From NCBI RefSeq assembly GCF_010731815.2, contig NZ_AP022593.1:806001-870000 (forward strand): a stretch of 64,000 nucleotides of DNA. Direction: 5' to 3'. Below the pieces are notes generated by a model. The model worked only from the letters and a program-made list of their open reading frames with translations. It had not been told where the DNA came from and ran no database searches. Below, one piece after another: positions 1-64,000 of this stretch. Source of the stretch: Mycolicibacterium arabiense (GTDB lineage: Bacteria; Actinomycetota; Actinomycetes; Mycobacteriales; Mycobacteriaceae). How positions within the stretch are numbered: the stretch's first letter is position 1; each line of letters opens with the position of its first letter. The translations under genes and the position numbers were made by a program.

Positions 1-2479
1 GGGCATTGAGCGCGGCCCGCTCGGCGGCCTCGCGGACGTTGCGGTTGCTGCTGTCCAATTCGGGCAGGTAGCGCCTCCGGCCGAAGACCGTCGAGGTGTA
101 CCCGTCCTTGCGAGCCTGGTCGACGACGTCGCGCAGGTAGTCGCGGATGCCGCCAAACCGGGCGAAGTACTGGTCCATCTGGACCTTCGCCTCTTCGGTG
201 GAGATCTTCAGCTGTGCGGCAAGGCCGTAGGCACTCAACCCGTAGGCCAGACCGTAGGACATGGCCTTGACCCGGCGCCGCAGCTCGGGCGTCACCTCGT
301 CGATCGGCACGTCGAAGGCGCGGGACGCGACGAACGAGTGCAGGTCCTCGCCGGTGTTGAAGGCCTCGATCAGACCCTCGTCGCGGGACAGGTGCGCCAT
401 GATGCGCATCTCGATCTGGCTGTAGTCGGCGGTCATCAACTCGGCGTAGCCCTCGCCGACCACGAAGCCGTTGCGGATCCGGCGGCCGTCCTCGGTGCGG
501 ATCGGGATGTTCTGCAGGTTGGGCTCGGTGGACGACAACCGTCCGGTCGCGGCGATGGTCTGGTTGAACGTCGTGTGGATGCGGCCGTCGGAGGCCACGG
601 AGTTGAGCAGACCGTCGACGGTCACCTTCAGCCGCGTCGCGTCGCGGTGGGCCAGTAGGTGCTGCAGGAACGGGTGCCCGGTCTTGTCGAAGAGTGACTG
701 CAGCGCATCCGCATCCGTCGTGTACCCGGTCTTGGTGCGCTTGGTCTTCGGCATCTCGAGTTCGTCGAACAGCACGACTTGGAGCTGCTTGGGCGAGCCG
801 AGGTTGATCTGCTTGCCGATCACCGAGTAGGCCGCCTCTGCCGCGTCCCGGATCAGGTCGGCGAACTGGCTCTGCAGTTCGCCGAGCAGGTCCAGGTCGA
901 CGGCGATGCCACGGGACTCCATGGCGGCGAGCGCCCGCTGCACCGGTAGCTCCATCTGGCCGAGCAGCGACGAGGAGTCGATGCGGGCGAGTTCCTCGTC
1001 GAGCGCATCGGCGAGGTCCATCACGGCCGATGCCCGCAGCAGCAGCGTCTGCACCGCCTGATCGTCGACGCCGTCGGCATCGTCGAGCAGCGAGAGCTGT
1101 TGCTGCTCCGGGCCTTCCGCACGGAGTTCACGGCGCAGGTAGCGCACCGACAGATCGTCGAGGGCGAAGCTGCGCTGGCCCGGACGGACCAGATAGGCCG
1201 CGAGCGCGGTGTCGGACGTGACCCCGCGCAGCGTCCAGCCGCGTCCCTCGAGGTCGTGCATCGCCAGTTTCGCCTCGTGCAGGGCCTTGGGCGGGCCGGG
1301 GTCGGCCAACCACGACGACAGCGCCGCTTCGTCCTCCGGGCCGAGGGTGGTCGTGTCGATGTAGCAGCCCTCGCCGTCGGCGGCCACGATCGCCAGCGCC
1401 GTCGCGTCACCGTCGTACGCCAGGTGGGTCCCGACGACGGCCAGCCCGAACCGGTTGCCCAGGCTGTGCTCGGACAGCCATGCCGCGAGGGTGCCCGGCT
1501 CGAGGACGCCGCCGCGGACGTCGAAGCCGACCTCGACCTCGGGGTCCGCCGACGCGAGCGTCTCGAAGAGCCGGTCGCGCAGCACCCGGAACTCGAGGTC
1601 GTCGAACAGGCGGTGGATCTGATCGCGGTTCCACGGCTGCATGCGCAGCGTGTCGGGCGTCTGCGCGAGCGGGACGTCCTTGACCAGCTGGGTCAGCTCG
1701 CGGTTGAGGATCACGTGAGAGACGTTGGCGCGCAACGCATCCCCGACCTTGCCCTTGACGGTGTCGACCTGGTCGACGAGGGCCTGCAGCGAGCCGTACT
1801 CGACGATCCACTTCGACGCCGTCTTCTCCCCCACCCCCGGGATGCCCGGCAGGTTGTCGCTGGGGTCGCCGCGCAGAGCGGCGAAGTCCGGGTACTGGGT
1901 CGGCGTCAGGCCGTACTTCTCAACGACGGCCTCGGGCGTGAAGCGGGTCAGCTCGCTGACGCCCTTGCGCGGGTACAGCACCGTCACGTCGTCACTGACC
2001 AGTTGCAGCGCGTCGCGGTCGCCCGTGACGATCAGAACGCGGTACCCCTCATTCTCGGCCTGGGTGGCCAGCGTGGCGATGATGTCGTCCGCCTCGAACC
2101 CCGGCTCCGCGAGCACCGTGATGCCCAGGGCGCCGAGCACCTCCTTGGTGATGTCGATCTGCCCGCGGAACTCGTCGGGCGTCGCCGAGCGGCCCGCCTT
2201 GTACTCCGGGTACCTCTCCATGCGGAACGTCTGCCGCGACACGTCGAAGGCCGACGCGATGTGGGTCGGCTGCTCGTCGCGCAGCAGGTTGATGAGCATG
2301 GCGGTGAATCCGTACACCGCATTCGTGGTCAGACCGCCCTGGGTCTTGAAGTTCTCCGCAGGCAGGGCGAAGAACGCCCGAAAGGCCAGCGAATTGCCGT
2401 CCAGCAGCATCAGTGTCGGCTTGGTATCGGCCGACGGGGTTCCGGCGGCGCGCTGCGGCGCGGTCTTGGCAGGGCTCAC
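1..2479 (-). CDS. polA: DNA polymerase I (5' part; C-terminus beyond window)
   Basis: Family A DNA polymerase for Okazaki-fragment processing and repair synthesis. The GTG start at 2479 opens MSPAKTAPQRAAG and 826 codons are visible before the left edge, so roughly the last 80 residues (including motif C) are missing. The first 300 residues are the 5' nuclease domain (LMLLDGNSLAFRAF near residue 24). A degenerate 3'-5' exonuclease-like domain follows, then polymerase motif A (TADYSQIEMR, about residue 680) and motif B (RRVKAMSYGLAYG, about residue 730). The start lies only 9 bp downstream of the LysR-type gene, so the two could share a transcript, which would be an odd partnership. The large antisense ORF over this region is a GC-rich shadow. 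Confidence 0.97.
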   Translation of the reverse strand, partial: MSPAKTAPQRAAGTPSADTKPTLMLLDGNSLAFRAFFALPAENFKTQGGLTTNAVYGFTAMLINLLRDEQPTHIASAFDVSRQTFRMERYPEYKAGRSATPDEFRGQIDITKEVLGALGITVLAEPGFEADDIIATLATQAENEGYRVLIVTGDRDALQLVSDDVTVLYPRKGVSELTRFTPEAVVEKYGLTPTQYPDFAALRGDPSDNLPGIPGVGEKTASKWIVEYGSLQALVDQVDTVKGKVGDALRANVSHVILNRELTQLVKDVPLAQTPDTLRMQPWNRDQIHRLFDDLEFRVLRDRLFETLASADPEVEVGFDVRGGVLEPGTLAAWLSEHSLGNRFGLAVVGTHLAYDGDATALAIVAADGEGCYIDTTTLGPEDEAALSSWLADPGPPKALHEAKLAMHDLEGRGWTLRGVTSDTALAAYLVRPGQRSFALDDLSVRYLRRELRAEGPEQQQLSLLDDADGVDDQAVQTLLLRASAVMDLADALDEELARIDSSSLLGQMELPVQRALAAMESRGIAVDLDLLGELQSQFADLIRDAAEAAYSVIGKQINLGSPKQLQVVLFDELEMPKTKRTKTGYTTDADALQSLFDKTGHPFLQHLLAHRDATRLKVTVDGLLNSVASDGRIHTTFNQTIAATGRLSSTEPNLQNIPIRTEDGRRIRNGFVVGEGYAELMTADYSQIEMRIMAHLSRDEGLIEAFNTGEDLHSFVASRAFDVPIDEVTPELRRRVKAMSYGLAYGLSAYGLAAQLKISTEEAKVQMDQYFARFGGIRDYLRDVVDQARKDGYTSTVFGRRRYLPELDSSNRNVREAAERAALNA

Positions 2480-2488
2480 GCCCTCACT

Positions 2489-3376
2489 CTATTCATCGGG
2501 TCCGACGCGCAGTCGACGCCGAGCCATCTCGACCAGAACCCGCGCCGCCGGGCTCATCGGCCCGTCCGCACGCCAGGCGAAGACGAGGCGGCCCCGCAGT
2601 TCCGGCACGATCGGCAGCACGTGCAGGCCCGCCCGCGCCGCCGCGGCCACCTCGGGGAGCAGCGCGACGCCAAGGCCACGCTCGGCGAGGTCGGCCAGCG
2701 CACCAGGCGTCGTCGCCTCGAACGCCACCCGGACCGCGACCCCCGCCGCCGCGCACGCCTCGTCGAACCGGCGGCGGATGCCCGTGCCCGGCGGCAACGC
2801 GATGACGGGCCGTTCCGCCAGATCGGTGACCGCGACGGCGCGCCGTCGCACCCACGGGTCCGCCTTGCCGACCGCTGCGACGATGCGCTGATCGGTCACC
2901 ACCTCGGCGGCGAGCCCGTCCGGAACGTGGTCGGAGATCGACACGATCGCCGCGTCGAGCCGCCCCATGCGGATGCCGTCGATCAGCGCCTCGGAGTCGT
3001 CGCTGCCGAGCGAGATGTCGACCCCGGGGTGCGCGACGTGGAACTCCGCCAGCAGTCCGGGAAGGTCGACGTCGTGGGCGGTCACCGCACCGATCGCGAC
3101 CGAGCCACGGACCAGTTGGCCGAGTTCGTCGACCGCGGTGCGCGCGGCGGCCACCGAAGCGAGCGCGGCGCGTGCATGCGGCAGCAGCGCCGTGCCGGCC
3201 GCCGTCAGTCGCACCTCGCGCTTGCCCCGATCGAAGAGCGGTTCGCCGAGCTCGCGCTCGAGCCGGGCGATCTGCGCACTCACCGCCGGTTGCGCGACGT
3301 GGACGCGACCCGCCGCACGGGTGAAGTTGGCCTCTTCCGCCACCGCGACCACGTATTCGAGCTGACGCAGTTCCAT
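2489..3376 (-). CDS. LysR-type transcriptional regulator
   Basis: A 295-residue LTTR of normal family length. Residues 1-60 form the winged HTH (MELRQLEYVVAVAEEANFT, then HVAQPAVSAQIARLERELG). The rest is a two-lobed periplasmic-binding-like effector domain starting around residue 90 (GSVAIGAVTAHDVDLPGLL). It is divergently transcribed from an alpha/beta hydrolase across a 70-bp intergenic region, the classic arrangement for an LTTR that controls its divergent neighbour. That target is an inference; the ligand cannot be told from sequence. It ends 9 bp before polA. Confidence 0.93.
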   Translation of the reverse strand: MELRQLEYVVAVAEEANFTRAAGRVHVAQPAVSAQIARLERELGEPLFDRGKREVRLTAAGTALLPHARAALASVAAARTAVDELGQLVRGSVAIGAVTAHDVDLPGLLAEFHVAHPGVDISLGSDDSEALIDGIRMGRLDAAIVSISDHVPDGLAAEVVTDQRIVAAVGKADPWVRRRAVAVTDLAERPVIALPPGTGIRRRFDEACAAAGVAVRVAFEATTPGALADLAERGLGVALLPEVAAAARAGLHVLPIVPELRGRLVFAWRADGPMSPAARVLVEMARRRLRVGPDE

Positions 3377-3446
3377 AACTGATGATTATAGTTTGGTGTC
3401 GAAATCGCTATTGGACTTATGATTACGGGGCTTCCACGCTGGAGTC
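3377..3446. promoter_or_regulatory. Divergent promoter region with LTTR-type dyad
   Basis: AACT-N9-AGTT (3377-3393) is an AT-rich inverted repeat abutting the regulator start codon, the sort of dyad an LTTR recognises. A possible -10 for the hydrolase, TATGAT, lies at 3418-3423. GGAG at 3441-3444 is its ribosome-binding site. The AT-rich stretch contrasts with the flanking high-GC genes. Confidence 0.5.
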
Positions 3447-4139
3447 ATGTCCACGAACTCCAACGGCATCACCTTCGTCCTGGTCCCCGGAATGTGCCAC
3501 GGGGCCTGGTGTTTCGACGAGCTGGCAGCATCCCTGCGCGAGGCGGGCCACCGGGTACTCGCGGTGACGCTGACCGGCGTGGCCGAGCGGGCGCACCTCC
3601 TCCACGGCGGGGTCAACCTCGACACCCACGTCACCGACGTCGTCTCAGCCATCGATAACGACGACGCCGCTGACGACCTGGTTCTGGTCGGGCACTCCTA
3701 CGGCGGCATGGTCATCACCGGAGCCGCCGACCGCATCTCGGAACGCGTCGACGCGCTCGTCTTCATCGACGCCGTGGTGCCGCACGACGGCGAGTCGTGC
3801 TGGGACGTCGTCGACGAGGAAGAACGACGGTGGTACGTCGGCGTCGACGACAGCGGGTTCGGCGTGCCTCCCCTGCCCTTCTTCGACGAGCGGGCCACCG
3901 CCCATCCCCTGGCGAGCGTGATGCAGCGGCTGCGGGTGAGCGGCACCCTCGACCGGTTCCGCCGCCTCGAGTACGTCTACGCCCTGGACTGGCCCGGCGA
4001 GTCGCCACTTCGCCCGTCCTACGACCGGGTGCGCGACGACCCCCGATGGAACTGCCACGAACTGGACGGCAAGCACAACCTGATGCGCGACAACCCCGAC
4101 GATCTGCTGCGGATCCTGCTGGACGTCGCCCAACGGTAA
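3447..4139 (+). CDS. Alpha/beta hydrolase (EstC / hydroxynitrile-lyase-like esterase)
   Basis: A 230-residue single-domain alpha/beta hydrolase. The oxyanion segment is FVLVPGMCHGAWCF (residues 10-23), the nucleophile elbow is GHSYGG with Ser84, and the C-terminal catalytic His is probably His210 (GKHNLM). The short cap and the PGMCHGAW start resemble the plant methylesterase/hydroxynitrile lyase branch and bacterial EstC. In bacteria these are usually carboxylesterases of unknown substrate. GGAG lies 2 nt upstream of the ATG. It is divergent from the LysR gene and probably regulated by it. Confidence 0.88.
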   Translation: MSTNSNGITFVLVPGMCHGAWCFDELAASLREAGHRVLAVTLTGVAERAHLLHGGVNLDTHVTDVVSAIDNDDAADDLVLVGHSYGGMVITGAADRISERVDALVFIDAVVPHDGESCWDVVDEEERRWYVGVDDSGFGVPPLPFFDERATAHPLASVMQRLRVSGTLDRFRRLEYVYALDWPGESPLRPSYDRVRDDPRWNCHELDGKHNLMRDNPDDLLRILLDVAQR

Positions 4140-4188
4140 AACTGCAACACGTTTCAGTTCCGCGCCCATGATCGTTTAGGCTGACCGG

Positions 4189-4638
4189 GTGCCAGGTGAT
4201 ACCGATGCCGCAACGCAACTACCGGCCATCGACGGTTGGTGGAGCCAGGACGATTCCGGCGCCACCTCATTGATCGCAGGCAAGTGCACACAGTGCAGCA
4301 CCTACGTCTTTCCCCCACGGGCCAACAACTGCCCGAACCCCGCGTGCGACGGCGACGAGCTGGCGCAGGTGCCGATCTCGCGCCGCGGCACGGTGTGGAG
4401 TTACACCGAGAACCGCTATCCGCCACCGGCCCCGTACCCCGCGCAGGAGTCCTTCGAGCCCTTCGCGATCGCCGCGGTGGAACTCGCCGAGGAGGGCCTG
4501 ATCGTCCTCGGCAAGGTCGTCGACGGGACGTTGGCCGCCGACCTGAAGGTCGGCATGGAGATGGAGCTGACCACGATGCCGCTGTACACCGACGAGGACG
4601 GCTTCGTGCGCAGCGTCTACGCCTGGAGGATCGCATGA
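4189..4638 (+). CDS. Zn-ribbon/OB-fold (DUF35) acyl-CoA-associated protein
   Basis: A 149-residue DUF35 protein. An N-terminal helix is followed by a rubredoxin-like zinc ribbon with Cys33, Cys36, Cys48 and Cys53 (CTQC ... CPNPAC) and an OB fold from about residue 65 (RRGTVWSYTENRYPPPAPY). Such proteins form heteromeric complexes with thiolase-like lipid-transfer proteins and help position acyl-CoA. The GTG start is used and the stop overlaps the thiolase start by 4 bp (ATGA), so the pair is translationally coupled. In synteny it corresponds to Rv1628c of M. tuberculosis. Confidence 0.92.
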   Translation: MPGDTDAATQLPAIDGWWSQDDSGATSLIAGKCTQCSTYVFPPRANNCPNPACDGDELAQVPISRRGTVWSYTENRYPPPAPYPAQESFEPFAIAAVELAEEGLIVLGKVVDGTLAADLKVGMEMELTTMPLYTDEDGFVRSVYAWRIA

Positions 4639-5843
4639 GCGCTAGTACGCCGGAACCGCTCTACATCCTCGGCGCCGGCATGCACCCCTGGGGCAAGTGG
4701 GGACGCGACTTCACCGAGTACGGCGTCGTCGCCGCCCGCGCCGCGCTGGCCGAGGCCGGACTCGACTGGCGCCAGATCGAATTGGTCGCAGGCGCAGACA
4801 CGATTCGCAACGGCTACCCAGGCTTCATCGCCGGGTCGACGTTCGCCCAGAAGCTCGGCTGGAATGGCGTGCCCGTCAGCTCGAGCTACGCCGCCTGCGC
4901 CAGCGGATCGCAGGCGCTGCAGAGCGCGCGTGCCCAGATCCTGGCCGGCTTCTGCGACGTCGCCTTGGTGATCGGTGCCGACACCACGCCCAAGGGAGCG
5001 TTCGCGCCCGTCGGCGGAGAGCGCAAGAACGACCCCGACTGGCAACGCTTCCACCTCATCGGCGCGATGAACCCGGTGTACTTCGCGCTGCTTGCTCGCC
5101 GCCGAATGGATCTCTACGGCGCGACGTCGGAGGACTTCGCCCAGGTCAAGGTGAAGAACTCCCGCCACGGCCTGCAGAATCCAAATGCCCGCTACCGCAA
5201 GGAATCCGCCGTCGAGCACGTGCTCGCCAGCCCCGTCGTGTCGGACCCGTTGCGACAACTCGACATCTGCGCGACGTCCGACGGCGCCGCGGCACTGATC
5301 GTCGCGAGCAAGTCCTTCGCCGAGAAGCACCTCGGCTCACTCGAAGGCGTGCCGTCGGTGCGCGCAGTGTCCACGGTGACGCCGCGCTACCCCCAGCACC
5401 TGCCTGAATTGCCGGACATCGCAACGGATTCGACCGCCGTGGTGCCCGGCCCCGACCGCGTGTTCAAGGACCAGATCCTCGACGCGGCGTACGCCGAGGC
5501 GGGCATCGGGCCCGAGGACGTCAGCCTAGCCGAGGTCTACGACCTGTCGACGGCGTTGGAGCTGGACTGGTACGAGCACCTCGGGCTGTGCGCGAGGGGC
5601 GAGGCCGAGCAGCTGCTGCGCAGCGGCGCGACCACGATCGGTGGCCGCGTGCCAGTGAACCCGTCCGGCGGGCTGGCGTGCTTCGGCGAGGCGATCCCCG
5701 CGCAGGCGATCGCGCAGATCTGCGAACTCACCTGGCAGCTCAAGGGTCAGGCCACCGGCAGGCAGGTCGAGGGTGCGAAGGTCGGCATCACCGCGAACCA
5801 GGGCCTGTTCGGCCACGGTTCGTCGGTGATCGTCGCGCGCTGA
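4635..5843 (+). CDS. Lipid-transfer protein / thiolase-like enzyme
   Basis: A 402-residue thiolase-fold protein of the nonspecific lipid-transfer (SCP-x/Ltp) branch. The nucleophile cysteine is Cys88 in SSSYAACASGSQAL. The C-terminal half has the glycine-rich end NPSGGLACFGEAIPAQAIAQ and GITANQGLFGHGSS. The partner role of the preceding DUF35 protein suggests a thiolase or retro-aldol step on a CoA-linked lipid or sterol fragment; the substrate is unknown. The start at 4635 is chosen for the ATGA overlap and the sensible N-terminus MSASTPEPLYILGAGMH. The reading frame is open upstream only because of GC bias. Equivalent by synteny to Rv1627c. Confidence 0.92.
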   Translation: MSASTPEPLYILGAGMHPWGKWGRDFTEYGVVAARAALAEAGLDWRQIELVAGADTIRNGYPGFIAGSTFAQKLGWNGVPVSSSYAACASGSQALQSARAQILAGFCDVALVIGADTTPKGAFAPVGGERKNDPDWQRFHLIGAMNPVYFALLARRRMDLYGATSEDFAQVKVKNSRHGLQNPNARYRKESAVEHVLASPVVSDPLRQLDICATSDGAAALIVASKSFAEKHLGSLEGVPSVRAVSTVTPRYPQHLPELPDIATDSTAVVPGPDRVFKDQILDAAYAEAGIGPEDVSLAEVYDLSTALELDWYEHLGLCARGEAEQLLRSGATTIGGRVPVNPSGGLACFGEAIPAQAIAQICELTWQLKGQATGRQVEGAKVGITANQGLFGHGSSVIVAR

Positions 5844-5879
5844 CGTCCGCGAGCATGCGCCGACTCGGGTTCGAGCGCG

Positions 5880-5900
5880 GCGTGTCGCCCGCAGACACGC
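5880..5900. terminator. Bidirectional hairpin between convergent genes
   Basis: GCGTGTC, a 7-nt loop, then GACACGC form a perfect 7-bp stem between the convergent thiolase and livF ends. There is no T-tract, as is common for mycobacterial terminators. Confidence 0.55.
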
Positions 5901-5918
5901 ACGCTCGCCGGAGAACGG

Positions 5919-6686
5919 TCAGGCGACACCGAGGTAGGCGGCGCGGATGCTGTCGTCCTTGAGCAGGTCGCGGGCGACGCCTTCGCGGGTGACGCGGCCG
6001 GTCTCGAGGATGTAGGCCCGGTCGGAGCGGCTGAGCGCCTGCTGGGCGTTCTGTTCGACCAGCAGCACGGTGGTGCCCTGGGTGTTGATCTCCGAGATGA
6101 TCCGGAAGATCTGCGAGATCACCATGGGTGCCAGGCCCATCGAGGGCTCGTCGAGCAGCAGCACCTTGGGCCGCGCCATCAACGCCCGCCCGATCGCGAG
6201 CATCTGCTGCTCACCGCCCGACAGTGTGCCGCCGACCTGGCTGCGGCGTTCGGCCAGGCGCGGGAAGGTCTCCAGCACCCAGTCCAACCGTTCGCGGTGC
6301 TCGGAACGGCTCGGGAACTTCCGCCCGTAGCAACCCATTTCGAGGTTCTCGACCACGGTCATGCCGGGGAAGACACCGCGACCCTCGGGCGCCTGGATCA
6401 GGCCGTCGGTGACCCGGTTGTGTGCCTTGATCCTCGAGACGTCCTGCCCGTCGAACCACACCGACCCCGACGTCAGGGGCCGTAGTCCGGAGATGGCCCG
6501 CATCATCGTGGTCTTGCCTGCGCCGTTGGAACCCAGCAGTGTGACCAGTTCACCCTCGCGGACGGTCAGCGACACCCCGTGCAGCGCCTGGATGCGGCCG
6601 TAGTGCACCACGGCGTCGCGGACCTCGAGCAGCACCGGCCGGGGGTCGAGGTCGGTTGCCGGGGTGGTCTCAGGTGAGTTCGTCAT
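5919..6686 (-). CDS. livF: Branched-chain amino acid ABC transporter ATPase LivF
   Basis: A 255-residue ATPase of the high-affinity branched-chain amino acid importer. Walker A is GSNGAGKTT (residues 52-60), the signature LSGGEQQMLAIGRAL, and Walker B VLLLDEPSMG. PEGRGVFPGMTV is typical of LivF. ATG at 6686 is preferred over the in-frame TTG at 6698 because GGAG sits 6 nt upstream of it; it overlaps the livG stop by 17 bp. It is the last gene of livKHMGF. Confidence 0.93.
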   Translation of the reverse strand: MTNSPETTPATDLDPRPVLLEVRDAVVHYGRIQALHGVSLTVREGELVTLLGSNGAGKTTMMRAISGLRPLTSGSVWFDGQDVSRIKAHNRVTDGLIQAPEGRGVFPGMTVVENLEMGCYGRKFPSRSEHRERLDWVLETFPRLAERRSQVGGTLSGGEQQMLAIGRALMARPKVLLLDEPSMGLAPMVISQIFRIISEINTQGTTVLLVEQNAQQALSRSDRAYILETGRVTREGVARDLLKDDSIRAAYLGVA

Positions 6687-7527
6687 CGGGTACTCCAAGG
6701 TAGGCGGCGATCACGGCGGGATCCTCGCGGATGTCGGCGGGCAGGCCGTCGGCGATCTTGCGACCGAACTCAAGGACCACGATGCGGTCGGTGACCCCCA
6801 TGACCAGACGCATGTCGTGTTCGATGAGCAACACCGTGTACCCGTCGTCGCGGATCGCCTGGATGAGTTCGATGAGCGCGGACTTCTCGCTCGGATTGAA
6901 CCCCGCGGCCGGTTCGTCGAGGCACAGCAGCTTGGGTTCGGTGGCCAGCGCGCGGGCGATCTCCAGCCGCCGCTGATCACCGTAGGGCAGGTTCTTGGCC
7001 TTCTCCTCGCCGCGATGGGCGATGCCGACGAACTGCAGCAGCGCAGCGGCACGCTCGATCGCGTCGCGCTCCTCACGCCGGTGCCGCGGCGTACGCACCA
7101 GCGCCCCGGGTACCGACGTCTTGTGGCGGGCGTCGGTGCCGACCACGACGTTCTCCAGCGCGGTCATCTCACCCCACAGGCGGATGTTCTGGAAGGTCCT
7201 GGCGATGCCGCGGCGGGTGATCTCGTGGCGCTTGATCTTGCCCAGCGGAGCGCCGTCGAACAGCACGCTGCCCGACGTGGGCCGGTAGACCCCGGTGATG
7301 GCGTTGAAGCAGGTGGTCTTACCCGCGCCGTTGGGTCCGATCAACCCCAGGATCTCTCCGCGCTTGATGTCGAAGGTCACCGAGTCCAGCGCGGTCAGAC
7401 CGCCGAACTTGACGGTCAGGTCCTGGGTCGCGAGTAGCGTCTCGCCCTCGGCCACCGCGACCTCGCGGTGCAGGACGGCGAGATCCTCGTCGATCAACGG
7501 TTCCTCGGTACCGGGCTGATCGGTCAT
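6670..7527 (-). CDS. livG: Branched-chain amino acid ABC transporter ATPase LivG
   Basis: A 285-residue ATPase. Walker A is GPNGAGKTT (about residues 64-72), the LivG-type signature is [15 protein letters not shown], and Walker B is [15 protein letters not shown]. The N-terminal 30 residues are an acidic extension. The ATG overlaps the livM stop by 4 bp. It pairs with LivF to power the LivHM permease. Confidence 0.93.
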
Positions 7528-8750
7528 GCCGCCGCCTTCGTCTCATCGGCGCTGCGCAGCAGCTTCTTCGCCGACTTGCCGTACGCCAACAGCGCCTGGC
7601 GCACCGGGAACAAGCCCTGGGGACGGAAGATCATCAACACCACCAGCGCCAAGCCGAAGAACAGGTATTTCAGGTCGCCCATGTTGACGCCGAGGAACTC
7701 CACGCCCAGCAGGCGGTTGGGCAGGTAGACGATGATGAACGCGCCGAAGATCACGCCCAGCTTGTTGCCTTGGCCACCCAGGACCACGGCGCACAGGAAC
7801 AGCATCGAGTTGATGATGTTGAAGGTCGGCGGCGCGACGTACTGCACCTGACCCGCGTACAGCGCACCGGACAGACCGCCGATCGCGGCGCCGATCACGA
7901 ACGCCCACAGCTTGAAGCGGAAGGTGTTGACGCCCATGACCTCTGCGGCGTCCTCGTCCTCGCGGATGGCCACCCAGGCGCGGCCGACGCGGCTGCGCTC
8001 CAGATTGCCCACCAGCAGCAGGATGCCGACCATGAACAACAGGCCCAGCCAGAACCACCAGGTGCCGTAGTTGGCGTCGCCGGCGGAGTTGCCGTTGGAG
8101 AACACGCCGTCGGGCAGGCCCTCCTTCTCCCCCACGTGCGGGTACGCGATCTGGTTGAGCCCGCGCGGACCGTTGGTGACGTCGGCGAGGTTGTCGGCCA
8201 TCAGCCGGATGATCTCGCCGAACCCGAGCGTCACGATGGCCAGATAGTCGCCACGCAGGCGCAGCGTCGGGGTGCCGAGGATCAGTCCCGCCAGCGCCGT
8301 GACCGCCATGGCCAGCGGAACGCACGACAGCCACGCCCAGTCCGAGCTGAAGAACCCGCTCGGGCTCATCTGGTTCCACGGACTGTCCGGACTGGTCAGA
8401 AGGGCCACGGTGTAGGCGCCGACGGCGTAGAAACCGACGTAGCCCAGGTCCAGCAGACCCGTCTGGCCGACCACGACGTTCAGCCCGATTGCGATGATCG
8501 CGATCATCGCGAATTGGGCCATGGTGCCGCCGAAGCTGATGCCAGGGGTGTCCAGGAACGCCGGGGTGTACAGCGGCAACAACGCCAGCAGCGTGAACCC
8601 GATGGCGCCGATCACCCACTTGTGCGACCGCCTCAGCCCGTCCCACCACTGCCGCAACCCGTCACCGGGTGCCAGCAGCCGTGACGCCGTGGTCGACGTC
8701 TTCTTCGCGTCGGCGCCGGTGTTCGTGTCGGTGTCGTCGTGCGCACTCAT
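7524..8750 (-). CDS. livM: Branched-chain amino acid ABC transporter permease LivM
   Basis: A 408-residue polytopic permease with a cytoplasmic N-terminus of about 40 residues. Multiple hydrophobic helices follow, starting WVIGAIGFTLLALLPLY. The conserved EAA-like cytoplasmic loop appears as GRAWVAIREDEDAAEVMGVN. The start overlaps the livH stop by 4 bp (ATGA). The length is at the long end for LivM because of the hydrophilic N-terminus and a large extracytoplasmic loop around residues 200-230. Confidence 0.93.
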   Translation of the reverse strand: MSAHDDTDTNTGADAKKTSTTASRLLAPGDGLRQWWDGLRRSHKWVIGAIGFTLLALLPLYTPAFLDTPGISFGGTMAQFAMIAIIAIGLNVVVGQTGLLDLGYVGFYAVGAYTVALLTSPDSPWNQMSPSGFFSSDWAWLSCVPLAMAVTALAGLILGTPTLRLRGDYLAIVTLGFGEIIRLMADNLADVTNGPRGLNQIAYPHVGEKEGLPDGVFSNGNSAGDANYGTWWFWLGLLFMVGILLLVGNLERSRVGRAWVAIREDEDAAEVMGVNTFRFKLWAFVIGAAIGGLSGALYAGQVQYVAPPTFNIINSMLFLCAVVLGGQGNKLGVIFGAFIIVYLPNRLLGVEFLGVNMGDLKYLFFGLALVVLMIFRPQGLFPVRQALLAYGKSAKKLLRSADETKAAA

Positions 8751-9784
8751 GCTCGCGCCTTCCCCAGACTCTCGCCGAGTATGCCCGTCGGGCGGATCAG
8801 CAGAACCAGCACCAGCAGCACGAACGCCACCACGTCACGCCACTGGGTGCCGAACAAGGCCTGGCCGTAGTTCTCCATGATGCCGAGCAACAACCCGCCC
8901 AGCAGAGCGCCGCGCAGGTTGCCGATGCCGCCGAGGACCGCCGCGGAGAACGCCTTGATCCCCAGCAGGAATCCGCCCGAGTAGATGATGCCCTGGGGCA
9001 CCTTCAGCGTGTACAGCAGAGCCGCGGCACCGGCGAGCAGACCACCGATCAGGAATGTCGTCATGATGATCCGCTCCCGCGACACGCCCATCAACGTCGC
9101 CGTCGTCGGATCCTGTGCGACCGCGCGGATCCCGCGGCCGAACTTGGTGCGGTTGATCGCGACGTCGGTGAGCAGGGCCAGGATCAGCGCAGCCACGACG
9201 ATCACGATCGTCACGTTCGACACCGCGGCGCCGAAGATCGTGAACTGAGTCTTGGGCTGTACCAGCACGACCGGCTGCTGAGCGTTGGACCCGCCATACC
9301 CGTCGATGATCTGCGGCAGGATGAAGTGCACGAACTCCTGCAGCACGAACGACATGCCGATCGCGGTGATCAGGAACGTCAATGGACGCGCATTGCGCTT
9401 GCGCAGCGGCCGATAGGCGACGAACTCCAATCCCACTGCCGCAGAACCCGACACCAGCATCGCGAAGATCATTGCGATCGCCAGATACAGCACCGTCAAC
9501 GCTATGCCCTTGTTGTAGGCGTTGCCGCTCGGAGTGAATCCCAGGATGACGTCGAGGCAGAAGTACGCGCCGAACATGCCGAGCATGAAGATCTCTGAGT
9601 GGGCGAAGTTGATCAGCCGCAGCACGCCGAACACCAGGGTGTACCCCACCGCGACGAGCGCGTAGATCGCACCCCAGGACAGACCGTCGATCGTGAACTG
9701 CCAGAAGCCGTTCAGCAGATTGTCGACGTTGAAGTTGATGTTGGCGGCAGTACATGCGTACTCGCCAAGACAGTCGGACGGCAT
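8747..9784 (-). CDS. livH: Branched-chain amino acid ABC transporter permease LivH
   Basis: A 345-residue permease with the LivH start SWGAIYALVAVGYTLVFGVL and INFAHSEIFMLG. The EAA-type loop is GRGIRAVAQDPTTATLMGV. About eight membrane helices are visible. An N-terminal segment of about 30 residues with three Cys (MPSDCLGEYACTA) precedes the first helix and could be extracytoplasmic. Second gene of the operon after livK. Confidence 0.93.
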   Translation of the reverse strand: MPSDCLGEYACTAANINFNVDNLLNGFWQFTIDGLSWGAIYALVAVGYTLVFGVLRLINFAHSEIFMLGMFGAYFCLDVILGFTPSGNAYNKGIALTVLYLAIAMIFAMLVSGSAAVGLEFVAYRPLRKRNARPLTFLITAIGMSFVLQEFVHFILPQIIDGYGGSNAQQPVVLVQPKTQFTIFGAAVSNVTIVIVVAALILALLTDVAINRTKFGRGIRAVAQDPTTATLMGVSRERIIMTTFLIGGLLAGAAALLYTLKVPQGIIYSGGFLLGIKAFSAAVLGGIGNLRGALLGGLLLGIMENYGQALFGTQWRDVVAFVLLVLVLLIRPTGILGESLGKARA

Positions 9785-9830
9785 CCGGCGGCGGCTCCTC
9801 GTGACGGTGGTGTTCGCGTCTTAGACGAGA

Positions 9831-9862
9831 ACGCGTCCGGAACCGTACTGTTCCGGACGCGT
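9831..9862 (-). terminator. Strong intercistronic hairpin between livK and livH
   Basis: ACGCGTCCGGAA (9831-9842), an 8-nt loop and TTCCGGACGCGT (9851-9862) form a perfect 12-bp stem 18 bp after the livK stop. A partial terminator or mRNA-stabilising stem here would keep the binding protein more abundant than the permease and ATPases, as is common for ABC importers. Confidence 0.65.
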
Positions 9863-9879
9863 CCCCGTCGTCGAATGTC

Positions 9880-11091
9880 CTACTGGACCTTGAACATCCA
9901 GATCAGGTTGGTCGTGAGCTCCCCATTCGGAGTCCACTGGTAGTTGCGAGCCACACCCTGGCCGTTGTAGTTCCGGACGAAGTCCAGCAGCGCCGGGCGG
10001 GTGATGGCACCCGAGTCGATGCCCTTGAGCAGGATGGTGCCCAGGTCATAGCCCTCGGTGCTGTACGTGCCGGGATCGGCGCTGAACTTCTGCTTGTACT
10101 CCTCGGCGAACGAGCCCGTTGCCGGGCCGCACGGGCAGGACAGCAGCGCGTCCTTGGACGCCTCGCCTGCCTGATCGACGAACTGCTGATCCTTGGTGCC
10201 GTCGGCGCTGACGAACGTCGCGGTGACGCCGCCGTCCTTGAGCTGCTGGACCAGCGGCGCGGCCTCGGAGTAGTAGCCGCCGAAGAACACGGCCTCGGGA
10301 GCCGCTCCGTTGATCTGTGTCACCGCGGCGGAGAAGTCCTTGTCGCCCTTCTTGACCGAGATGTTGCACTGCGAGTCGGCAACCGGGCCGAGCGTCTCGC
10401 GCACCGCGGTGGCGAGGCCGAGGCCGTAGTCGGTGCTGTCGTCGACGACGCAGATCTTCTTCAACCCCATGGTGTTCTTGAGGTAGTTGGCGACGGACGG
10501 GCCCTGGACTGCGTCGTTGGCCAGTCCGCGGAAGAACGTCTTCCACCCGTTCTCGCTCAGCGTCGGGTTGGTGGCCGACGCCGTCGCCGAGACCAAGCCC
10601 GCCTGGTCGAACACCGTTCCGGTCGCCTTGGTCTCGCCGGAGAACGCAGGACCGACCAGGCCGATCGTGTACTGGTCGTCGACGATCTGCGGCGCGATGG
10701 CGGTGGCCTTCTGCGGGTCACCCTCGGTGTCGAACTTCTTCAGCTGCACCTGGCAACCCGGGTTGGCCGAGTTGTGCTTGTCGATGGCCAGCTGCACGCC
10801 GTTGACGATGTTGATGCCAAGAGCGGCGTCCGGGCCGTTGAGGGCACCGGCCATCGCGATGGACACCGGTGGGCACGTCGCCTTGCCGTCGCCCGCGGGG
10901 TCGGCCGGAGCCGCGCCCTCGGCGGCTTTGACTTCCGCGCCGTTCTGGTCGATCTGGACCTGCTCGACGATCTTCAAGTCGGACTGCGACGAACTCTCCT
11001 CGGGTGCGGACTGATTGCAGCCGGCCATGGCCAGCACAAGCAAGCCCGCGCCGCCGAGAGCAAATGCACTCCGTGCCACGCGACCGTGCAC
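9880..11091 (-). CDS. livK: Branched-chain amino acid ABC transporter substrate-binding lipoprotein
   Basis: A 403-residue Peripla_BP_6-type binding protein. The signal peptide ends in the lipobox LAMAGC with lipidated Cys25. The mature protein has a linker of about 45 residues and two Rossmann-like lobes (VSIAMAGALNGPDAALGINIVNG; DDQYTIGLVGPAFSGETKA). The GTG start is preceded by AGGTG at 5-6 nt. It heads the livKHMGF operon; the 177 bp between it and pdtaR should carry the promoter. Confidence 0.93.
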   Translation of the reverse strand: MHGRVARSAFALGGAGLLVLAMAGCNQSAPEESSSQSDLKIVEQVQIDQNGAEVKAAEGAAPADPAGDGKATCPPVSIAMAGALNGPDAALGINIVNGVQLAIDKHNSANPGCQVQLKKFDTEGDPQKATAIAPQIVDDQYTIGLVGPAFSGETKATGTVFDQAGLVSATASATNPTLSENGWKTFFRGLANDAVQGPSVANYLKNTMGLKKICVVDDSTDYGLGLATAVRETLGPVADSQCNISVKKGDKDFSAAVTQINGAAPEAVFFGGYYSEAAPLVQQLKDGGVTATFVSADGTKDQQFVDQAGEASKDALLSCPCGPATGSFAEEYKQKFSADPGTYSTEGYDLGTILLKGIDSGAITRPALLDFVRNYNGQGVARNYQWTPNGELTTNLIWMFKVQ

Positions 11092-11268
11092 GTTTCACCT
11101 CCGGGTCAGGGTTTTCATCGACATCGACGTCACGGCGCGGATCGGCCGGGTCGGCGATGCTTCGGGTAGAACATAGCCAACGCATGGCCAAAGTGCGTGG
11201 TGTTGGGAAATGCCGCACCTGGACGGGCTGAACAACCCGCTGGAATGGGCGATTTCGAAACCTCGTCG

Positions 11269-11874
11269 TTACGAGTCGCCGGGTTCGTCGAGCGTCTCGA
11301 GCACCACTTCGGCCACCCGCTTCATCGTCGTCCGCCGATCCATCGCGGCACGCTGAATCCACTTGAACGCCTCGGGCTCGGACATGCCCTGCTTCTGCTG
11401 CAGCAAACCCTTGGCGCGTTCCACCATCTTGCGCGTCTCGAGACGGTCGGACAGCGTCGCGACTTCCTGTTCCAGAGCGGCGATTTCGCCGAACCGGCTG
11501 ACCGCCACCTCGATGGCGGGGATCAGGTCGGTGATCGAGAACGGCTTGACCAGATACGCCATGGCTCCGGCGTCACGCGCCCGCTCCACGAGTTCGCGTT
11601 GCGAGAACGCGGTGAGCACCACGATCGGTGCGATGCGCTTGGCCGCGATCTCCGAGGCGGCGTCGATGCCGTCGCGCCGCGGCATCTTGACGTCCATGAT
11701 GACGAGGTCGGGCCTGAGGCTCTCGGCGAGTTCGACGGCCTCCTGCCCGTCGCCCGCCTGGCCGACCACGTCGTACCCCTCCTCGCGGAGCATCTCGGCG
11801 AGGTCGAGGCGAATCAGCGCCTCGTCCTCGGCGATGAGGACACGTCGCGGCCTGACGGCATCGGGTGTGGTCAT
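11269..11874 (-). CDS. pdtaR: ANTAR-domain response regulator PdtaR
   Basis: A 201-residue response regulator. The receiver domain spans residues 10-125 with phospho-acceptor Asp61 in VIMDVKMP, an acidic pocket at EDE16-18 and Lys in YLVKPF. A coiled-coil linker and an ANTAR RNA-binding domain follow (ERAKGLLQQKQGMSEPEAFKWIQ). ANTAR proteins bind paired hexaloop hairpins in mRNA and prevent termination. The cognate kinase PdtaS is encoded elsewhere in mycobacteria. Synteny with Rv1626 is clear. In M. tuberculosis the adjacent gene is an adenylate cyclase, which is not seen here. Confidence 0.95.
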   Translation of the reverse strand: MTTPDAVRPRRVLIAEDEALIRLDLAEMLREEGYDVVGQAGDGQEAVELAESLRPDLVIMDVKMPRRDGIDAASEIAAKRIAPIVVLTAFSQRELVERARDAGAMAYLVKPFSITDLIPAIEVAVSRFGEIAALEQEVATLSDRLETRKMVERAKGLLQQKQGMSEPEAFKWIQRAAMDRRTTMKRVAEVVLETLDEPGDS

Positions 11875-11919
11875 GACGCCATTGTGGCGTGGCGCGCGCA
11901 GATCAGCGACTTCGGGGCC

Positions 11920-11950
11920 ATGACGAACGCTTCACCTCATCATCTATGGT
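11920..11950 (+). promoter_or_regulatory. Possible tRNA promoter
   Basis: ATGACG (11920-11925) and TATGGT (11945-11950) could be -35 and -10 hexamers with a 19-bp spacer, placing a start roughly 10-15 nt before the tRNA. Confidence 0.35.
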
Positions 11951-11970
11951 GGGAAACCGCACCAGCGAAG

Positions 11971-12047
11971 GCCCTCGTATCCCAACTGGCAGAGGAAACG
12001 GATTCAAAACCCGTCCAGTGTGAGTTCGAATCTCACCGAGGGCACCA
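11971..12047 (+). tRNA. tRNA-Leu (anticodon CAA), attachment-site tRNA
   Basis: The acceptor arms are GCCCTCG (11971-11977) and CGAGGGC (12037-12043), followed by discriminator A and CCA. The D arm is TCC/GGA with an 11-nt loop AACTGGCAGA-like, a leucine-type feature. The anticodon loop TTCAAAA reads CAA. The T arm is GTGAG/CTCAC with loop TTCGAAT. The variable loop is only 5 nt, although leucine tRNAs are normally class II. The 3' half from the anticodon loop onward is duplicated at 22989-23033, so the tRNA here is completed by element-derived sequence. Confidence 0.88.
12003..12047 (+). repeat. attL core (45-bp direct repeat within tRNA-Leu)
   Basis: This stretch from TTCAAAACCC to the CCA end is identical over 45 bp to 22989-23033. 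The bases on both sides differ. It is the left crossover core of the integrated element. Confidence 0.95.
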
Positions 12048-12075
12048 GAAAAACCAGTTCAGAGCCGGTTTTCAT
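12048..12075. terminator. Possible terminator after tRNA-Leu
   Basis: GAAAAACC and GGTTTTC flank a short GC-containing centre just after the CCA end and could form a weak hairpin with a T-rich 3' side, ending the tRNA transcript inside the element. Confidence 0.4.
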
Positions 12076-12102
12076 ATGGAAGCGTCGAACCACGTTCAGC
12101 GG

Positions 12103-12123
12103 CAGTCCGCACACAGTCCGCAG
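12103..12123 (+). repeat. Paired integrase arm-type repeats, left arm
   Basis: CAGTCCGCA (12103-12111) and CAGTCCGCAG (12114-12123) are direct repeats whose starts are 11 bp apart, one helical turn. The same pair with the same spacing and orientation recurs at 22828-22848 near attR. A further copy lies at 12239-12248. This is the layout expected for arm-type integrase sites flanking the core. Confidence 0.75.
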
Positions 12124-12145
12124 TAGCGGGAGTACGCTGTGGGCT

Positions 12146-13474
12146 ATGTCGCAGGTCAAGCGCAATGTTCGTGCCGGTGTGGAAGACCGTTGGCACCGAC
12201 CAGCCCGACGCGATGAGCACGTCCATTTCCCTGCGGACCAGTCCGCAGGACCGGTGTGGTGCATCGACCCAAAACACTCCAAAGCCCCGGCGACCGAGGT
12301 GTGCACCGTTCGGCACGGTCAGGGCAAACGCTGGCTTGCTCGGTGGGTTGACCACGACGGCGCAGAACGAACTAAGGCGTTCGAACGTAAGGCCGACGCA
12401 CAGAGACACATAGACGCGACGACAACGGCGCTGGGCACCGGAACCTACGCGGACCCGCAGCGTTCAGCGACCACGTTCGGGACAGTCGCCGAAGCGTGGA
12501 TTGCAACGAAGAAAGCCGCGAACCGGGCACCGAAGACCATCGCCGGATACCGGGGCCTGCTAGACGTGGTGATCTTGCCGAAGTGGCAGAACGAACGACT
12601 CCGCGACATCGACCATGAGCGTTTACAAGAGTGGGTGTCGTGGCTGTCGAAAGATCCGGCAGCCCGTAAGCACAAGGGCAGCGACGATACCGGCCTATCC
12701 CCCGCCCGTGTCATTCAGGTTCACCAGGTGGTCCACCAGGTGTTCGCGTACGCCATCCGCCACGGATACATGGCCGTCAACCCTGCGGACAGCATCGAAC
12801 TTCCCAGTAAGCCGCAGAGCAAGGATTTAGCCCTGACTCACAATCAGGTGAACCGGCTTGCCGAGGAAACGGCCAACGCGGAAACGTCATCGGTGCGGCA
12901 CCGAAGCGACACAGCGCCATCCCTATTGCCGCCGCACGCCCTTGCCACCATGGTCCGATTCTTGGCCTACACCGGTCTGCGGTATGGCGAGTGCGCAGCA
13001 CTGCGAGTGCGTGACGTAGACGTTGACAACCGCCGCGTCACAATCGCCAAGTCGATCACGGGCGTTCGCGGTCAGGGCCGCGTAGAGGGCGACACGAAGA
13101 CTCATCAGAAGCGAAGCGTTCCGATCCTGACCACGGGCTTGACCGAGGAACTGAGACAGGTGGTCGCGGGCCGCAGTCCGTCCGAGTTCCTGTTCCCTGG
13201 CCCCGATGGCAACGCCATGACCGTGGGTTGGTTCCGGGTCCGCTTTGATCGGGCAACGGCCAAGCTCAACCTTGTCGGCGTCACTCCGCATACGTTGCGG
13301 CACTCCGCTGGTTCGCTGGCGCTGGCGTCGGGTGCGTCCGTGGTGACTGTGCAGAAACTGTTGGGGCACCGGAACGCCACAACCACGATGAACGTGTACT
13401 CGCACATGTTGCCGGATGACTTCGACAACCTCGCCGCTGCGATGGACAAAGCCGTTTCCGCTGGTCAGGCTTAG
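12146..13474 (+). CDS. int: Tyrosine-family phage integrase
   Basis: A 442-residue site-specific recombinase. It has an N-terminal arm-binding region, a SAM-like core-binding domain (about residues 100-220, TTFGTVAEAWIATKKA onward) and a catalytic domain from about residue 265. The catalytic set is complete: Arg279 (TGLRYGE), a beta-hairpin Lys near 318-322, His382-x-x-Arg385 (HTLRH), His408 (LLGHRN) and Tyr418 (NVYSHM). ATG at 12146 is chosen; the frame is open back into the tRNA but the upstream codons cover attL and the arm-type repeats. It lies next to attL and drives integration into the tRNA-Leu 3' end. Confidence 0.95.
   Translation: MSQVKRNVRAGVEDRWHRPARRDEHVHFPADQSAGPVWCIDPKHSKAPATEVCTVRHGQGKRWLARWVDHDGAERTKAFERKADAQRHIDATTTALGTGTYADPQRSATTFGTVAEAWIATKKAANRAPKTIAGYRGLLDVVILPKWQNERLRDIDHERLQEWVSWLSKDPAARKHKGSDDTGLSPARVIQVHQVVHQVFAYAIRHGYMAVNPADSIELPSKPQSKDLALTHNQVNRLAEETANAETSSVRHRSDTAPSLLPPHALATMVRFLAYTGLRYGECAALRVRDVDVDNRRVTIAKSITGVRGQGRVEGDTKTHQKRSVPILTTGLTEELRQVVAGRSPSEFLFPGPDGNAMTVGWFRVRFDRATAKLNLVGVTPHTLRHSAGSLALASGASVVTVQKLLGHRNATTTMNVYSHMLPDDFDNLAAAMDKAVSAGQA
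13455..13469 (+). repeat. 15-bp direct repeat, copy 1 (copy 2 at 15917-15931)
   Basis: TTTCCGCTGGTCAGG occurs at the 3' end of int and again at 15917-15931, 7 bp after the HNH stop codon. The two copies bracket the small-gene module. Confidence 0.6.
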
Positions 13475-13498
13475 AAATATCGGGTGGATAATTGATGG

Positions 13499-13714
13499 AT
13501 GGCGTTAACTCTCGATGATCTCCCCGACCTCGCTGGCATTCCCGAGGTTTCCGCAGCAACCGGCATTCCGGTTGCAACCCTGCGCTGGTACCGCGCGACC
13601 GATCAGGGTCCGCGCAGCGTGAAGGTTGGCCGGCATGTGCGCTACCGCAAGGGCGACGTTCTCAAATGGGTTGAGGCACAAGAGTCCGCGAGCGCACGCG
13701 GCGGCATCCGATGA
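13499..13714 (+). CDS. xis: Excisionase-like helix-turn-helix protein (AlpA/MerR type)
   Basis: A 71-residue basic protein with a MerR/AlpA-like winged HTH: GIPEVSAATGIPVATLRWYR (recognition helix), PRSVKVGRHVRYRKGDVLKWVE (wing and C-terminal helix). Its position directly after int and this fold are typical of recombination directionality factors; it may also regulate transcription. There is no strong ribosome-binding site, and it starts 24 bp after the int stop. The gene overlaps the next one by 4 bp (ATGA). Confidence 0.82.
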   Translation: MALTLDDLPDLAGIPEVSAATGIPVATLRWYRATDQGPRSVKVGRHVRYRKGDVLKWVEAQESASARGGIR

Positions 13715-13920
13715 GTGAAGATCTGTCACCCACGGCGGCAGGACTCTGGGAGTACCTATCCGCACTCTCCGGCGACGGCAAAAAGGTGCACGTCACTTTT
13801 GAGGACGTAGCCGAAGTATTCGCCTGGCCGATGAGCACGGTCCGGGCGGCGCTTGACGAACTTGTCGCAGCGGGCAAGCTGTTTGAAGATACCGACCGGC
13901 GGACCTGGCATCAGTCCTAG
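13711..13920 (+). CDS. Small winged-helix-like protein
   Basis: A 69-residue acidic protein. The segment VHVTFEDVAEVFAWPMSTVRAALDELVAAGKLFED resembles a winged-helix DNA-binding unit (helix, turn, recognition helix, beta wing). It is translationally coupled to the excisionase-like gene through ATGA. A regulator of element genes is plausible, but I recognise no named family. Confidence 0.65.
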   Translation: MSEDLSPTAAGLWEYLSALSGDGKKVHVTFEDVAEVFAWPMSTVRAALDELVAAGKLFEDTDRRTWHQS

Positions 13921-14015
13921 CAGGGGCAGGAACGCGTACAGAAGCGTGCATCGACGCACTGACCAACTGAGGACGAATCGCGTTGCGCCAGGGACAGATA
14001 CAGCGACGACACGGC

Positions 14016-14038
14016 ATGTGACCAAGATCACATTGACA
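14016..14038 (+). promoter_or_regulatory. CRP-type palindrome with adjacent TTGACA
   Basis: ATGTGA-CCAAGA-TCACAT (14016-14033) is a perfect 18-bp palindrome containing the CRP consensus TGTGA-N6-TCACA. TTGACA overlaps its end (14033-14038). A TANNNT-type -10, TAGAAT, is at 14067-14072, which is too far from TTGACA for a standard spacer but places the palindrome centre about 55 bp upstream of the probable start. Confidence 0.6.
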
Positions 14039-14089
14039 AGTCAGTAGGTGCTCGTCTCGTACGCGATAGAATTACTATGAGGGTGAAAG

Positions 14090-14203
14090 ATGATGGCAGA
14101 CAACGCCACACGGCTAGGCAATCGTCGTACGGGTACGGTGTTCAGGTATCACAAGCCTAGCGACTACCGCCCAGCGGGCAAGTCGTACAAGCCGAGCACG
14201 TGA
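14090..14203 (+). CDS. 37-residue basic peptide ORF
   Basis: ATG at 14090 follows AGGG (14080-14083) at a good 6-nt spacing, and the ORF MMADNATRLGNRRTGTV... runs 37 codons to TGA at 14201. It is rich in Arg, Lys and Tyr (FRYHKPSDYRPAGKSYKPST). No family is recognised. Support comes from the ribosome-binding site and the CRP-type site and promoter elements upstream. It could be a small regulatory or DNA-binding peptide, or a spurious ORF. Confidence 0.45.
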   Translation: MMADNATRLGNRRTGTVFRYHKPSDYRPAGKSYKPST

Positions 14204-14887
14204 AAGCGCAAGTAGCACAACCACTCTCAAATTCCGAGTACCAAGCGGGCAGGTCCGGCGCTATAACCGGACGTGGTGGATAACCGGGTAGTTAGTCGTC
14301 ACTGACCCTAAGCAGCGCAAGCTGTGAGCGACCCCTAGGCCTCTCCAATGACGATCCAGTTCCCAAAACATAGAAATCCTATGCAATGCGATCATCCACC
14401 GCCCAACGGTAAAGCATCCACCAACGCCCCTCAGGGCGAAGGGGTTTGGGGATTGTCCCCGGTAACGGAACCAACCGCCCAGACAGTAACTAGCCACGCA
14501 AGGCTTGACGAACCCTCAACCCCTCTGGGCTTGTTTCGGAAGTGCGGCAGGCTACGGACAGCGACGTACCCGACCGTCGAAGGAAAAGAAAAATAATTCC
14601 GTTTCGGTACTTGCCCACCTTGGCAAGGTAACGGTCCCCTGGCAGGTGAGCGGCTAAGCAACGATGGCCCGGACGACGGGAAGGTGAGCAGCCCGCACGG
14701 GGTACCCGGTTTGGTTTCGGGCTTGGGTCCACAGATTGATCGGTTCCAGTCGCTGCGCTCCCTTCACCTACGGGGAAGCCGCTGACGCGGCGTGAGAAGT
14801 TTCACCGGCCACAATTCCCTCATCCCTGCCCGTCAAACCCCGGCAGGCGACCACAGAGGCACCACCACGCACGTCAGGAGCAGAGAC
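14204..14887 (+). other. Non-coding, hairpin-rich stretch upstream of the small-gene operon
   Basis: Over about 680 bp I see no convincing gene: the ORFs present lack ribosome-binding sites and have odd composition. Perfect stems include GTCCGG/CCGGAC (14253-14272), CGCCC/GGGCG (14425-14438) and GCCGC/GCGGC (14778-14791). Two mutually exclusive hairpins share bases at 14610-14629: CTTGCC/GGCAAG and ACCTT/AAGGT. This could be a structured leader RNA, an origin or a packaging region. Confidence 0.5.
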
Positions 14888-15097
14888 GTGGAGAACATCT
14901 ACAAGTGCGAACGATGCGACCTCAGGGTCCGCGCGGGCGACGGCTACATCCACACCGAGAACGGCGTGAATTGGGCAATCCATCACCGGGATTGCTTCGA
15001 ATTCACCGACTCTTACTGCATCGCGGTACCTCGCAGCTGGCACGACCTACTCAGCGCACATCATTATCTGTCGCAGCACAAGGTGACCGCACGATGA
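14888..15097 (+). CDS. Small putative zinc-binding protein
   Basis: 69 residues from GTG 14888, preceded by AGGAG about 8-12 nt upstream. MENIYKCERCDLRV carries a CxxC pair and IHHRDCFEF a His/Cys pair, a plausible treble-clef or zinc-ribbon site. It is the first of four genes that overlap successively by 4 bp up to the HNH nuclease, so it probably shares their transcript. No named family is recognised. Confidence 0.65.
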   Translation: MENIYKCERCDLRVRAGDGYIHTENGVNWAIHHRDCFEFTDSYCIAVPRSWHDLLSAHHYLSQHKVTAR

Positions 15098-15333
15098 GGG
15101 CACATTTCGAACCGCCCGCCCCCGTACGCCGACCCAAGCCCGCACGCGGGGACCGTCAAATCTTCCCCGCTGATGTGGCCGTGCTAGGTGACCCGCGCAA
15201 CGGGGTAGTGGACGTGGTACTTGACCCCGGCGGCGCGGACCCTGTCGAAACTGTAACTCTGACGGTAGATCTCGTTGCGGCACTGCATGTGAAGTTAGGA
15301 CGTAAGCTCGCACAACTACAGGAGAACCCGTGA
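15094..15333 (+). CDS. Small hypothetical protein
   Basis: A 79-residue protein starting at ATG 15094, which overlaps the previous stop (ATGA). It has a basic, proline-rich N-terminus (FEPPAPVRRPKPARGDRQIF), then a probable beta-rich segment ending in a helix (LVAALHVKLGRKLAQLQ). No family recognised. Its existence is supported by the tight overlaps on both sides. Confidence 0.6.
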   Translation: MRAHFEPPAPVRRPKPARGDRQIFPADVAVLGDPRNGVVDVVLDPGGADPVETVTLTVDLVAALHVKLGRKLAQLQENP

Positions 15334-15560
15334 GCGACAGTGACATTGGTGTTGATGAACTACTACCAGCACACGGACTCGCGGCTATCTCCGCGTTCAA
15401 GCATGGCCCCGGCTATGTCCTCGCCCTTCTAGGTGACGACGGAGAACTCCACACCTACACGCTGTCCGGGCCGCGACTACGCCAGGTGGTCACCATCATG
15501 TGCAACGCAGTCCGGGGCATCCCGTCCGGGTCGGTGAGCACACTCCAGCACATCGAGTGA
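15330..15560 (+). CDS. Small hypothetical protein
   Basis: A 76-residue acidic protein from GTG 15330 (GTGA overlap with the preceding gene) to TGA 15558-15560, which overlaps the HNH start. Predicted alternation of short strands and a helix (SGPRLRQVVTIMCNAVRGI). No family recognised. Confidence 0.6.
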   Translation: MSDSDIGVDELLPAHGLAAISAFKHGPGYVLALLGDDGELHTYTLSGPRLRQVVTIMCNAVRGIPSGSVSTLQHIE

Positions 15561-15910
15561 AGCTGTGCGTCGAGTGCGGCACACCCTGCGAAAGCAGCAG
15601 GTGCCCCGAGCACAAGCGGCGCAGATCCAACCGAGGATCAGCGACCGAACGCGGATACCCCGCATGGTGGTCGCGGCTATCGGAACGGGCACGGCAACTA
15701 CAGCCCTGGTGTACCGACTGCCTGACACCAGGCACAGCCGGCAACCCGCTCACCCTCGACCACACCCCACAAGCGTGGACGCTGATCGAACAGGGCAAGC
15801 GGCTCACCCTCAAGCACGTCGCAGCAGGTCTGCTCACCGTCGTCTGTGCGTCCTGTAACCGGAGGCGAGGAGCGGCACGCGGCCACCACGTCAACCGGTC
15901 GGATGCCTAG
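15557..15910 (+). CDS. Phage HNH endonuclease
   Basis: A 117-residue HNH nuclease. Zinc-binding cysteines lie at Cys52/Cys55 and Cys97/Cys100, the beta-beta-alpha metal motif has Asp68-His69 (LTLDH) and Asn101 (CASCN). An extra CxxC pair sits at the N-terminus (CVECGTPC). HNH proteins next to terminase genes are required for packaging cleavage in many HK97-type phages and are a regular part of capsid-forming satellites. The start at GTG 15557 is chosen for the GTGA overlap. Confidence 0.9.
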   Translation: MKLCVECGTPCESSRCPEHKRRRSNRGSATERGYPAWWSRLSERARQLQPWCTDCLTPGTAGNPLTLDHTPQAWTLIEQGKRLTLKHVAAGLLTVVCASCNRRRGAARGHHVNRSDA

Positions 15911-16018
15911 ACATCATTTCCGCTGGTCAGGGCCTATGCGATGCGGCGAGTTATGACCCTGGGGCACCACCCCTGACCTGGGACAACAGCGGACGCCCAC
16001 GCGATAGCAAAGTTCGAA
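15911..16018. other. Short non-coding interval at the packaging module
   Basis: It contains the second copy of the 15-bp repeat (15917-15931) and a GGGG-CACCA-CCCC stem near 15960-15972 flanked by GACCCTGG and GACCTGGG. Its place between HNH and terminase makes it a candidate cos or pac region, but no known motif is evident. Confidence 0.35.
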
Positions 16019-16300
16019 TTACTCTGCGGTGCCCATGTCGATGATCAATTCGGCAGTGTCTTGGAGCACTTCATTGGCTTGATCCGGCGTGAGTCCCTTG
16101 CTGAGACACAACTGGGCGGTTAACGCAACGCTGAGGTTCAGTAGGCCGCTGACCAGTCGGGTGTGTCCGTCTTCCGGGTTTTCGTGGACGAACGTGGTGG
16201 CGAGTTCACCTGCGAGCGTCTTATGCCTGCCCTTCTCACCGTGCGCGGCTGTCAGCAGCGATAGCGCTGTGAGTGTGTCTTCCGTCAGTTGGTCTGCCAT
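16019..16300 (-). CDS. Hypothetical helical protein, antisense to the packaging module
   Basis: A 93-residue, mostly helical, acidic protein (MADQLTEDTLTALSLLTAAH; LTPDQANEVLQDTAELIID). It is the only minus-strand ORF among the structural genes. Its start is just 14 bp from the terminase start on the other strand, so both promoters would have to lie inside the other gene or elsewhere. Composition looks protein-like, yet no family is recognised. Possible roles include a regulator of packaging genes or a moron. Confidence 0.5.
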   Translation of the reverse strand: MADQLTEDTLTALSLLTAAHGEKGRHKTLAGELATTFVHENPEDGHTRLVSGLLNLSVALTAQLCLSKGLTPDQANEVLQDTAELIIDMGTAE

Positions 16301-16314
16301 GAATCGAGTTTGTC

Positions 16315-17766
16315 ATGCGTGCTGGTCCGAAGGGCAGTGTTGCGGTCGCTCCGCTGCAGTTTCGGCGTTGGCCGCGTGATCGTGCGAAGCGTCGTGAGAG
16401 GTTCATTCGTGAATTTCTGACGGTGCCCCGTGGTCACGGTGTTGGTAAGCCATTCCGGCTAAGGGACTTTCAGCGGGAGATCGTGCGCGGTGCATTCGCT
16501 GAGGGTGTACGTACGGCGTTGGTGTCGATTCCCAGGGCGAATGGTAAGACGATGCTCGCGGCTGCGCTGGCGCTGGCTGAGTTGTTCGTCGGTCCGCCGT
16601 CGGCTGAGGTTCTGGTGGTCGCCAGTGACCAGCGTCAGGCGAACATCACCTTTCGGTATGCGAAGCGCATGGTGGAGCTGAACCCGATTCTTGCTGAACG
16701 TGTGCAGGTGTATGCCGACAGGCTGTATCTACCCGAGAATGACGCCACTCTGTTGCCTCTCCCGGCTGAACCTGGCGCACTGCACGGACACGATCCGAGC
16801 TTGCTCATTGTCGATGAGTTGCACGTGGTCACTGAGGGCGTGTGGGAGGCGATTACGTCGATGGCCGGTAAGCGTCCCGAGTCGTTGACGTTGGCTATCT
16901 CGACGCCTGCCAGTTCGGCGGACAGCGTCATGTGGCGTTTGGTGGAGCATGGCCGTCGTGGCGATGATCCGTCGTTTTACCTCCGTGAGTTTGCGGCACC
17001 GGTCAACTGTGACGCCGACGACCGGGAGGCGTGGCGGATCGCCAACCCGGCGTTGTCCTGTGAGAACCCGTTTCTCGCTGAGGATGGCATTGCGTCGGTT
17101 CGTAAGACGCTGCGTGAGCCAGTGTTTCGCCAGTTGCGTTTGGGTCAGTGGGTTTCGGGTGTCGATTCGTGGTTACCGTTCGGGGCTTGGGATGCTTGCT
17201 GTGAGGAGCGTTCGATTCGTGGCCCAATCGTCGCCGGTTTTGATGGTTCGGCGTCGGGCGACTCGACTGCTCTTGTGGGATGCACGATGGACGGGCACCT
17301 GTTCCTAATCGGCCTGTGGGAGAACGACGGCACACCTGACTACCGCGTTCCGCGTGAAGAGGTCAGCAACGCCGTTGATGTGATGTTCGACCGGTACGAG
17401 GTTTTGTCCCTTGCCTGCGATCCGTGGGGATGGCGTTCGGAGATCGACGCGTGGGGCAAGAGGCACGGCGAGAAGCGGGTTGTGGAGTACAACACCGGGT
17501 TTGTCGGTCGTATGGCACCGGCTACCGACAGGCTGTATCAGGCCATCGTGGACGGCACGGTGACTCACGACGGTGACCCTCGTCTTGCTGCTCATGTGGA
17601 GCATTGCGTGGCCCGTCCTACGCCGCAGGGTGACGTGATTGTGAAGGACAAGCGTGGTTCGCCCCGCAAAATTGACGCTGCTGTGGCCGCGATCATCGCG
17701 TTTGACCGCAGGGCGTTCCATTTGAACAACCCTAAGAAGCGCCATCGCGCAGCATCTTTCGCTTAA
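16315..17766 (+). CDS. terL: Terminase large subunit
   Basis: A 483-residue DNA-packaging motor. The ATPase domain has a deviant Walker A SIPRANGKT (residues 71-79), Walker B LLIVDELH (163-170) and motif III LAISTPASS (194-201). The nuclease domain starts around residue 305 with the acidic residue Asp310 in GFDGSASGDST, and a later acidic LACDPWGWR. The length suits HK97-type TerL. No ribosome-binding site precedes the ATG, and an in-frame stop lies 12 bp upstream, so the start is constrained. No small terminase partner is recognisable in the element. Confidence 0.93.
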   Translation: MRAGPKGSVAVAPLQFRRWPRDRAKRRERFIREFLTVPRGHGVGKPFRLRDFQREIVRGAFAEGVRTALVSIPRANGKTMLAAALALAELFVGPPSAEVLVVASDQRQANITFRYAKRMVELNPILAERVQVYADRLYLPENDATLLPLPAEPGALHGHDPSLLIVDELHVVTEGVWEAITSMAGKRPESLTLAISTPASSADSVMWRLVEHGRRGDDPSFYLREFAAPVNCDADDREAWRIANPALSCENPFLAEDGIASVRKTLREPVFRQLRLGQWVSGVDSWLPFGAWDACCEERSIRGPIVAGFDGSASGDSTALVGCTMDGHLFLIGLWENDGTPDYRVPREEVSNAVDVMFDRYEVLSLACDPWGWRSEIDAWGKRHGEKRVVEYNTGFVGRMAPATDRLYQAIVDGTVTHDGDPRLAAHVEHCVARPTPQGDVIVKDKRGSPRKIDAAVAAIIAFDRRAFHLNNPKKRHRAASFA

Positions 17767-17775
17767 GGACAATCC

Positions 17776-19128
17776 ATGACCGATGATTTCATCGCTCTTC
17801 TACAGGCTCTTGATTCACACCAGTATCGCTATGGTCTGCTGGACAACTACTTTCAGGGCGTCTCGCCCCTCAGTTTCTTGAGCCGTGAGGCGAAGGTGGC
17901 GCTCCAGAACTTCGAGCAGATCAGTTCGAACCTGTGCCGCACTGCTGTCGTCAGCTTGCAGGAGCGTTTGCGCCTATCGGGCGTGACGGGTGCTGATGCG
18001 TGGAGCCTGTTTGAGTACTCAGACCTTGACCAGTTGGCCGCGCAGGTTCATCGTGACGCCCTGCTTTACGGGGTCGGTTACGTCCTCTGCTGGACCGACG
18101 CGAGCGGTCGTCCGCGTGCCACCGTGGAATCCCCAAAGCAAGTGGCTGTGACCCGCGATCCCGTGACCCGTGAGATCGTCTCGGCTGTGAAGCGAGTTCG
18201 TACCGCCAAGACAACCGAAGCGTGGGTGTATTACCCCGACCGGGTTGAGCATTGGACGGCGAACACACCGAGTGCGGGTAACGCAGGGTTCGAACTGGTG
18301 AACAAGATTCCGCACGCGTTGGGTTGTGTGCCCATCGTCGCCATCGGCCATGAGGATGAGCCGAGCGCGATTGATGACCTGCTGTCGATCCAAGATGGCG
18401 TCAACAAGCTTTTGACGGACATGCTCATTGCTTCCGAGTACGCAGGCCGCCCCCGCAGGTTTGCGAGTGGAATCGAGTTGACCGAGAAGCCGGTTATTGA
18501 TGACGTGACGGGGTTGCCCGTCCTCGATCCCGTCTCGGGCGAGGCTGTTACCGAGGCCGTCAATCCATTTCCAGAGGAAAACAGGATGATGGTGTCCGAG
18601 GATGCCTCTTCGCGCTTCGGTGCCCTGCCTGCCGCCGACCTCAAGACGTTCGAATCGGGTATCCGTGTCCTGATCTCGGCCGCGATGATGGTGTCGGGTT
18701 TGCCCGCGCATTACGTCGGTTTACTACAGGATTCGGTCATGTCAGCCGACGCGTTGCGTGCCGCTGAGGCTGCGCTCGTGGCCCGTGCTGAGGCACGTCA
18801 GCGTCAGTACGGCGTTGGCTGGGAAGCGGTCGCCCGTCTGCTGGTCGCCATCCGCGACGGCGTTGACCCTGACACGGTGACCGCTCGCGTGGTGTGGAGT
18901 CCTGCGGATACCCGCAGTGAAGCCCAAAGTGCCGATGCGGCGGTGAAGCTCTTCCAGGCGGGTTTGTTGAGTAGGTCAGGATGCTTGAAGCGTCTTGGCC
19001 TCACCGCCGACGAGATTGTCGAAGAGTTGAAGAACAGCACCAACGAGGCCATGGCTGTCGCTGACGCCCGTGCCGCGAACATGGCATCGGAGATCGGCGC
19101 TTTGAGCCGTAGCAAGCCCGCAGCGTAG
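17776..19128 (+). CDS. Phage portal protein
   Basis: A 450-residue SPP1 gp6/HK97-type portal. YRYGLLDNYFQG and LSRE at the N-terminus, the wing domain (AWSLFEYSDLDQLAAQVHRDALLYGVGYVL) and the stem/clip region around VPIVAIGHEDEPSAIDDLLSIQDGVNKLLTDM are typical. AAGGA lies 7 nt upstream of the ATG. It forms the dodecameric DNA gate at the capsid vertex and follows terL by 9 bp. Confidence 0.9.
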   Translation: MTDDFIALLQALDSHQYRYGLLDNYFQGVSPLSFLSREAKVALQNFEQISSNLCRTAVVSLQERLRLSGVTGADAWSLFEYSDLDQLAAQVHRDALLYGVGYVLCWTDASGRPRATVESPKQVAVTRDPVTREIVSAVKRVRTAKTTEAWVYYPDRVEHWTANTPSAGNAGFELVNKIPHALGCVPIVAIGHEDEPSAIDDLLSIQDGVNKLLTDMLIASEYAGRPRRFASGIELTEKPVIDDVTGLPVLDPVSGEAVTEAVNPFPEENRMMVSEDASSRFGALPAADLKTFESGIRVLISAAMMVSGLPAHYVGLLQDSVMSADALRAAEAALVARAEARQRQYGVGWEAVARLLVAIRDGVDPDTVTARVVWSPADTRSEAQSADAAVKLFQAGLLSRSGCLKRLGLTADEIVEELKNSTNEAMAVADARAANMASEIGALSRSKPAA

Positions 19129-19218
19129 CTGCCACTGATCCGCCCATACCCGCCGCGTTGGTGGCTGTGCGTGGCGTACAGGCCCCCGTTTGACCCCTTC
19201 TGAAAGAGAGGAACCGTC

Positions 19219-19656
19219 GTGTCTGATACCGACGTAACCCCCACCGACACCACTGACGCCGAAGCTCCCAATGGTCAGGTTGAGGACGACGAGCGTCAGG
19301 ACGAACCCGACGAGAACGCCGACACCTTCCCGCGTGCCTACGTCGAGAAGCTGCGGAACGAGAGCAAGGGTTACCGCGAACGCGCCAAGACCGCAGAGGC
19401 GAATCTAGATGCGACCCTGCGGGAACTGTTCGCCGTCAAGGTAGCCGCGACCGGCAAGCTAGCTGATGGCGAGGACTTGCCCTATGACGCTGACCTGTTG
19501 GCCGATGAGGACAAGCTAACCGAAGCGATTGACGAACTGATAAAGCGCAAGCCGCACCTTGCCGCTCGCAAGGTTTCCGGCAGCGTCGGCCAGGGTGTCA
19601 CCGGCACCAAGGATGAGCCGTTCTCACTTCTGGGCCGCTTGCAGCGATCCGTTTGA
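19219..19656 (+). CDS. Putative capsid scaffolding protein
   Basis: A 145-residue highly acidic protein with a disordered N-terminus (residues 1-45, rich in Asp, Glu, Thr), a coiled-coil stretch (YVEKLRNESKGYRERAKTAEANLDATLRELFAVK) and a basic C-terminus. Composition and location immediately before the capsid gene match scaffolding proteins of phages lacking a fused delta domain. GAGAGG sits about 10 nt upstream of the GTG start. No protease fusion is visible. Confidence 0.78.
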   Translation: MSDTDVTPTDTTDAEAPNGQVEDDERQDEPDENADTFPRAYVEKLRNESKGYRERAKTAEANLDATLRELFAVKVAATGKLADGEDLPYDADLLADEDKLTEAIDELIKRKPHLAARKVSGSVGQGVTGTKDEPFSLLGRLQRSV

Positions 19657-19780
19657 TAAAATTGGGGTGACGAAAGCGATTGATTCGCAGTCACTCTCAG
19701 TACTTCCCGGGCCTGACGCCCAATTCAGCACTCCTGTCCTGATGACAGCGGTATCGCTCTGTCTATCAAGGACTTTCAGA

Positions 19781-20650
19781 ATGACTATTCAGACCCCGGG
19801 TAATAACCCATCCCTAACCGCTGCTGAGGTGGCGAAGCTCCTCGTTCAGCCGCTTGAGCAGGCGTCCTCGTTCCTCGCTGCGGGACCGCAGATCATCGAC
19901 ACCGCTGGGCCTTTGCGTGTGCCGCGCATCGCGTCGGGTGCGTCAGCCGCATTCGTTGCAGCCGGTGCCCAGATTCCCGAGAGCGCACCGACGTTCGATG
20001 AGGTGCAGCTACTACCCTCGACCCTCAAGGGCATCAAGAGTCTTACCAAGCTCAGCGCCGAACTGATCCGCGAGGCCACCCACACCGTGGGCGCACTCGA
20101 CCAGGTCATCTCCACCCGTCTCGTCACCGACGTGTCCAACGTTCTCGACACCGCCCTGTATGACGGCACCGGAGCAAGTGACACCATCAAGGGAATTTTC
20201 CGCCAGACCGGCATCACTACCGGCGTGCTGGACCTCGCGGACCCGGACAGCCTCATCGATGGCCTTGCGGCTGCTCAGGGCAACCACGTGGCCGCAACGC
20301 ACTGGGTGATGACCCCGCAGTCGTTCGCCGCGCTACGCAAGCTCCACGTCGGCACCGATGACGCCCGCTACCTGCTTGATCCGAATCTGCATGAGGGCAC
20401 TCAGTTCACCCTGTTCGGTCTTCCAGTGATCATCACCGATTACATCCCGAACACCGGCACCGCACCGGGTAAGGCACGCGTGGCGCTGGTCGACTTCTCC
20501 AAGGTCATCGTGGCCCGTGATCAGTCGCCCTCGGTCACGGTCCTTGATCAGACGTTCGGTGACTATGACACCGTGGGTATCCGTGTCACTGCACGTTTCG
20601 ATGTTGGCCTGCTATCCCCGAAGGCCGTCACCCTGTTGACTGAGGCCTAA
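19781..20650 (+). CDS. Major capsid protein, HK97 fold
   Basis: A 289-residue HK97-type capsid protein beginning MTIQTPGNNPSLTAAEVAKL. The E-loop and spine-helix region is SLTKLSAELIREATHTVGALDQVISTRLVTDVSNVLDTALYDG, followed by A- and P-domain segments (WVMTPQSFAALRKLHVG; LFGLPVIITDYIPN). AAGGA about 8 nt upstream selects ATG 19781, although the frame stays open upstream. There is no N-terminal delta domain and no prohead protease gene, so assembly probably uses the separate scaffold. Confidence 0.9.
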   Translation: MTIQTPGNNPSLTAAEVAKLLVQPLEQASSFLAAGPQIIDTAGPLRVPRIASGASAAFVAAGAQIPESAPTFDEVQLLPSTLKGIKSLTKLSAELIREATHTVGALDQVISTRLVTDVSNVLDTALYDGTGASDTIKGIFRQTGITTGVLDLADPDSLIDGLAAAQGNHVAATHWVMTPQSFAALRKLHVGTDDARYLLDPNLHEGTQFTLFGLPVIITDYIPNTGTAPGKARVALVDFSKVIVARDQSPSVTVLDQTFGDYDTVGIRVTARFDVGLLSPKAVTLLTEA

Positions 20651-20652
20651 TC

Positions 20653-20970
20653 ATGCCAGCGCCAACCTATCTGGATCTTGGCGATTTGATGGGCAGGACG
20701 GTTCGCCCGGAGCAGGGCGAAGCCGTCATTCAGAACATCACGGCAATGGTCAAGGCGTACACCCGTGGCGTGGGATTCGCCAACGGGGTGCCTAACGATG
20801 AGTTGCGGGCAGTGATCCTGTCGGCGGCGTGCCGCATGATCGCCAACCCGCGAGGCATCGAGCTAGGCGAGAGTGTGGGGCCGCAGTCGGTGTCATTCCG
20901 TGGTGCGTTCACTGGTTGGAGTGTTGCGGAAGCATTCACCCTCAACAGGTACCGGAAGCGTGCTGAGTAA
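20653..20970 (+). CDS. Head-tail connector / adaptor protein
   Basis: A 105-residue, mostly helical protein 2 bp after the capsid gene: a helical start (LDLGDLMGRTVRPEQGEAVIQNITAMVKAYTRG), a conserved-looking NDELRAVILSAACRMIANPRG helix and a C-terminal tail with FTLNRYRKR. This matches the gp6/gp15-type adaptor that docks under the portal. Its stop overlaps the next start by one base. Confidence 0.8.
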   Translation: MPAPTYLDLGDLMGRTVRPEQGEAVIQNITAMVKAYTRGVGFANGVPNDELRAVILSAACRMIANPRGIELGESVGPQSVSFRGAFTGWSVAEAFTLNRYRKRAE

Positions 20971-21302
20971 TGGCGTCTGCACAGGTGTTTCGCCCTTCGC
21001 GTGATTGGAAGGGTCAGACGGTCGGCCAGTTGGACGACTACCTGATCGGCACTGTTACCGGTGTGGTGATGGGTGGTCCTTCGGTTCAGCCCGTCCGCAA
21101 CTTCCCGGGCACTGTGAGCACTGAGGGCCAGATTGGCATCCCGTTCGACCAGGAATCCGAGGTGGTGGTGCAGCAGCACGACCGGCTGTTGATCGGTTCG
21201 ACGTTGTATGCGGTTGTGTCGGATCGGCTTTGGACTGATGTGAATGTCTTGACGGGTAGTCAGCCGTCTTACTACTGGGTCGAGATTCGTTCGACCACAT
21301 AG
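20970..21302 (+). CDS. Head-completion / stopper-like protein
   Basis: A 110-residue beta-rich protein. The order portal, capsid, adaptor, then a short beta-barrel-like protein with DRLLIGSTLYAVVSDRLWTDVN fits a head-closure (stopper) protein. It is the last structural gene of the element: the tail terminator, major tail protein and tape measure that would follow in a phage are missing. Confidence 0.72.
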   Translation: MASAQVFRPSRDWKGQTVGQLDDYLIGTVTGVVMGGPSVQPVRNFPGTVSTEGQIGIPFDQESEVVVQQHDRLLIGSTLYAVVSDRLWTDVNVLTGSQPSYYWVEIRSTT

Positions 21303-21344
21303 ACAACGCCGCTGGGGAACTTTGAATGTCCACCTCAGCGTGCG

Positions 21345-21595
21345 GGGTGCGGGCCTTTTGGGAGATTGGTCACCCGCACCCACCCAAGCACAGGCCCCAC
21401 ACGCGAACAGGTCTCTCTCTGACCTGCGGGCACGTGTGGGCGTCTGAGGGATGGGAGTGATGACCCCATCCCGAGCACATGCCCCCGGTTCCCCTGTTTC
21501 CTGCAATTCCAGGGTTGAGCCGGGGGCGTTGTGTGCTTACGAGCAACCCGGTTTTGAGTACGGGCCGGGGGTGCTGTCGGAATGGAGTACAGCAC
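21345..21595. repeat. Array of five perfect stem-loops
   Basis: Perfect inverted repeats follow one another: GGGTGCGGG/CCCGCACCC (21345-21381), CCCACACG/CGTGTGGG (21396-21440) enclosing CAGGTC/GACCTG (21408-21426), GGGATGGG/CCCATCCC (21448-21472), GCCCCCGG/CCGGGGGC (21481-21527) and GTGCTGT/ACAGCAC (21571-21595). No gene lies here. The density suggests a structured RNA, a processing cluster, an origin or a packaging signal. Confidence 0.7.
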
Positions 21596-21604
21596 CAGGG
21601 GATG

Positions 21605-21637
21605 CCCCGCATGCTTTCGGCGTGCGGGGTCTTTCTC
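21605..21637 (+). terminator. Intrinsic terminator after the structural operon
   Basis: CCCCGCATGC and GCGTGCGGGG pair over 10 bp (one G-U) around a TTTCG loop, followed by TCTTTCT. It ends plus-strand transcription just before the convergent cargo gene. Confidence 0.8.
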
Positions 21638-21638
21638 G

Positions 21639-22790
21639 TTATGTACCGTCTTCGGCAGCCGCTTTGAGCTTCTCAATCTGATTTTCAAGGCGCGTAATCG
21701 ATTCCGCCGAATACTCGATCATCAACTTGTTTCCGGTCTGCACCCACGATTCGTGAACACTCCGAACGGCTTCTAGCTGTCCTTCGCAGAGTGCAACCGG
21801 GTCAAAGTCAGTGAAGTCGGTGACCTCGTGGCCGGGGTGACTATTCCATTCGCACTCGCCACAGTCTTCGAAATAGTCTCCGTCGGGGGCGATGTCAGAG
21901 TCGTAAAACTTTCGTACTGCACGTGACCCGCAGCGGGGACATTGGTCCGTGCGATCCCAGAGATCCCGCGTCATGATGTTGGCCATGTGGACGACGATGG
22001 TATCGACTGCACGCTTAGCAATGAGGGCAGCTGTTCGGTTCGCGTTCGTGTGGTGCGTAAGGTGATTGACCAGTTCCCAAGCTTTGTCGGTTGTGGCCTT
22101 GAGATAACCCCTGAGCTTCTCGTTCGAGCCACCGGGGCAGTAGTGGTTGTAAAGCAGCTCACTCCACGCCTTGACGTTGGCAGCCTGCGGCTCCTCCGTT
22201 TCTGCCGGTAGCTCAGTTCTCCGGCGTACCGCCGTTATAAGCGAGACCATGCACTCCCGCAGTTGCATTCCGACACCTTGAAAGTCGACAACCTCGACGG
22301 CATGTTCAAGGTCGTCTTCGGCCTGGCTCAGCCGACGTAAGACCTCGTCGAGGGGTGTTACGAAATCGGCTCCGAACTTCTCCTCTCGGCTCCTGACCCG
22401 CATCATGAGGCCGACATGAAAGGACAGCGTGTAGTCCATGCTTGGGAAGTGGCGCTGTGAGTACAGGTTCGTCATGCCGGTGATGACCCAGTAGCGATCT
22501 TCATCTGTGGTCACGTCCCATACTTCGTAGGGAGTCGCCATGACATATTCGACGGTTACCCGCTCGACGTGTTGAACTGTCTCGCCGCGAGCCTGACCCT
22601 CGACGTACTCCGAGATTTCCTTCTCGGCGTTGTAGTCGCGTTCGGGGCTGTATCGACCTAGCTGGTCCGCAGGGACAGGATGATCGGGCGGAAGTGTGCA
22701 GTCACCCTCGACTGCGTCTGCTGTGGGTTCATCGCTCACCTTGCCCAGCGTAGATCGGGACCACACTTGGACCACAGAATCGAATCCCAT
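21639..22790 (-). CDS. Cargo gene of unknown function with C-terminal zinc ribbon
   Basis: A 383-residue protein on the opposite strand to the phage genes, adjacent to attR. It has a hydrophilic N-terminus (1-55), a beta-rich part (YVMATPYEVWDVTTDEDRYWVITGMTNLYSQ), a helical core (LRECMVSLITAVRRR; WELVNHLTHHTNANRTAALIA) and a zinc ribbon (CPRCG ... CGECEW). A short C-terminal coiled coil follows (LENQIEKLKAAAE). I do not recognise the family. The terminal, antisense, autonomous position is where phage satellites carry interference or defence genes, so that role is inferred only from location. A later GTG start near 22739 is possible. Confidence 0.8.
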   Translation of the reverse strand: MGFDSVVQVWSRSTLGKVSDEPTADAVEGDCTLPPDHPVPADQLGRYSPERDYNAEKEISEYVEGQARGETVQHVERVTVEYVMATPYEVWDVTTDEDRYWVITGMTNLYSQRHFPSMDYTLSFHVGLMMRVRSREEKFGADFVTPLDEVLRRLSQAEDDLEHAVEVVDFQGVGMQLRECMVSLITAVRRRTELPAETEEPQAANVKAWSELLYNHYCPGGSNEKLRGYLKATTDKAWELVNHLTHHTNANRTAALIAKRAVDTIVVHMANIMTRDLWDRTDQCPRCGSRAVRKFYDSDIAPDGDYFEDCGECEWNSHPGHEVTDFTDFDPVALCEGQLEAVRSVHESWVQTGNKLMIEYSAESITRLENQIEKLKAAAEDGT

Positions 22791-22988
22791 GGTGCGGGGG
22801 CATTACCACGTCTACGGGCGTGGTAGCCAGTCCGCAGTCAGTCCGCAGCGCACCCCATCGTCACCAACAGATACCCAACCTGTCCCACGGACGAAAGGGC
22901 GTCTGACGTGCAGCTATCCGCCAGTAACCGCGACTAGCCCACATCTACCAACAAATGCCGTGACCTGCGGAAACGCAGCAGACACCAT
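22791..22988. other. Right-arm intergenic region with palindrome
   Basis: TACCACG/CGTGGTA (22804-22825) forms a 7-bp stem next to the start of the cargo gene and may be its operator. The arm-type repeats lie 3 bp beyond. The rest up to attR shows no gene. Confidence 0.5.
22828..22848 (+). repeat. Paired integrase arm-type repeats, right arm
   Basis: Two CAGTCCGCAG copies (22828-22837 and 22839-22848), 11 bp start to start, same orientation as the pair near attL. Confidence 0.75.
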
Positions 22989-23033
22989 TTCAAAACCCGT
23001 CCAGTGTGAGTTCGAATCTCACCGAGGGCACCA
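22989..23033 (+). repeat. attR core (45-bp direct repeat, residual tRNA-Leu 3' half)
   Basis: It is identical over 45 bp to 12003-12047. This is the displaced host copy of the tRNA 3' end and marks the right boundary of the element; it has no 5' half and is not a functional tRNA. Confidence 0.95.
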
Positions 23034-23069
23034 TCTCGCGTGACGGCCGCGGAATGACATCCCGACGCA

Positions 23070-23106
23070 GTACCGCCGCGACCCCCGTGGGAGATCGCGG
23101 CGGTAC
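23070..23106 (-). terminator. Hairpin downstream of the first glycoside hydrolase gene
   Basis: GTACCGCCGCGA and TCGCGGCGGTAC form a perfect 12-bp stem with a 13-nt loop, 22 bp past the stop codon. Confidence 0.75.
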
Positions 23107-23127
23107 GTAGCCCGGCGGGACCGACTA

Positions 23128-25065
23128 TCAGTCGTCCGACCCGCTGCTCGAGGAATCCGAGGACGAGCCCGCCGAACTCGTAGAGCCGGCCTTCGACTTG
23201 TCCGCACCGCTGTCGGTCGTGGACTTCGTGGTCTTGGCCTCCGGCGTCTTGGCCTCGGTCTTCGACGCGCTGGTCGAGTCAGAGGCGTCCGACTTCGTCG
23301 ACGAGGTGGTCGAGTCGCTGGTCGAATCAGAGGAGTCCGACTTCGTCGAACTCGAGCTGTCACCCGACTTCGTCGACGTCGCCGACTCGGTCGACGGCTT
23401 CCCCTCGCTGCCGTCGACCGACGTCGGCTCGTCTGGCTGCTCGTCGACCGGTGCCGGCTCCTCCGCCGTCACGTCGGGAACGGCCACCTCGGGCGCCACT
23501 ACCTCCGGCACCGATACCTCGACGACCGCAGGCGCCTCGACCGGTGTCTCCACCACAACCGGATCCACGTCCGCGACAACGGGTTCGACGTCAACAGGCG
23601 CCGCGGGTTCGGCCGACACGGTGTCGATGCCTTCGTCCGCCACGACCGTGGCGTCGCCCTCCGGTTCCACCGTGGCGGCCAGCTTGCCCGCGACGGTCGG
23701 TTCGGGCTCGGTCAGCGCCAGCGTGGCGACCGTGGCGGCCGGGGCCGCGGGACGCAGGAAACCGAACAGGTTGGAGATCGCGTTGACGAATCCCTGGATG
23801 AACCCGCTCGGATTGAACAGGTTGCCGATCGCCGCCTGGAACGACTTGGCCATCTGCGCCATGGCGGCGAAGAACTGCGCCAGCGGGTTGGACGGGGTTC
23901 CCGTTCCCGGTCCCGGCGGCGGAGTGGTGGTGCCGGGGGGATGAGCGGCGATCCAGTCCTTCAGCATCTGGGCCGCGTCCTTCGGGTTGCCGACGAGGTC
24001 CCACAGCCCGAAGAAGTTCTCGAGATCGGCTGGATTCTGCGGGTTGACGAGGAAGTCGCGGACGGTGTGCAGGAACACGGGACCAACGACGTCGGGGTCG
24101 TAGGTCTGCCAGTGATCGAGCAGGTCCTTGATCCACGCGGCCTGCTGCGCTTCACTCACCCCGGCCGGTCCCGTCGCCACGCCGTACTCGGTGATCCACA
24201 CTTTCTTGCCGGTGACGAGAGCCATGATCGCCTCGACCTGCTGGCGAGGGGTCAACACCGTCGCCGGGCAGCTCGGACACGAACCGGAGTACTTGATCTG
24301 GTCGCCGTAGGGATGCACCGAGAGAGCATCGAAGAAGTCGGCGGCGCCCGCAGCGAGCATCTTCTGCACGAATTCGACCGGGCTCACGGTGAATCCGGGG
24401 AACGTCTGCGTAGCGCCGACTGCGCCGGCGACCACGGTTGCCGTGGGATCGATCGCCTTGAGGACGGGATAGACCGCCTTGAGGAGGTTGGCATAGGCCA
24501 CCGGGTCGATCGGGTTGAGGAACTGGAAGTAGTTGGGCTCGTTCCAGATCTCGTACGCCGAGACCGTGCCCTTGTACCTCGTCGCGAACTTGGACATGAA
24601 GTCCTTGAACAGATTCGCGTTGGGCACACCCGATCCGAGCGGGAGGTTGGGGCCGTTGGCCACACCCCACACGGGGGTGCCGTTCACCTCGGCAAGGACG
24701 CCCATGTTTCGCGCCGCGGCCGCGCTCATGATGTCGTCGATGCTCGACCAGTTGAAGAAGTTGTCGACCGGTTCGACCAGCCCCCACGGAACGAAGACGC
24801 GAATATTGGTGACGCCGATGGCCAGCATGTCGTCGAGTTGCTTCTCGATCGCCGCCTTGGGCTGTCCGTACAGCGGCGACGTCGCGATGCCGACTGTGCT
24901 TGGCGTGGTGGTGATCTCGGCGACGGTTTGGAACTTCGCCTCGGCGAGACGAGGCGGTTCCATGAAGAGACCACTGGCGTAGGCGCTCGCAATCGCCACG
25001 GGCAGCGCAGCGAGGACACTGCGGGTCGCGATGCGGCGAAGCAAACGCTCCTTGGACTTTGCCAT
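23128..25065 (-). CDS. Secreted clan GH-A-like glycoside hydrolase with Ser/Asp-rich tail
   Basis: A 645-residue exported protein. A basic signal sequence (RRIATRSVLAALPVAIASAYASG, residues 11-33) precedes a (beta/alpha)8 catalytic domain of about residues 50-370. The acid/base is Glu176 in YEIWNEPN and the likely nucleophile Glu293 in WITEYG, as in GH5/GH39-type enzymes. HPYGDQIKYSGSCPSC contributes two cysteines. A hydrophobic linker (about 395-440) is followed by about 200 residues rich in Val/Pro/Glu and then Ser/Thr/Asp/Lys. The substrate is unknown; a mycobacterial envelope polysaccharide is plausible. It is a paralogue of the next gene. Confidence 0.85.
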   Translation of the reverse strand: MAKSKERLLRRIATRSVLAALPVAIASAYASGLFMEPPRLAEAKFQTVAEITTTPSTVGIATSPLYGQPKAAIEKQLDDMLAIGVTNIRVFVPWGLVEPVDNFFNWSSIDDIMSAAAARNMGVLAEVNGTPVWGVANGPNLPLGSGVPNANLFKDFMSKFATRYKGTVSAYEIWNEPNYFQFLNPIDPVAYANLLKAVYPVLKAIDPTATVVAGAVGATQTFPGFTVSPVEFVQKMLAAGAADFFDALSVHPYGDQIKYSGSCPSCPATVLTPRQQVEAIMALVTGKKVWITEYGVATGPAGVSEAQQAAWIKDLLDHWQTYDPDVVGPVFLHTVRDFLVNPQNPADLENFFGLWDLVGNPKDAAQMLKDWIAAHPPGTTTPPPGPGTGTPSNPLAQFFAAMAQMAKSFQAAIGNLFNPSGFIQGFVNAISNLFGFLRPAAPAATVATLALTEPEPTVAGKLAATVEPEGDATVVADEGIDTVSAEPAAPVDVEPVVADVDPVVVETPVEAPAVVEVSVPEVVAPEVAVPDVTAEEPAPVDEQPDEPTSVDGSEGKPSTESATSTKSGDSSSSTKSDSSDSTSDSTTSSTKSDASDSTSASKTEAKTPEAKTTKSTTDSGADKSKAGSTSSAGSSSDSSSSGSDD

Positions 25066-25530
25066 TCCCTGATTCCCCTTGTCTTAGAGGTTCGAATTGT
25101 CGGCACCGTCAGCCGATGCGCTGAATTTACAACTCCGTCAGCAAATTTGCATAATCAAAATCAAAACAGGGAAATGGTCTTGAAATCGGCCGACTTTGCT
25201 TCGTCGAATAACGCAAAGAATGGCGACCATGGCGAAATTAGCGACGTTAGCCTCGTCGCCATAAGGTCTGTTACGGGAGTGACTCCCGCGTGAATGTCTC
25301 CAGTTCAAAGCCATGCACAGACGAGCCGATCGGCCACTTGGATTTCGGTATTGCCGCTACCAAAACGGGTTTCAGCAATGAATGACGCGGTCCTGACCGT
25401 CCGGTCGGTGCGGCGCTCGAGAATTGTGACAGCCACGGTCACAAATAACATAAGTCCGCTTGGCAAACGCCAAACGCCACGGTCCCTGCGAGGCAGGGGC
25501 CGTGGCGCGTCGGCGGGTCGATTAGGTCGG
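25066..25530. promoter_or_regulatory. AT-richer intergenic region between the hydrolase paralogues
   Basis: 465 bp without a convincing gene. The part at 25115-25260 is clearly AT-rich and should carry the promoter of the 23128-25065 gene (minus strand). The right part holds the terminator of the upstream paralogue. Confidence 0.5.
25475..25507 (-). terminator. Terminator downstream of the second glycoside hydrolase
   Basis: CGCCACGGTCCCTGC pairs with GCAGGGGCCGTGGCG over 15 bp (one T-G) around a GAG loop, 24 bp after the stop codon. Confidence 0.8.
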
Positions 25531-27507
25531 CTAACCCTCCGCTTCTGATCCTGGGTCGGACGTGGCTGCTCCGGTCGAGACGAGTCCCGACCTGGATCCC
25601 GAGCCCACGGCGGCGCCCGCGCGTTGGTCATGCCGGTGTCCCGACTTCGACGTCCCAGAATCGGGGGTCGACTTCCGCACCGACTTGGAACCCGCCTCAT
25701 CGGATCCGGCCGGATTGCCCGTGGCATCCCCCGCCTTCGCCGGCTTGGCGGAATCCTGCGCGGTCGACGAGTCGCCGGCCGCCGGTTTGGCGTCACCCGA
25801 CGGTTCCGGAGTACCCGTGGCCGGCTTGGGCCCGGCTTCTTCGGCCGCATCGTCGGCCACTGGCTCGGCCACCGTCGGATCCGTATCAGGTTGTGTCGTC
25901 GCCTGTTCGGCGACTTCCGGATCAGTGGCCTCCGGCTCGGTCACGACGGGCTCGGTCACGACGGGCTCGGTCACGACGGGCTCGGTGACGACGGGCTCGG
26001 TCACGTCCGGCGCCGGGGCCTCCGGCGCCACGTCGGCGTCAGCGGCGATCGGGTCCGCACCGGCGTCGGTGGTCCCGTCCCCCTCGATCGGCGAATCGCT
26101 TTCCGTCACCGTCGAAGCCGGCTCGGCCCCCTCGGCCACCGTGGCATCGGCGGCTGCCGCCAGATCGGCCAGCTTGGCTTGCACGGAGGACTCCACGGCC
26201 TCGGTTGCGACGAGCGTCGCCGCAGGCGCAGGAGCGGCGAACTGCGCGAAGAAGTTGGCCAGGGCCTGCGCAATGGCTTGTGCCACCGCCTGCGCCACCG
26301 CGGCGAAGAACTGCGCGATCGGATCGATCGGGTTCCCCGGATTGCCCGGGTTACCTGGATTTCCCGGTCCCCCTGGCTGATTGGCGGCCAGCCACTTCTT
26401 GAGCATCTCGGCGGCGGCCTTCATGGCACCGGCCTCGGTCCAGAGTCCGTAGTAGTCGTGCGGATTGGTCGGGTTCAGCGCATTCGGGGTGTCGCGCCCG
26501 GTGTACAGGAAGATCGGACCGACCAGGTCTTCGTCGTAGGTCTGCCAGTGATCCAGCAGATCCTTGATCCACGCTGCTTGCTGCTCCTGCGTGAAGGGTC
26601 CGCCGGGGGTGGTGGGCAAGCCGTATTCGGTGACCCAGACCTTCTTGCCGTTGAGCATGTCCATGATCGACTCGACCTGCTGACGCGGCGTCAGCACCGT
26701 CGGCTGGCACGTCGGGCACGACCCGGAGTACGCGATCTCCTCGCCGTACGGGTGAACCGAGAGTGCGTCGAAGTAGTTTGCGGCGCCGGCTGCGAGCATG
26801 CGTTGCACGAACTGAACGGGGTCCATGGTGAAGGACGACGTCTGCGTTGTTCCGACGGCGCCGGCGACCACGGTGGCGGTGGGATCCAGGTTCTTGATCA
26901 CCGGATAGACGGCCTGCAGCAGCGCCGCGTAGGCCTCCGGATTGATCGGGTTCGAGAACTGAACGTAGTTGGGCTCGTTCCAGATCTCGTACGCCGAGAC
27001 CGTTTCGTCGTACCGATTGACGAAGTCGCGCATGAAGTCGGTGAACGCCCCGACGTTCGGAGTGTCGGCTCCCAATGGGAAGCCCGGAGCGTTCGGGTTC
27101 GGTCCAGCCCACAGCGGAGTCGCGTTCACCTCGGCCAGCACGCCCATGTTGCGCGAAGCCGCGGCGGTCATGATGTCGTCGATGTGGCTCCAGTCGTAGG
27201 TGTTGTCCACCTGTTCGACGAGTCCCCACGGCACGAAGACACGGATGTTCTGCACGCCGATCGCCTGCATCTCGTCGAGCTGCTGGTTGATCTGAGCCAG
27301 CGTCTGCCCGTAGAGGGGCGAGGTGGCGATGCCGACTGTCGTTGGCGAGACCGATATCTCAGCCACCGGGAGGTAGTCATAGGCGGCGAGTCGCGGCGGC
27401 GAGGTGAAGATGCCACTCGCATAAGCCCCGATCATCGCGACGGGAAGCGCGGCAATCACCGTCCGCGTCGCGAGGTTGCGGAGCAACCCGGCCTTCTTCT
27501 TGCTCAT
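25531..27507 (-). CDS. Secreted clan GH-A-like glycoside hydrolase with repetitive acidic tail
   Basis: A 658-residue paralogue of the neighbouring hydrolase, close to it over signal peptide and catalytic domain (VGIATSPLYGQ, NIRVFVPWGLVE, NMGVLAEVN, LLDHWQTYD shared). The acid/base is Glu178 (YEIWNEPN) and the nucleophile Glu294 (WVTEYG). A collagen-like GPGNPGNPGNPGNP linker follows the catalytic domain, then an Ala-rich hydrophobic stretch and a tail with the pentapeptide VVTEP in tandem. ATG 27507 is chosen because GGAG lies 6-9 nt upstream. Tandem duplication followed by tail divergence is the likely history. Confidence 0.85.
   Translation of the reverse strand: MSKKKAGLLRNLATRTVIAALPVAMIGAYASGIFTSPPRLAAYDYLPVAEISVSPTTVGIATSPLYGQTLAQINQQLDEMQAIGVQNIRVFVPWGLVEQVDNTYDWSHIDDIMTAAASRNMGVLAEVNATPLWAGPNPNAPGFPLGADTPNVGAFTDFMRDFVNRYDETVSAYEIWNEPNYVQFSNPINPEAYAALLQAVYPVIKNLDPTATVVAGAVGTTQTSSFTMDPVQFVQRMLAAGAANYFDALSVHPYGEEIAYSGSCPTCQPTVLTPRQQVESIMDMLNGKKVWVTEYGLPTTPGGPFTQEQQAAWIKDLLDHWQTYDEDLVGPIFLYTGRDTPNALNPTNPHDYYGLWTEAGAMKAAAEMLKKWLAANQPGGPGNPGNPGNPGNPIDPIAQFFAAVAQAVAQAIAQALANFFAQFAAPAPAATLVATEAVESSVQAKLADLAAAADATVAEGAEPASTVTESDSPIEGDGTTDAGADPIAADADVAPEAPAPDVTEPVVTEPVVTEPVVTEPVVTEPEATDPEVAEQATTQPDTDPTVAEPVADDAAEEAGPKPATGTPEPSGDAKPAAGDSSTAQDSAKPAKAGDATGNPAGSDEAGSKSVRKSTPDSGTSKSGHRHDQRAGAAVGSGSRSGLVSTGAATSDPGSEAEG
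25934..26005 (-). repeat. 15-bp tandem repeat encoding VVTEP
   Basis: Nearly five copies of GGCTCGGTCACGACG (plus-strand reading), one with a single substitution, within the hydrolase tail. Copy number is likely to vary between strains. Confidence 0.85.
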
Positions 27508-28049
27508 CGAGGCTCCTATGCACATTCGTGATTCGTCGACTGCGTCAACGTGGTGGCCCAAACCTAATCATGCGGCAGCAAACCTGTACAGCTATTGATC
27601 AGAACTTCCTGATGAGTTTGCTCAGCGGTTTTCAGCACAAGATCGAACGGGCCTGAATCACGGCGGATAGGTGCAGATTTAGCAAATACCGGCGAATGGA
27701 ATCAAATCGGACCTGTTTGCAGACTCAAAGGTCACAAACCGCGCCATAACCCCTGTTTGAAGCACCTGCAGCGAACTCGAGTCCGCGCGACTAGAGTGAC
27801 CGCAACACACCCGGGAGGTCCCGGTGGTGGCTACCGGCAATAACTACTCTTAGGTAGCTTTTCACCGGGGCTGCGAAGCAAACCTAAATTTACTTAGCCG
27901 CCAATAACGGTGGCAAGCATCTGGTTAATCGATAGTTACGCTCATCACGCGCCGATCACGGGGCGTGAGACAGCGCGCACCAACGAAGACACGCCGCCCG
28001 CTACGTCAGCGGGCGGCGTGCAACGTGGCCGTGCGTATGAGTCCTTCGA
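27508..28049. promoter_or_regulatory. 542-bp intergenic region upstream of the second hydrolase
   Basis: No convincing gene is present. The hydrolase promoter should lie in the AT-rich part (27560-27760). CCGGGA-GG-TCCCGG (27813-27826) is a small perfect stem, and the segment 27830-27930 contains further short inverted repeats. The dps terminator is at the right end. I compared it with the actinobacterial c-di-AMP riboswitch and did not find the required motifs. Confidence 0.45.
27990..28020 (-). terminator. Terminator downstream of dps
   Basis: CACGCCGCCCGCT and AGCGGGCGGCGTG form a perfect 13-bp stem with a 5-nt loop, 29 bp past the dps stop; there is no T-tract. Confidence 0.85.
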
Positions 28050-28562
28050 CTAGACCTTGCGATTCTCCGACTTGATCAGCCACGCGAGCTTCTCCAGCCC
28101 GTCGATGAGCTGGTGCAAGACGTCCGCGGTCGTGGCGTCCTCGGCATCGACGTCGTCGTGGACGGCGCGCATGGTGTCGACCGCCGCGTACACCCGAGTG
28201 GTCACCAGATCGACGGTCTCCGCGGTGCTCACCTCGTATGCCGGGAACCGGGGTAACGAGGTGCTGGCCGCGACGGTGTCGGACCGTCCGTCCGGCACGC
28301 CGTCGAGTGCGCGAAGTCGCTCGGCGATCGTGTCGCTGCCGGTGCGGGCGAAGTCGACCAATTCGTCGAGTTGCAGGTGCAGATCGCGGAAGTTGGTACC
28401 CACGACGTTCCAGTGCGCCTGCTTGCCCTGTAGGTGCAGTTCGATCAGGTCCACGAGCACGCGCTGCAGATTCTCCGCCAGGCCTGCCGAGGCTCGGAAT
28501 CCGGTCACGTCGGCCTCGTCGCGGCGCTTGGTGTCGGTGGTGTTGGTGGTGGTGTCGACCAT
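28050..28562 (-). CDS. dps: Dps ferritin-like DNA-binding/iron-storage protein
   Basis: A 170-residue Dps protein. The intersubunit ferroxidase motif is AHWNVVGTNFRDLHLQLDELVD with His50, His62 and Asp66. A Lys/Arg-bearing N-terminal tail (MVDTTTNTTDTKRRDEADVT) may bind DNA. Dps oxidises Fe2+ with H2O2 and compacts DNA in stress and stationary phase. GGGGAGAG upstream supports ATG 28562. By position near cyd it is likely the equivalent of Dps2 of M. smegmatis, an inference from recalled synteny. Confidence 0.92.
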   Translation of the reverse strand: MVDTTTNTTDTKRRDEADVTGFRASAGLAENLQRVLVDLIELHLQGKQAHWNVVGTNFRDLHLQLDELVDFARTGSDTIAERLRALDGVPDGRSDTVAASTSLPRFPAYEVSTAETVDLVTTRVYAAVDTMRAVHDDVDAEDATTADVLHQLIDGLEKLAWLIKSENRKV

Positions 28563-28657
28563 CGTCTGCTCTCCCCTCGTCTGTCGAGTACGAACTCGTC
28601 TGCCGGGTTCAACAGCGCCACCGCGGCCAGTGGTGGCGATTGCCGCCGTGAGAGTCC

Positions 28658-30445
28658 TCACACGCGCTGGTCCTGATGCGTCAGCATCCGCGCATACCCG
28701 GCTCCCATGCCGAGCAGGACGAGCCCGACGACGATGAACACCACCACGCGGAAGATGCCGTCGAGGGTGCCCAAGTCGAAGACGAACAGCTTGGCCATCG
28801 CCGCCGCAACGAGGGCGAGACCGCCCACGAGCGCCGCCGAACGCTCCGTGCGCGGCATTCGAGCGGCAATCCACAGCAGACCGGCCGCCACGCCGATCCA
28901 CACGATGGTCGCCGCGACGTGGCCCGCGTAGAACCCGGCACCCTCACCACCGACGAGGACGCCCGATGTCACGAACAGCACGGTGCTCGCATACAGCGCG
29001 GCGACGCCGCAACCGCCCCAGACGATTCGAGTGACGTCGGTACCGGGATCGGGCCGGTGCGCCAGCGACCAGACGATCGCCGATGCGCACGCGATGACGA
29101 GGACGCTGGTGATGAGTGTCGACACGGCGATCGCGCCGGTGACCTCCGTGGGCGCCACCAGTGCGTCGACCGATGCGGATTCCAGGTAGAAGAGCCCACC
29201 CACCGACGCAAAGGCGACCGCCGCACCGTCGGCCAGACCGCTGTGCCGTCCGGCCACGGCCAGAACGCACGCCATCGCCACGAGGACGGGCGCGGCAACC
29301 GGGCCGTCGAACGCGGCGATGACGGCAACCAGACCCGCAACCGTCGCCAGAGCCGTCCAGACCCGGCGGACCGACCGCGTCACTCCCGGCAACTCGCGGC
29401 CCAGCAGCACGATGCCGAGGACGACGGCTGCGAGCGAGGCGTCCAGGACGGCCGACGTCACACGGTCGGCGACCAGGGGCAGTGCCAGCACCGGCAACGA
29501 ACCCACCGCGCCGAGCACCGCCGTACCGACGGGACGATTGCCGTGCGGCAGCAGGAGAAGTGCTCCGACCACTGCGAGCACGGCGGCGATCGCACAGGCT
29601 CCGGATAGCCAGCCTGCCGACGACGGCGCTGCCGCGATCAAGGCGACCAACAGGGGCAGCGTGGCGACCGCGATGCGGGCGGCGTGCATCGCCGTCCAGT
29701 CCCTGCCCAACTGAACCGGCAGGGCTGCCGCCGACAGGGACAGGAGGAATGCGACCACCAGCAGGGTCAGATCCCCTGCGACCGCAGGCGCCAGGGCGAG
29801 CAGCGGTACGAGCACGAGCAGCCCCAGATGCTCGGAGTTCCACCGTCGGGCCAGGGTGAGTCCCCCGCCGGCCACCAGGGCCGCGATCACGAGGCCCGCC
29901 GGCGGCGGCACCCACGCGTAGATGGTGGTCACCGCGACGACGTCGATGTACGCGGCCGCGATACCCGTTGCCGCCAACGCGATCGCGCCCACCCGACCAC
30001 CTGGCCTGCGGTTCAGCCGGCAGCTGGTGGCCACCAGACCCGCGGCCAGGACGGCACCGGCGCCGACGCGGACGCCCGGCGCGAGGATGCCCGCCTGGGC
30101 GGCCAGTACCAGGAGCAGTGCGATGCCGATCAGTGTCACCGCCACTCCCGCGACGGCGAGTGCCTTGCCGATCCATCCCTCGGATCGCTTTGCGGCGGAA
30201 TGCCTTTCGGGTGGCGGCGCAACGGGTCGCGGCAGAGGCTGCTGCGGAACCGGCGAACCCGCCGCCCAGTACGGTGCGACGGGCACCGCAACCGGCGGCG
30301 CGTACGAGCCGGCGGTGTCCGCGCGACGCTCGGCGACGATGCGGGACAACTCGTTGAGGTCGGCAGAAGCCCGGGCGAGGTAGCTGGCCATGACGGCGAA
30401 GTCCGAGGAGAGTCTGCCGATCACGACCTGGTCCGATTCGGTCAT
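28658..30445 (-). CDS. DUF2339 polytopic membrane protein
   Basis: A 595-residue protein. The N-terminal 95 residues are cytoplasmic with a short coiled coil (YLARASADLNELSRIVAERR) and a Pro-rich linker. Then there are about 18-20 closely packed hydrophobic helices. The C-terminal AKLFVFDLGTLDGIFRVVVFIVVGLVLLG is the hallmark of DUF2339. Function is unknown. It sits between dps and a two-component system, all on the minus strand. Confidence 0.85.
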   Translation of the reverse strand: MTESDQVVIGRLSSDFAVMASYLARASADLNELSRIVAERRADTAGSYAPPVAVPVAPYWAAGSPVPQQPLPRPVAPPPERHSAAKRSEGWIGKALAVAGVAVTLIGIALLLVLAAQAGILAPGVRVGAGAVLAAGLVATSCRLNRRPGGRVGAIALAATGIAAAYIDVVAVTTIYAWVPPPAGLVIAALVAGGGLTLARRWNSEHLGLLVLVPLLALAPAVAGDLTLLVVAFLLSLSAAALPVQLGRDWTAMHAARIAVATLPLLVALIAAAPSSAGWLSGACAIAAVLAVVGALLLLPHGNRPVGTAVLGAVGSLPVLALPLVADRVTSAVLDASLAAVVLGIVLLGRELPGVTRSVRRVWTALATVAGLVAVIAAFDGPVAAPVLVAMACVLAVAGRHSGLADGAAVAFASVGGLFYLESASVDALVAPTEVTGAIAVSTLITSVLVIACASAIVWSLAHRPDPGTDVTRIVWGGCGVAALYASTVLFVTSGVLVGGEGAGFYAGHVAATIVWIGVAAGLLWIAARMPRTERSAALVGGLALVAAAMAKLFVFDLGTLDGIFRVVVFIVVGLVLLGMGAGYARMLTHQDQRV

Positions 30446-30515
30446 ACCGCCATGGTTTCAGTCTGCGGTGCCTCCGCGGATGAGTAGTACTACCTCAAAG
30501 TCCAGGGTGCGTCGG

Positions 30516-31175
30516 TCAGTCGTCGAGGCCGTGCTCGATCGCATACCGGGCCAGCTCGACGCGGTTGGCCACCTGCAACTTTCGGAAGGTCGCCTGCACG
30601 TGGTTCTCCACCGTGCGATGACTCAACGACAACCGCTCGGCGATCTGCCTGGCAGTCAGCCCCTTCGCGACGTATCGGAGTACGTCGGTCTCCCGTTCGG
30701 TCAACCGCGGCGTCGACGGGCCGGCGTCGGGCGTCCGGGCGATCCGCCGGTACTCCCCGAGCACTAGACCGGCCAGACCGGGGGTGAACACTGCCCGGCC
30801 CTCCGACGTGGCCGCAACCGCCTGTGCCAGTTCGGTCTTCGATGCGCTCTTGACCAGGTAGCCCAATGCGCCCGCCTTGACCGCCTCGAGGACGTCGTCG
30901 CGTTCGTCGGACGCCGAGAGCACCAGGACCCTGCTCCCGGGCGACACCTCGAGGACCGCCGCGGTCGCTTGCGTTCCGGTGCCGTCGGACAGACGCATGT
31001 CCATCACGACGACGTCCGGCTTGACCACCCCGGCACGTCTGCGCGCGGACTCGACGCCGTCGGCGGTGGCGATCACGTCGAAGCCCTGCTCTGCCAGATC
31101 CCGCGCCACGGCGTCGCGCCAGATCGGGTGGTCGTCGACGACCATCACGGTCGGTGTCCGATCAACCTCGGTCAT
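30516..31175 (-). CDS. NarL/LuxR-family response regulator
   Basis: A 219-residue regulator: receiver domain with Asp14-Asp15, phospho-acceptor Asp59 (VVVMDMRLSDG) and Lys in YLVKSAS, then a GerE/LuxR HTH (LTERETDVLRYVAKGLTARQIAERLSLSHRTVENHVQ). Its start overlaps the kinase gene by 14 bp, indicating a cognate pair. Targets are not evident. Confidence 0.93.
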   Translation of the reverse strand: MTEVDRTPTVMVVDDHPIWRDAVARDLAEQGFDVIATADGVESARRRAGVVKPDVVVMDMRLSDGTGTQATAAVLEVSPGSRVLVLSASDERDDVLEAVKAGALGYLVKSASKTELAQAVAATSEGRAVFTPGLAGLVLGEYRRIARTPDAGPSTPRLTERETDVLRYVAKGLTARQIAERLSLSHRTVENHVQATFRKLQVANRVELARYAIEHGLDD

Positions 31176-32316
31176 GGCGCCCTCCCCGTCGCGGCACGGT
31201 CAACTCCCATTCGGTCCCGGCGCCGGGTTCGGTCGTCAGCACCGCCGTGCCACCGAGCGAATGTAGCCGACCAACAATGGATTTCGCGATGCCCAGACGC
31301 CCTTCGGTGACCGCCTGTTCGAGCCTGCCCGCGGCGATGCCGACGCCGTCGTCCCGGATGCTGACCACCACCGCGTCGTCGAGGTCCTCGAGCAGCAAGT
31401 ACGCCCTGACATCCGGCCCGGCATGTGCTGCAACGTTGTCCAGCGCGTTGGCCACCGCAGCGGCCAACTCCGTTGCCACGGCTGCGTGCAGCGGCACCGG
31501 GTCGGCGGGCAGGCTCAGCGACACCCGGTCGGTCTGCCGCGACCGCAGCAGCGCGGCCACGTCCACGGTCTCACCCGGTCCCGGCGTCTCCGCGCTCCCG
31601 TTGCTGACCAGCCGACGCAACGCCCGCTCCTGCTCGGCGGCGAGTTCGGCCAGTTCGGCGGTGTCCCCGCCGATCTCACGGCCGCGCCGGGCCACCAGCG
31701 CCAACACCTGTATGGCGCCGTCGTGCACCTCGCGCGACAGCCGCTCGCGCTCCTCCAGCGCCGCTGCCAACCGAGTCGCCTTCTCGAGTTCGGCGTGGGC
31801 CCGGCGGGCGGTCAGGGCCGCCATCCCGACCGCGAGACCCACCGCGAGTTCGATGACGATGGTCGCGTTGCGGCCCAGGTTGATGCTGACGTAGCCCTTG
31901 TAGGCCGCGTTCGCCGCCATCACGACGAGCCCGGCCAGCATTCCCCCGACGGGTCCCAGCAGGATCGCCGCCGAGATAGTGGCGTTGGTGGCCCACAGCG
32001 TGGTCGGCCACGACTGGTTGTCCAGCACCCACTGATCCGACGCCACCAGCTTCGTCGAGAGCACCAATGCGACGACCACCAGCAGTTCGGCGCCGACCCA
32101 CGCAGGCCGCCGGCCGAAGCCCTCGAGGTAGGCGAACCCGCACGCCGCACTCCAGACGAGCAGGACGACGAACAGTCCCCAAGTCAACCCGTGGTGTTCC
32201 AGGTCGTCGTTGACGACGACCTGGAAGTACGCCGCGTAGCCACAGCTGAGGAGACGGAACCCCTGCGCGGCACGCCACAGCGGCGCGGCGGGGTCGGGTG
32301 CCGCCGGTTCGCGCAT
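31162..32316 (-). CDS. Membrane sensor histidine kinase (MacS-like)
   Basis: A 384-residue kinase. The N-terminal membrane domain has about six helices (residues 20-170), followed by a HisKA_3-type dimerisation helix with phospho-acceptor His198 in LSREVHDGAIQVL, then an HATPase domain (N box ELAAAVANALDNVAAHAG, G box DDGVGIAAG). The layout matches actinobacterial DUF5931/MacS kinases. The signal sensed is unknown; the membrane-embedded sensor lacks a large external domain. Confidence 0.9.
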   Translation of the reverse strand: MREPAAPDPAAPLWRAAQGFRLLSCGYAAYFQVVVNDDLEHHGLTWGLFVVLLVWSAACGFAYLEGFGRRPAWVGAELLVVVALVLSTKLVASDQWVLDNQSWPTTLWATNATISAAILLGPVGGMLAGLVVMAANAAYKGYVSINLGRNATIVIELAVGLAVGMAALTARRAHAELEKATRLAAALEERERLSREVHDGAIQVLALVARRGREIGGDTAELAELAAEQERALRRLVSNGSAETPGPGETVDVAALLRSRQTDRVSLSLPADPVPLHAAVATELAAAVANALDNVAAHAGPDVRAYLLLEDLDDAVVVSIRDDGVGIAAGRLEQAVTEGRLGIAKSIVGRLHSLGGTAVLTTEPGAGTEWELTVPRRGGRHDRG

Positions 32317-32350
32317 GGCTCCTACTACACCACCCGGCTATACCACCCGG

Positions 32351-33112
32351 CTACATGACCTTGGACAGGAACGCCTTGGTGCGTTCGTGTTTCGGGTCGG
32401 CCATCATCTCGCGCGGGTTACCCCGTTCGACGATGACGCCGGCGTCCATGAACACCAGGTCGTCGGCGACCTCGCGCGCAAAGCCCATCTCGTGGGTGAC
32501 CACCAGCATGGTCATGCCCTCGGTCGCCAATTCCTTCATGACCTCGAGCACCTCGCCGACCAGCTCGGGATCCAGCGCGGAGGTGGGTTCGTCGAACAGC
32601 ATCAGCTTGGGGTCCATCGCCAGTGCCCTGGCTATCGCCACCCGCTGCTGCTGACCACCGGACAACTGGGCCGGGTAGGCCTCGGCCTTGTCGGCCAGGC
32701 CCACCCGGTCGAGCAGTTCCCGACCCCGCTCCAGCGCCTTGTTCTTCTTCAGGCCCTTCACGTGAATGGGCGACTCGATGACGTTGCCGAGAGCCGTGCG
32801 ATGCGGGAACAGGTTGAAGTGCTGGAACACCATGCCGATCTCGCGTCGCTGTTTCGCCGCGTCCCTCGGGGCCAGCTCGTGCAACTTGCCGCCGCGTTCG
32901 CGGTAGCCGATGAGGTCCCCGTCGACGTACAGCCGGCCCGCGTTCACCTGCTCCAGGTGATTGACGCACCGCAGGAACGTCGACTTCCCCGACCCCGACG
33001 GACCCACGATGCACAGCACCTGCCCGCGTTCGACCTCGAGCGTCACGCCCTTCAGCACGTTAAGGGCGCCGAAGTTCTTGCACACCTGTTCGGCGCGCAC
33101 CATCGGCGTCAT
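32351..33112 (-). CDS. glnQ: Polar amino acid ABC transporter ATPase
   Basis: A 253-residue PAAT-family ATPase: Walker [10 protein letters not shown] (about residues 37-45), signature [15 protein letters not shown], Walker [15 protein letters not shown] and the GlnQ-type [16 protein letters not shown]. The start at 33112 is chosen for the ATGA overlap with the permease stop. Last gene of an SBP-permease-ATPase operon. Glutamine or glutamate is the likely substrate class. Confidence 0.92.
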
Positions 33113-34035
33113 GCCGCACCCGTTCCCAACTGCGCCTTGGCCAGCGCCTCGAGTTGCTTGGTGGTGAGCTTGCGCGACGCACCACGGGAGAAGTACCGCT
33201 CGAGGTAGAACTGCCCGACCATCAGCACGCTGGTGACGATCAGGTACCAGGTGGCGGCCACCAGGAGCATCGGCACGGGTTCGAAGGTACGCGCAGCAAT
33301 CTCGCGACTGGCGATGCTGTACAGGTCGAACGCGTAGGGCACCGCGGTGACCAGCGACGTGGTCTTCAGCATGCTGATGACCTCGTTGCCGGTGGGCGGG
33401 ATGATCACCCGCATCGCCTGCGGCAGCACCGTCCGGCGCATCGTCATCACCCACGACATGCCCAGCGCCGTCGACGCCTCGCTCTGTCCCTCGGGCACCG
33501 ATGTGATTCCCGCTCTGATGATCTCGGCCATGTAGGCCGACTCGTTGAGCGCGAGCCCGAGGGTCGCCAGCAGGAACGGGATCGACAGACTCTGCACGTC
33601 CAGCTGGAAGAACGTCGGGCCGAACGGCACCCCGATCTGGATCTTCTGGTAGATGACCGGGATCAGGCCCCAGAACACCAGCTGCACGTACACCGGGGTG
33701 CCGCGGAAGATCCAGAGGTACACCCACGACACCGACCGGAACACCGGGTTGGGTGACAGACGCATGATCGAAAGCAGCACGCCGAGCACGATCGCGAGCA
33801 CCATCGAGTAGACCGTCAGCTGCAGGGTGTTGGACACCCCGAGCAGGATGCGGTCGTTGAACAGGTACTGCAGGTAGGTCTTCCAGCCGTAGGCCGGGTT
33901 GGTCGCCGCCCCGTACAGGAACAGCCCGACCAGGACGACGATGACGATCGCCGCCACCCAGCGCCACGGATGCCGCAGTGGCACGGCGTCGATCGCCGCG
34001 GGTCCGCCGGGTGGCGACGACGCGTCAGAGGTCAT
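33109..34035 (-). CDS. Polar amino acid ABC transporter permease
   Basis: A 308-residue HisM/GlnP-type permease. The N-terminal cytoplasmic segment is followed by about six helices, and the EAA loop is [33 protein letters not shown]. The ATG at 34035 overlaps the stop of an 11-codon micro-ORF (34032-34067), suggesting translational coupling. An in-frame TTG at 34059 is an alternative start. Confidence 0.9.
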
Positions 34036-34067
34036 CGGGCATGACTTCTCTTCGCGCAAGCGCTCAT
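34032..34067 (-). CDS. 11-codon coupling micro-ORF (cassette copy A)
   Basis: [11 protein letters not shown], starting ATGAGC and ending in a TGA that overlaps the permease ATG. It is the same length and shares the ATGAGCGCTTGCGCGAAGAG core with the copy before hisI (62071-62106), and resembles the one before trpB (56424-56459). Confidence 0.5.
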   Translation of the reverse strand: MSACAKRSHAR

Positions 34068-34075
34068 CGGGAGAA

Positions 34076-34975
34076 TCAGCTGACCGCGCCGTTGATGACG
34101 GGCTTGTCGATCATGCCGTTCTCGACACCCCAGTTCGATGCGATGGTCTTGTAGTCACCAGTCTCGATGAGGTGCTCGAGCGCCTTCTGCAGCGACTGCG
34201 CGAGCGGCGAGCCCTTCTTCACCGGCCAGCCGTAGGGTGCCGAGTCGAAGATCTCACCGGCCTGCTCGAGCTTGCCGTTGCTCTGCTTGATCGCATACGA
34301 GATCACGGGCGAGTCCGCCGACATGGCGTCGGCCTGGCCCAGCACGACGGCGTTAGTGGCGGCATCCTGGCCGTCGAACGGGATGATCTCGATGGCGGGC
34401 TTGCCGGCATCGGTGCACGCCTTGCTCTTGGCGGGCAGTTCGTCGACCTCCTGGGTCGTGGTCGCCTGCACCGCGACCTTCTTCCCGCACGCGTCGGTCG
34501 GGTTGATCCCCGCACCCGGCTTCTGCGCCCAGCTGGTGCCTGCGGAGAAATAGGTGACGAAGTCGACCGAGGCCTCGCGCTCCTTGGTGTCGGTGAACGA
34601 GGACATGCCCACGTTGAAGCTGTCACCCTGGATCGACGGAATGATCTTGGCGAAGTCCGCCTCGCGGTACTCGGGGGTCAGACCGAGCGTGGCGGCGATC
34701 GCGTTCATCAGGTCGACGTCGAAGCCGACGATCTTGCCGGTCTCGTCCTTGAACTCGTTGGGCGCGTACGGGATGTTCACACCGACGATGAGCTTGCCGG
34801 AGGACTTGATGTCCTCGGGAACGGTGTTGGCGATCTCGTCGACCTTGCTGGCATTCGCCGCAGTCGTGCTCGTCGACGGTCCTGCACTGTCGGTGCTCGA
34901 CGAACACCCGGAAACGATCAGTGCGCCGCTCGCGGCGACCGCCGCGGCAAGGCGCCACATCTTTCCAACTGACAC
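34076..34975 (-). CDS. Polar amino acid-binding lipoprotein (SBP family 3)
   Basis: A 299-residue extracellular solute-binding protein. Signal peptide with lipobox LIVSGC (lipidated Cys24), a Ser/Thr/Ala linker, then SBP_bac_3 lobes (KLIVGVNIPYAPNEFKDETGKIVGFDVDL; FNVGMSSFTDTKERE). It has a Cys pair around ACGKK and KACTD. It heads the operon with the permease and ATPase. A GlnR-type box lies about 90 bp upstream. Confidence 0.92.
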   Translation of the reverse strand: MSVGKMWRLAAAVAASGALIVSGCSSSTDSAGPSTSTTAANASKVDEIANTVPEDIKSSGKLIVGVNIPYAPNEFKDETGKIVGFDVDLMNAIAATLGLTPEYREADFAKIIPSIQGDSFNVGMSSFTDTKEREASVDFVTYFSAGTSWAQKPGAGINPTDACGKKVAVQATTTQEVDELPAKSKACTDAGKPAIEIIPFDGQDAATNAVVLGQADAMSADSPVISYAIKQSNGKLEQAGEIFDSAPYGWPVKKGSPLAQSLQKALEHLIETGDYKTIASNWGVENGMIDKPVINGAVS

Positions 34976-35171
34976 GAGTTGCCTCTTCTTTCTTCGTCGG
35001 GCCGTCGTCGTCCCCTCCAGCGGAGGAGGTTAACGACCGTTGAGCCAGCACGCATGGCCGGTAACGGAACATTAACGACCTTCGGTAGTCGGTGACGGCG
35101 TTATCGCCCGCTACGGGCGTGTACGAACGCGAATCGGCCCTCCCCCGATGACCCTGTGGAACACTGCGGGC
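34976..35171. promoter_or_regulatory. Divergent region with GlnR-type box
   Basis: GTAAC-N6-TTAAC at 35061-35076 satisfies the actinobacterial GlnR pattern AC-N9-AC. TTAACGACC occurs twice (starting 35028 and 35072). It lies between the amino acid-binding lipoprotein gene and the HdeD-like gene. Confidence 0.5.
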
Positions 35172-35843
35172 ATGACAACCCACGCGGGCCCAAGTCTGTT
35201 GCCCCACCTGTGGAAATCGGCTCTCGTCTCGGGCGTGTTGGCAATCGCCCTCGGCATCGCGGTGGTCGCGTGGCCGGACATCTCGATCGCCGTCGCGGCC
35301 ATCTTCTTCGGCGCCTATCTCCTCATCACCGGCATCCAGCAGGTGGTGTTCGCATTCAGCCTCGACGTGGCGGCGGGCGGGCGCGTGCTGCTGTTCATCA
35401 GCGGCGCGGCATCGCTGATCTTGGCCGTGCTGGCGTTCCGGCACCTGTACGACGCCGTCCTGCTGATGGCGATCTGGATCGCGATCGGCTTCATCTTCCG
35501 TGGCGTCGCCACGACGATCTCGGCGATCAGCGACCCGACGCTGCCCGGGCGTGCCTGGAACGTGTTCGTCGGCGTCATCAGCCTGATCGCGGGCGTGGTC
35601 GTACTCGCCTCGCCGCTGACGTCAATGGAGACACTGGCGCTGGCGGTCGGTATCTCGCTGATCGTCATCGGGTTGTTCGAAGTGGTCGCCGCCATCGGCA
35701 TCCGGCGCACGACGAACGCACTGCACCACGTCGGGGCCCACACCGGGGCGCACCCGGTGTCTCCCACCACCTCCGCGCCGGTGGCCTCCGACCCGGTCGC
35801 GCCCAGCCCCGACGCACCGCCTGCGAAGGACACCACCAGCTAG
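35172..35843 (+). CDS. HdeD family (DUF308) membrane protein
   Basis: A 223-residue protein with about six transmembrane helices in three hairpins (SALVSGVLAIALGIAVVAWPDISIAVAAIFFGAYLL and so on), typical of HdeD/DUF308, plus a disordered Pro/Ala/Ser-rich cytoplasmic tail of about 45 residues. HdeD proteins are linked to acid resistance in E. coli, but actinobacterial members are uncharacterised. It lies directly upstream of cydA on the same strand; the equivalent position in M. tuberculosis is Rv1624c. An ATG at 35148 is an alternative start. Confidence 0.85.
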   Translation: MTTHAGPSLLPHLWKSALVSGVLAIALGIAVVAWPDISIAVAAIFFGAYLLITGIQQVVFAFSLDVAAGGRVLLFISGAASLILAVLAFRHLYDAVLLMAIWIAIGFIFRGVATTISAISDPTLPGRAWNVFVGVISLIAGVVVLASPLTSMETLALAVGISLIVIGLFEVVAAIGIRRTTNALHHVGAHTGAHPVSPTTSAPVASDPVAPSPDAPPAKDTTS

Positions 35844-35884
35844 AAGAGGCGTTCGCCACTTTCCTGGGACCCGCGGCCCGCGCC

Positions 35885-35905
35885 TACTACGATGTGTCGT
35901 AGGTA
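35885..35905 (+). promoter_or_regulatory. BlaI/CopY-type dyad at the cydA promoter
   Basis: CTACGA-TGTG-TCGTAG (35887-35902) is a perfect inverted repeat, extended by TA on the left and GTA on the right to give TAC-TAC and GTA-GGTA half-sites. It overlaps a possible -10 (TACGAT, 35888-35893) 29 bp before the cydA start, so a bound repressor would block transcription. Confidence 0.55.
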
Positions 35906-35933
35906 GGGCAACGGGGCCCCGAAAGAGGTGCAC

Positions 35934-37382
35934 ATGGACGCGCTCGACGTCTCTCGATGGCAGTTCGGCATCACGACCGTCTACCACTTCATCTTCGTTC
36001 CGCTGACCATCGGACTGGCACCACTGATCGCGGCGATGCAGACCGCGTGGGTCATCACCGGCAACCCGGCGTGGTACCGACTCACGAAGTTCTTCGGCAA
36101 GCTGTTCCTGATCAACTTCGCGCTCGGCGTCGCCACCGGCATCGTGCAGGAGTTCCAGTTCGGGATGAACTGGAGCGAGTACTCCCGATTCGTCGGCGAC
36201 GTCTTCGGCGCCCCCCTGGCGATGGAGGGGCTGGTCGCGTTCTTCTTCGAGTCGACCTTCATCGGGCTCTGGATATTCGGCTGGACCAGGCTGCACCGGC
36301 TGGTCCACCTGGCCTGCATCTGGATCGTCGCGATCGCCGTGAACGCATCGGCGTTCTTCATCATCGCGGCGAACTCCTGGATGCAGCACCCGGTCGGCGC
36401 ACGGGTGAACCCGGAGACGGGTAGAGCCGAACTCACCAGCATCGTCGCTCTGTTCACCAACAACACCGCCACGGCTGCGTTCTCGCACGCAGTGGCGGGT
36501 GCGTTCCTCACTGCCGGGACGTTCGTCGCGGCCGTGTGCGCCTGGTGGCTGGTGCGCACACTCGACCGCGAGCAGGCGCGGACGATGTACCGTCCCGCAA
36601 CCATCATGGGCTGCCTCGTCGCCCTCGTCTCCGCGGGTGCGCTGGCCTATACCGGCGACGTGCAGGGCAAGCTCATGTTCGAGCAGCAGCCGATGAAGAT
36701 GGCGTCTGCGGAATCGCTGTGCCACACCGAGACCGACCCGGACTTCTCCATCCTCACCGTCGGCAGGCACAACAACTGCGACAGCGTGACCCATCTCATC
36801 GAGGTGCCCTACGTACTGCCCTTCCTGGCGCAGGGCCAGTTCGAGGGCGTCACGCTCGAAGGCGTCAAGGATCTGCAGGAGCGCTACGAGACCCAGTTCG
36901 GTCCCGGCGACTACCGGCCGAACCTGTTCGTCACCTACTGGTCGTTCCGCGCGATGATTGGCCTGCTCGCGGTACCCGCGCTGTTCGCGGTCGTCGCGCT
37001 CTGGCTCACCCGCCGCGGGCGCCTCCCCAGGCAGCGGTGGTTCGCGACGTTCGGACTGCTCACCCTGCCCACGCCGTTCCTCGCCAACAGCGCAGGCTGG
37101 ATCTTCACCGAGATGGGACGGCAGCCCTGGGTGGTGGTGCCCAACCCGACCGGCGACCAGGACCTGCGACTGACCGTCGCCCAAGGCGTGTCGGGACACT
37201 CGGTCGGTCTAGTGCTGACGTCGCTGATCCTGTTCACCGCGCTCTACGCGGTGCTCGCGGTGATCTGGTTCTGGCTCATCCGCCGGTACGTGGTCGAGGG
37301 TCCGCTCGAGCACGACGCCGAACCCACCCCGCCCGCGCCACCGGGGGACGACGCCGTCGCTCCACTGTCGTTCGCGTACTAG
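35934..37382 (+). CDS. cydA: Cytochrome bd ubiquinol/menaquinol oxidase subunit I
   Basis: A 482-residue haem-bearing subunit. His18 (TTVYHFIF) and His185 (AFSHAVAGAF) are predicted haem axial ligands, Glu98 and Glu106 line the proton path, and EMGRQPWVV is the conserved CydA signature. The Q-loop is the short form (about 70 residues, AESLCHTETDPDFS onward). ATG 35934 is preferred to GTG 35928 because AGAGG is optimally spaced. Cytochrome bd supports respiration at low oxygen and when the bc1-aa3 supercomplex is inhibited. It heads cydA-cydB-cydD-cydC. Confidence 0.97.
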   Translation: MDALDVSRWQFGITTVYHFIFVPLTIGLAPLIAAMQTAWVITGNPAWYRLTKFFGKLFLINFALGVATGIVQEFQFGMNWSEYSRFVGDVFGAPLAMEGLVAFFFESTFIGLWIFGWTRLHRLVHLACIWIVAIAVNASAFFIIAANSWMQHPVGARVNPETGRAELTSIVALFTNNTATAAFSHAVAGAFLTAGTFVAAVCAWWLVRTLDREQARTMYRPATIMGCLVALVSAGALAYTGDVQGKLMFEQQPMKMASAESLCHTETDPDFSILTVGRHNNCDSVTHLIEVPYVLPFLAQGQFEGVTLEGVKDLQERYETQFGPGDYRPNLFVTYWSFRAMIGLLAVPALFAVVALWLTRRGRLPRQRWFATFGLLTLPTPFLANSAGWIFTEMGRQPWVVVPNPTGDQDLRLTVAQGVSGHSVGLVLTSLILFTALYAVLAVIWFWLIRRYVVEGPLEHDAEPTPPAPPGDDAVAPLSFAY

Positions 37383-37391
37383 GAGCACGAC

Positions 37392-38450
37392 ATGGCACTT
37401 CAGGACTTCTGGTTCATCGCCCTGGCCGCACTGTTCCTCGGCTTCTTCGTGCTCGAGGGCTTCGACTTCGGCGTCGGCATGCTCATGCGGTGGTTCGGCG
37501 GCTCGAACACCGAACCTGGTGGCGATGCCGACGACCGCGAACGGCACCAGCGGGCCGTGCTCAACACCATCGGACCGGTGTGGGACGGCAACGAGGTCTG
37601 GCTGATCACCGCGGGCGGCGCCATGTTCGCCGCGTTCCCGGCGATGTACGCCACCCTGTTCTCCAGCCTCTACCTGCCCCTGCTCGCAATCCTGCTCGGC
37701 ATGATCGTGCGGGTCTGCGCCATCGAGTGGCGCGGCAAGATCGACGACCCCCGCTGGCGCAGCTGGGCCGACGGCGCCATCGCGGTCGGATCGTGGCTAC
37801 CCGCCGTGCTGTGGGGCGTGGCGTTCGCCGCGATCGTGCGCGGGCTTCCCGTCGACGCCGACGAGCAGATGCACCTCGGGGTCACCGACCTGCTGAACGG
37901 CTACACGCTGCTGGGCGGGCTGGCGACCGCGGGCCTGTTCGCGTTCCACGGTGCGGTGTTCATCCGCCTGAAGACCGAAGGCGCCGTGCGCGTTCGGGCT
38001 ACGCACTTCGCCGCGCTGCTCGGCCTCCCGGTGACGGTCGTCGTCGCCGGCTTCGGCCTGTGGACGCAGGTGTTCTACGGCAAGGACTGGACCTGGCTGG
38101 CGTTCGGCATCGCGGTGGCCGCGCAGCTGACCGCCGTGATGCTGGTGTGGGGACGCGGCAGCGACGGCTGGGCATTCGCCTGCACGGCCGCGGTGGTCGC
38201 CTCCGTCGTGATCCTGCTCTTCGGCTCGCTCTACCCGAACGTGATCCCCTCGTCACTCGATCCGGCGTGGAGTCTGACCGTGGACAACGCGTCGTCGGCG
38301 CCGTACACGCTGACCATCATGTCGTGGGCGGCACTGCTCATCACGCCGTTGGTGATCGGCTACCAGGGATGGACGTACTGGGTGTTCCGGCAACGGATCT
38401 CGGCCGAGCGGATACCCGACCCCATCGGGCTGTCACGGCGCACGCGATGA
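37392..38450 (+). CDS. cydB: Cytochrome bd oxidase subunit II
   Basis: A 352-residue polytopic subunit. The conserved start DFWFIALAALFLGFFVLEGFDFGVGML, then GPVWDGNEVWLITAGGAMFAAFP, are CydB signatures. AGGAG sits 6 nt upstream of the ATG, 9 bp after cydA. The stop overlaps the cydD start (ATGA). Confidence 0.96.
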   Translation: MALQDFWFIALAALFLGFFVLEGFDFGVGMLMRWFGGSNTEPGGDADDRERHQRAVLNTIGPVWDGNEVWLITAGGAMFAAFPAMYATLFSSLYLPLLAILLGMIVRVCAIEWRGKIDDPRWRSWADGAIAVGSWLPAVLWGVAFAAIVRGLPVDADEQMHLGVTDLLNGYTLLGGLATAGLFAFHGAVFIRLKTEGAVRVRATHFAALLGLPVTVVVAGFGLWTQVFYGKDWTWLAFGIAVAAQLTAVMLVWGRGSDGWAFACTAAVVASVVILLFGSLYPNVIPSSLDPAWSLTVDNASSAPYTLTIMSWAALLITPLVIGYQGWTYWVFRQRISAERIPDPIGLSRRTR

Positions 38451-40078
38451 CACCGGCGACCTACTCCCCCGCCATGCGGCGACACATCGCCGCGTCGGTG
38501 GGCTGCGGAACCGTCATCGCGGCCAGCGCCATCGCAGGCGCCGTCACGCTGGCACACGTCGTCGCGGGGATCGTCACGGACCCGCCGAGCCGCACCCTCG
38601 ATCACTGGTGGCCGGCGATGGCGCTGCTGTCCGCGCTGTGGCTCGTCCGTGCAGCCGCCCAGTGGGCCCAGGCCAGGCTGAGCCAGCACGGCGCCACGGC
38701 GACCATCGCCGAACTCAACCGCGACGTGCTCGCACGGGTCACGGCGCTGCCACCCCGGCGCCTCGCCGAGGTCCGCGACGATGCCGCAGTCCTGGTGACG
38801 CACGGCCTCGACGGCCTGCGCCCGTACTTCACCCGGTTCCTGCCTGCCGTCGTGCTCGCGGCGATCGTCACCCCGGCCGCGGTCGTCGCGATCGCCTGGT
38901 ACGACCTGCAATCCGCGGTCATCGTCCTCGTCGCGCTGCCGCTCATCCCGTTGTTCATGGTGCTGATCGGCCTCGTCACCCGGGACCGGTCGGCGGCGTC
39001 ACTCGCCGCGATGGGCACGCTGCAGTCCCGGCTGCTCGACCTCGTCGCCGGCATCCCCACGCTGCGCGCGCTCAGCCGCGCCGACGGCCCTGCGGTGCGC
39101 ATCGCGGAACTCGGCGATGCCCACCGACGCTCGGCGCTGGCCACCCTGCGGATCGCGTTCCTGTCGTCACTCGTCCTCGAACTCCTCGCCACCCTGGGCG
39201 TCGCGCTGGTCGCGGTCAGCGTGGGGCTGCGTCTGGTGTTCGGCGAGGTGGCGCTCGCCGACGCGCTCACCGCGCTGGTGCTGGCCCCCGAGGTCTTCTG
39301 GCCGCTGCGCCGCGTCGGCACCGAATTCCACGCCGCTCAGGACGGCAAGACCGCACTGGAGCGGGCACGCGCCCTGCTCGCCGAACTCCCCCAGCCCTCC
39401 GCCGGGGACTGCACCGTCCCCGGCGCCGCGGTACACGTCCGCCTCGACGACCTGAGCGTCGCCGGCCGTGACGGACTGGCGCCCCACGGCCTCGACGCCG
39501 ACCTGCCACCCGCGGCGGTGACCGTGCTCGCCGGACCCAACGGTGCGGGCAAGAGCACCGTGCTGCAGGCGATCCTCGGACTGACCCCGCCGACTTCCGG
39601 CCGCGTGCTGATCGACGGGTGCGACGTCACCACACTCGACCGCGCCGCGTGGTGGGCCAGGGTGGCCTGGCTCGCGCAGCGACCGGTGCTGATCCCGGGC
39701 ACGATTCGAGAGAACCTGGAACTGTTCGGACCACTCGAGGACATCGCATCGGCCTGCGCGGCATCGGGTTTCGACGAGGTGCTCGCCGAGCTGCCGGATG
39801 GGCTCGACACTCCCGTCGGACGCAACGGCGTCGGGCTGTCACTCGGGCAGCGCCAGCGGCTCGGCCTGACCCGCGCACTCGGCTCCTCCGCGCCGGTGTT
39901 GCTGCTCGACGAACCGACGTCGCACCTGGACGCTGCCTGCGAGGCGCGGGTGTTGGCCGCGATCGTGGACCGCGCACGCGCGGGAGCGACCGTCGTCGTC
40001 GTCGGCCACCGCGACGAGGTCAAGGCCATCGGCGATCACGTCGTCCAGGTTGGAGGTGAGGTCCTTGTCCACCACTGA
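38447..40078 (+). CDS. cydD: CydD, ABC transporter for cytochrome bd assembly
   Basis: A 543-residue half-transporter: membrane domain of six helices (residues 15-300) and a nucleotide-binding domain with Walker A GPNGAGKST (about residue 363), signature LSLGQRQRLGLTRAL (about 464) and Walker B VLLLDEPTSHLD. CydDC, a haem/thiol-linked exporter complex, is needed for cytochrome bd maturation. The start at 38447 gives the ATGA overlap with cydB; the frame remains open far upstream without coding meaning. Confidence 0.94.
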   Translation: MTPATYSPAMRRHIAASVGCGTVIAASAIAGAVTLAHVVAGIVTDPPSRTLDHWWPAMALLSALWLVRAAAQWAQARLSQHGATATIAELNRDVLARVTALPPRRLAEVRDDAAVLVTHGLDGLRPYFTRFLPAVVLAAIVTPAAVVAIAWYDLQSAVIVLVALPLIPLFMVLIGLVTRDRSAASLAAMGTLQSRLLDLVAGIPTLRALSRADGPAVRIAELGDAHRRSALATLRIAFLSSLVLELLATLGVALVAVSVGLRLVFGEVALADALTALVLAPEVFWPLRRVGTEFHAAQDGKTALERARALLAELPQPSAGDCTVPGAAVHVRLDDLSVAGRDGLAPHGLDADLPPAAVTVLAGPNGAGKSTVLQAILGLTPPTSGRVLIDGCDVTTLDRAAWWARVAWLAQRPVLIPGTIRENLELFGPLEDIASACAASGFDEVLAELPDGLDTPVGRNGVGLSLGQRQRLGLTRALGSSAPVLLLDEPTSHLDAACEARVLAAIVDRARAGATVVVVGHRDEVKAIGDHVVQVGGEVLVHH

Positions 40079-41603
40079 CGTGTCCCCGGTCCGCTTGACC
40101 GCGACGGCATTCGACCTGCTGCGTCCCCGGCTGCCCCGGCTGGCGGCCGCTGCCGCACTCGGCGTGGCGTCGCTCGGCAGCGCGCTGGGGCTGGCAGCGG
40201 TGTCGGCCTGGCTCATCGCCAGGGCGTGGCAGATGCCGTCGGTGCTGGACCTCACGGTGGCGGTGGTCGCCGTACGCGCACTGGGCATCTCACGCGGTGT
40301 CCTCGGCTATTGCGAGCGACTCGCCACCCACGACACCGCGCTGTGTGCCGCCGGTTCGGCACGTACCCGCCTGTACCGCCGACTCGCCCACGCGCCCAGC
40401 GAGACGGTCATGCGCTGGCACGGCGGTGAACTCGCGTCGCGGCTGGGCGGGTCGGTCGACGAATTGTCGGACGTACTGGTCAGATCCGTGCTTCCGATCG
40501 TGGTCGCCGCGGTCCTCTCGACGGCCGCGGTGGCCGCGCTGGCGTTGATCTCCGTCGGTGCGGCGCTGGTGCTGGCCGTCAGCCTCGCGGTGGCGGGGTG
40601 CCTCGCACCGTGGCTGTCCGCCCGCGCCGCAGCAGCCGAGGAGGACGTCGCGGCCGAACACCGGTCGGCCCGGGACACCGCGGCGATGCTCGCGCTGGAC
40701 CACGGGCCCGAGCTGCGGGTCGCGGGCCGCCTCGACCACGTCGTCGCCGAATGCGAACGCAGTCAACGCGATTGGGGTGCAGCATCCGATCGCGCCGCCC
40801 TTCCCGCTGCCGCGGCCGCCGCTGCGCCGATCCTCGCCATCGGAGCCAGCGTGCTCGGCGCGATCGTCGCTGCACTGTCGCTGGGGTCCACGTTGGCACC
40901 GACCACGGCGGCGATCCTCGTCCTGCTGCCGCTGTCGGCATTCGAGGCGACGACGGCACTGCCCGCCGCCGCCGTCCACCTGGTGCGGGCACGCATCGCC
41001 CTGCAGCGCCTCACCGACCTCACCGCACCCCAGCCCACCCGTCAGCGGCCCGCCGTTGCGGCACCCGACGTGGTCGCCGGTGACCGCCTCGCGGTCGTCG
41101 GTCCCAGCGGCGCGGGCAAGACTACGCTGCTGCTGGCGATCGCGGAAGCACACCGGGTTTCCGGCGAGGCGGGCTTCTTCCCCGAGGACGCCCACCTGTT
41201 CGACACGACGGTGCGGGACAACCTGCTCGTCGCGCGCGGGAACGCGACCGACGCAGAACTGCACGCCGCGCTCGACGCCGTCGGACTCCGGGCCTGGGTC
41301 GACGGCCTTCCCGATGGCCTCGCCACCGTGCTGCACGGCGGCGCAGCGGCCGTCTCCGCCGGACAGCGCAGGCGACTGCTGCTGGCCCGGGCGTTGGTGT
41401 CGGACTTCCCGATCGTGCTGCTCGACGAGCCGACCGAGCACCTCGATGCCGCCGCCGCACAGCGCATCACGATGGATCTGCTGACACCGGGTGCCCTGTT
41501 CTCCGCCGACCGCGCAGTGGTCGTCGCGACGCATCAACTGCCCGACGAGGCATGCTGTCCCGTCGTGACGGTGGGCCGCGACGCGTATTCTCGGCAGGCA
41601 TGA
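40065..41603 (+). CDS. cydC: CydC, ABC transporter for cytochrome bd assembly
   Basis: A 512-residue half-transporter. The membrane domain occupies residues 15-310 and Walker A is GPSGAGKTT (about residue 346). The signature is unusual, VSAGQRRRLLLARAL (about 430), and Walker B is IVLLDEPTEHLD. The TTG at 40065 is favoured because GGAGG is 8 nt upstream; GTG 40056 and GTG 40080 are alternatives. It overlaps cydD by 14 bp. The nucleotide-binding domain lacks the usual segment around the D and H loops in length and looks trimmed compared with CydD, consistent with asymmetric ATP sites. Confidence 0.92.
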   Translation: MSTTDVSPVRLTATAFDLLRPRLPRLAAAAALGVASLGSALGLAAVSAWLIARAWQMPSVLDLTVAVVAVRALGISRGVLGYCERLATHDTALCAAGSARTRLYRRLAHAPSETVMRWHGGELASRLGGSVDELSDVLVRSVLPIVVAAVLSTAAVAALALISVGAALVLAVSLAVAGCLAPWLSARAAAAEEDVAAEHRSARDTAAMLALDHGPELRVAGRLDHVVAECERSQRDWGAASDRAALPAAAAAAAPILAIGASVLGAIVAALSLGSTLAPTTAAILVLLPLSAFEATTALPAAAVHLVRARIALQRLTDLTAPQPTRQRPAVAAPDVVAGDRLAVVGPSGAGKTTLLLAIAEAHRVSGEAGFFPEDAHLFDTTVRDNLLVARGNATDAELHAALDAVGLRAWVDGLPDGLATVLHGGAAAVSAGQRRRLLLARALVSDFPIVLLDEPTEHLDAAAAQRITMDLLTPGALFSADRAVVVATHQLPDEACCPVVTVGRDAYSRQA

Positions 41604-42073
41604 CCGGGTATCCGGGCGGATATCCGCCGCCGCCACCGCCGCAACAGCCATACCCCGGCTACGGGGGCTACCCGTACCAGTACGGATCGCCGCCGGTGGC
41701 GCCGCGCAACGGCTTGGGGATCACCGCACTCGTCTTGGGCATCGTCGGGCTGCTGTCGTTCTGGTCGGTGCTCGGCGGCGTCGTGTTCGGTGTCGCCGCC
41801 GTGATCATCGGCATCGTCGCCCGCGGCCGCGTCAAGCGGGGCGAGGCGAACAACGGCGGAATAGCGGTGGCCGGCATCGTGCTGGGCGCCGTGGCCGTCG
41901 TCGTCTCGCTGGCCTTCATCGCGGTGTGGGCCGGCGTGTTCCGGGAAGTCGGTGGGACCGACTACCTCGACTGCGTGTCCCGCGCCGGGTCGGACCAGCA
42001 GGCGCTCGACGGGTGCATCGACCAACTCACCGATCGGGTCGACGGCCAGTTCAGCACCACCCCGTCGCGCTAG
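41600..42073 (+). CDS. DUF4190-type small membrane protein
   Basis: A 157-residue protein: a Pro/Tyr/Gly-rich cytoplasmic N-terminus (residues 1-35), two hydrophobic helices with the DUF4190 pattern (GITALVLGIVGLLSFWSVLGGVVFGVAAVIIG and IAVAGIVLGAVAVVVSLAFIAV), and an external tail with two Cys. The ATG overlaps the cydC stop (ATGA), so it is coupled to the cyd operon. Its 3' end overlaps tesB by 4 bp on the other strand. Function unknown. Confidence 0.82.
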   Translation: MTGYPGGYPPPPPPQQPYPGYGGYPYQYGSPPVAPRNGLGITALVLGIVGLLSFWSVLGGVVFGVAAVIIGIVARGRVKRGEANNGGIAVAGIVLGAVAVVVSLAFIAVWAGVFREVGGTDYLDCVSRAGSDQQALDGCIDQLTDRVDGQFSTTPSR

Positions 42074-42978
42074 CGCTCGGGGAAGTACTTGACGATGCCC
42101 TCCTGGACGACGGTGGCGAGCACGCGTCCGGACTCGTCGAAGAAGTGCCCGGTGCCCAGTCCGCGGGATTCCGCGGCCACCGGCGACACCGTCGAGTAGA
42201 GCACCCAGTCGTCGAACCGGATCGGGCGGTGGAACCACACCGAGTGGTTCATCGTGACGGCGAAGATGCGGTCGAAGCCCCACGACAACCCGTGGGTGGT
42301 GATGATCGAATCGAGCACGGTCGTGTCCGACGAGTACACCAGCGCCGCGGCGTGCAGCACGGGGTCGGCTGGCATCGCGCCCTGCGACTTCATCCACACC
42401 CGGTTGTGCGCGAGGCTCCCGCCGCGATCGCGCATGACCCACGCCGGGTCGTTGGTGTAGCGCCACTCGATCGGCCGCAACGCGTTCGCGAAGTGCGGCA
42501 CCGTCTCCTCGTACCCGCGCAGCAGATCGTCGATCCCCGGCAGGTCGTGTGGGGGCGCGACGTCGGGAACGTCGACGTCGTGTTCGAGGCCACGCCCGCC
42601 GGACAGGTGCGACACCAGAGCCGACCCCAGCAGCAGGCCACCCTGGGTCACGTCGACGCGACGGTTGGCGAAGCGCCGCTCGTCGCGCAGACGGACCACC
42701 GTGAACTCGAGGTCCACCTCGGGATCGCCGCCGGCGATGAAGTGCATCGACAGGGCACTCGGCGGCAGCCGGGCATCCACCGTGCGGCTGGCCGCCACGA
42801 ACGCCTGCGCCATCATCTGGCCACCGAACGTCCGAACGGGGTTCTTGCTGGGGTGCGACCCGGTGAACGCGTCGTCACCGACGCGGGTCAGGGCGAGGAC
42901 CCGCAGCAACTCCAGGAAGTCGGGATGCGACGGGTCACCGACGGGGGCCTCGGGGCCGGACGACGAAGGGCCTGACAA
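42070..42978 (-). CDS. tesB: Acyl-CoA thioesterase II
   Basis: A 302-residue double hot-dog thioesterase. The N-terminal hot dog holds VRTFGGQMMAQAFVAASRTV and HFIAGGDPEVDLEFTV; the C-terminal one holds LDSIITTHGLSWGF and NHSVWFHRPIRFDDWVLYSTVSPVA, with the TesB catalytic Asp/Gln/Thr region. It hydrolyses medium- to long-chain acyl-CoA. The start is a TTG at 42978, 25 bp after pyk, and it is probably co-transcribed with pyk as in Rv1617-Rv1618. Confidence 0.93.
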   Translation of the reverse strand: MSGPSSSGPEAPVGDPSHPDFLELLRVLALTRVGDDAFTGSHPSKNPVRTFGGQMMAQAFVAASRTVDARLPPSALSMHFIAGGDPEVDLEFTVVRLRDERRFANRRVDVTQGGLLLGSALVSHLSGGRGLEHDVDVPDVAPPHDLPGIDDLLRGYEETVPHFANALRPIEWRYTNDPAWVMRDRGGSLAHNRVWMKSQGAMPADPVLHAAALVYSSDTTVLDSIITTHGLSWGFDRIFAVTMNHSVWFHRPIRFDDWVLYSTVSPVAAESRGLGTGHFFDESGRVLATVVQEGIVKYFPER

Positions 42979-43003
42979 CCGAAGGGCCTCCTGGGATCAC
43001 TCG

Positions 43004-44425
43004 TTACGCGTGGTCGTCCTCGCCGATCCGGTGCACGTGGATCAGGTTGGTCGAGCCTACTGTGCCGGGAGGGGCACCTGCGACGATGACCACCAGGTCG
43101 CCGCGCTTGTAGCGGCCCAGTGACAGCAGCGACTCGTCGACCTGCCGGATCATGCCGTCGGTGGTCTGCATGTGCGGAACGATGAACGTCTCGGTGCCCC
43201 ACGTCAGCGCAAGCTGGCTGCGCACCTCGGGCAACGGCGTGAACGCCAGCAGCGGCAGCGGCGTGTGCAGCCGGGCCAGCCGCTTGACCGTGTCGCCGGA
43301 CTGGGTGAACGCCACCAGCGCCTTGGCGTCGAGCCGCTCGCCGATGTCGCGCGCCGCGTACGAGATGACGCCCCGCTTGGTGCGCGGCACGTGCGTCAAC
43401 GGCGGAGCAGCCGTCGAGTTCTCCTCGACGGCGGTGACGATCCGGGCCATCGTGCGGACGGCCTCCAGCGGGTACTTGCCCACCGACGTCTCGCCCGACA
43501 GCATCACCGCGTCGGCGCCGTCGAGGACGGCGTTGGCGACGTCGGACGCCTCGGCCCGGGTGGGGCGGGAGTGCTCGATCATCGACTCCAGCATCTGGGT
43601 GGCGACGATCACCGGCTTGGCGTTCTCGCGCGCCATCTGAATCGCCCGCTTCTGGACCAGCGGCACCGCCTCCAGGGGCAGCTCCACGCCGAGGTCGCCG
43701 CGGGCCACCATGATCGCGTCGAACGCGAGGACGACGGCTTCGAGGTCCGCGATGGCCTCGGGCTTCTCGAGCTTGGCGATCACGGGCACGCGGCGGCCAA
43801 CGCGGTCCATGACCTCGTGGACGAGTTCGATGTCCGACGGCGAGCGGACGAACGACAGCGCCACCAGGTCGACGCCGAGCTGCAGCGCGAACTCCAGGTC
43901 GGCGATGTCCTTCTCCGACATGGCGGGCACCGAGACGTTCATGCCGGGCAGCGACAGGCCCTTGTTGTTGCTGACCCGTCCGCCCTCCGTGACGGTGCAC
44001 ACCACGTCGTTTCCGTCGATGTGCTCGACGACGCAGCCGACGTTGCCGTCGTCGATCAGCAGGCGGTCACCGGGCGAGGCATCGTTGGCGAGCTGCTTGT
44101 AGGTGGTGGACACCCGGTCGTGGGTGCCCATGAAGTCGTCGACGGTGATCCGCACCGTCTCGCCTGCGGTCCACAGCGTGGCGCCCGTGGCGAACCGGCC
44201 CAGCCGGATCTTGGGTCCCTGCAGGTCGGCCAGTATGCCGACGGCACGCCCCGTGGCGTCCGACGCGCTGCGCACGCGGTTGTAGTTGGCTTCGTGGTCG
44301 GCGTGGTCACCATGGCTGAAATTGAGCCGGGCGACGTCCATGCCCACCTCGACGAGGGACTTCACCATCTCGTCGGTGCCTGTGGCCGGACCAAGGGTAC
44401 AGACGATCTTTCCGCGTCTACTCAC
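43004..44425 (-). CDS. pyk: Pyruvate kinase
   Basis: A 473-residue pyruvate kinase with the full active site: RLNFSHGDH, ADLQGPKIRLG, the catalytic Lys in VIAKLEKPEA, the Mg-binding Glu/Asp in VARGDLGVELP, and DAVMLSGETSVGKYPLEAV. The C-terminal allosteric domain is present. It converts phosphoenolpyruvate and ADP to pyruvate and ATP. GTG start at 44425. Confidence 0.97.
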   Translation of the reverse strand: MSRRGKIVCTLGPATGTDEMVKSLVEVGMDVARLNFSHGDHADHEANYNRVRSASDATGRAVGILADLQGPKIRLGRFATGATLWTAGETVRITVDDFMGTHDRVSTTYKQLANDASPGDRLLIDDGNVGCVVEHIDGNDVVCTVTEGGRVSNNKGLSLPGMNVSVPAMSEKDIADLEFALQLGVDLVALSFVRSPSDIELVHEVMDRVGRRVPVIAKLEKPEAIADLEAVVLAFDAIMVARGDLGVELPLEAVPLVQKRAIQMARENAKPVIVATQMLESMIEHSRPTRAEASDVANAVLDGADAVMLSGETSVGKYPLEAVRTMARIVTAVEENSTAAPPLTHVPRTKRGVISYAARDIGERLDAKALVAFTQSGDTVKRLARLHTPLPLLAFTPLPEVRSQLALTWGTETFIVPHMQTTDGMIRQVDESLLSLGRYKRGDLVVIVAGAPPGTVGSTNLIHVHRIGEDDHA

Positions 44426-44452
44426 GTCTGGTGAGCATAGTCCCTAATCGAT

Positions 44453-45961
44453 TCAGATGACGGCTAGCGGAAGCGCGCCCGGCCTGACCGGCGCAGGAAG
44501 CTCGGACTCGCCCATGAGGTACGCGTCGACCGCGTGCGCCGCGCTGCGGCCCTCGGCGATGGCCCACACGATCAGCGACGCCCCACGATGGGCGTCCCCG
44601 CACACGAACACCCCCGGGGCCTCGGTCTGCCAATCCGACCCGCACGGCAGCGCGCCACGCCCGTTCAGCGTCAAGCCCAGCCCGTCGAGCAACGCCATGT
44701 GCTCGACGCCCTCGAAGCCGATGGCCAGCAGCGCCAGGTCGCACGGAATCTCGATCGGCTCGCCGACCGGGGTGACGATCCGGCGGCCCTCCGCGTCCCG
44801 CTGCACCTTGACCTCCGCGATCTGGAGCGCGCGCAGGTTCCCGTCGTCGTCACCCACGAAGCGCTGCACGGCCACCTCGTAGCGGCGGGCACCCCCCTCG
44901 TCGTGGGCCGGGGACAGCCGTGCGCGCAGCACCAGCGGCCACGTGGGCCACGGGGAGCGTGACTCGTCGCGCTGTCCTGGTGGCTCGGGGTTGTAGTCGA
45001 GCTGGGTCACCGAGATGGCCCCTTGCCGGTGGGCCGTGCCGAGACAGTCGGCCCCCGTATCGCCGCCGCCGATGATCACCACGTGCTTGCCCTTGGCGGA
45101 GATGGGCGACTCGCCGTCGCCCTCGCACTGCTTGTTCGCGGGCACCAGGTGGTCCATCGCGAGATGCACCCCGCGCAGTTCCCGACCCTCGACCAGGTTG
45201 TCGCGCGCCCGCAGCGCGCCGACTGCGAGCACCACCGCGTCGTGCTGGCCGCGCAGCGCCTCGACGCTCAGGTCGACGCCGACCTCGCACTCGGTGACGA
45301 AGCGGGTGCCCTCGGCGCGCATCTGGGCGAGACGGCGATCGAGTGTCGACTTCTCCAGCTTGTACTCCGGGATGCCGTAGCGCAGCAGCCCGCCGATCCT
45401 GTTGTCGCGCTCGTAGACCGTGACGTGATGGCCTGCACGCGTGAGCTGTTGTGCGGCAGCCAGACCCGCCGGGCCCGAACCGACCACGGCCACGCTGCGG
45501 CCGGTGGCGATCGCGGCGGGCTGCGGCTCCACCAGACCGAGCCGCCACGCCTGGTCGGCGATGGTGTTCTCGATGCGCTTGATGGTGACGGCGCCACCGG
45601 TGGTGTCCTCGCCGATCGAGAGTACGCACGCCGACTCGCACGGCGCCGGACACAGCCGCCCGGTGAACTCGGGGAAGTTGTTCGTGGCGTGCAGGCGATC
45701 GCTCGCAGCATCCCACCGGCCCCGCCGCACCAGGTCGTTCCACTCGGGGATCAGGTTGCCCAGCGGACAACCGGCAGTACCCGAGTGGCAGAACGGGATT
45801 CCGCAGTCCATGCAGCGCCGCGCCTGCTCGGACACCTCCCGCTCACGGTCCTTGGGGTCCTGGCGCTCGTAGACCTCGTGCCAGTCGCCGACGCGTTCGT
45901 CGACGGGCCGCTTGGGCGCATCGACCTTGGGCACCTTCAGGAATCCGGTGGGGTCAGCCAC
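44453..45961 (-). CDS. gltD: Glutamate synthase small subunit
   Basis: A 502-residue FAD/NADPH subunit. N-terminal Fe-S motifs ([38 protein letters not shown]), an FAD Rossmann fold ([22 protein letters not shown]) and an NADPH fold ([19 protein letters not shown]) are in order. It passes electrons to GltB for conversion of glutamine and 2-oxoglutarate into two glutamates. The GTG at 45961 is chosen: GGAGG lies 7 nt upstream within the gltB end, and the genes overlap by 8 bp. Confidence 0.96.
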
Positions 45962-48900
45962 GGGTCGCCTCCATGATCGCCGCGTCCACGTCGCGTCCCT
46001 CGGCCTTGGCCATCCGGGTCGCCTGCAGCACGCGTTGGTAGTCGGTGGGCATGATCTTGGTGAACTGCGCACTGCGCCTTGGCCAGTCCGACAGCAGCGA
46101 CTTGGCCACCGTGCTCCCGGTGAGGTGCGCGTGCGCGGTGACGGTCTGGCACAGCCACTCGAGGTCCTCGGACTCGGGACGCTGCAACTCGACCATCGCG
46201 GGGTTGACGTCGGCCGGGTCCAGCCCGAGCACGTAGGCGATGCCGCCGGACATGCCTGCCGCCATGTTGCGGCCGGTCGGGCCGAGCACGACCACGCGGC
46301 CGCCGGTCATGTACTCGCAGGCATGGTCGCCGACGCCTTCGGCGACCGCGACCGCGCCGGAGTTCCTGGCGCAGAAGCGCTCCCCCACCCGTCCGCGCAA
46401 GTAGACCTCACCCGAGGTCGCACCGTAGAGCAGGGTGTTGCCCGCGATGACGTTCTCCTCGGGGATGAACAGCACGTCCTCCGGCGGGCGGACGACGATG
46501 TGCCCGCCCGAGAGTCCCTTGCCGACGTAGTCGTTGGCGTCGCCGATGAGTTCGATCGTGACGCCCGGTGGCAGGAAGGCACCGATCGACTGCCCCGCCG
46601 ACCCGGTGAGCGTGACGTGGATCGTGTCGGTCGGCAGGCCCTGGGCGCCGTAGCGCCGCGTGACCTCGGCGCCGAGCATGGTGCCCACCGTGCGGTTGAC
46701 GTTGCGCACCGGTAGATCCAGCCGCACCGGGTGGGCGTCCTCCAGTGCGCCCTCGGCCAGCGCGATCAGCGTCTTGTCCAGCGCCTGGTCCAGTGCGTGG
46801 TACTGGTCCTTGACCTTCCGGCGCTGGGTGAGCTGCTCGCCGTGCGCGTTCTTCGGCATCGCGAAGATCGGGCTCAGATCCAGCCCCTTGCTCTTCCAGT
46901 GGGCGACGCCGACAGCGGTGTCCAGCGCGTCGGCCTGCCCGACGGCCTCGTCGATGCTGCGGAAGCCCAACTCCGCGAGGTACTCCCGCACGCCCTGGGC
47001 AATGAAGCGGAAGAAATTGACCAGGAACTCCGGCTTGCCGTTGAAGCGGGCGCGTAGCTCGGGGTTCTGCGTGGCCACGCCCACCGGGCAGGTGTCGAGG
47101 TGACAGACCCGCATCATGATGCAGCCGGCCACCACCAGCGGTGCGGTGGAGAAGCCGAACTCCTCGGCCCCGAGCAGGGCGGCGACGATCACGTCGCGTG
47201 CGGTGCGCATGCCGCCGTCGGCCTGCACGGTGATCCTGTCGCGCAGCCCGTTGAGCACCAGAGTCTGCTGGGCGTCGGCCAATCCGATCTCCCAGGGCAG
47301 GCCCGCGTGCTTGAGCGAGGTCAGCGGCGCCGCACCGGTGCCGCCGTCCCAGCCGGAGATGAGCACGACGTCGGCGTGCGCCTTGGACACCCCGGTCGCG
47401 ACCGTTCCGACGCCGACGGAGCTGACCAGCTTGACGTGGATGCGGGCCTGATCGTTCGCGTTCTTCAGATCGTGGATCAGTTGCGCCAAGTCCTCGATCG
47501 AGTAGATGTCGTGGTGCGGCGGCGGCGAGATCAGTCCGACGCCGGGCGTGGAGTGCCGGGTCTTGGCGATGCTCGGGTACACCTTGTAGCCCGGAAGTTG
47601 GCCACCCTCACCGGGTTTGGCGCCCTGGGCCATCTTGATCTGGATGTCCGAGGCGTTGACCAGGTAGTCGCTGGTCACGCCGAACCGACCGGACGCGACC
47701 TGCTTGACCGCACTGCGACGGCGCGGGTCGTAGAGCCTGTCGACGTCCTCGCCGCCCTCCCCGGAGTTGGAGCGGCCACCGATCTGGTTCATGGCGATCG
47801 CCATGGTCTCGTGCGCCTCGGCGGAGATCGACCCGTAGCTCATGGCGCCGGTGTTGAACCGGGTGCAGATCGACTCCACCGACTCGACCTCGTCGAGCGG
47901 CACCGGCGGCCGCTGACCCTTCTTCAATTCGAACAGCCCGCGCAGCGTTCCGCCCTCACGGGACAGCCGGTCGACCTCGTCGGTGTACTGCGCGAAGACC
48001 TCGTCGCGGCCGGTGCGCGTCGAATGCTGCAGCAGGAACACGGTTTCGGGGGTGAACAGATGCAGTTCGCCTTCACGCCGGAAGGCGTACTCGCCGCCGA
48101 CCTCCAGCCGCCGGTGCACGCGCTCGGTGGGATTCTCCGGGTAGGCGCGCCGGTGGCGCAGCTTGACCTCCTCGGCGACGACGTCGAGACCGATGCCGCC
48201 GAGCCTGCCCGGGGTGCCGGTGAAGTACTCGTCGACCACCTCCCGGTCGATGCCCACCACCTCGAAGGCCTGTGCGCCGGTGTAGGACGCGACGGTGGAG
48301 ATGCCCATCTTGCTCATCACCTTCATCACGCCCTTGCCGAGCGCCTTGAGGTAATTGCGGACCGCGGTCTTGGTCTCGATGCCGGTCAGCTCGCCCTCGC
48401 GGATGAGGTCCTCGATCGACTCGAACGCCAGGTACGGGTTGACCGCTGCCGCGCCGAAGCCGATGAGCAGCGCGATGTGGTGCACCTCGCGGGCATCGCC
48501 GCTCTCGACCACCAGGGCGACGGTGGTGCGCTCCTTGGTCCGGACCAGGTGGTGGTGCACGGCCGACACCGCGAGCAGGGATGGAATCGGCGCGCGGGTG
48601 TGGTCGGAGTCCCGGTCCGAGATGACCAATGTGCGGGCGCCGCGGGCGATCTCCTCCGACGCACGCAGGCGGAGGTCCTCCAGCGCGTCGGTCAGCCCTT
48701 CGCCGCCGCGTTCGACGTCGTACAGCGCACGCAGTACCGCGGTCTGGAATCCGGGGTGGTCGCCGTCGTCGTTGATGTGGACGATCCGGTTCACTTCGTC
48801 GTTGTCGAGAACCGGCCAGCGCAGCAGGATCTGCCGGCACGACGCGGGCGTCGGCTCGAGCAGGTTGTGCTCGGGGCCCATCACCCGGGCCATCGACGTC

Positions 48901-50534
48901 ACGATCTCCTCGCGGATCGCGTCCAGCGGCGGGTTGGTGACCTGGGCGAACATCTCGACGAAGTAGTCGTAGAGCAGCCGGGAACGCTGCGACAGCACGG
49001 CTGCGGGGGTGTCGGTACCCATCGAGCCGAGCGGTTCACCGCCCGATGCGGCCATGGGCGTCAACAGGATTCGTAGATCCTCTTCGCTGTAGCCGAAGGC
49101 GATCTGACGGCGCACCACCGAGTCGTGGTCGGGTTGCATCCTGACGCGATCGGGCAGGGTCGCGACGTCGAGCAGGCCGGCGTGCAACCATTCGTCGTAC
49201 GGATGGTCGGCCGCGATCTCGGCCTTGATCTCCGCGTCGGAGATGATCCGTCCGGCCGCGGTGTCGACGAGGAACATCGTGTTCGGCTCGAGCCTGCCCC
49301 TGGCGACGATCTCGGCCGAAGGGATGGGCAGTACGCCGCTCTCGCTGGCGAGGATGATCCGGTCGTCGATGGTGCGCCACCACCGCCCGGGCCGTAACCC
49401 GTTGCGGTCCAGCACCGCTCCGACGACGGTGCCGTCGGTGAACGTGACGCAGGCGGGCCCGTCCCACGGTTCCATGATCGACGAGTTGAACTGGCACAGC
49501 GCCCGGCGCGCGGGGTCCATCGCGGTGTTGTTCTCCCACGCCTCGGGGATCATCAGCATCACCGCGTGCGGCAGGCTGCGACCACCGAGGTGCAGCAGCT
49601 CGAGCACCTGGTCGAACGACGCGGAGTCCGACGCGTCGGGCGTACAGATCGGCGAGAGCCGCGCCAGGTCGCCGCCGATGAGAGGACTCGACAGCATCGC
49701 CTCCCTGGCGTGCATCCGGTTGCGGTTGCCGCGGACGGTGTTGATCTCGCCGTTGTGCGCGACGAACCGGAACGGGTGGGCCAGCGGCCAGGACGGGAAC
49801 GTGTTGGTCGAGAAGCGGCTGTGCACGATCGCGATGGCGCTGGTGCAGCGTTCGTCGCGCAGGTCGGTGAAGAACAGGGGCAGCTGCTTCGTGGTGAGCA
49901 TGCCCTTGTAGGTCATGGTGCGGCTCGACAGACCGGTGAAGTAGACGCCGGTTCCGGCGTCTTCGTCGCTCGGCACGTGGCCGGCCCGCTTGCGCAACGG
50001 GTACACGCGCCGGTCGAGATCGATTCCGCCGAGCCGCTTTCCGTCGACCTCGGGCGCGGTGACGAAGAACTGCGCCATGTGCGGCATGCATCCTCGGGCG
50101 GTCTCCCCCAGGTCTGCACCGTCGGGGTCGACCGGCATCGAGCGCCAGCCGAGGACGACGAGGCCCTCGTCGTCGGCGATCCCCTCTACGCGCCGCATCG
50201 CCGCGGCCCGTTGGGTGGGGTCCATCGGAAGGAAGCAGACACCGGCGGCGAAGGCGTTGGTGCCGTCTGCAGCCGGTGGCGGCAGTTCGAAGTCGACGAC
50301 CTCCCTCAGCAGGTCGACGGGCAGTTGCATGAGGATGCCTGCGCCGTCGCCGCTGTTGGTCTCGGCGCCGGCAGCGCCGCGGTGATCGAGGTGCTCGAGA
50401 GCCAGCAGGCCGTTGGCGACGATGCCGTGCGAGCGGCGACCCTTGATGTCGGTGACCATGGCGACGCCGCACGAGTCGGATTCGTGCTCCGGGTCGTACA
50501 GACCCTGCGCCTGGGGAAATGCCGAGAACAGCAT
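45954..50534 (-). CDS. gltB: Glutamate synthase large subunit
   Basis: A 1526-residue enzyme. The class II amidotransferase domain has nucleophile Cys22 ([10 protein letters not shown]), followed by a central domain, the FMN/2-oxoglutarate domain ([23 protein letters not shown]) with the [3Fe-4S] cysteines in [15 protein letters not shown], and a C-terminal beta-helix ([19 protein letters not shown]). If translation starts at the ATG, Cys22 becomes N-terminal only after removal of a 21-residue propeptide, as in other GltB proteins. Together with gltD it forms NADPH-GOGAT. Confidence 0.97.
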
Positions 50535-50617
50535 CGAGGAGTACCTCCGCAGTCCGGAAAATTGATTTCCGGGACTACAGCGGCCCGAGTGCCGATTCTA
50601 TCAGCGCACTGTCAGGT
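50535..50617 (-). promoter_or_regulatory. gltB upstream region with leader hairpin
   Basis: A possible -10, TAGAAT (minus strand, 50600-50595), precedes a perfect stem CCGGAAA/TTTCCGG with a 5-nt loop (50554-50572) just before the gltB ribosome-binding site. I see no clear -35. Confidence 0.4.
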
Positions 50618-51028
50618 CTACCCTGTGACGAACGTTGGTACCAGCGGAAACCCGGGCAGATTGCGCACCACGGTCCACACGATCGCAGCGACGGCGATCG
50701 TCACCATGGCCGCCACGGGCATCAACCTCTGGCCGCGACGCCACCGCACCAGCAGCCACACCGCCAGCAATGGCAACCCGACGAACGCGAAGACGTTGTC
50801 GGTGACCGCGGCCGCGAGGTCGCCGTGCAGGACGTCGTGGGTCATGCGGATGCCACCGCAGCCCGGGCACTCCAGTCCCGTCAATGCCTTGAACGGGCAG
50901 GGCGGGAAGAGGAAGCCGGGACGGTGCGGATCCGCGAGCCCGACGTAGGCCAGCCCGCCGGTGACGAGCGCCGCGGCACCGACCGCGACGTGACCCCGCG
51001 TGAGGCGAGTGCCCGCCCTAGGTGCCAT
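50618..51028 (-). CDS. DUF2752 membrane protein
   Basis: A 136-residue protein with three to four hydrophobic helices and the DUF2752 signature CPFKALTGLECPGCGGIRMTHDVLHGD, whose cysteines may bind metal. It overlaps the upstream TM2 gene by 11 bp. The synteny equivalent is Rv1616. Function unknown. Confidence 0.88.
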   Translation of the reverse strand: MAPRAGTRLTRGHVAVGAAALVTGGLAYVGLADPHRPGFLFPPCPFKALTGLECPGCGGIRMTHDVLHGDLAAAVTDNVFAFVGLPLLAVWLLVRWRRGQRLMPVAAMVTIAVAAIVWTVVRNLPGFPLVPTFVTG

Positions 51029-51500
51029 CGCGGAGCGGGCGGCCCTCCGGGTCGCGGACCTTGTCGGTCAGGATCAGCACGGCGTCGATGATGCCCCACA
51101 CCACGGCCGCGATGCCGCAGGTGAGGAGGCCGACGACGATCTGGATCACGCCGAGCTTGGTGTAGCCCAGGTAGATCCGGCCGATTCCGACGAGGCCGAC
51201 GAGCCCGACGAGCTGCAGCAGTCCAGCTACGAGCTTGGACTTCTCCGAGTACGGCTCGCCGGTGACGGGATGCCTGCCGTATGGGGCCACCGGGTCGTGG
51301 TAGCCGCCTACCGGTGGCGGCGGGTACTGCTGTCCGTAGCCCTGCTGCGGGTACCCCTGCTGCTGCGGGTACCCCTGCTGGGGGTAGCCCGGCTGGGAGA
51401 AGCCCTGCTGGGTCTGGTCCTGCTGGGAGTAACCCGGCGGCGGCGGGGGCGGGGTCGACGGAGTTCCATCCTCGCGGCCCCCGAACTGCGGTTCAGTCAT
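51018..51500 (-). CDS. TM2-domain membrane protein
   Basis: A 160-residue protein. The N-terminal 65 residues are Gln/Gly/Tyr/Pro-rich with YPQQGYPQQQGYPQQGYGQQ repeats. A TM2 domain follows (KSKLVAGLLQLVGLVGLVGIGRIYLGYTKLGVIQIVVGLLTCGIAAVVWGIIDAVLIL). ATG 51500 is chosen over an upstream start. Probably co-transcribed with the DUF2752 gene. Confidence 0.85.
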   Translation of the reverse strand: MTEPQFGGREDGTPSTPPPPPPGYSQQDQTQQGFSQPGYPQQGYPQQQGYPQQGYGQQYPPPPVGGYHDPVAPYGRHPVTGEPYSEKSKLVAGLLQLVGLVGLVGIGRIYLGYTKLGVIQIVVGLLTCGIAAVVWGIIDAVLILTDKVRDPEGRPLRDGT

Positions 51501-51548
51501 GCGGCCCAGCATGCCAGACCGGGGTGGCGCTCAGGGGTCGAAGATCGA

Positions 51549-54344
51549 TCAGCCGCGGTTGCGCTGCCACCAACGTCGACGGGTCCGTCCAGTCGTAGGC
51601 GGTGCGGGGGCGACAGGCGTCGTGGTGTCACCGGCGAGCGTCTTGGCGTCCTCTTCCCCAGCCACCGCAGCGTCGTGCGCCTCTTCGGCGTCACCCTGGG
51701 CGGCAGTCACCTCGTCACCGTCGACCGAGCCGAGACCTTCCTCGGGAGCGGCACTCGACTCGGGGTCGTCAACACTTGATGACGCAGCGGGCTCGGACTC
51801 GTTCTCGGCTGCGACGTCATCAGCCAACGACTCAGCCTCATCGGCACCCACCACCGCGGCCTCGTGCACCTCCTCGGCGTCACCCTCAGCGGCAGACACC
51901 TCGTCACCGTCGACCGAGCCGAGCCCCTCCTCAGGAGCGGCACTCGACTCAGGCTCGTCAACATTGGATGACGCAGCGGGCTCGGACTCGTCCTCGGCTG
52001 CGACGTCATCAGCCAACGACTCGGCCTCATCGGCACCGACCACCGCAGCCTCGTGCACCTCACCGGCGTCACCCTCGGCAGCAGTCACCTCGTCTCCGTC
52101 GACCGAGCCCAACCCCTCCTCGGGAGCGGCACTCGAGTCGGACTCGTCAACACTTGATGACGCAGCGGGCTCGGACTCGTTCTCGGCAGCGACGTCATCA
52201 GCCAACGACTCAGCCTCATCGGCACCCACCACCGCGGCCTCGTGCACCTCATCGACGTCACCCTCGGCAGCAGTCACTTCATCACCGTCGACCGAGCCGA
52301 GCCCCTCCTCAGGAGCGGCACTCGACTCGGACTCGTTGGAACTCTCGCCAGCCACGTCGTCAGCCAACGACTCCGCCTCATCAGCACCGACCACCGCAGC
52401 CTCGTGCACCTCACCGGCGTCACCCTCGGCGGCAGTGACCTCGTCACCGTCCACCGAACCCAACCCCTCCTCAGCGGCGGCACTCGACTCAGACTCGTCC
52501 TCGCCTACCACGTCATCAGCGAGCGACTCGGCTTCATCCGCACCAACCACCGCAGCCGCGTGCACCTCACCGGCGTCACCCTCAGCGGCAGTCACCTCGT
52601 CACCGTCGACCGAACCCAACCCCTCCTCGGGAGCCGCGTCGGTCGAGCTGACTTCGCCCGGCTCGGATTCGTCGCGGACCCCGTCGGCAAGCGTCTCGGC
52701 GTCGTCGGCACCGGTGACCGCTGCCGCGTGTACCTCGGCCGCGTCGCCCTTCGCGGCAGTGACCTCGTCGCCGTCGACCGAGCCGAGCCCCTCTTCGGGA
52801 GCGTCGGACCCGGGGTCGGCTTCCTCGGCCGGCACGTCCTCGACCAACGACTCCACGTCGTCGGCAGGATCGTCGGTCGATGCGACGGCGTCGGCCTCGG
52901 CACCCAGGTCGGCGGCGAGCGCCTCGGCCTCGAACGCACCTTCTGCGGCCGCTTCCTGAACCTCGGCGGCGTCGCCTTCGGCAGCGATGACTTCGTCACC
53001 GTCTACCGAGCCGAGACCCGCTTCTGGCTTGTCGGCGTCATCGGCCTCGTCGCCTGCCTCGGCGAACGCCTCTGCTTCGGCGATGTCCTCAGACGACGCG
53101 GTCTCCACCTGCTCGACCAGATCCTCCGCCTCCGCAGCGGCCTCCGACTTCTTGCCGTCGAACTCGTCCTCGGGGTTGGTTTCGACGTCGTCCACGGCGG
53201 CGCCGTCGGCCTCGTCGCCTGCCTCGGCGAATGCCTCTGCCTCGGCGATGTCCTCGGACGACGCGGTCTCCACCTGCTCGACCAGATCCTCGGCCTCAGC
53301 AGCGGCCTCGGACTTCTTGCCGTGCAAGTCGTCGGCGTTGTCACCGGCTCCGGACGCGGTGGGTTCGTCTTCCTTGCCTGCCACCACCGCAGCGGCGACC
53401 AGTCCACTGGTCGCGGCGGCCGCGGTCACGTTCTCACCGGCGTCGTCGACCACGGACTCGCCACCCGCCACGGTGTCCTTGCCTCGCAGCGTCCACGGCT
53501 CCTCGCGGCCCTTCGTGGCAACCATGACGTAGACCACCGCCGCGATGAACACGAACGTCGACGTGAAGGTGTTGACGCGGATTCCGGTGTCGCCGATCGT
53601 CGTCGCGTAGTCGCTACGCATCAGCTCGATCCAGAAGCGGCCGACGCAGTAACCGGCCACGTACAGCGCGAACAGCCGGCCGTGACCGATGCGGAACCGC
53701 TTGTCGATCACCAGCAGGAGCCCGAAGACCAGCAGGTTCCACAGCAATTCGTACAGGAACGTCGGGTGTACGACGTCGACCAGCTGCCCCGTCGACACGC
53801 CGTTCAACGAGTCGGGATAGCCCGCGGCGTTACGCCGTTCGTAGACTTCCAGCCCCCACGGCAGCGTCGTCGGCCTGCCGTACAGCTCCTGGTTGAAGTA
53901 GTTGCCCAGCCGGCCGATGGCCTGGGCCAGGATGATGCCGGGCGCGATCGCGTCGCCGAACGCAGGTAGCGGTATCCCCCGCCGCCGGCACCCGATCCAC
54001 GCACCGACGCCACCCAACGCGACGGCACCCCAGATACCCAGGCCACCGTCCCAAATCCGCAGCGCCGCACCGAAACCCTTGCCGCCGTCGCCGAAGTACG
54101 TCGTCCAGTCGGTGAGCACGTGATAGAGCCGGCCACCGATCAGACCGAACGGGACCGCCCACAGCGCGATGTCGTAGATGACGCCCGGCTCGCCGCCGCG
54201 GGCCGACCAGCGGCGGTCGCCGAGGATGAGCGCCGCGACGATGCCCGCCAGGATGCACAGCGCATAGGCCCGGATGGGGAACGGGCCGAGATGCCACACT
54301 CCCTGGTCGGGGCTGGGAAGGTAGGCCAGAACAGTCAGGGTCAC
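51549..54344 (-). CDS. lgt: Prolipoprotein diacylglyceryl transferase with giant acidic repeat tail
   Basis: The first 280 residues are a complete Lgt: seven membrane helices, the signature GRLGNYFNQELYGRPT (residues 144-159), HPTFLYE (193-199) and the Arg in GRFWIELMRSD. Lgt transfers diacylglycerol to the lipobox cysteine of preprolipoproteins. The remaining 650 residues are a low-complexity acidic cytoplasmic tail: two copies of a 39-residue unit (342-380 and 397-435), then eight copies of a 50-75-residue unit starting GLGSVDGDEV (443 to about 905), ending in a basic RTRRRWWQRNRG. Normal bacterial Lgt is about 260-300 residues. The GTG start overlaps the trpA stop (GTGA). Confidence 0.94.
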   Translation of the reverse strand: MTLTVLAYLPSPDQGVWHLGPFPIRAYALCILAGIVAALILGDRRWSARGGEPGVIYDIALWAVPFGLIGGRLYHVLTDWTTYFGDGGKGFGAALRIWDGGLGIWGAVALGGVGAWIGCRRRGIPLPAFGDAIAPGIILAQAIGRLGNYFNQELYGRPTTLPWGLEVYERRNAAGYPDSLNGVSTGQLVDVVHPTFLYELLWNLLVFGLLLVIDKRFRIGHGRLFALYVAGYCVGRFWIELMRSDYATTIGDTGIRVNTFTSTFVFIAAVVYVMVATKGREEPWTLRGKDTVAGGESVVDDAGENVTAAAATSGLVAAAVVAGKEDEPTASGAGDNADDLHGKKSEAAAEAEDLVEQVETASSEDIAEAEAFAEAGDEADGAAVDDVETNPEDEFDGKKSEAAAEAEDLVEQVETASSEDIAEAEAFAEAGDEADDADKPEAGLGSVDGDEVIAAEGDAAEVQEAAAEGAFEAEALAADLGAEADAVASTDDPADDVESLVEDVPAEEADPGSDAPEEGLGSVDGDEVTAAKGDAAEVHAAAVTGADDAETLADGVRDESEPGEVSSTDAAPEEGLGSVDGDEVTAAEGDAGEVHAAAVVGADEAESLADDVVGEDESESSAAAEEGLGSVDGDEVTAAEGDAGEVHEAAVVGADEAESLADDVAGESSNESESSAAPEEGLGSVDGDEVTAAEGDVDEVHEAAVVGADEAESLADDVAAENESEPAASSSVDESDSSAAPEEGLGSVDGDEVTAAEGDAGEVHEAAVVGADEAESLADDVAAEDESEPAASSNVDEPESSAAPEEGLGSVDGDEVSAAEGDAEEVHEAAVVGADEAESLADDVAAENESEPAASSSVDDPESSAAPEEGLGSVDGDEVTAAQGDAEEAHDAAVAGEEDAKTLAGDTTTPVAPAPPTTGRTRRRWWQRNRG
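51590..53020 (-). repeat. Eight tandem coding repeats in the Lgt tail
   Basis: Each unit begins GLGSVDGDEVTAAEGDA and contains VVGADEAESLADDV. Central copies are nearly identical at DNA level over 150-190 bp, indicating recent duplication or gene conversion; the outer copies have diverged. Confidence 0.92.
53040..53321 (-). repeat. Two coding repeats of 39 residues in the Lgt tail
   Basis: GKKSEAAAEAEDLVEQVETA and the following EAFAEAGDEAD occur twice (DNA 53321-53205 and 53156-53040), predicted acidic helix or coiled coil. Confidence 0.85.
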
Positions 54345-55128
54345 GCGGTAATCCTTTGTCGCACTCCGTCAGCCAGTTCCTCGGTCAGCGCCCTGACCGC
54401 CGGGATCCCGTTGGCCAGCGCGGTCACGAGTGCCGAGCCGACGATGACCCCGTCCGCGTAGCCGCCGATCTCCGCCGCCTGCGCACGCGAACGCACGCCC
54501 AAACCAACGCCGACCGCGATGTCGGATACCTCCTTGACGCGGGCGACCAGTTCCGGCGCCATGTTCGACACGGCGTCACGTGCGCCGGTCACCCCCATCG
54601 TGGAGGCGGCGTAGACGAATCCGCGCGAGGCCTCGACGGTCGCGGCCAGCCGCTCGGGCGTCGACGACGGCGCGACCAGGAAGATCCGGTCGAGGTTCTG
54701 CTCGTCGGACACCTGCATCCACTCGTCGGCCTCCTCGGGAATGAGGTCCGGCGTGATGAGGCCCAGTCCGCCTGCCGACGCGAGGTCGCGCGCGAAGGGC
54801 TGGACGCCCTTCTTCAGAACGGGGTTCCAGTACGTCATCACCACGGCATTGCCGCCGGCATTGCTGATCGCCTCGACCGCCGACAGCGCGTCGCGCACCC
54901 GCACTCCTCCGCGCAAGGCCATCTCGGTCGCGGCGGCGATCGTCGGTCCGTCCATCCCCGGATCGGAGTAGGCGATGCCGACTTCGATGATGTCGCAACC
55001 GGATTCGACCATCGCGACCATGGCGTCGATCGACGTCGAGACGTCGGGGTAGCCGGTGGGCAGATAGCCGATCAGCGCAGCACGCCCCTCGGCGCGGCAG
55101 GCAGAGAACAGGTCGGTCAGTCGGCTGG

Positions 55129-55132
<4 letters not shown>
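54341..55132 (-). CDS. trpA: Tryptophan synthase alpha chain
   Basis: A 263-residue TIM barrel with the catalytic Glu in [17 protein letters not shown] and the conserved Asp in [16 protein letters not shown], plus GVTGARD. It cleaves indole-3-glycerol phosphate to indole. The GTG at 55132 overlaps the trpB stop (GTGA); the stop overlaps lgt likewise. Confidence 0.97.
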
Positions 55133-56397
<1,265 letters not shown>

Positions 56398-56403
56398 GGC
56401 ATT

Positions 56404-56490
56404 CTCTTCTCCGCGCAAACGGCTCATCGGATCTTCTTCTCTTCGCGCAGGCGGCTCATCGCATCGTTCTCATCGCGCGAGCGGTTCGCG
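56404..56490 (-). repeat. Three degenerate tandem copies of the intercistronic repeat
   Basis: CTCTTCTCCGCGCAAACGG (56404-), CTTCTCTTCGCGCAGGCGG (56436-) and CGTTCTCATCGCGCGAGCGG (56465-) are successive copies. Single copies lie at 34045-34071 and 62086-62107. Confidence 0.7.
56424..56459 (-). CDS. 11-codon coupling micro-ORF (cassette copy C2)
   Basis: [11 protein letters not shown] starts ATGAGC and its TGA overlaps the ATG at 56427 that is in frame with trpB. A shorter MRTMR ORF (56473-56456) overlaps its own start in the same way, giving a chain of ATGA couplings between trpC and trpB. Confidence 0.5.
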
Positions 56491-56495
56491 CCAGG

Positions 56496-57314
56496 TCAGC
56501 GCGACGGTTTGGGGCAGGACGGGTGATTGCCTGCGTTGACGAGATCGGCCACGGCACTCCGGGGGTCACCGCTGGTGACCAGACCTTCACCGACCAGGAC
56601 GGCATCGGCGCCGGCTCCGGCATAGGCCAACAGATCGGCAGTGCCGCGCACACCGGACTCGGCGATGCGGATCACGTTCGAGGGCAGGCCCGGTGCGATT
56701 CGCGCAAAGCAATCGCGGTCGACCTCGAGGGTCTTCAAATCCCTTGCGTTGACGCCGATTACGCGCGCACCGGCCTGCAGTGCCCGGTCGGCCTCTTCCT
56801 CGGTGTGCACCTCGACCAGCGGCGTCATGCCGAGGGACTCGGTGCGGTCGATCATCGACTCCAGCGCCTGCTGCTCCAGCGCGGCGACGATCAGCAGCAG
56901 CATGTCCGCGCCATGCGCGCGTGCCTCGTGGATCTGGTACGGGCCCACGATGAAGTCCTTGCGCAGGACCGGGATCGACACTGCCGCGCGGACGGCGTCG
57001 AGGTCGTCGAGCGACCCGTTGAACCGACGCTCCTCGGTCAGGACGCTGATGACGCGGGCGCCGCCGTCCTGGTAGGCGCGGGCCAGCTTGGCGGGGTCCG
57101 TGATGTTCGCCAACGCACCGCGCGACGGGCTCGCCCGCTTCACCTCGGCGATGACGCCGATACCGGGTTCGCGCAGCGCGGCGAGTACGTCACGGGCGGG
57201 GGCCGCGGCCTTCGCCTTGGCCTTGACGTCGGTCAGACTGAGCGCGGCCTCGCGCGCGGCGACGTCGGCGCGGACTCCCTCGATGATGGAGTCGAGCACG
57301 GTAGCCGGGCTCAT
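56496..57314 (-). CDS. trpC: Indole-3-glycerol phosphate synthase
   Basis: A 272-residue TIM barrel. The catalytic Lys/Glu segments are [41 protein letters not shown] and [24 protein letters not shown] completes the phosphate site. It ring-closes the Trp precursor CdRP. AAGGAC lies about 10 nt upstream of ATG 57314. Confidence 0.97.
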
Positions 57315-57406
57315 GTGCCGTCGATGTCCTTCCGAGCAGGTCCGGGGACCCGGATGCAACCGGATCGTTCAGAATCAAAGGGTAACCGCCAGCCGGCCAT
57401 CTGCCG

Positions 57407-58012
57407 TCACCGACCCTCGGTGTGATCGGTGGTCGGGTCACGGCCCTCGTCGAGCGCATCCCAGATCAAGCGTTCGTTCAACTTCTCGTCACCGGATTCG
57501 GCCGCCAGCTCGCGTGCCGCCTCCTCGCGCCGGGCCGCGGGCGCGGCGTACTTCGTGCTCGTCACGCGGGGTTGTTTCGCCGATCGCAGGAGGAGCACGG
57601 CCGCCACCAGGGTCATGACGGCTGCGAGCAGCGTGAGGATCGCACCCACGTACTGCCGGTCGCTCCCGACCAGCGCGTGCACCGGCAGGTCGACGGCGGA
57701 CGCGGCATAGGCGGCCACGTCGGGCACCACCCACAGCGAGATGGCCAGGTAGCCGAGTCCCGCACTGACCACCGCGAGCAGCACCGCCACGGCCCGCAGC
57801 GCCCAGCCGCGGACGGCCAGCGGCGCCAGGGCGGCCGCGGCGAGCAGGAGCGCGACGGGCACCATCGCCGCCGACCACGTTGCCCCGGACAACGTCGTCG
57901 TGCGTGGCTGACCCAGCCCGTCGGCCGACTCGAGGGTCACCCACGTCAGACGCGACGCCCCCCACAGCGCCAGGGCGGCCGTCACCAGGAGCAGCTGGCC
58001 GATCCGGGTCAC
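57407..58012 (-). CDS. TIGR02234-type Trp-region-associated membrane protein
   Basis: A 201-residue protein with four hydrophobic helices and a charged cytoplasmic C-terminus ([34 protein letters not shown]). This matches the actinobacterial family that always sits between trpE and trpC (Rv1610). Function unknown. The GTG at 58012 overlaps the trpE stop (GTGA). Confidence 0.88.
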
Positions 58013-59574
58013 GGCTCGGCCAGTGTCTCGGCGGCGGCGATGGCCGCCAGCACTGCTCGCGCCTTGTTCGACGCCTCGGCGAATTCGTACGGGCCGTTCG
58101 AGTCGGCGACGACGCCGCCGCCCGCCTGCACGTAGGCGGTGCCCGAACGCATCAGGGCGGTCCGGATCGCGATGGCGAAGTCGGCGTTCCCCGCGAAGTC
58201 GAGGTAGCCGAGGACGCCGCCGTAGAGGCCGCGCCTGGTCTTCTCGACCTCCTCGATGAGTTCCATGGCGCGGACCTTCGGCGCCCCCGACAGCGTTCCC
58301 GCGGGGAAGCACGCGGTGATGGCGTCGAGCGCCGACTTGTCCGGCGCGAGTTCCCCGGTGACGGTCGACACCAGGTGCATGACGTGGCTGTAGCGCTCGA
58401 TGTGGCTGTAGTCCTCGACGCGGACGGTCCCCGGCACGCACACCCGCCCCAGATCGTTGCGCCCGAGATCGACGAGCATCAGGTGCTCGGCGCGCTCCTT
58501 TTCGTCGCTCAGCAGGTCCTTCTCGAGCAGGACGTCCTCCTCCTCGGTCTCGCCGCGCCAGCGAGTCCCCGCGATCGGGTGGGTCGTCGCCCTGCCGTCC
58601 TTGACCGTCACCAGGGCTTCCGGGCTGGACCCGACGATGGAGAAGTCCAGTTCGCCGGCGTCGTTCGGGACGTTCAGCAGATACATGTAGGGACTCGGGT
58701 TGGTGACCCGCAGCATGCGGTACACGTCGAAGGGATCCGCCGCGGTGTCCATCTCGAACCGCTGCGAGGGCACCACCTGGAACGCCTCACCGGCTTCGAT
58801 GTCGCCGACCAGCTTGTCGACGATGGCCGTGTACTCCTCCACGGTGCGTTGCGAGCGGTGCTGGGGCTGGGGGCGGCTGAACGTCGCGACGGTCGATCCG
58901 AGGGGCTGGCCGAGCGCAGCGGTCATCACGTCGAGACGCGTCACGGCGTCCTCATAGGCCCAGTCGACGCGCTCCTCGGTGCCGTTCCAGTTCACCGCGT
59001 TGGCGATGAGGGTGATCGTGCCCTCGTGGTGGTCGACGGCGGCGACGTCGGTCGCCAGCAGCAGCAGCATGTCCGGCAGCCCGAGGTCGTCCACCGTCGT
59101 CGACGGCAGCCGCTCCAGGCGGCGGACCATGTCGTAGGCGAAGAACCCGACCAGTCCACTCGACAGCGGCGGCAACCCGGGCACCGCAGCGGTCGCGAGC
59201 AGGTCCAGCGTGGACCGCAACGCCTGCAGCGGGTCCCCGCCACTCGGCGCATCCTTGGGCGTGACCCCCAGCCAGGCGGCTTCGCCGTCCCGCACGGTCA
59301 GCGCCGACGGGGCGCCCGCCCCGATGAACGACCACCGCGACCACGACCGGCCGTTCTCGGCGGACTCCAGCAGGAACGTGCCGGGGCGGTTGCCTGCCAG
59401 CTTGCGGTAGGCCGACAGCGGCGTCTCACTGTCGGCGAGCACCTTGCGAGTCACCGGAACCACCCGGTGCTCGGCGGCCAGCGCGCGGAAGGTCTCACGC
59501 GAGGTGGTCACGGCGAGCGACGAATCCGCAGCGGCCGACGAGCGCTCGCGCGAAGGACTGGTGGCGTGTTGCAC
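58009..59574 (-). CDS. trpE: Anthranilate synthase component I
   Basis: A 521-residue chorismate-utilising enzyme. The N-terminal regulatory part has [18 protein letters not shown], the Trp-binding motif of TrpE. The catalytic part has [60 protein letters not shown] and [22 protein letters not shown]. It makes anthranilate from chorismate with glutamine-derived ammonia. The leader is too short (42 bp) for a classical peptide attenuator. GTG start at 59574. Confidence 0.97.
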
Positions 59575-59616
59575 GCGTCGATCCTCCCAGATCGCGGGCG
59601 GGGTGCCGCGACTCAG

Positions 59617-60327
59617 CTAGTCGAACACCGATGCCAGCGGTGTCGCGGCTCCCGGCTCGACTGGACTCGTCAGCATGATCGGCGCCTGCGCCATGAACCG
59701 CGGGGTGTGGCCGCGGTGCTCGTCGGCGGCGTGCACGGTGAACGGATGCAGCAGGTACATGTCGCCCGGCTCGCCCGTCGCACGGTGCACCGGTCGCCCC
59801 GCGCTCGCCGCGTCGACGATGGGCCCCGCGACGAACGGGTCCAGCGGGTCGGGAGTCAGCACCCGGGCGACGTCGCGGTGCGAGCCTGCCCGGATCCGGG
59901 TCGGCGCATCGTGGGGTCCCACGTCGGAGAGCAGGGTCAGCAGCAGCACGGTGTGCGGCCGGCCCGAGACCGCCCACGACCCGTCGGCACCCGGGGTGTT
60001 CGCGTCGACGTGCCAGCCCCGGTCGTCGGCCGTGGGCGGCACCGGAAACCGGACCGGGACGTTGCCCAGCGATCCACGGGGACGCCACCGCCCGACGCCG
60101 CAGATCCGGTCGAGCGCCGCCGCCAGGGCGGGGCTCGTCACCAGCTCGCCGAACGGCCCCTCTCCGGTCAGGTCGGCGGCCCACCGCACGGGTTCGGTCC
60201 ACGGACCGTCGGGTGACGCACCGAGCTGGCGCCACAGCCGGTCGCGCGCATCGTCGGCGACCGCGCGCGGCACGGCCTGCTCGATGCGGGCGTATCCGTG
60301 GGCCAGGAAGGCGTCGAGTTCGACCAT
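59617..60327 (-). CDS. Phytanoyl-CoA dioxygenase (PhyH) family protein
   Basis: A 236-residue Fe(II)/2-oxoglutarate oxygenase. Fe ligands His106 and Asp108 lie in GWHVDAN, and a distal His at 194 or 199 (YLLHPFTVHAADEHRG). Arg in TPRFMAQAP would bind 2-oxoglutarate. Substrate unknown. It is 42 bp upstream of trpE on the same strand, so it may be co-transcribed with the trp genes. Starts at 60369 or 60432 would add 14-35 residues; 60327 is chosen because the family-like sequence begins there. Confidence 0.82.
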   Translation of the reverse strand: MVELDAFLAHGYARIEQAVPRAVADDARDRLWRQLGASPDGPWTEPVRWAADLTGEGPFGELVTSPALAAALDRICGVGRWRPRGSLGNVPVRFPVPPTADDRGWHVDANTPGADGSWAVSGRPHTVLLLTLLSDVGPHDAPTRIRAGSHRDVARVLTPDPLDPFVAGPIVDAASAGRPVHRATGEPGDMYLLHPFTVHAADEHRGHTPRFMAQAPIMLTSPVEPGAATPLASVFD

Positions 60328-60430
60328 CGCCGTGAGCTTGTCACCCGCAACACCGGCAGCACCAACCATTTTCGGGTGCGCTCGTCCACGGTCGGGGGCG
60401 ATCACGAAACGGGGCGTAGCGTGACTGCCC

Positions 60431-60904
60431 ATGACATCGATCAAGCGGGGCGACCGCGTCGCCGACTTCGAACTGCCCGATCAGACCGGAACGGCCCGCA
60501 GCCTGACCAGCTTGCTCGCCGGCGGGCCGGTCGTCCTCTTCTTCTACCCCGCCGCGATGACGCCGGGGTGCACCAAGGAGGCCTGCCACTTCCGCGACCT
60601 GGCCGGCGAGTTCGCCGCCGTCGGCGCAACCCGGGTCGGCATCAGCGCCGACGCCGTGGACAAGCAGGCCAAGTTCGCCGAGCAGCAGAACTTCGACTAC
60701 CCGTTGCTGTCGGACGTCGACGGCGCGGTCGCCACGGCCTTCGGCGTCAAGCGCGGTCTACTCGGCAAGCTGATGCCGGTCAAGCGCACCACGTTCGTCA
60801 TCGACACCGACCGCACGGTGCTCGACGTCATCGCCAGCGAGTTCAGCATGGACAGCCATGCCGACAAGGCGCTGGAGGTGCTGCGGCAGCGTCAGTCGGC
60901 GTGA
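60431..60904 (+). CDS. bcp: Bcp-type peroxiredoxin
   Basis: A 157-residue thiol peroxidase: thioredoxin fold with peroxidatic Cys47 in YPAAMTPGCTKEAC and a likely resolving Cys52 five residues on, the atypical 2-Cys Bcp arrangement. It reduces peroxides in the cytoplasm. Divergent from the PhyH gene; the synteny equivalent is bcpB (Rv1608c). The stop overlaps the ABC ATPase start (GTGA). Confidence 0.94.
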   Translation: MTSIKRGDRVADFELPDQTGTARSLTSLLAGGPVVLFFYPAAMTPGCTKEACHFRDLAGEFAAVGATRVGISADAVDKQAKFAEQQNFDYPLLSDVDGAVATAFGVKRGLLGKLMPVKRTTFVIDTDRTVLDVIASEFSMDSHADKALEVLRQRQSA

Positions 60905-61698
60905 CACCCGTCCTCGAACTGGCGGACGTCACCTTCCGCCGCGACGGCAAGCAGATCATCGACGGCATCTCCCTCACCGTCGAGCCCGGCGACCACTGGG
61001 CGCTGCTCGGCCCCAACGGCGCGGGCAAGAGCACGCTGCTCGGATTCTGTGCAGCGGTGACGTTTTCGACCACGGGGACCGTCAGGGTCCTCGGCCAGCA
61101 GATGGGCCGGGTGGACCTGGCAGCCGTGCGACGCCACATCGGGCACGTCAACCCCCGGCACCGGCTGCAGTCCCCGCTGACCGTGCGGGAGGTGGTGCTG
61201 ACCGGGATCACCGCCACCATCGACCTGCCCATCCGATGGACGCCCGGCCCCGCCGAACTGGCGCGCGCGGACGCGATGGTGGAGTCGGTGGGGTTGTCGC
61301 ACAAGGCCGATGACCGGTGGCCGATGCTCTCCCAGGGCGAGCGCGGCCGGGCACTGATCGCTCGGGCACTGGTCGCCGAGCCCCAGTTGCTGCTCCTCGA
61401 CGAACCGACCACGGGCCTCGACGTCGCTGCTCGCGAGCAACTGCTGGAGACCATGGACGGCCTCGACGACACGCACCCCGACGTCGCGTCGATTCTGGTC
61501 ACCCACCACCTCGAGGAACTCCCGACGACCACCACGCACGCGCTGCTGATCGCCGACGGCCGCACCGTGGCGTCGGGCCGCGCCCGCGAGGTCATCACGA
61601 CCGACACCGTGACCACGGCGTTCTCGCATCCGGTTCGGGTCGGCTACTCCGAGGGCCGCTGGTCCGCGCGGGCCAAGGCGACGCGCTACGACGTGTGA
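60901..61698 (+). CDS. Stand-alone ABC transporter ATPase
   Basis: A 265-residue ATPase: Walker A GPNGAGKS (residues 37-44), a variant signature LSQGERGRALIARAL, Walker B LLLLDEPTTGLD and the H-loop His in LVTHHLEELPTTTTHALL. No permease is adjacent, so it may have a soluble or regulatory role or partner with a distant permease. GTG start coupled to bcp. Confidence 0.88.
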   Translation: MTPVLELADVTFRRDGKQIIDGISLTVEPGDHWALLGPNGAGKSTLLGFCAAVTFSTTGTVRVLGQQMGRVDLAAVRRHIGHVNPRHRLQSPLTVREVVLTGITATIDLPIRWTPGPAELARADAMVESVGLSHKADDRWPMLSQGERGRALIARALVAEPQLLLLDEPTTGLDVAAREQLLETMDGLDDTHPDVASILVTHHLEELPTTTTHALLIADGRTVASGRAREVITTDTVTTAFSHPVRVGYSEGRWSARAKATRYDV

Positions 61699-61720
61699 GC
61701 CCGCGGTGTTCGGTGCGGCG

Positions 61721-62074
61721 CTACCCGTCCGCCGCGAGCAGCACGTCCGCGTCGAAGCAGGCGTGCGCCCCGGTGTGACAGGCCGCCCCCACCTGGTCCA
61801 CCTCGAGTAGGACCGTGTCGCCGTCGCAGTCCAGACGCACCGAGTGCACGTACTGGGTGTGCCCGGAGGTCTCGCCCTTGACCCAGTACTCCGCGCGGGA
61901 CCGCGAGTAGTACGTCGCATTCCGGGTGGCCAGCGTGCGCGCCAGTGCCTCGTCGTCCATCCACGCGACCATCAGCACCTGACCGGTCGCGCGCTCCTGC
62001 GCCACCGCCACGAACAAACCGTTCGCGTCGCGCTTCAGGCGTGCCGCGATCGCCGGGTCCAAGCTCGAGTTCAT
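61721..62074 (-). CDS. hisI: Phosphoribosyl-AMP cyclohydrolase
   Basis: A 117-residue metal-dependent cyclohydrolase: [64 protein letters not shown] with the zinc-binding cysteines. It performs the third step of histidine synthesis and lacks the HisE domain, as in mycobacteria. The ATG at 62074 overlaps the stop of an 11-codon micro-ORF. Confidence 0.96.
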
Positions 62075-62106
62075 CGGGTCCCTCGGCTCTTCGCGCAAGC
62101 GCTCAT
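62071..62106 (-). CDS. 11-codon coupling micro-ORF (cassette copy B)
   Basis: [11 protein letters not shown]: its ATG overlaps the hisF stop (ATGA) and its TGA overlaps the hisI start (ATGA), so it bridges the two genes. The first 20 bases equal those of the copy before the amino acid permease (34067-34048). Confidence 0.55.
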
Positions 62107-62891
62107 CTCACCACAATCCCTTGCTCCGCCATCGCGGACTTCACCTCGCCGATGCTCAGTTCCTTGAAGTGGAACACGCTGGCGGCCAACACCGCATCGG
62201 CACCCGCGTCGACCGCGGGCGCGAAGTGGTCTGCCGCGCCGGCGCCACCGCTGGCAATGACGGGAACGGTGACCGCGGCCCGCACCGCGCGCAACATGTC
62301 GAGGTCGAAGCCGGCCTTCGTGCCGTCGGCGTCCATGGAGTTGAGCAGGATCTCGCCGACGCCGAGTTCCGCTCCGCGCCTTGCCCATTCGACGGCGTCG
62401 ATGCCGGTACCGCGACGTCCGCCGTGCGTGGTGACCTCCCAGCCCGACGGCGTCGGCGCCGAACCCGCCGGCACCGTGCGGGCGTCGACCGACAGCACGA
62501 TGCACTGCGAGCCGAACTGCCGCGACAACTCGCCCAGCAGGTCGGGCCGCGCGATCGCCGCGGTGTTCACCGAGACCTTGTCGGCACCAGCGCGCAACAG
62601 GGTGTCGACGTCCTCGATGGAACGCACCCCACCGCCGACGGTCAGCGGGATGAAGACCTGTTCGGCGGTGCGCCGCACCACCTCCAGCATCGTCGACCGC
62701 CCCGACGACGACGCGGTGACGTCGAGGAAGGTGAGTTCGTCGGCGCCCTCGGCGTCGTAGACCGCCGCCAGTTCGACGGGATCCCCGGCGTCACGCAGAT
62801 TCTCGAAGTTGACGCCCTTGACCACGCGCCCGGCGTCGACGTCCAGACACGGGATGACCCGCACGGCCAGACCTTCGCCATGGTGGTTCAT
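62103..62891 (-). CDS. hisF: Imidazole glycerol phosphate synthase cyclase subunit
   Basis: A 262-residue TIM barrel with general acid/base Asp17 in [15 protein letters not shown] and the second catalytic Asp in [10 protein letters not shown]; phosphate loops are GGGVRS and ASGGAG. With HisH it makes IGP and AICAR. The ATG at 62891 overlaps the impA stop. Confidence 0.97.
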
Positions 62892-63706
62892 CGGTAGTCC
62901 CCCGGATCGCCGATCGATGCGAACACCTCGAGCAGTTCGCCGTGCACACCCGGCGACCCGGCCAGCGCCGACTGCGATTCGATCGTCCACTCCTGCCCGG
63001 CGAGGTCGGTGACGACGCCGCCCGCCGCGCGGACGAGCGCCACACCGGCAGCGTGGTCCCACACGTGGTGACCGAAGCTGATCGCGGCACCCAGGACGCC
63101 CGCTGCCGCGTAGGCGAAGTCGACGCCCGTGGCGCCGTGCATCCGCATCCGTGAGCATCGCTGGCTCAACTTCTCCAGAAACGCCACCCGGTAGGCGCCG
63201 GGGAACCTGCCGCGGGAGTCGATGTTGAAGGAGCCGCTGCCCACCACGGCGTCGTCGAGGTTGGTGCGCTCCAGGCGGGGCTGCTCGATCCCGTTGACGC
63301 GCAACGGGCCACCGACCACCGCCGTGTACCGCTGGCCCGTGAACGGCAGCCACGTCAACCCGGCCACCGGCTCGCCCTCGCGCAGCAGACCCAGCAGGAT
63401 CCCCGCCGTCGGCAGTCCCGCGGCATAGTTGAACGTTCCGTCGATCGGGTCGAGCACCCACACGAGGTGCGACTTCAGGTCGGCTCCGCCGAATTCCTCA
63501 CCGTGCACGCCGATCCCGGTCGTCGACTCTAGCGCGGCCACCACCTGACGTTCGATCGCGAGGTCGACCTCGGTCGCGAAGTCGTTGCCCTTCTTCTGCA
63601 CGGCGGAGTCGGCCCGGTGGCCCGCAACGAACGGCTTGGCCGCGTCGTCCAGGACCGCGGCGGCGGCGCTGACCAGACCGTCGAGGTCCGCATCGTCGAG
63701 AGCCAC
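62888..63706 (-). CDS. impA: Inositol/histidinol-phosphate phosphatase family protein
   Basis: A 272-residue Mg-dependent FIG-superfamily phosphatase: metal-binding [20 protein letters not shown] and the C-terminal [16 protein letters not shown]. It sits between hisA and hisF, as Rv1604 (impA) does, so histidinol-phosphate or inositol-phosphate hydrolysis are both possible. GTG start at 63706, 5 bp after the hisA stop. Confidence 0.93.
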
Positions 63707-63711
63707 TACGG

Positions 63712-64000
63712 CTACCGACTCACGGCGTCGAGAGCCTCGGGCAACGTGAACCGCCCGGCGTACAGCGCCTTTCCGACGATCGCGCCCTCGACGCCCTCGC
63801 CGGTCAGCGTGGCGATCGCCCGCAGGTCGTCGATGCTGGACACCCCGCCCGACGCGATGACGGGAGCCTCGGTGCGCGCCGCGACGGCGGACAGCAACTC
63901 CAGGTTCGGGCCGTTGAGGGTGCCGTCCTTGGTCACGTCGGTGACGACGTAGCGCGAGCACCCCTCGGCGTCGAGCCGGTCCAGGATCTCCCACAGGTCG
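63712..64000 (-). CDS. hisA: HisA/PriA isomerase (3' end only; start beyond window)
   Basis: The last 95 codons of the ProFAR isomerase are visible: [20 protein letters not shown] with the catalytic Asp, then [18 protein letters not shown] and [19 protein letters not shown]. In actinobacteria this protein (PriA) also serves as TrpF. That is relevant because no trpF is present in the neighbouring trp cluster. Confidence 0.95.

What the first reader, a model, noticed from the sequence alone, without database searches (positions are those of the whole stretch)
12003..23033. Intact capsid-encoding phage satellite in tRNA-Leu of a mycobacterium
The element has integration, HNH, TerL, portal, scaffold-like, capsid and two connector genes in tight order, but no tail, lysis, replication, small terminase or protease genes in 11.0 kb. 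This is the defining content of capsid-forming PICI-type satellites, which build their own small capsids and borrow helper tails. Mycobacterial phiRv1/phiRv2 are the closest known size class. Intact frames and 4-bp overlaps argue against simple decay.
Basis: partly seen in the sequence, partly recalled or inferred. Interest (0 to 1): 0.85.

Follow-up and report, generated by a model that had tools for sequence, protein, structure and literature searches.

The report
Capsid-making phage satellite in mycobacterium
An 11-kb parasite of bacterial viruses sits intact in a transfer-RNA gene of a mycobacterium; it carries its own shell and packaging genes but no recognisable tail gene, and it belongs to a widespread family of same-sized elements, a kind already proposed for mycobacteria but not yet shown to move.

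Summary
Window 12003-23033 is a complete element bounded by a 45-bp exact repeat of the tRNA-Leu(CAA) 3' end, with tyrosine integrase, AlpA-like protein, HNH, TerL, portal, scaffold, HK97-fold capsid, adaptor and stopper genes. No tail, lysis, small-terminase, protease or replication gene was recognised.
It does not look like a deletion remnant. Of 50 att-bounded elements (this one included) at many different tRNA genes, 49 measure 9.7-11.5 kb. In the 26 examined gene by gene, integrase, TerL, portal, scaffold, capsid and adaptor are in 26 of 26 and HNH in 24; 51 further frames scanned gave no convincing tail gene. dN/dS is 0.09-0.19 for most core genes.
Best reading: a helper-dependent satellite that packages its own DNA into its own small head and borrows a tail. 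It works like a capsid-forming PICI; strict membership fails on the protease and is unresolved on TerS. Candidate capsid-bearing PICIs in mycobacteria were published in 2023, unproven experimentally: a new member of a known kind.
New leads: two TerL types swap under one capsid together with a matching cos-like site, and the tail-facing protein differs between subclades and resembles different mycobacteriophages.

The parts
11971..12047 (+). tRNA-Leu(CAA), the attachment gene (whole at the left end)
   Evidence: ARAGORN; Rfam tRNA
12003..12047 (+). attL core, 45 nt exact repeat
22989..23033 (+). attR core, duplicated tRNA 3' end
12146..13474 (+). tyrosine integrase (start uncertain, 12128 or 12146)
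   Evidence: phrog_1 and PF00589
13499..13714 (+). AlpA/excisionase-like HTH_17 protein, 71 aa
13711..13920 (+). 69-aa small protein, weak match below Pfam cut-off to a EutK C-terminal domain
   Evidence: 23.5 bits, cut-off 27.5
13921..14791 (.). stretch without convincing gene; holds a 36-aa frame (14093-14203) shared with L089; an origin of replication is possible but unshown
   Evidence: no RNA structure above shuffles; no Rfam hit
14792..15097 (+). 101-aa protein with a CxxC...C pattern, function unknown (start uncertain)
   Evidence: no hits
15094..15333 (+). 79-aa protein, conserved in some close relatives
   Evidence: 7 of 196 loci, duplicates and L084 included
15330..15560 (+). 76-aa protein, conserved in some close relatives
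   Evidence: 4 of 196 loci, L084 included
15557..15910 (+). HNH endonuclease
   Evidence: phrog_144; present in 24 of 26 elements
15955..16020 (.). candidate cos (packaging) site: hairpin 15961-15973 and GCAAAGTTCG box 16007-16016
   Evidence: family motif tied to TerL type; position; inferred
16019..16300 (-). 93-aa minus-strand gene between HNH and TerL, function unknown
   Evidence: no hits; homolog in L062
16315..17766 (+). terminase large subunit (HK97-type), type A
   Evidence: phrog_9; profile match 1.6e-55 to terminase large subunit 6z6d
17776..19128 (+). portal protein
   Evidence: phrog_104, SPP1_portal
19219..19656 (+). scaffold protein
   Evidence: phrog_233 (weak); 26 of 26 elements
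19781..20650 (+). major capsid protein, 289 aa, HK97 fold
20653..20970 (+). head completion protein (adaptor), 105 aa
   Evidence: 26 of 26 elements; alignment; function by position
20970..21302 (+). head-to-tail stopper, 110 aa
   Evidence: phrog_10309; mycobacteriophage stoppers/connectors
21605..21629 (.). GC-rich hairpin after the head genes followed by a T-rich tract, likely terminator
   Evidence: read from sequence; not tested by a tool
21639..22790 (-). 383-aa gene, probably cargo; homologs in distant bacteria, no known domain
   Evidence: no hits

Best explanation
This is an intact, helper-dependent phage satellite. Inferred cycle: a tailed phage that infects or wakes in the cell induces the element; integrase with the AlpA/excisionase-like protein excises it from tRNA-Leu; its DNA is copied, here probably by helper or host enzymes because no replication gene was found; HNH and its own TerL cut at a cos site between HNH and TerL and fill a small head built from portal, scaffold, capsid, adaptor and stopper, all encoded by the element; the stopper then docks a tail made by the helper, and the helper's lysis frees the particle. 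Shown here: gene content, boundaries, family, size constraint, signs of purifying selection, and a TerL-linked candidate packaging site. Inferred: induction, excision, packaging, tail borrowing.
For: Exact att repeat at a tRNA. Head and packaging set without recognised tail genes. 26 of 26 att-bounded elements hold int, TerL, portal, scaffold, capsid and adaptor; 24 of 26 hold HNH. 49 of 50 sizes lie in 9.7-11.5 kb, at many tRNA genes. Among 51 non-core frames of 50 aa or more downstream of the TerL start in the 26 elements, the only tail match is a weak one on 34 residues. dN/dS 0.09-0.19 for capsid, portal, TerL, adaptor, stopper, HNH and int; 0.35 for scaffold. TerL matches 6z6d, the HK97 terminase, a cos phage by recall. 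The stopper's 38 phage matches are all in Mycobacterium phages.
Against: No excised form, particle or helper was seen. None of 76 IMG/VR relatives held whole (80 fetched) shows a direct terminal repeat. No TerS, protease or replication gene was recognised here. No tape-measure family PF10145 was found in the host genome; other tail families were not sought, but no resident helper is in sight. No clean empty site was found. dS is partly saturated, so dN/dS values are rough.
Confidence: 0.85

Rival explanations
1. Remnant of a full-length prophage whose tail, lysis and replication genes were deleted.
For: No replication gene and no protease recognised; remnants are common in actinobacterial genomes (PMC10023795, passages).
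Against: 49 of 50 att-bounded elements have the same size at different tRNA genes, with att on both sides; same core in 26 of 26; dN/dS well below 1; the best-ranked known phage TerL is only 33% identical and the capsid matches 8 phage records, none named for an actinobacterium.
Confidence: 0.05
2. Domesticated capsid (gene transfer agent or encapsulin-like) that packages host DNA or cargo rather than itself.
For: The capsid model also matches GTA and encapsulin shells.
Against: Mobile pattern: integrase in 26 of 26, many tRNA sites, patchy distribution (118 of 396 genomes of the genus, own included, have any TerL match at E<=0.001; 23 other genomes have one at 69-85% identity); TerL and HNH with a linked cos-like site. 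That GTAs are usually vertically inherited is recalled knowledge.
Confidence: 0.04
3. A self-sufficient minimal virus that leaves the cell without a tail or with tail functions in its unknown genes.
For: Several genes are unknown.
Against: A stopper, whose known role is to join head and tail (recalled), is kept. The twelve longest non-core frames listed all belong to replication families F8, F20 and F25, which leaves no tape-measure-sized gene.
Confidence: 0.04

Closest known systems
Candidate PICIs of Mycobacterium (mSystems 2023, PMC10654092, section 9 read)
   Same: Integrase plus major capsid gene; terminase, scaffold and helicase genes in some; tRNA attachment for the tyrosine-integrase examples; mobilisation not yet shown.
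   Different: I could not open the supplement to see whether this element or its subclade is listed. Section 9 does not report the size constraint, the TerL types with matching sites, or the stopper differences described here.
Capsid-forming PICIs (cf-PICI; Alqurainy 2023, not held; definition taken from passages of PMC10690885 and PMC11389934)
   Same: Own capsid, portal, connectors, TerL and HNH; no tail genes recognised; integrated. The capsid has the fold of cf-PICI EcCI2 (9gyi).
   Different: No protease and no recognised TerS; the capsid is no closer to EcCI2 than to many phages (Foldseek rank 21; sequence profile E 0.0011).
MulchRoom and MiniFlayer satellites of Streptomyces (PMC10690885, passages)
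   Same: Actinobacterial satellites with their own packaging and capsid genes and no obvious replicase.
   Different: The paper gives low GC matching virulent helpers and direct terminal repeats; homology to our element was not tested directly.
phiRv1 and phiRv2 of M. tuberculosis
   Same: Size class (9.3 and 10.8 kb, PMC3986857 Table 1); called PICI-like in PMC10654092.
   Different: No gene-level comparison was done here; that they hold capsid and protease but no TerL/portal set is recalled.

Membership tests
[quoted passage not shown]
cf-PICI | major capsid, portal, head-tail connectors encoded | tested here: met
cf-PICI | TerL and HNH endonuclease | tested here: met
cf-PICI | small terminase subunit | tested here: inconclusive
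   no PHROG/Pfam hit as TerS in any of 15 frames; TerS are too divergent to exclude
cf-PICI | head maturation protease | tested here: not met
   none in this element; some relatives carry one: two protease PHROGs match 5 and 2 of 51 non-core frames
cf-PICI | no tail genes, tail taken from helper | tested here: inconclusive
   absence of recognised tail genes; tail borrowing itself not testable here
PICI in general | own replication module (typical, recalled) | tested here: not met
   none found here; 19 of 26 elements carry one of four replication families
PICI in general | induced and mobilised by a helper phage | not testable with these tools
   needs culture
Full-length prophage remnant | close relatives are full-length prophages | tested here: not met

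The most novel reading that the evidence does not exclude
A lineage of capsid-forming satellites, found across many genera of Actinomycetota and with heads of nearly fixed capacity (about 10.6 kb), swaps its three contact points independently around one conserved head: integrase and tRNA site, TerL with its cos site, and the tail-facing stopper. The stopper then acts as a readable code for which tailed phages can serve as helper. The window's subclade is an extreme form that dropped replication and protease genes.
Probability: 0.45. Interest if true: 0.7.

Novelty: new member of a known kind. Interest (0 to 1): 0.5.

Why it matters
The 2023 paper on mycobacterial candidate PICIs says it remains to be determined whether phages induce and transduce them. 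The family facts here make that directly testable: a fixed size, a predicted cos site, and stoppers that resemble those of named laboratory phages tell an experimenter which particle size, which DNA ends and which helper phages to look for. If true, many of the small 'defective prophages' of actinobacteria would be live satellites that move cargo genes.

Tried and rejected
Deletion remnant: rejected on family evidence. RNA element or intron in 13921-14791: Rfam found only the tRNA and folding is no better than shuffles (z 0.5). CCTTGCGTGCCC and GTGCTCGGGGCA, top k-mers, were dropped as packaging motifs: by their strand and place they lie in HNH coding sequence. Circular or terminally repeated viral contigs as proof of particles: no terminal repeat in any of 80 loci, 76 of them whole contigs. 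Empty-site search: 48 of 61 genomes (own included) match, but no listed match outside the own genome runs more than 35 nt past the tRNA end, so no clean empty site. L136, from a 43.9-kb viral contig of which 20.9 kb was held, was tested as a possible full prophage: it holds the satellite with an IS-like insertion, a second integrase and a separate frame with a weak protease match; no tail hit among the 10 frames scanned. The 383-aa gene as a known defence gene: no PADLOC hit. Structure prediction of the adaptor: the queue was full each time. The type-B regular expression was too loose to tell anything (54 of 62 against 40.2 in shuffles) and was replaced.

Rows dropped before counts. One search examined the window and 40 loci; 28 have repeats; L051 (runs of N) and L057 (only TerL of the head genes alike, 18.3 kb) were dropped, leaving 26. 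One search examined 76 loci; 39 have repeats; 11 duplicates of the first set, three repeats not at a tRNA (L182, L199, L211) and one of 15 nt (L229) were dropped, leaving 24. The order-wide capsid count (38 of 397) includes weak hits that may be ordinary phages; 11 genomes, own included, are at E<=1e-100.
Full report
WHAT IS THERE. The window's genome is a mycobacterium in the broad sense: a contig of a 'same genus' relative has the length of a named one (G205:C9 and L169, Mycolicibacterium iranicum, both 203,054 bases). At 11971-12047 lies tRNA-Leu(CAA). Its 3' part is repeated at 22975-23033, with a 45-nt exact core. Between the repeats GC is 0.58-0.63. The gene order is integrase, AlpA/excisionase-like, small genes, HNH, a minus-strand 93-aa gene, TerL, portal, scaffold, capsid, adaptor, stopper, then a minus-strand 383-aa gene. 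Among the columns invariant in the TerL alignment of 13 sequences are G77-K78, D167-E168, D310, D369 and D454; reading these as Walker and nuclease residues is recalled knowledge. An IMG/VR contig (L084, 12,812 bases) matches the element at 100% over 10,780 bases, so this or a sister strain is already in that collection.

NO TAIL, NO REPLICASE RECOGNISED. None of the 15 frames scanned with PHROGs and Pfam is called a tail, lysis, protease, TerS or replication protein. The host genome has one match each for TerL (PF03354), SPP1-type portal and HK97-type capsid, all in this element, and no PF10145 tape-measure match. Other phage families were not sought, so a resident helper of another kind is possible.

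IT IS A FAMILY. TerL searched in 396 genomes of the genus gave a match in 118 (own included) at E<=0.001; 23 other genomes have a full-length relative at 69-85% identity. I took stretches of up to 20 kb around 40 of these matches. The set HNH-TerL-portal-scaffold-capsid-adaptor is found complete and in order in 31 of the 40, also where TerL is only about 37% alike. Of the other nine, L051, L068 and L070 are cut by runs of N or contig ends, L061 and L064 lack only an HNH match, L062 has broken HNH and TerL frames, and L057, L059 and L060 share none of the other head genes and are probably ordinary prophages. For 26 elements (window included) att repeats at a tRNA gene bound the whole. Inside these, int, TerL, portal, scaffold, capsid and adaptor are found in 26 of 26 and HNH in 24 of 26. 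The named-genome scan for the capsid gave 76 loci, largely Mycobacterium in the broad sense, but also Gordonia, Nocardia, Tsukamurella, Skermania, Rhodococcus, Brevibacterium, Janibacter, Cryobacterium, Arthrobacter, Citricoccus, Nocardioides and Isoptericola. Of all 50 att-bounded elements 49 measure 9.7-11.5 kb, median 10.57 kb; one measures 13.7 kb. Targets are tRNA genes for Leu, His, Ser, Gly, Pro, Asn, Val, Ala, Arg, Phe, Tyr, Met and Lys. Such a narrow size at so many sites is what a fixed head capacity would give and not what random deletion would give. Prevalence: the capsid profile is at E<=1e-10 in 38 of 397 genomes of the order (some weak) and at E<=1e-30 in 5 of 396 of the phylum, own included in both.

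TAIL CHECK ACROSS THE FAMILY. The 51 non-core frames of 50 aa or more downstream of the TerL start in the 26 elements were scanned with PHROGs at E<=0.01. They give protease, connector, head-morphogenesis, integrase and single methyltransferase and unknown matches, and one minor-tail match at E 4.9e-4 on 34 residues. The table does not say which frames are the proteases; the 183-199-aa family F9 between portal and scaffold (8 of 26) is the likely one, although the F9 member scanned alone gave no hit at 0.001. Of the frames upstream of TerL only some were scanned.

SELECTION. Pairwise dN/dS against close relatives (one pair a gene, NG86, dS 0.6-2.1, so partly saturated): capsid 0.09, portal 0.10, TerL 0.10, adaptor 0.12, HNH 0.17, integrase 0.17, stopper 0.19, 76-aa gene 0.22, scaffold 0.35. 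The genes seem to have been kept in use.

THE WINDOW'S SUBCLADE. The window element, L032 and L065 share the stopper family among the 26 and have none of the four replication families that 19 of 26 carry. One member of each of those four was scanned: a Toprim-AAA primase/helicase, an AAA_25 protein, a DNA polymerase/primase-like protein and a Prim-Pol with AAA_25. Four other elements (L034, L066, L067, L071) also lack these families without carrying this stopper. Closest by capsid, after L084, are L085 and L164 (92%); L085 also has portal and stopper at 83%, yet its TerL is only 33% alike.

TWO TERL TYPES AND A MATCHING SITE. After removing near-duplicates (167 to 122 elements), TerL falls by single linkage at 55% identity into two large clusters (62 and 55 of 121 with enough TerL), and both occur with the same capsid cluster (57 and 42; single linkage at 60%). 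An unbiased comparison of 8-mers in the 600 nt before TerL gives as best separators CAAAGTTT (0 of 62 against 14 of 55, p 9.5e-6 in 478 tests) and AAGGCGCA (16 of 62 against 0 of 55, p 1.5e-5). In the sequences printed both appear to belong to one site at or after the end of HNH and before TerL, of the form hairpin GGGG..CCCC, then GGCAAAGTTTGAG (type A) or AAGGCGCA..GCGTTACACACC (type B). Within one capsid cluster a type-A motif set is in 23 of 42 type-A and 2 of 57 type-B elements; the type-B set is less specific, 36 of 57 against 11 of 42 (both sets chosen after seeing the data). A type-A expression was seen in 31 of 55 and 2 of 62 where single-base shuffles gave 1.0 and 0.9; the TTACACAC-like box in 13 of 55 and 22 of 62 where shuffles gave 0.4; the hairpin in 40 of 55 and 31 of 62 where shuffles gave 9.0 and 8.4. 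Shared ancestry inflates such p-values, and many elements show no clear copy. In the window the site would be 15955-16020. Its place between HNH and TerL, beside a TerL that matches 6z6d at E 1.6e-55, fits a cos site; this is inference.

THE TAIL-FACING PROTEIN DIFFERS. The adaptor has no match among 50,697 phage records, and the capsid frame matches only 8, at 30% or less, none named for an actinobacterium. The stopper does match: the window's at 34-38% identity, in the 20 records listed of 38, to stoppers or connectors of phages such as MaryV, Cosmo, Bongo and PegLeg; all 38 are Mycobacterium phages. The protein at that place in another subclade (family F34 in L044 and L067; L044's searched) is at 47.5% to Avani, Yoshi and relatives (101 records, Mycobacterium 63, Gordonia 32; annotated as adaptor or stopper). 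A third (F19 in four elements; L046's searched) has no match. So the part that should meet the tail varies while the head stays, as expected if tails come from different helpers. That these phages are helpers is a prediction.

CAPSID. The model of the 289-aa capsid (pLDDT 74, pTM 0.74) has the HK97 fold; Foldseek lists phage, GTA, encapsulin, SaPI1 and cf-PICI EcCI2 (9gyi, rank 21) shells among the first 50, at E 1e-14 to 6e-11. By sequence profile 9gyi is at E 0.0011. It is therefore not a near relative of that cf-PICI; PMC11389934 (passages) says cf-PICI capsids form three distinct clades.

CARGO. The 383-aa gene has 725 homologs at E<=0.001 (120 listed), among them proteins of Cupriavidus, Burkholderia and Rhizobium at 58-64% identity. 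A source's label 'gamma-glutamylcyclotransferase' looks like an automatic name; no Pfam, NCBIfam, PHROG or PADLOC model matches. Position and spread suggest cargo.

WHAT IS KNOWN. Searches found PMC10654092 (section 9 and passages read), which describes candidate PICIs in mycobacterial genomes, defined by integrase plus capsid, some with terminase, scaffold and helicase, some at tRNA genes, 62% also found by SatelliteFinder, with mobilisation still to be shown. PMC10023795 (passages) assumes that many actinobacterial prophage elements under 15 kb could be satellites. PMC3986857 (part 1 of 5) lists several mycobacterial prophage-like elements of 8-13 kb. Alqurainy 2023 and the 2023 satellite survey are not held. 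Hence the kind is known and this element is a new member. In those listings and passages I did not see the TerL-type-with-site pairing or the stopper comparison; supplements were not open to me.

VERDICT.

Noticed in passing
tRNA-Leu(CAA) in G021:C34, G023:C7, G018:C40, G034:C1: The same tRNA gene has a second partial copy 10-18 kb away in several relatives; G021 and G023 have no TerL match, so it is a hot spot for other islands too.
   Followed up: no
L182, L187, L199 (Mycolicibacterium rhodesiae JS60); L167, L168, L172 (Mycobacterium sp. 236): Single genomes carry three capsid genes of the family on different contigs.
   Followed up: no
window 16019-16300 and the same place in relatives: A small minus-strand gene, mostly of different families, stands directly before TerL in 13 of 26 elements: a likely cargo slot.
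   Followed up: partly
L136 (20.9 kb held of a viral contig of 43.9 kb): A family member with an IS-like insertion followed by a second integrase and a frame with a weak protease match, perhaps two elements in tandem.
   Followed up: partly
L062 (G235:C7): A close relative with broken HNH and TerL frames, a decaying copy.
   Followed up: no
window 51657-52665: Long tandem array of 156-189-bp units, 78-90% matches, with GC skew -0.225 at 52001-53000, probably inside a repeat protein gene.
   Followed up: no
L071:14146-14877 (-): A gene of a related element matches the LmuA defence model (PADLOC 4.8e-7).
   Followed up: no
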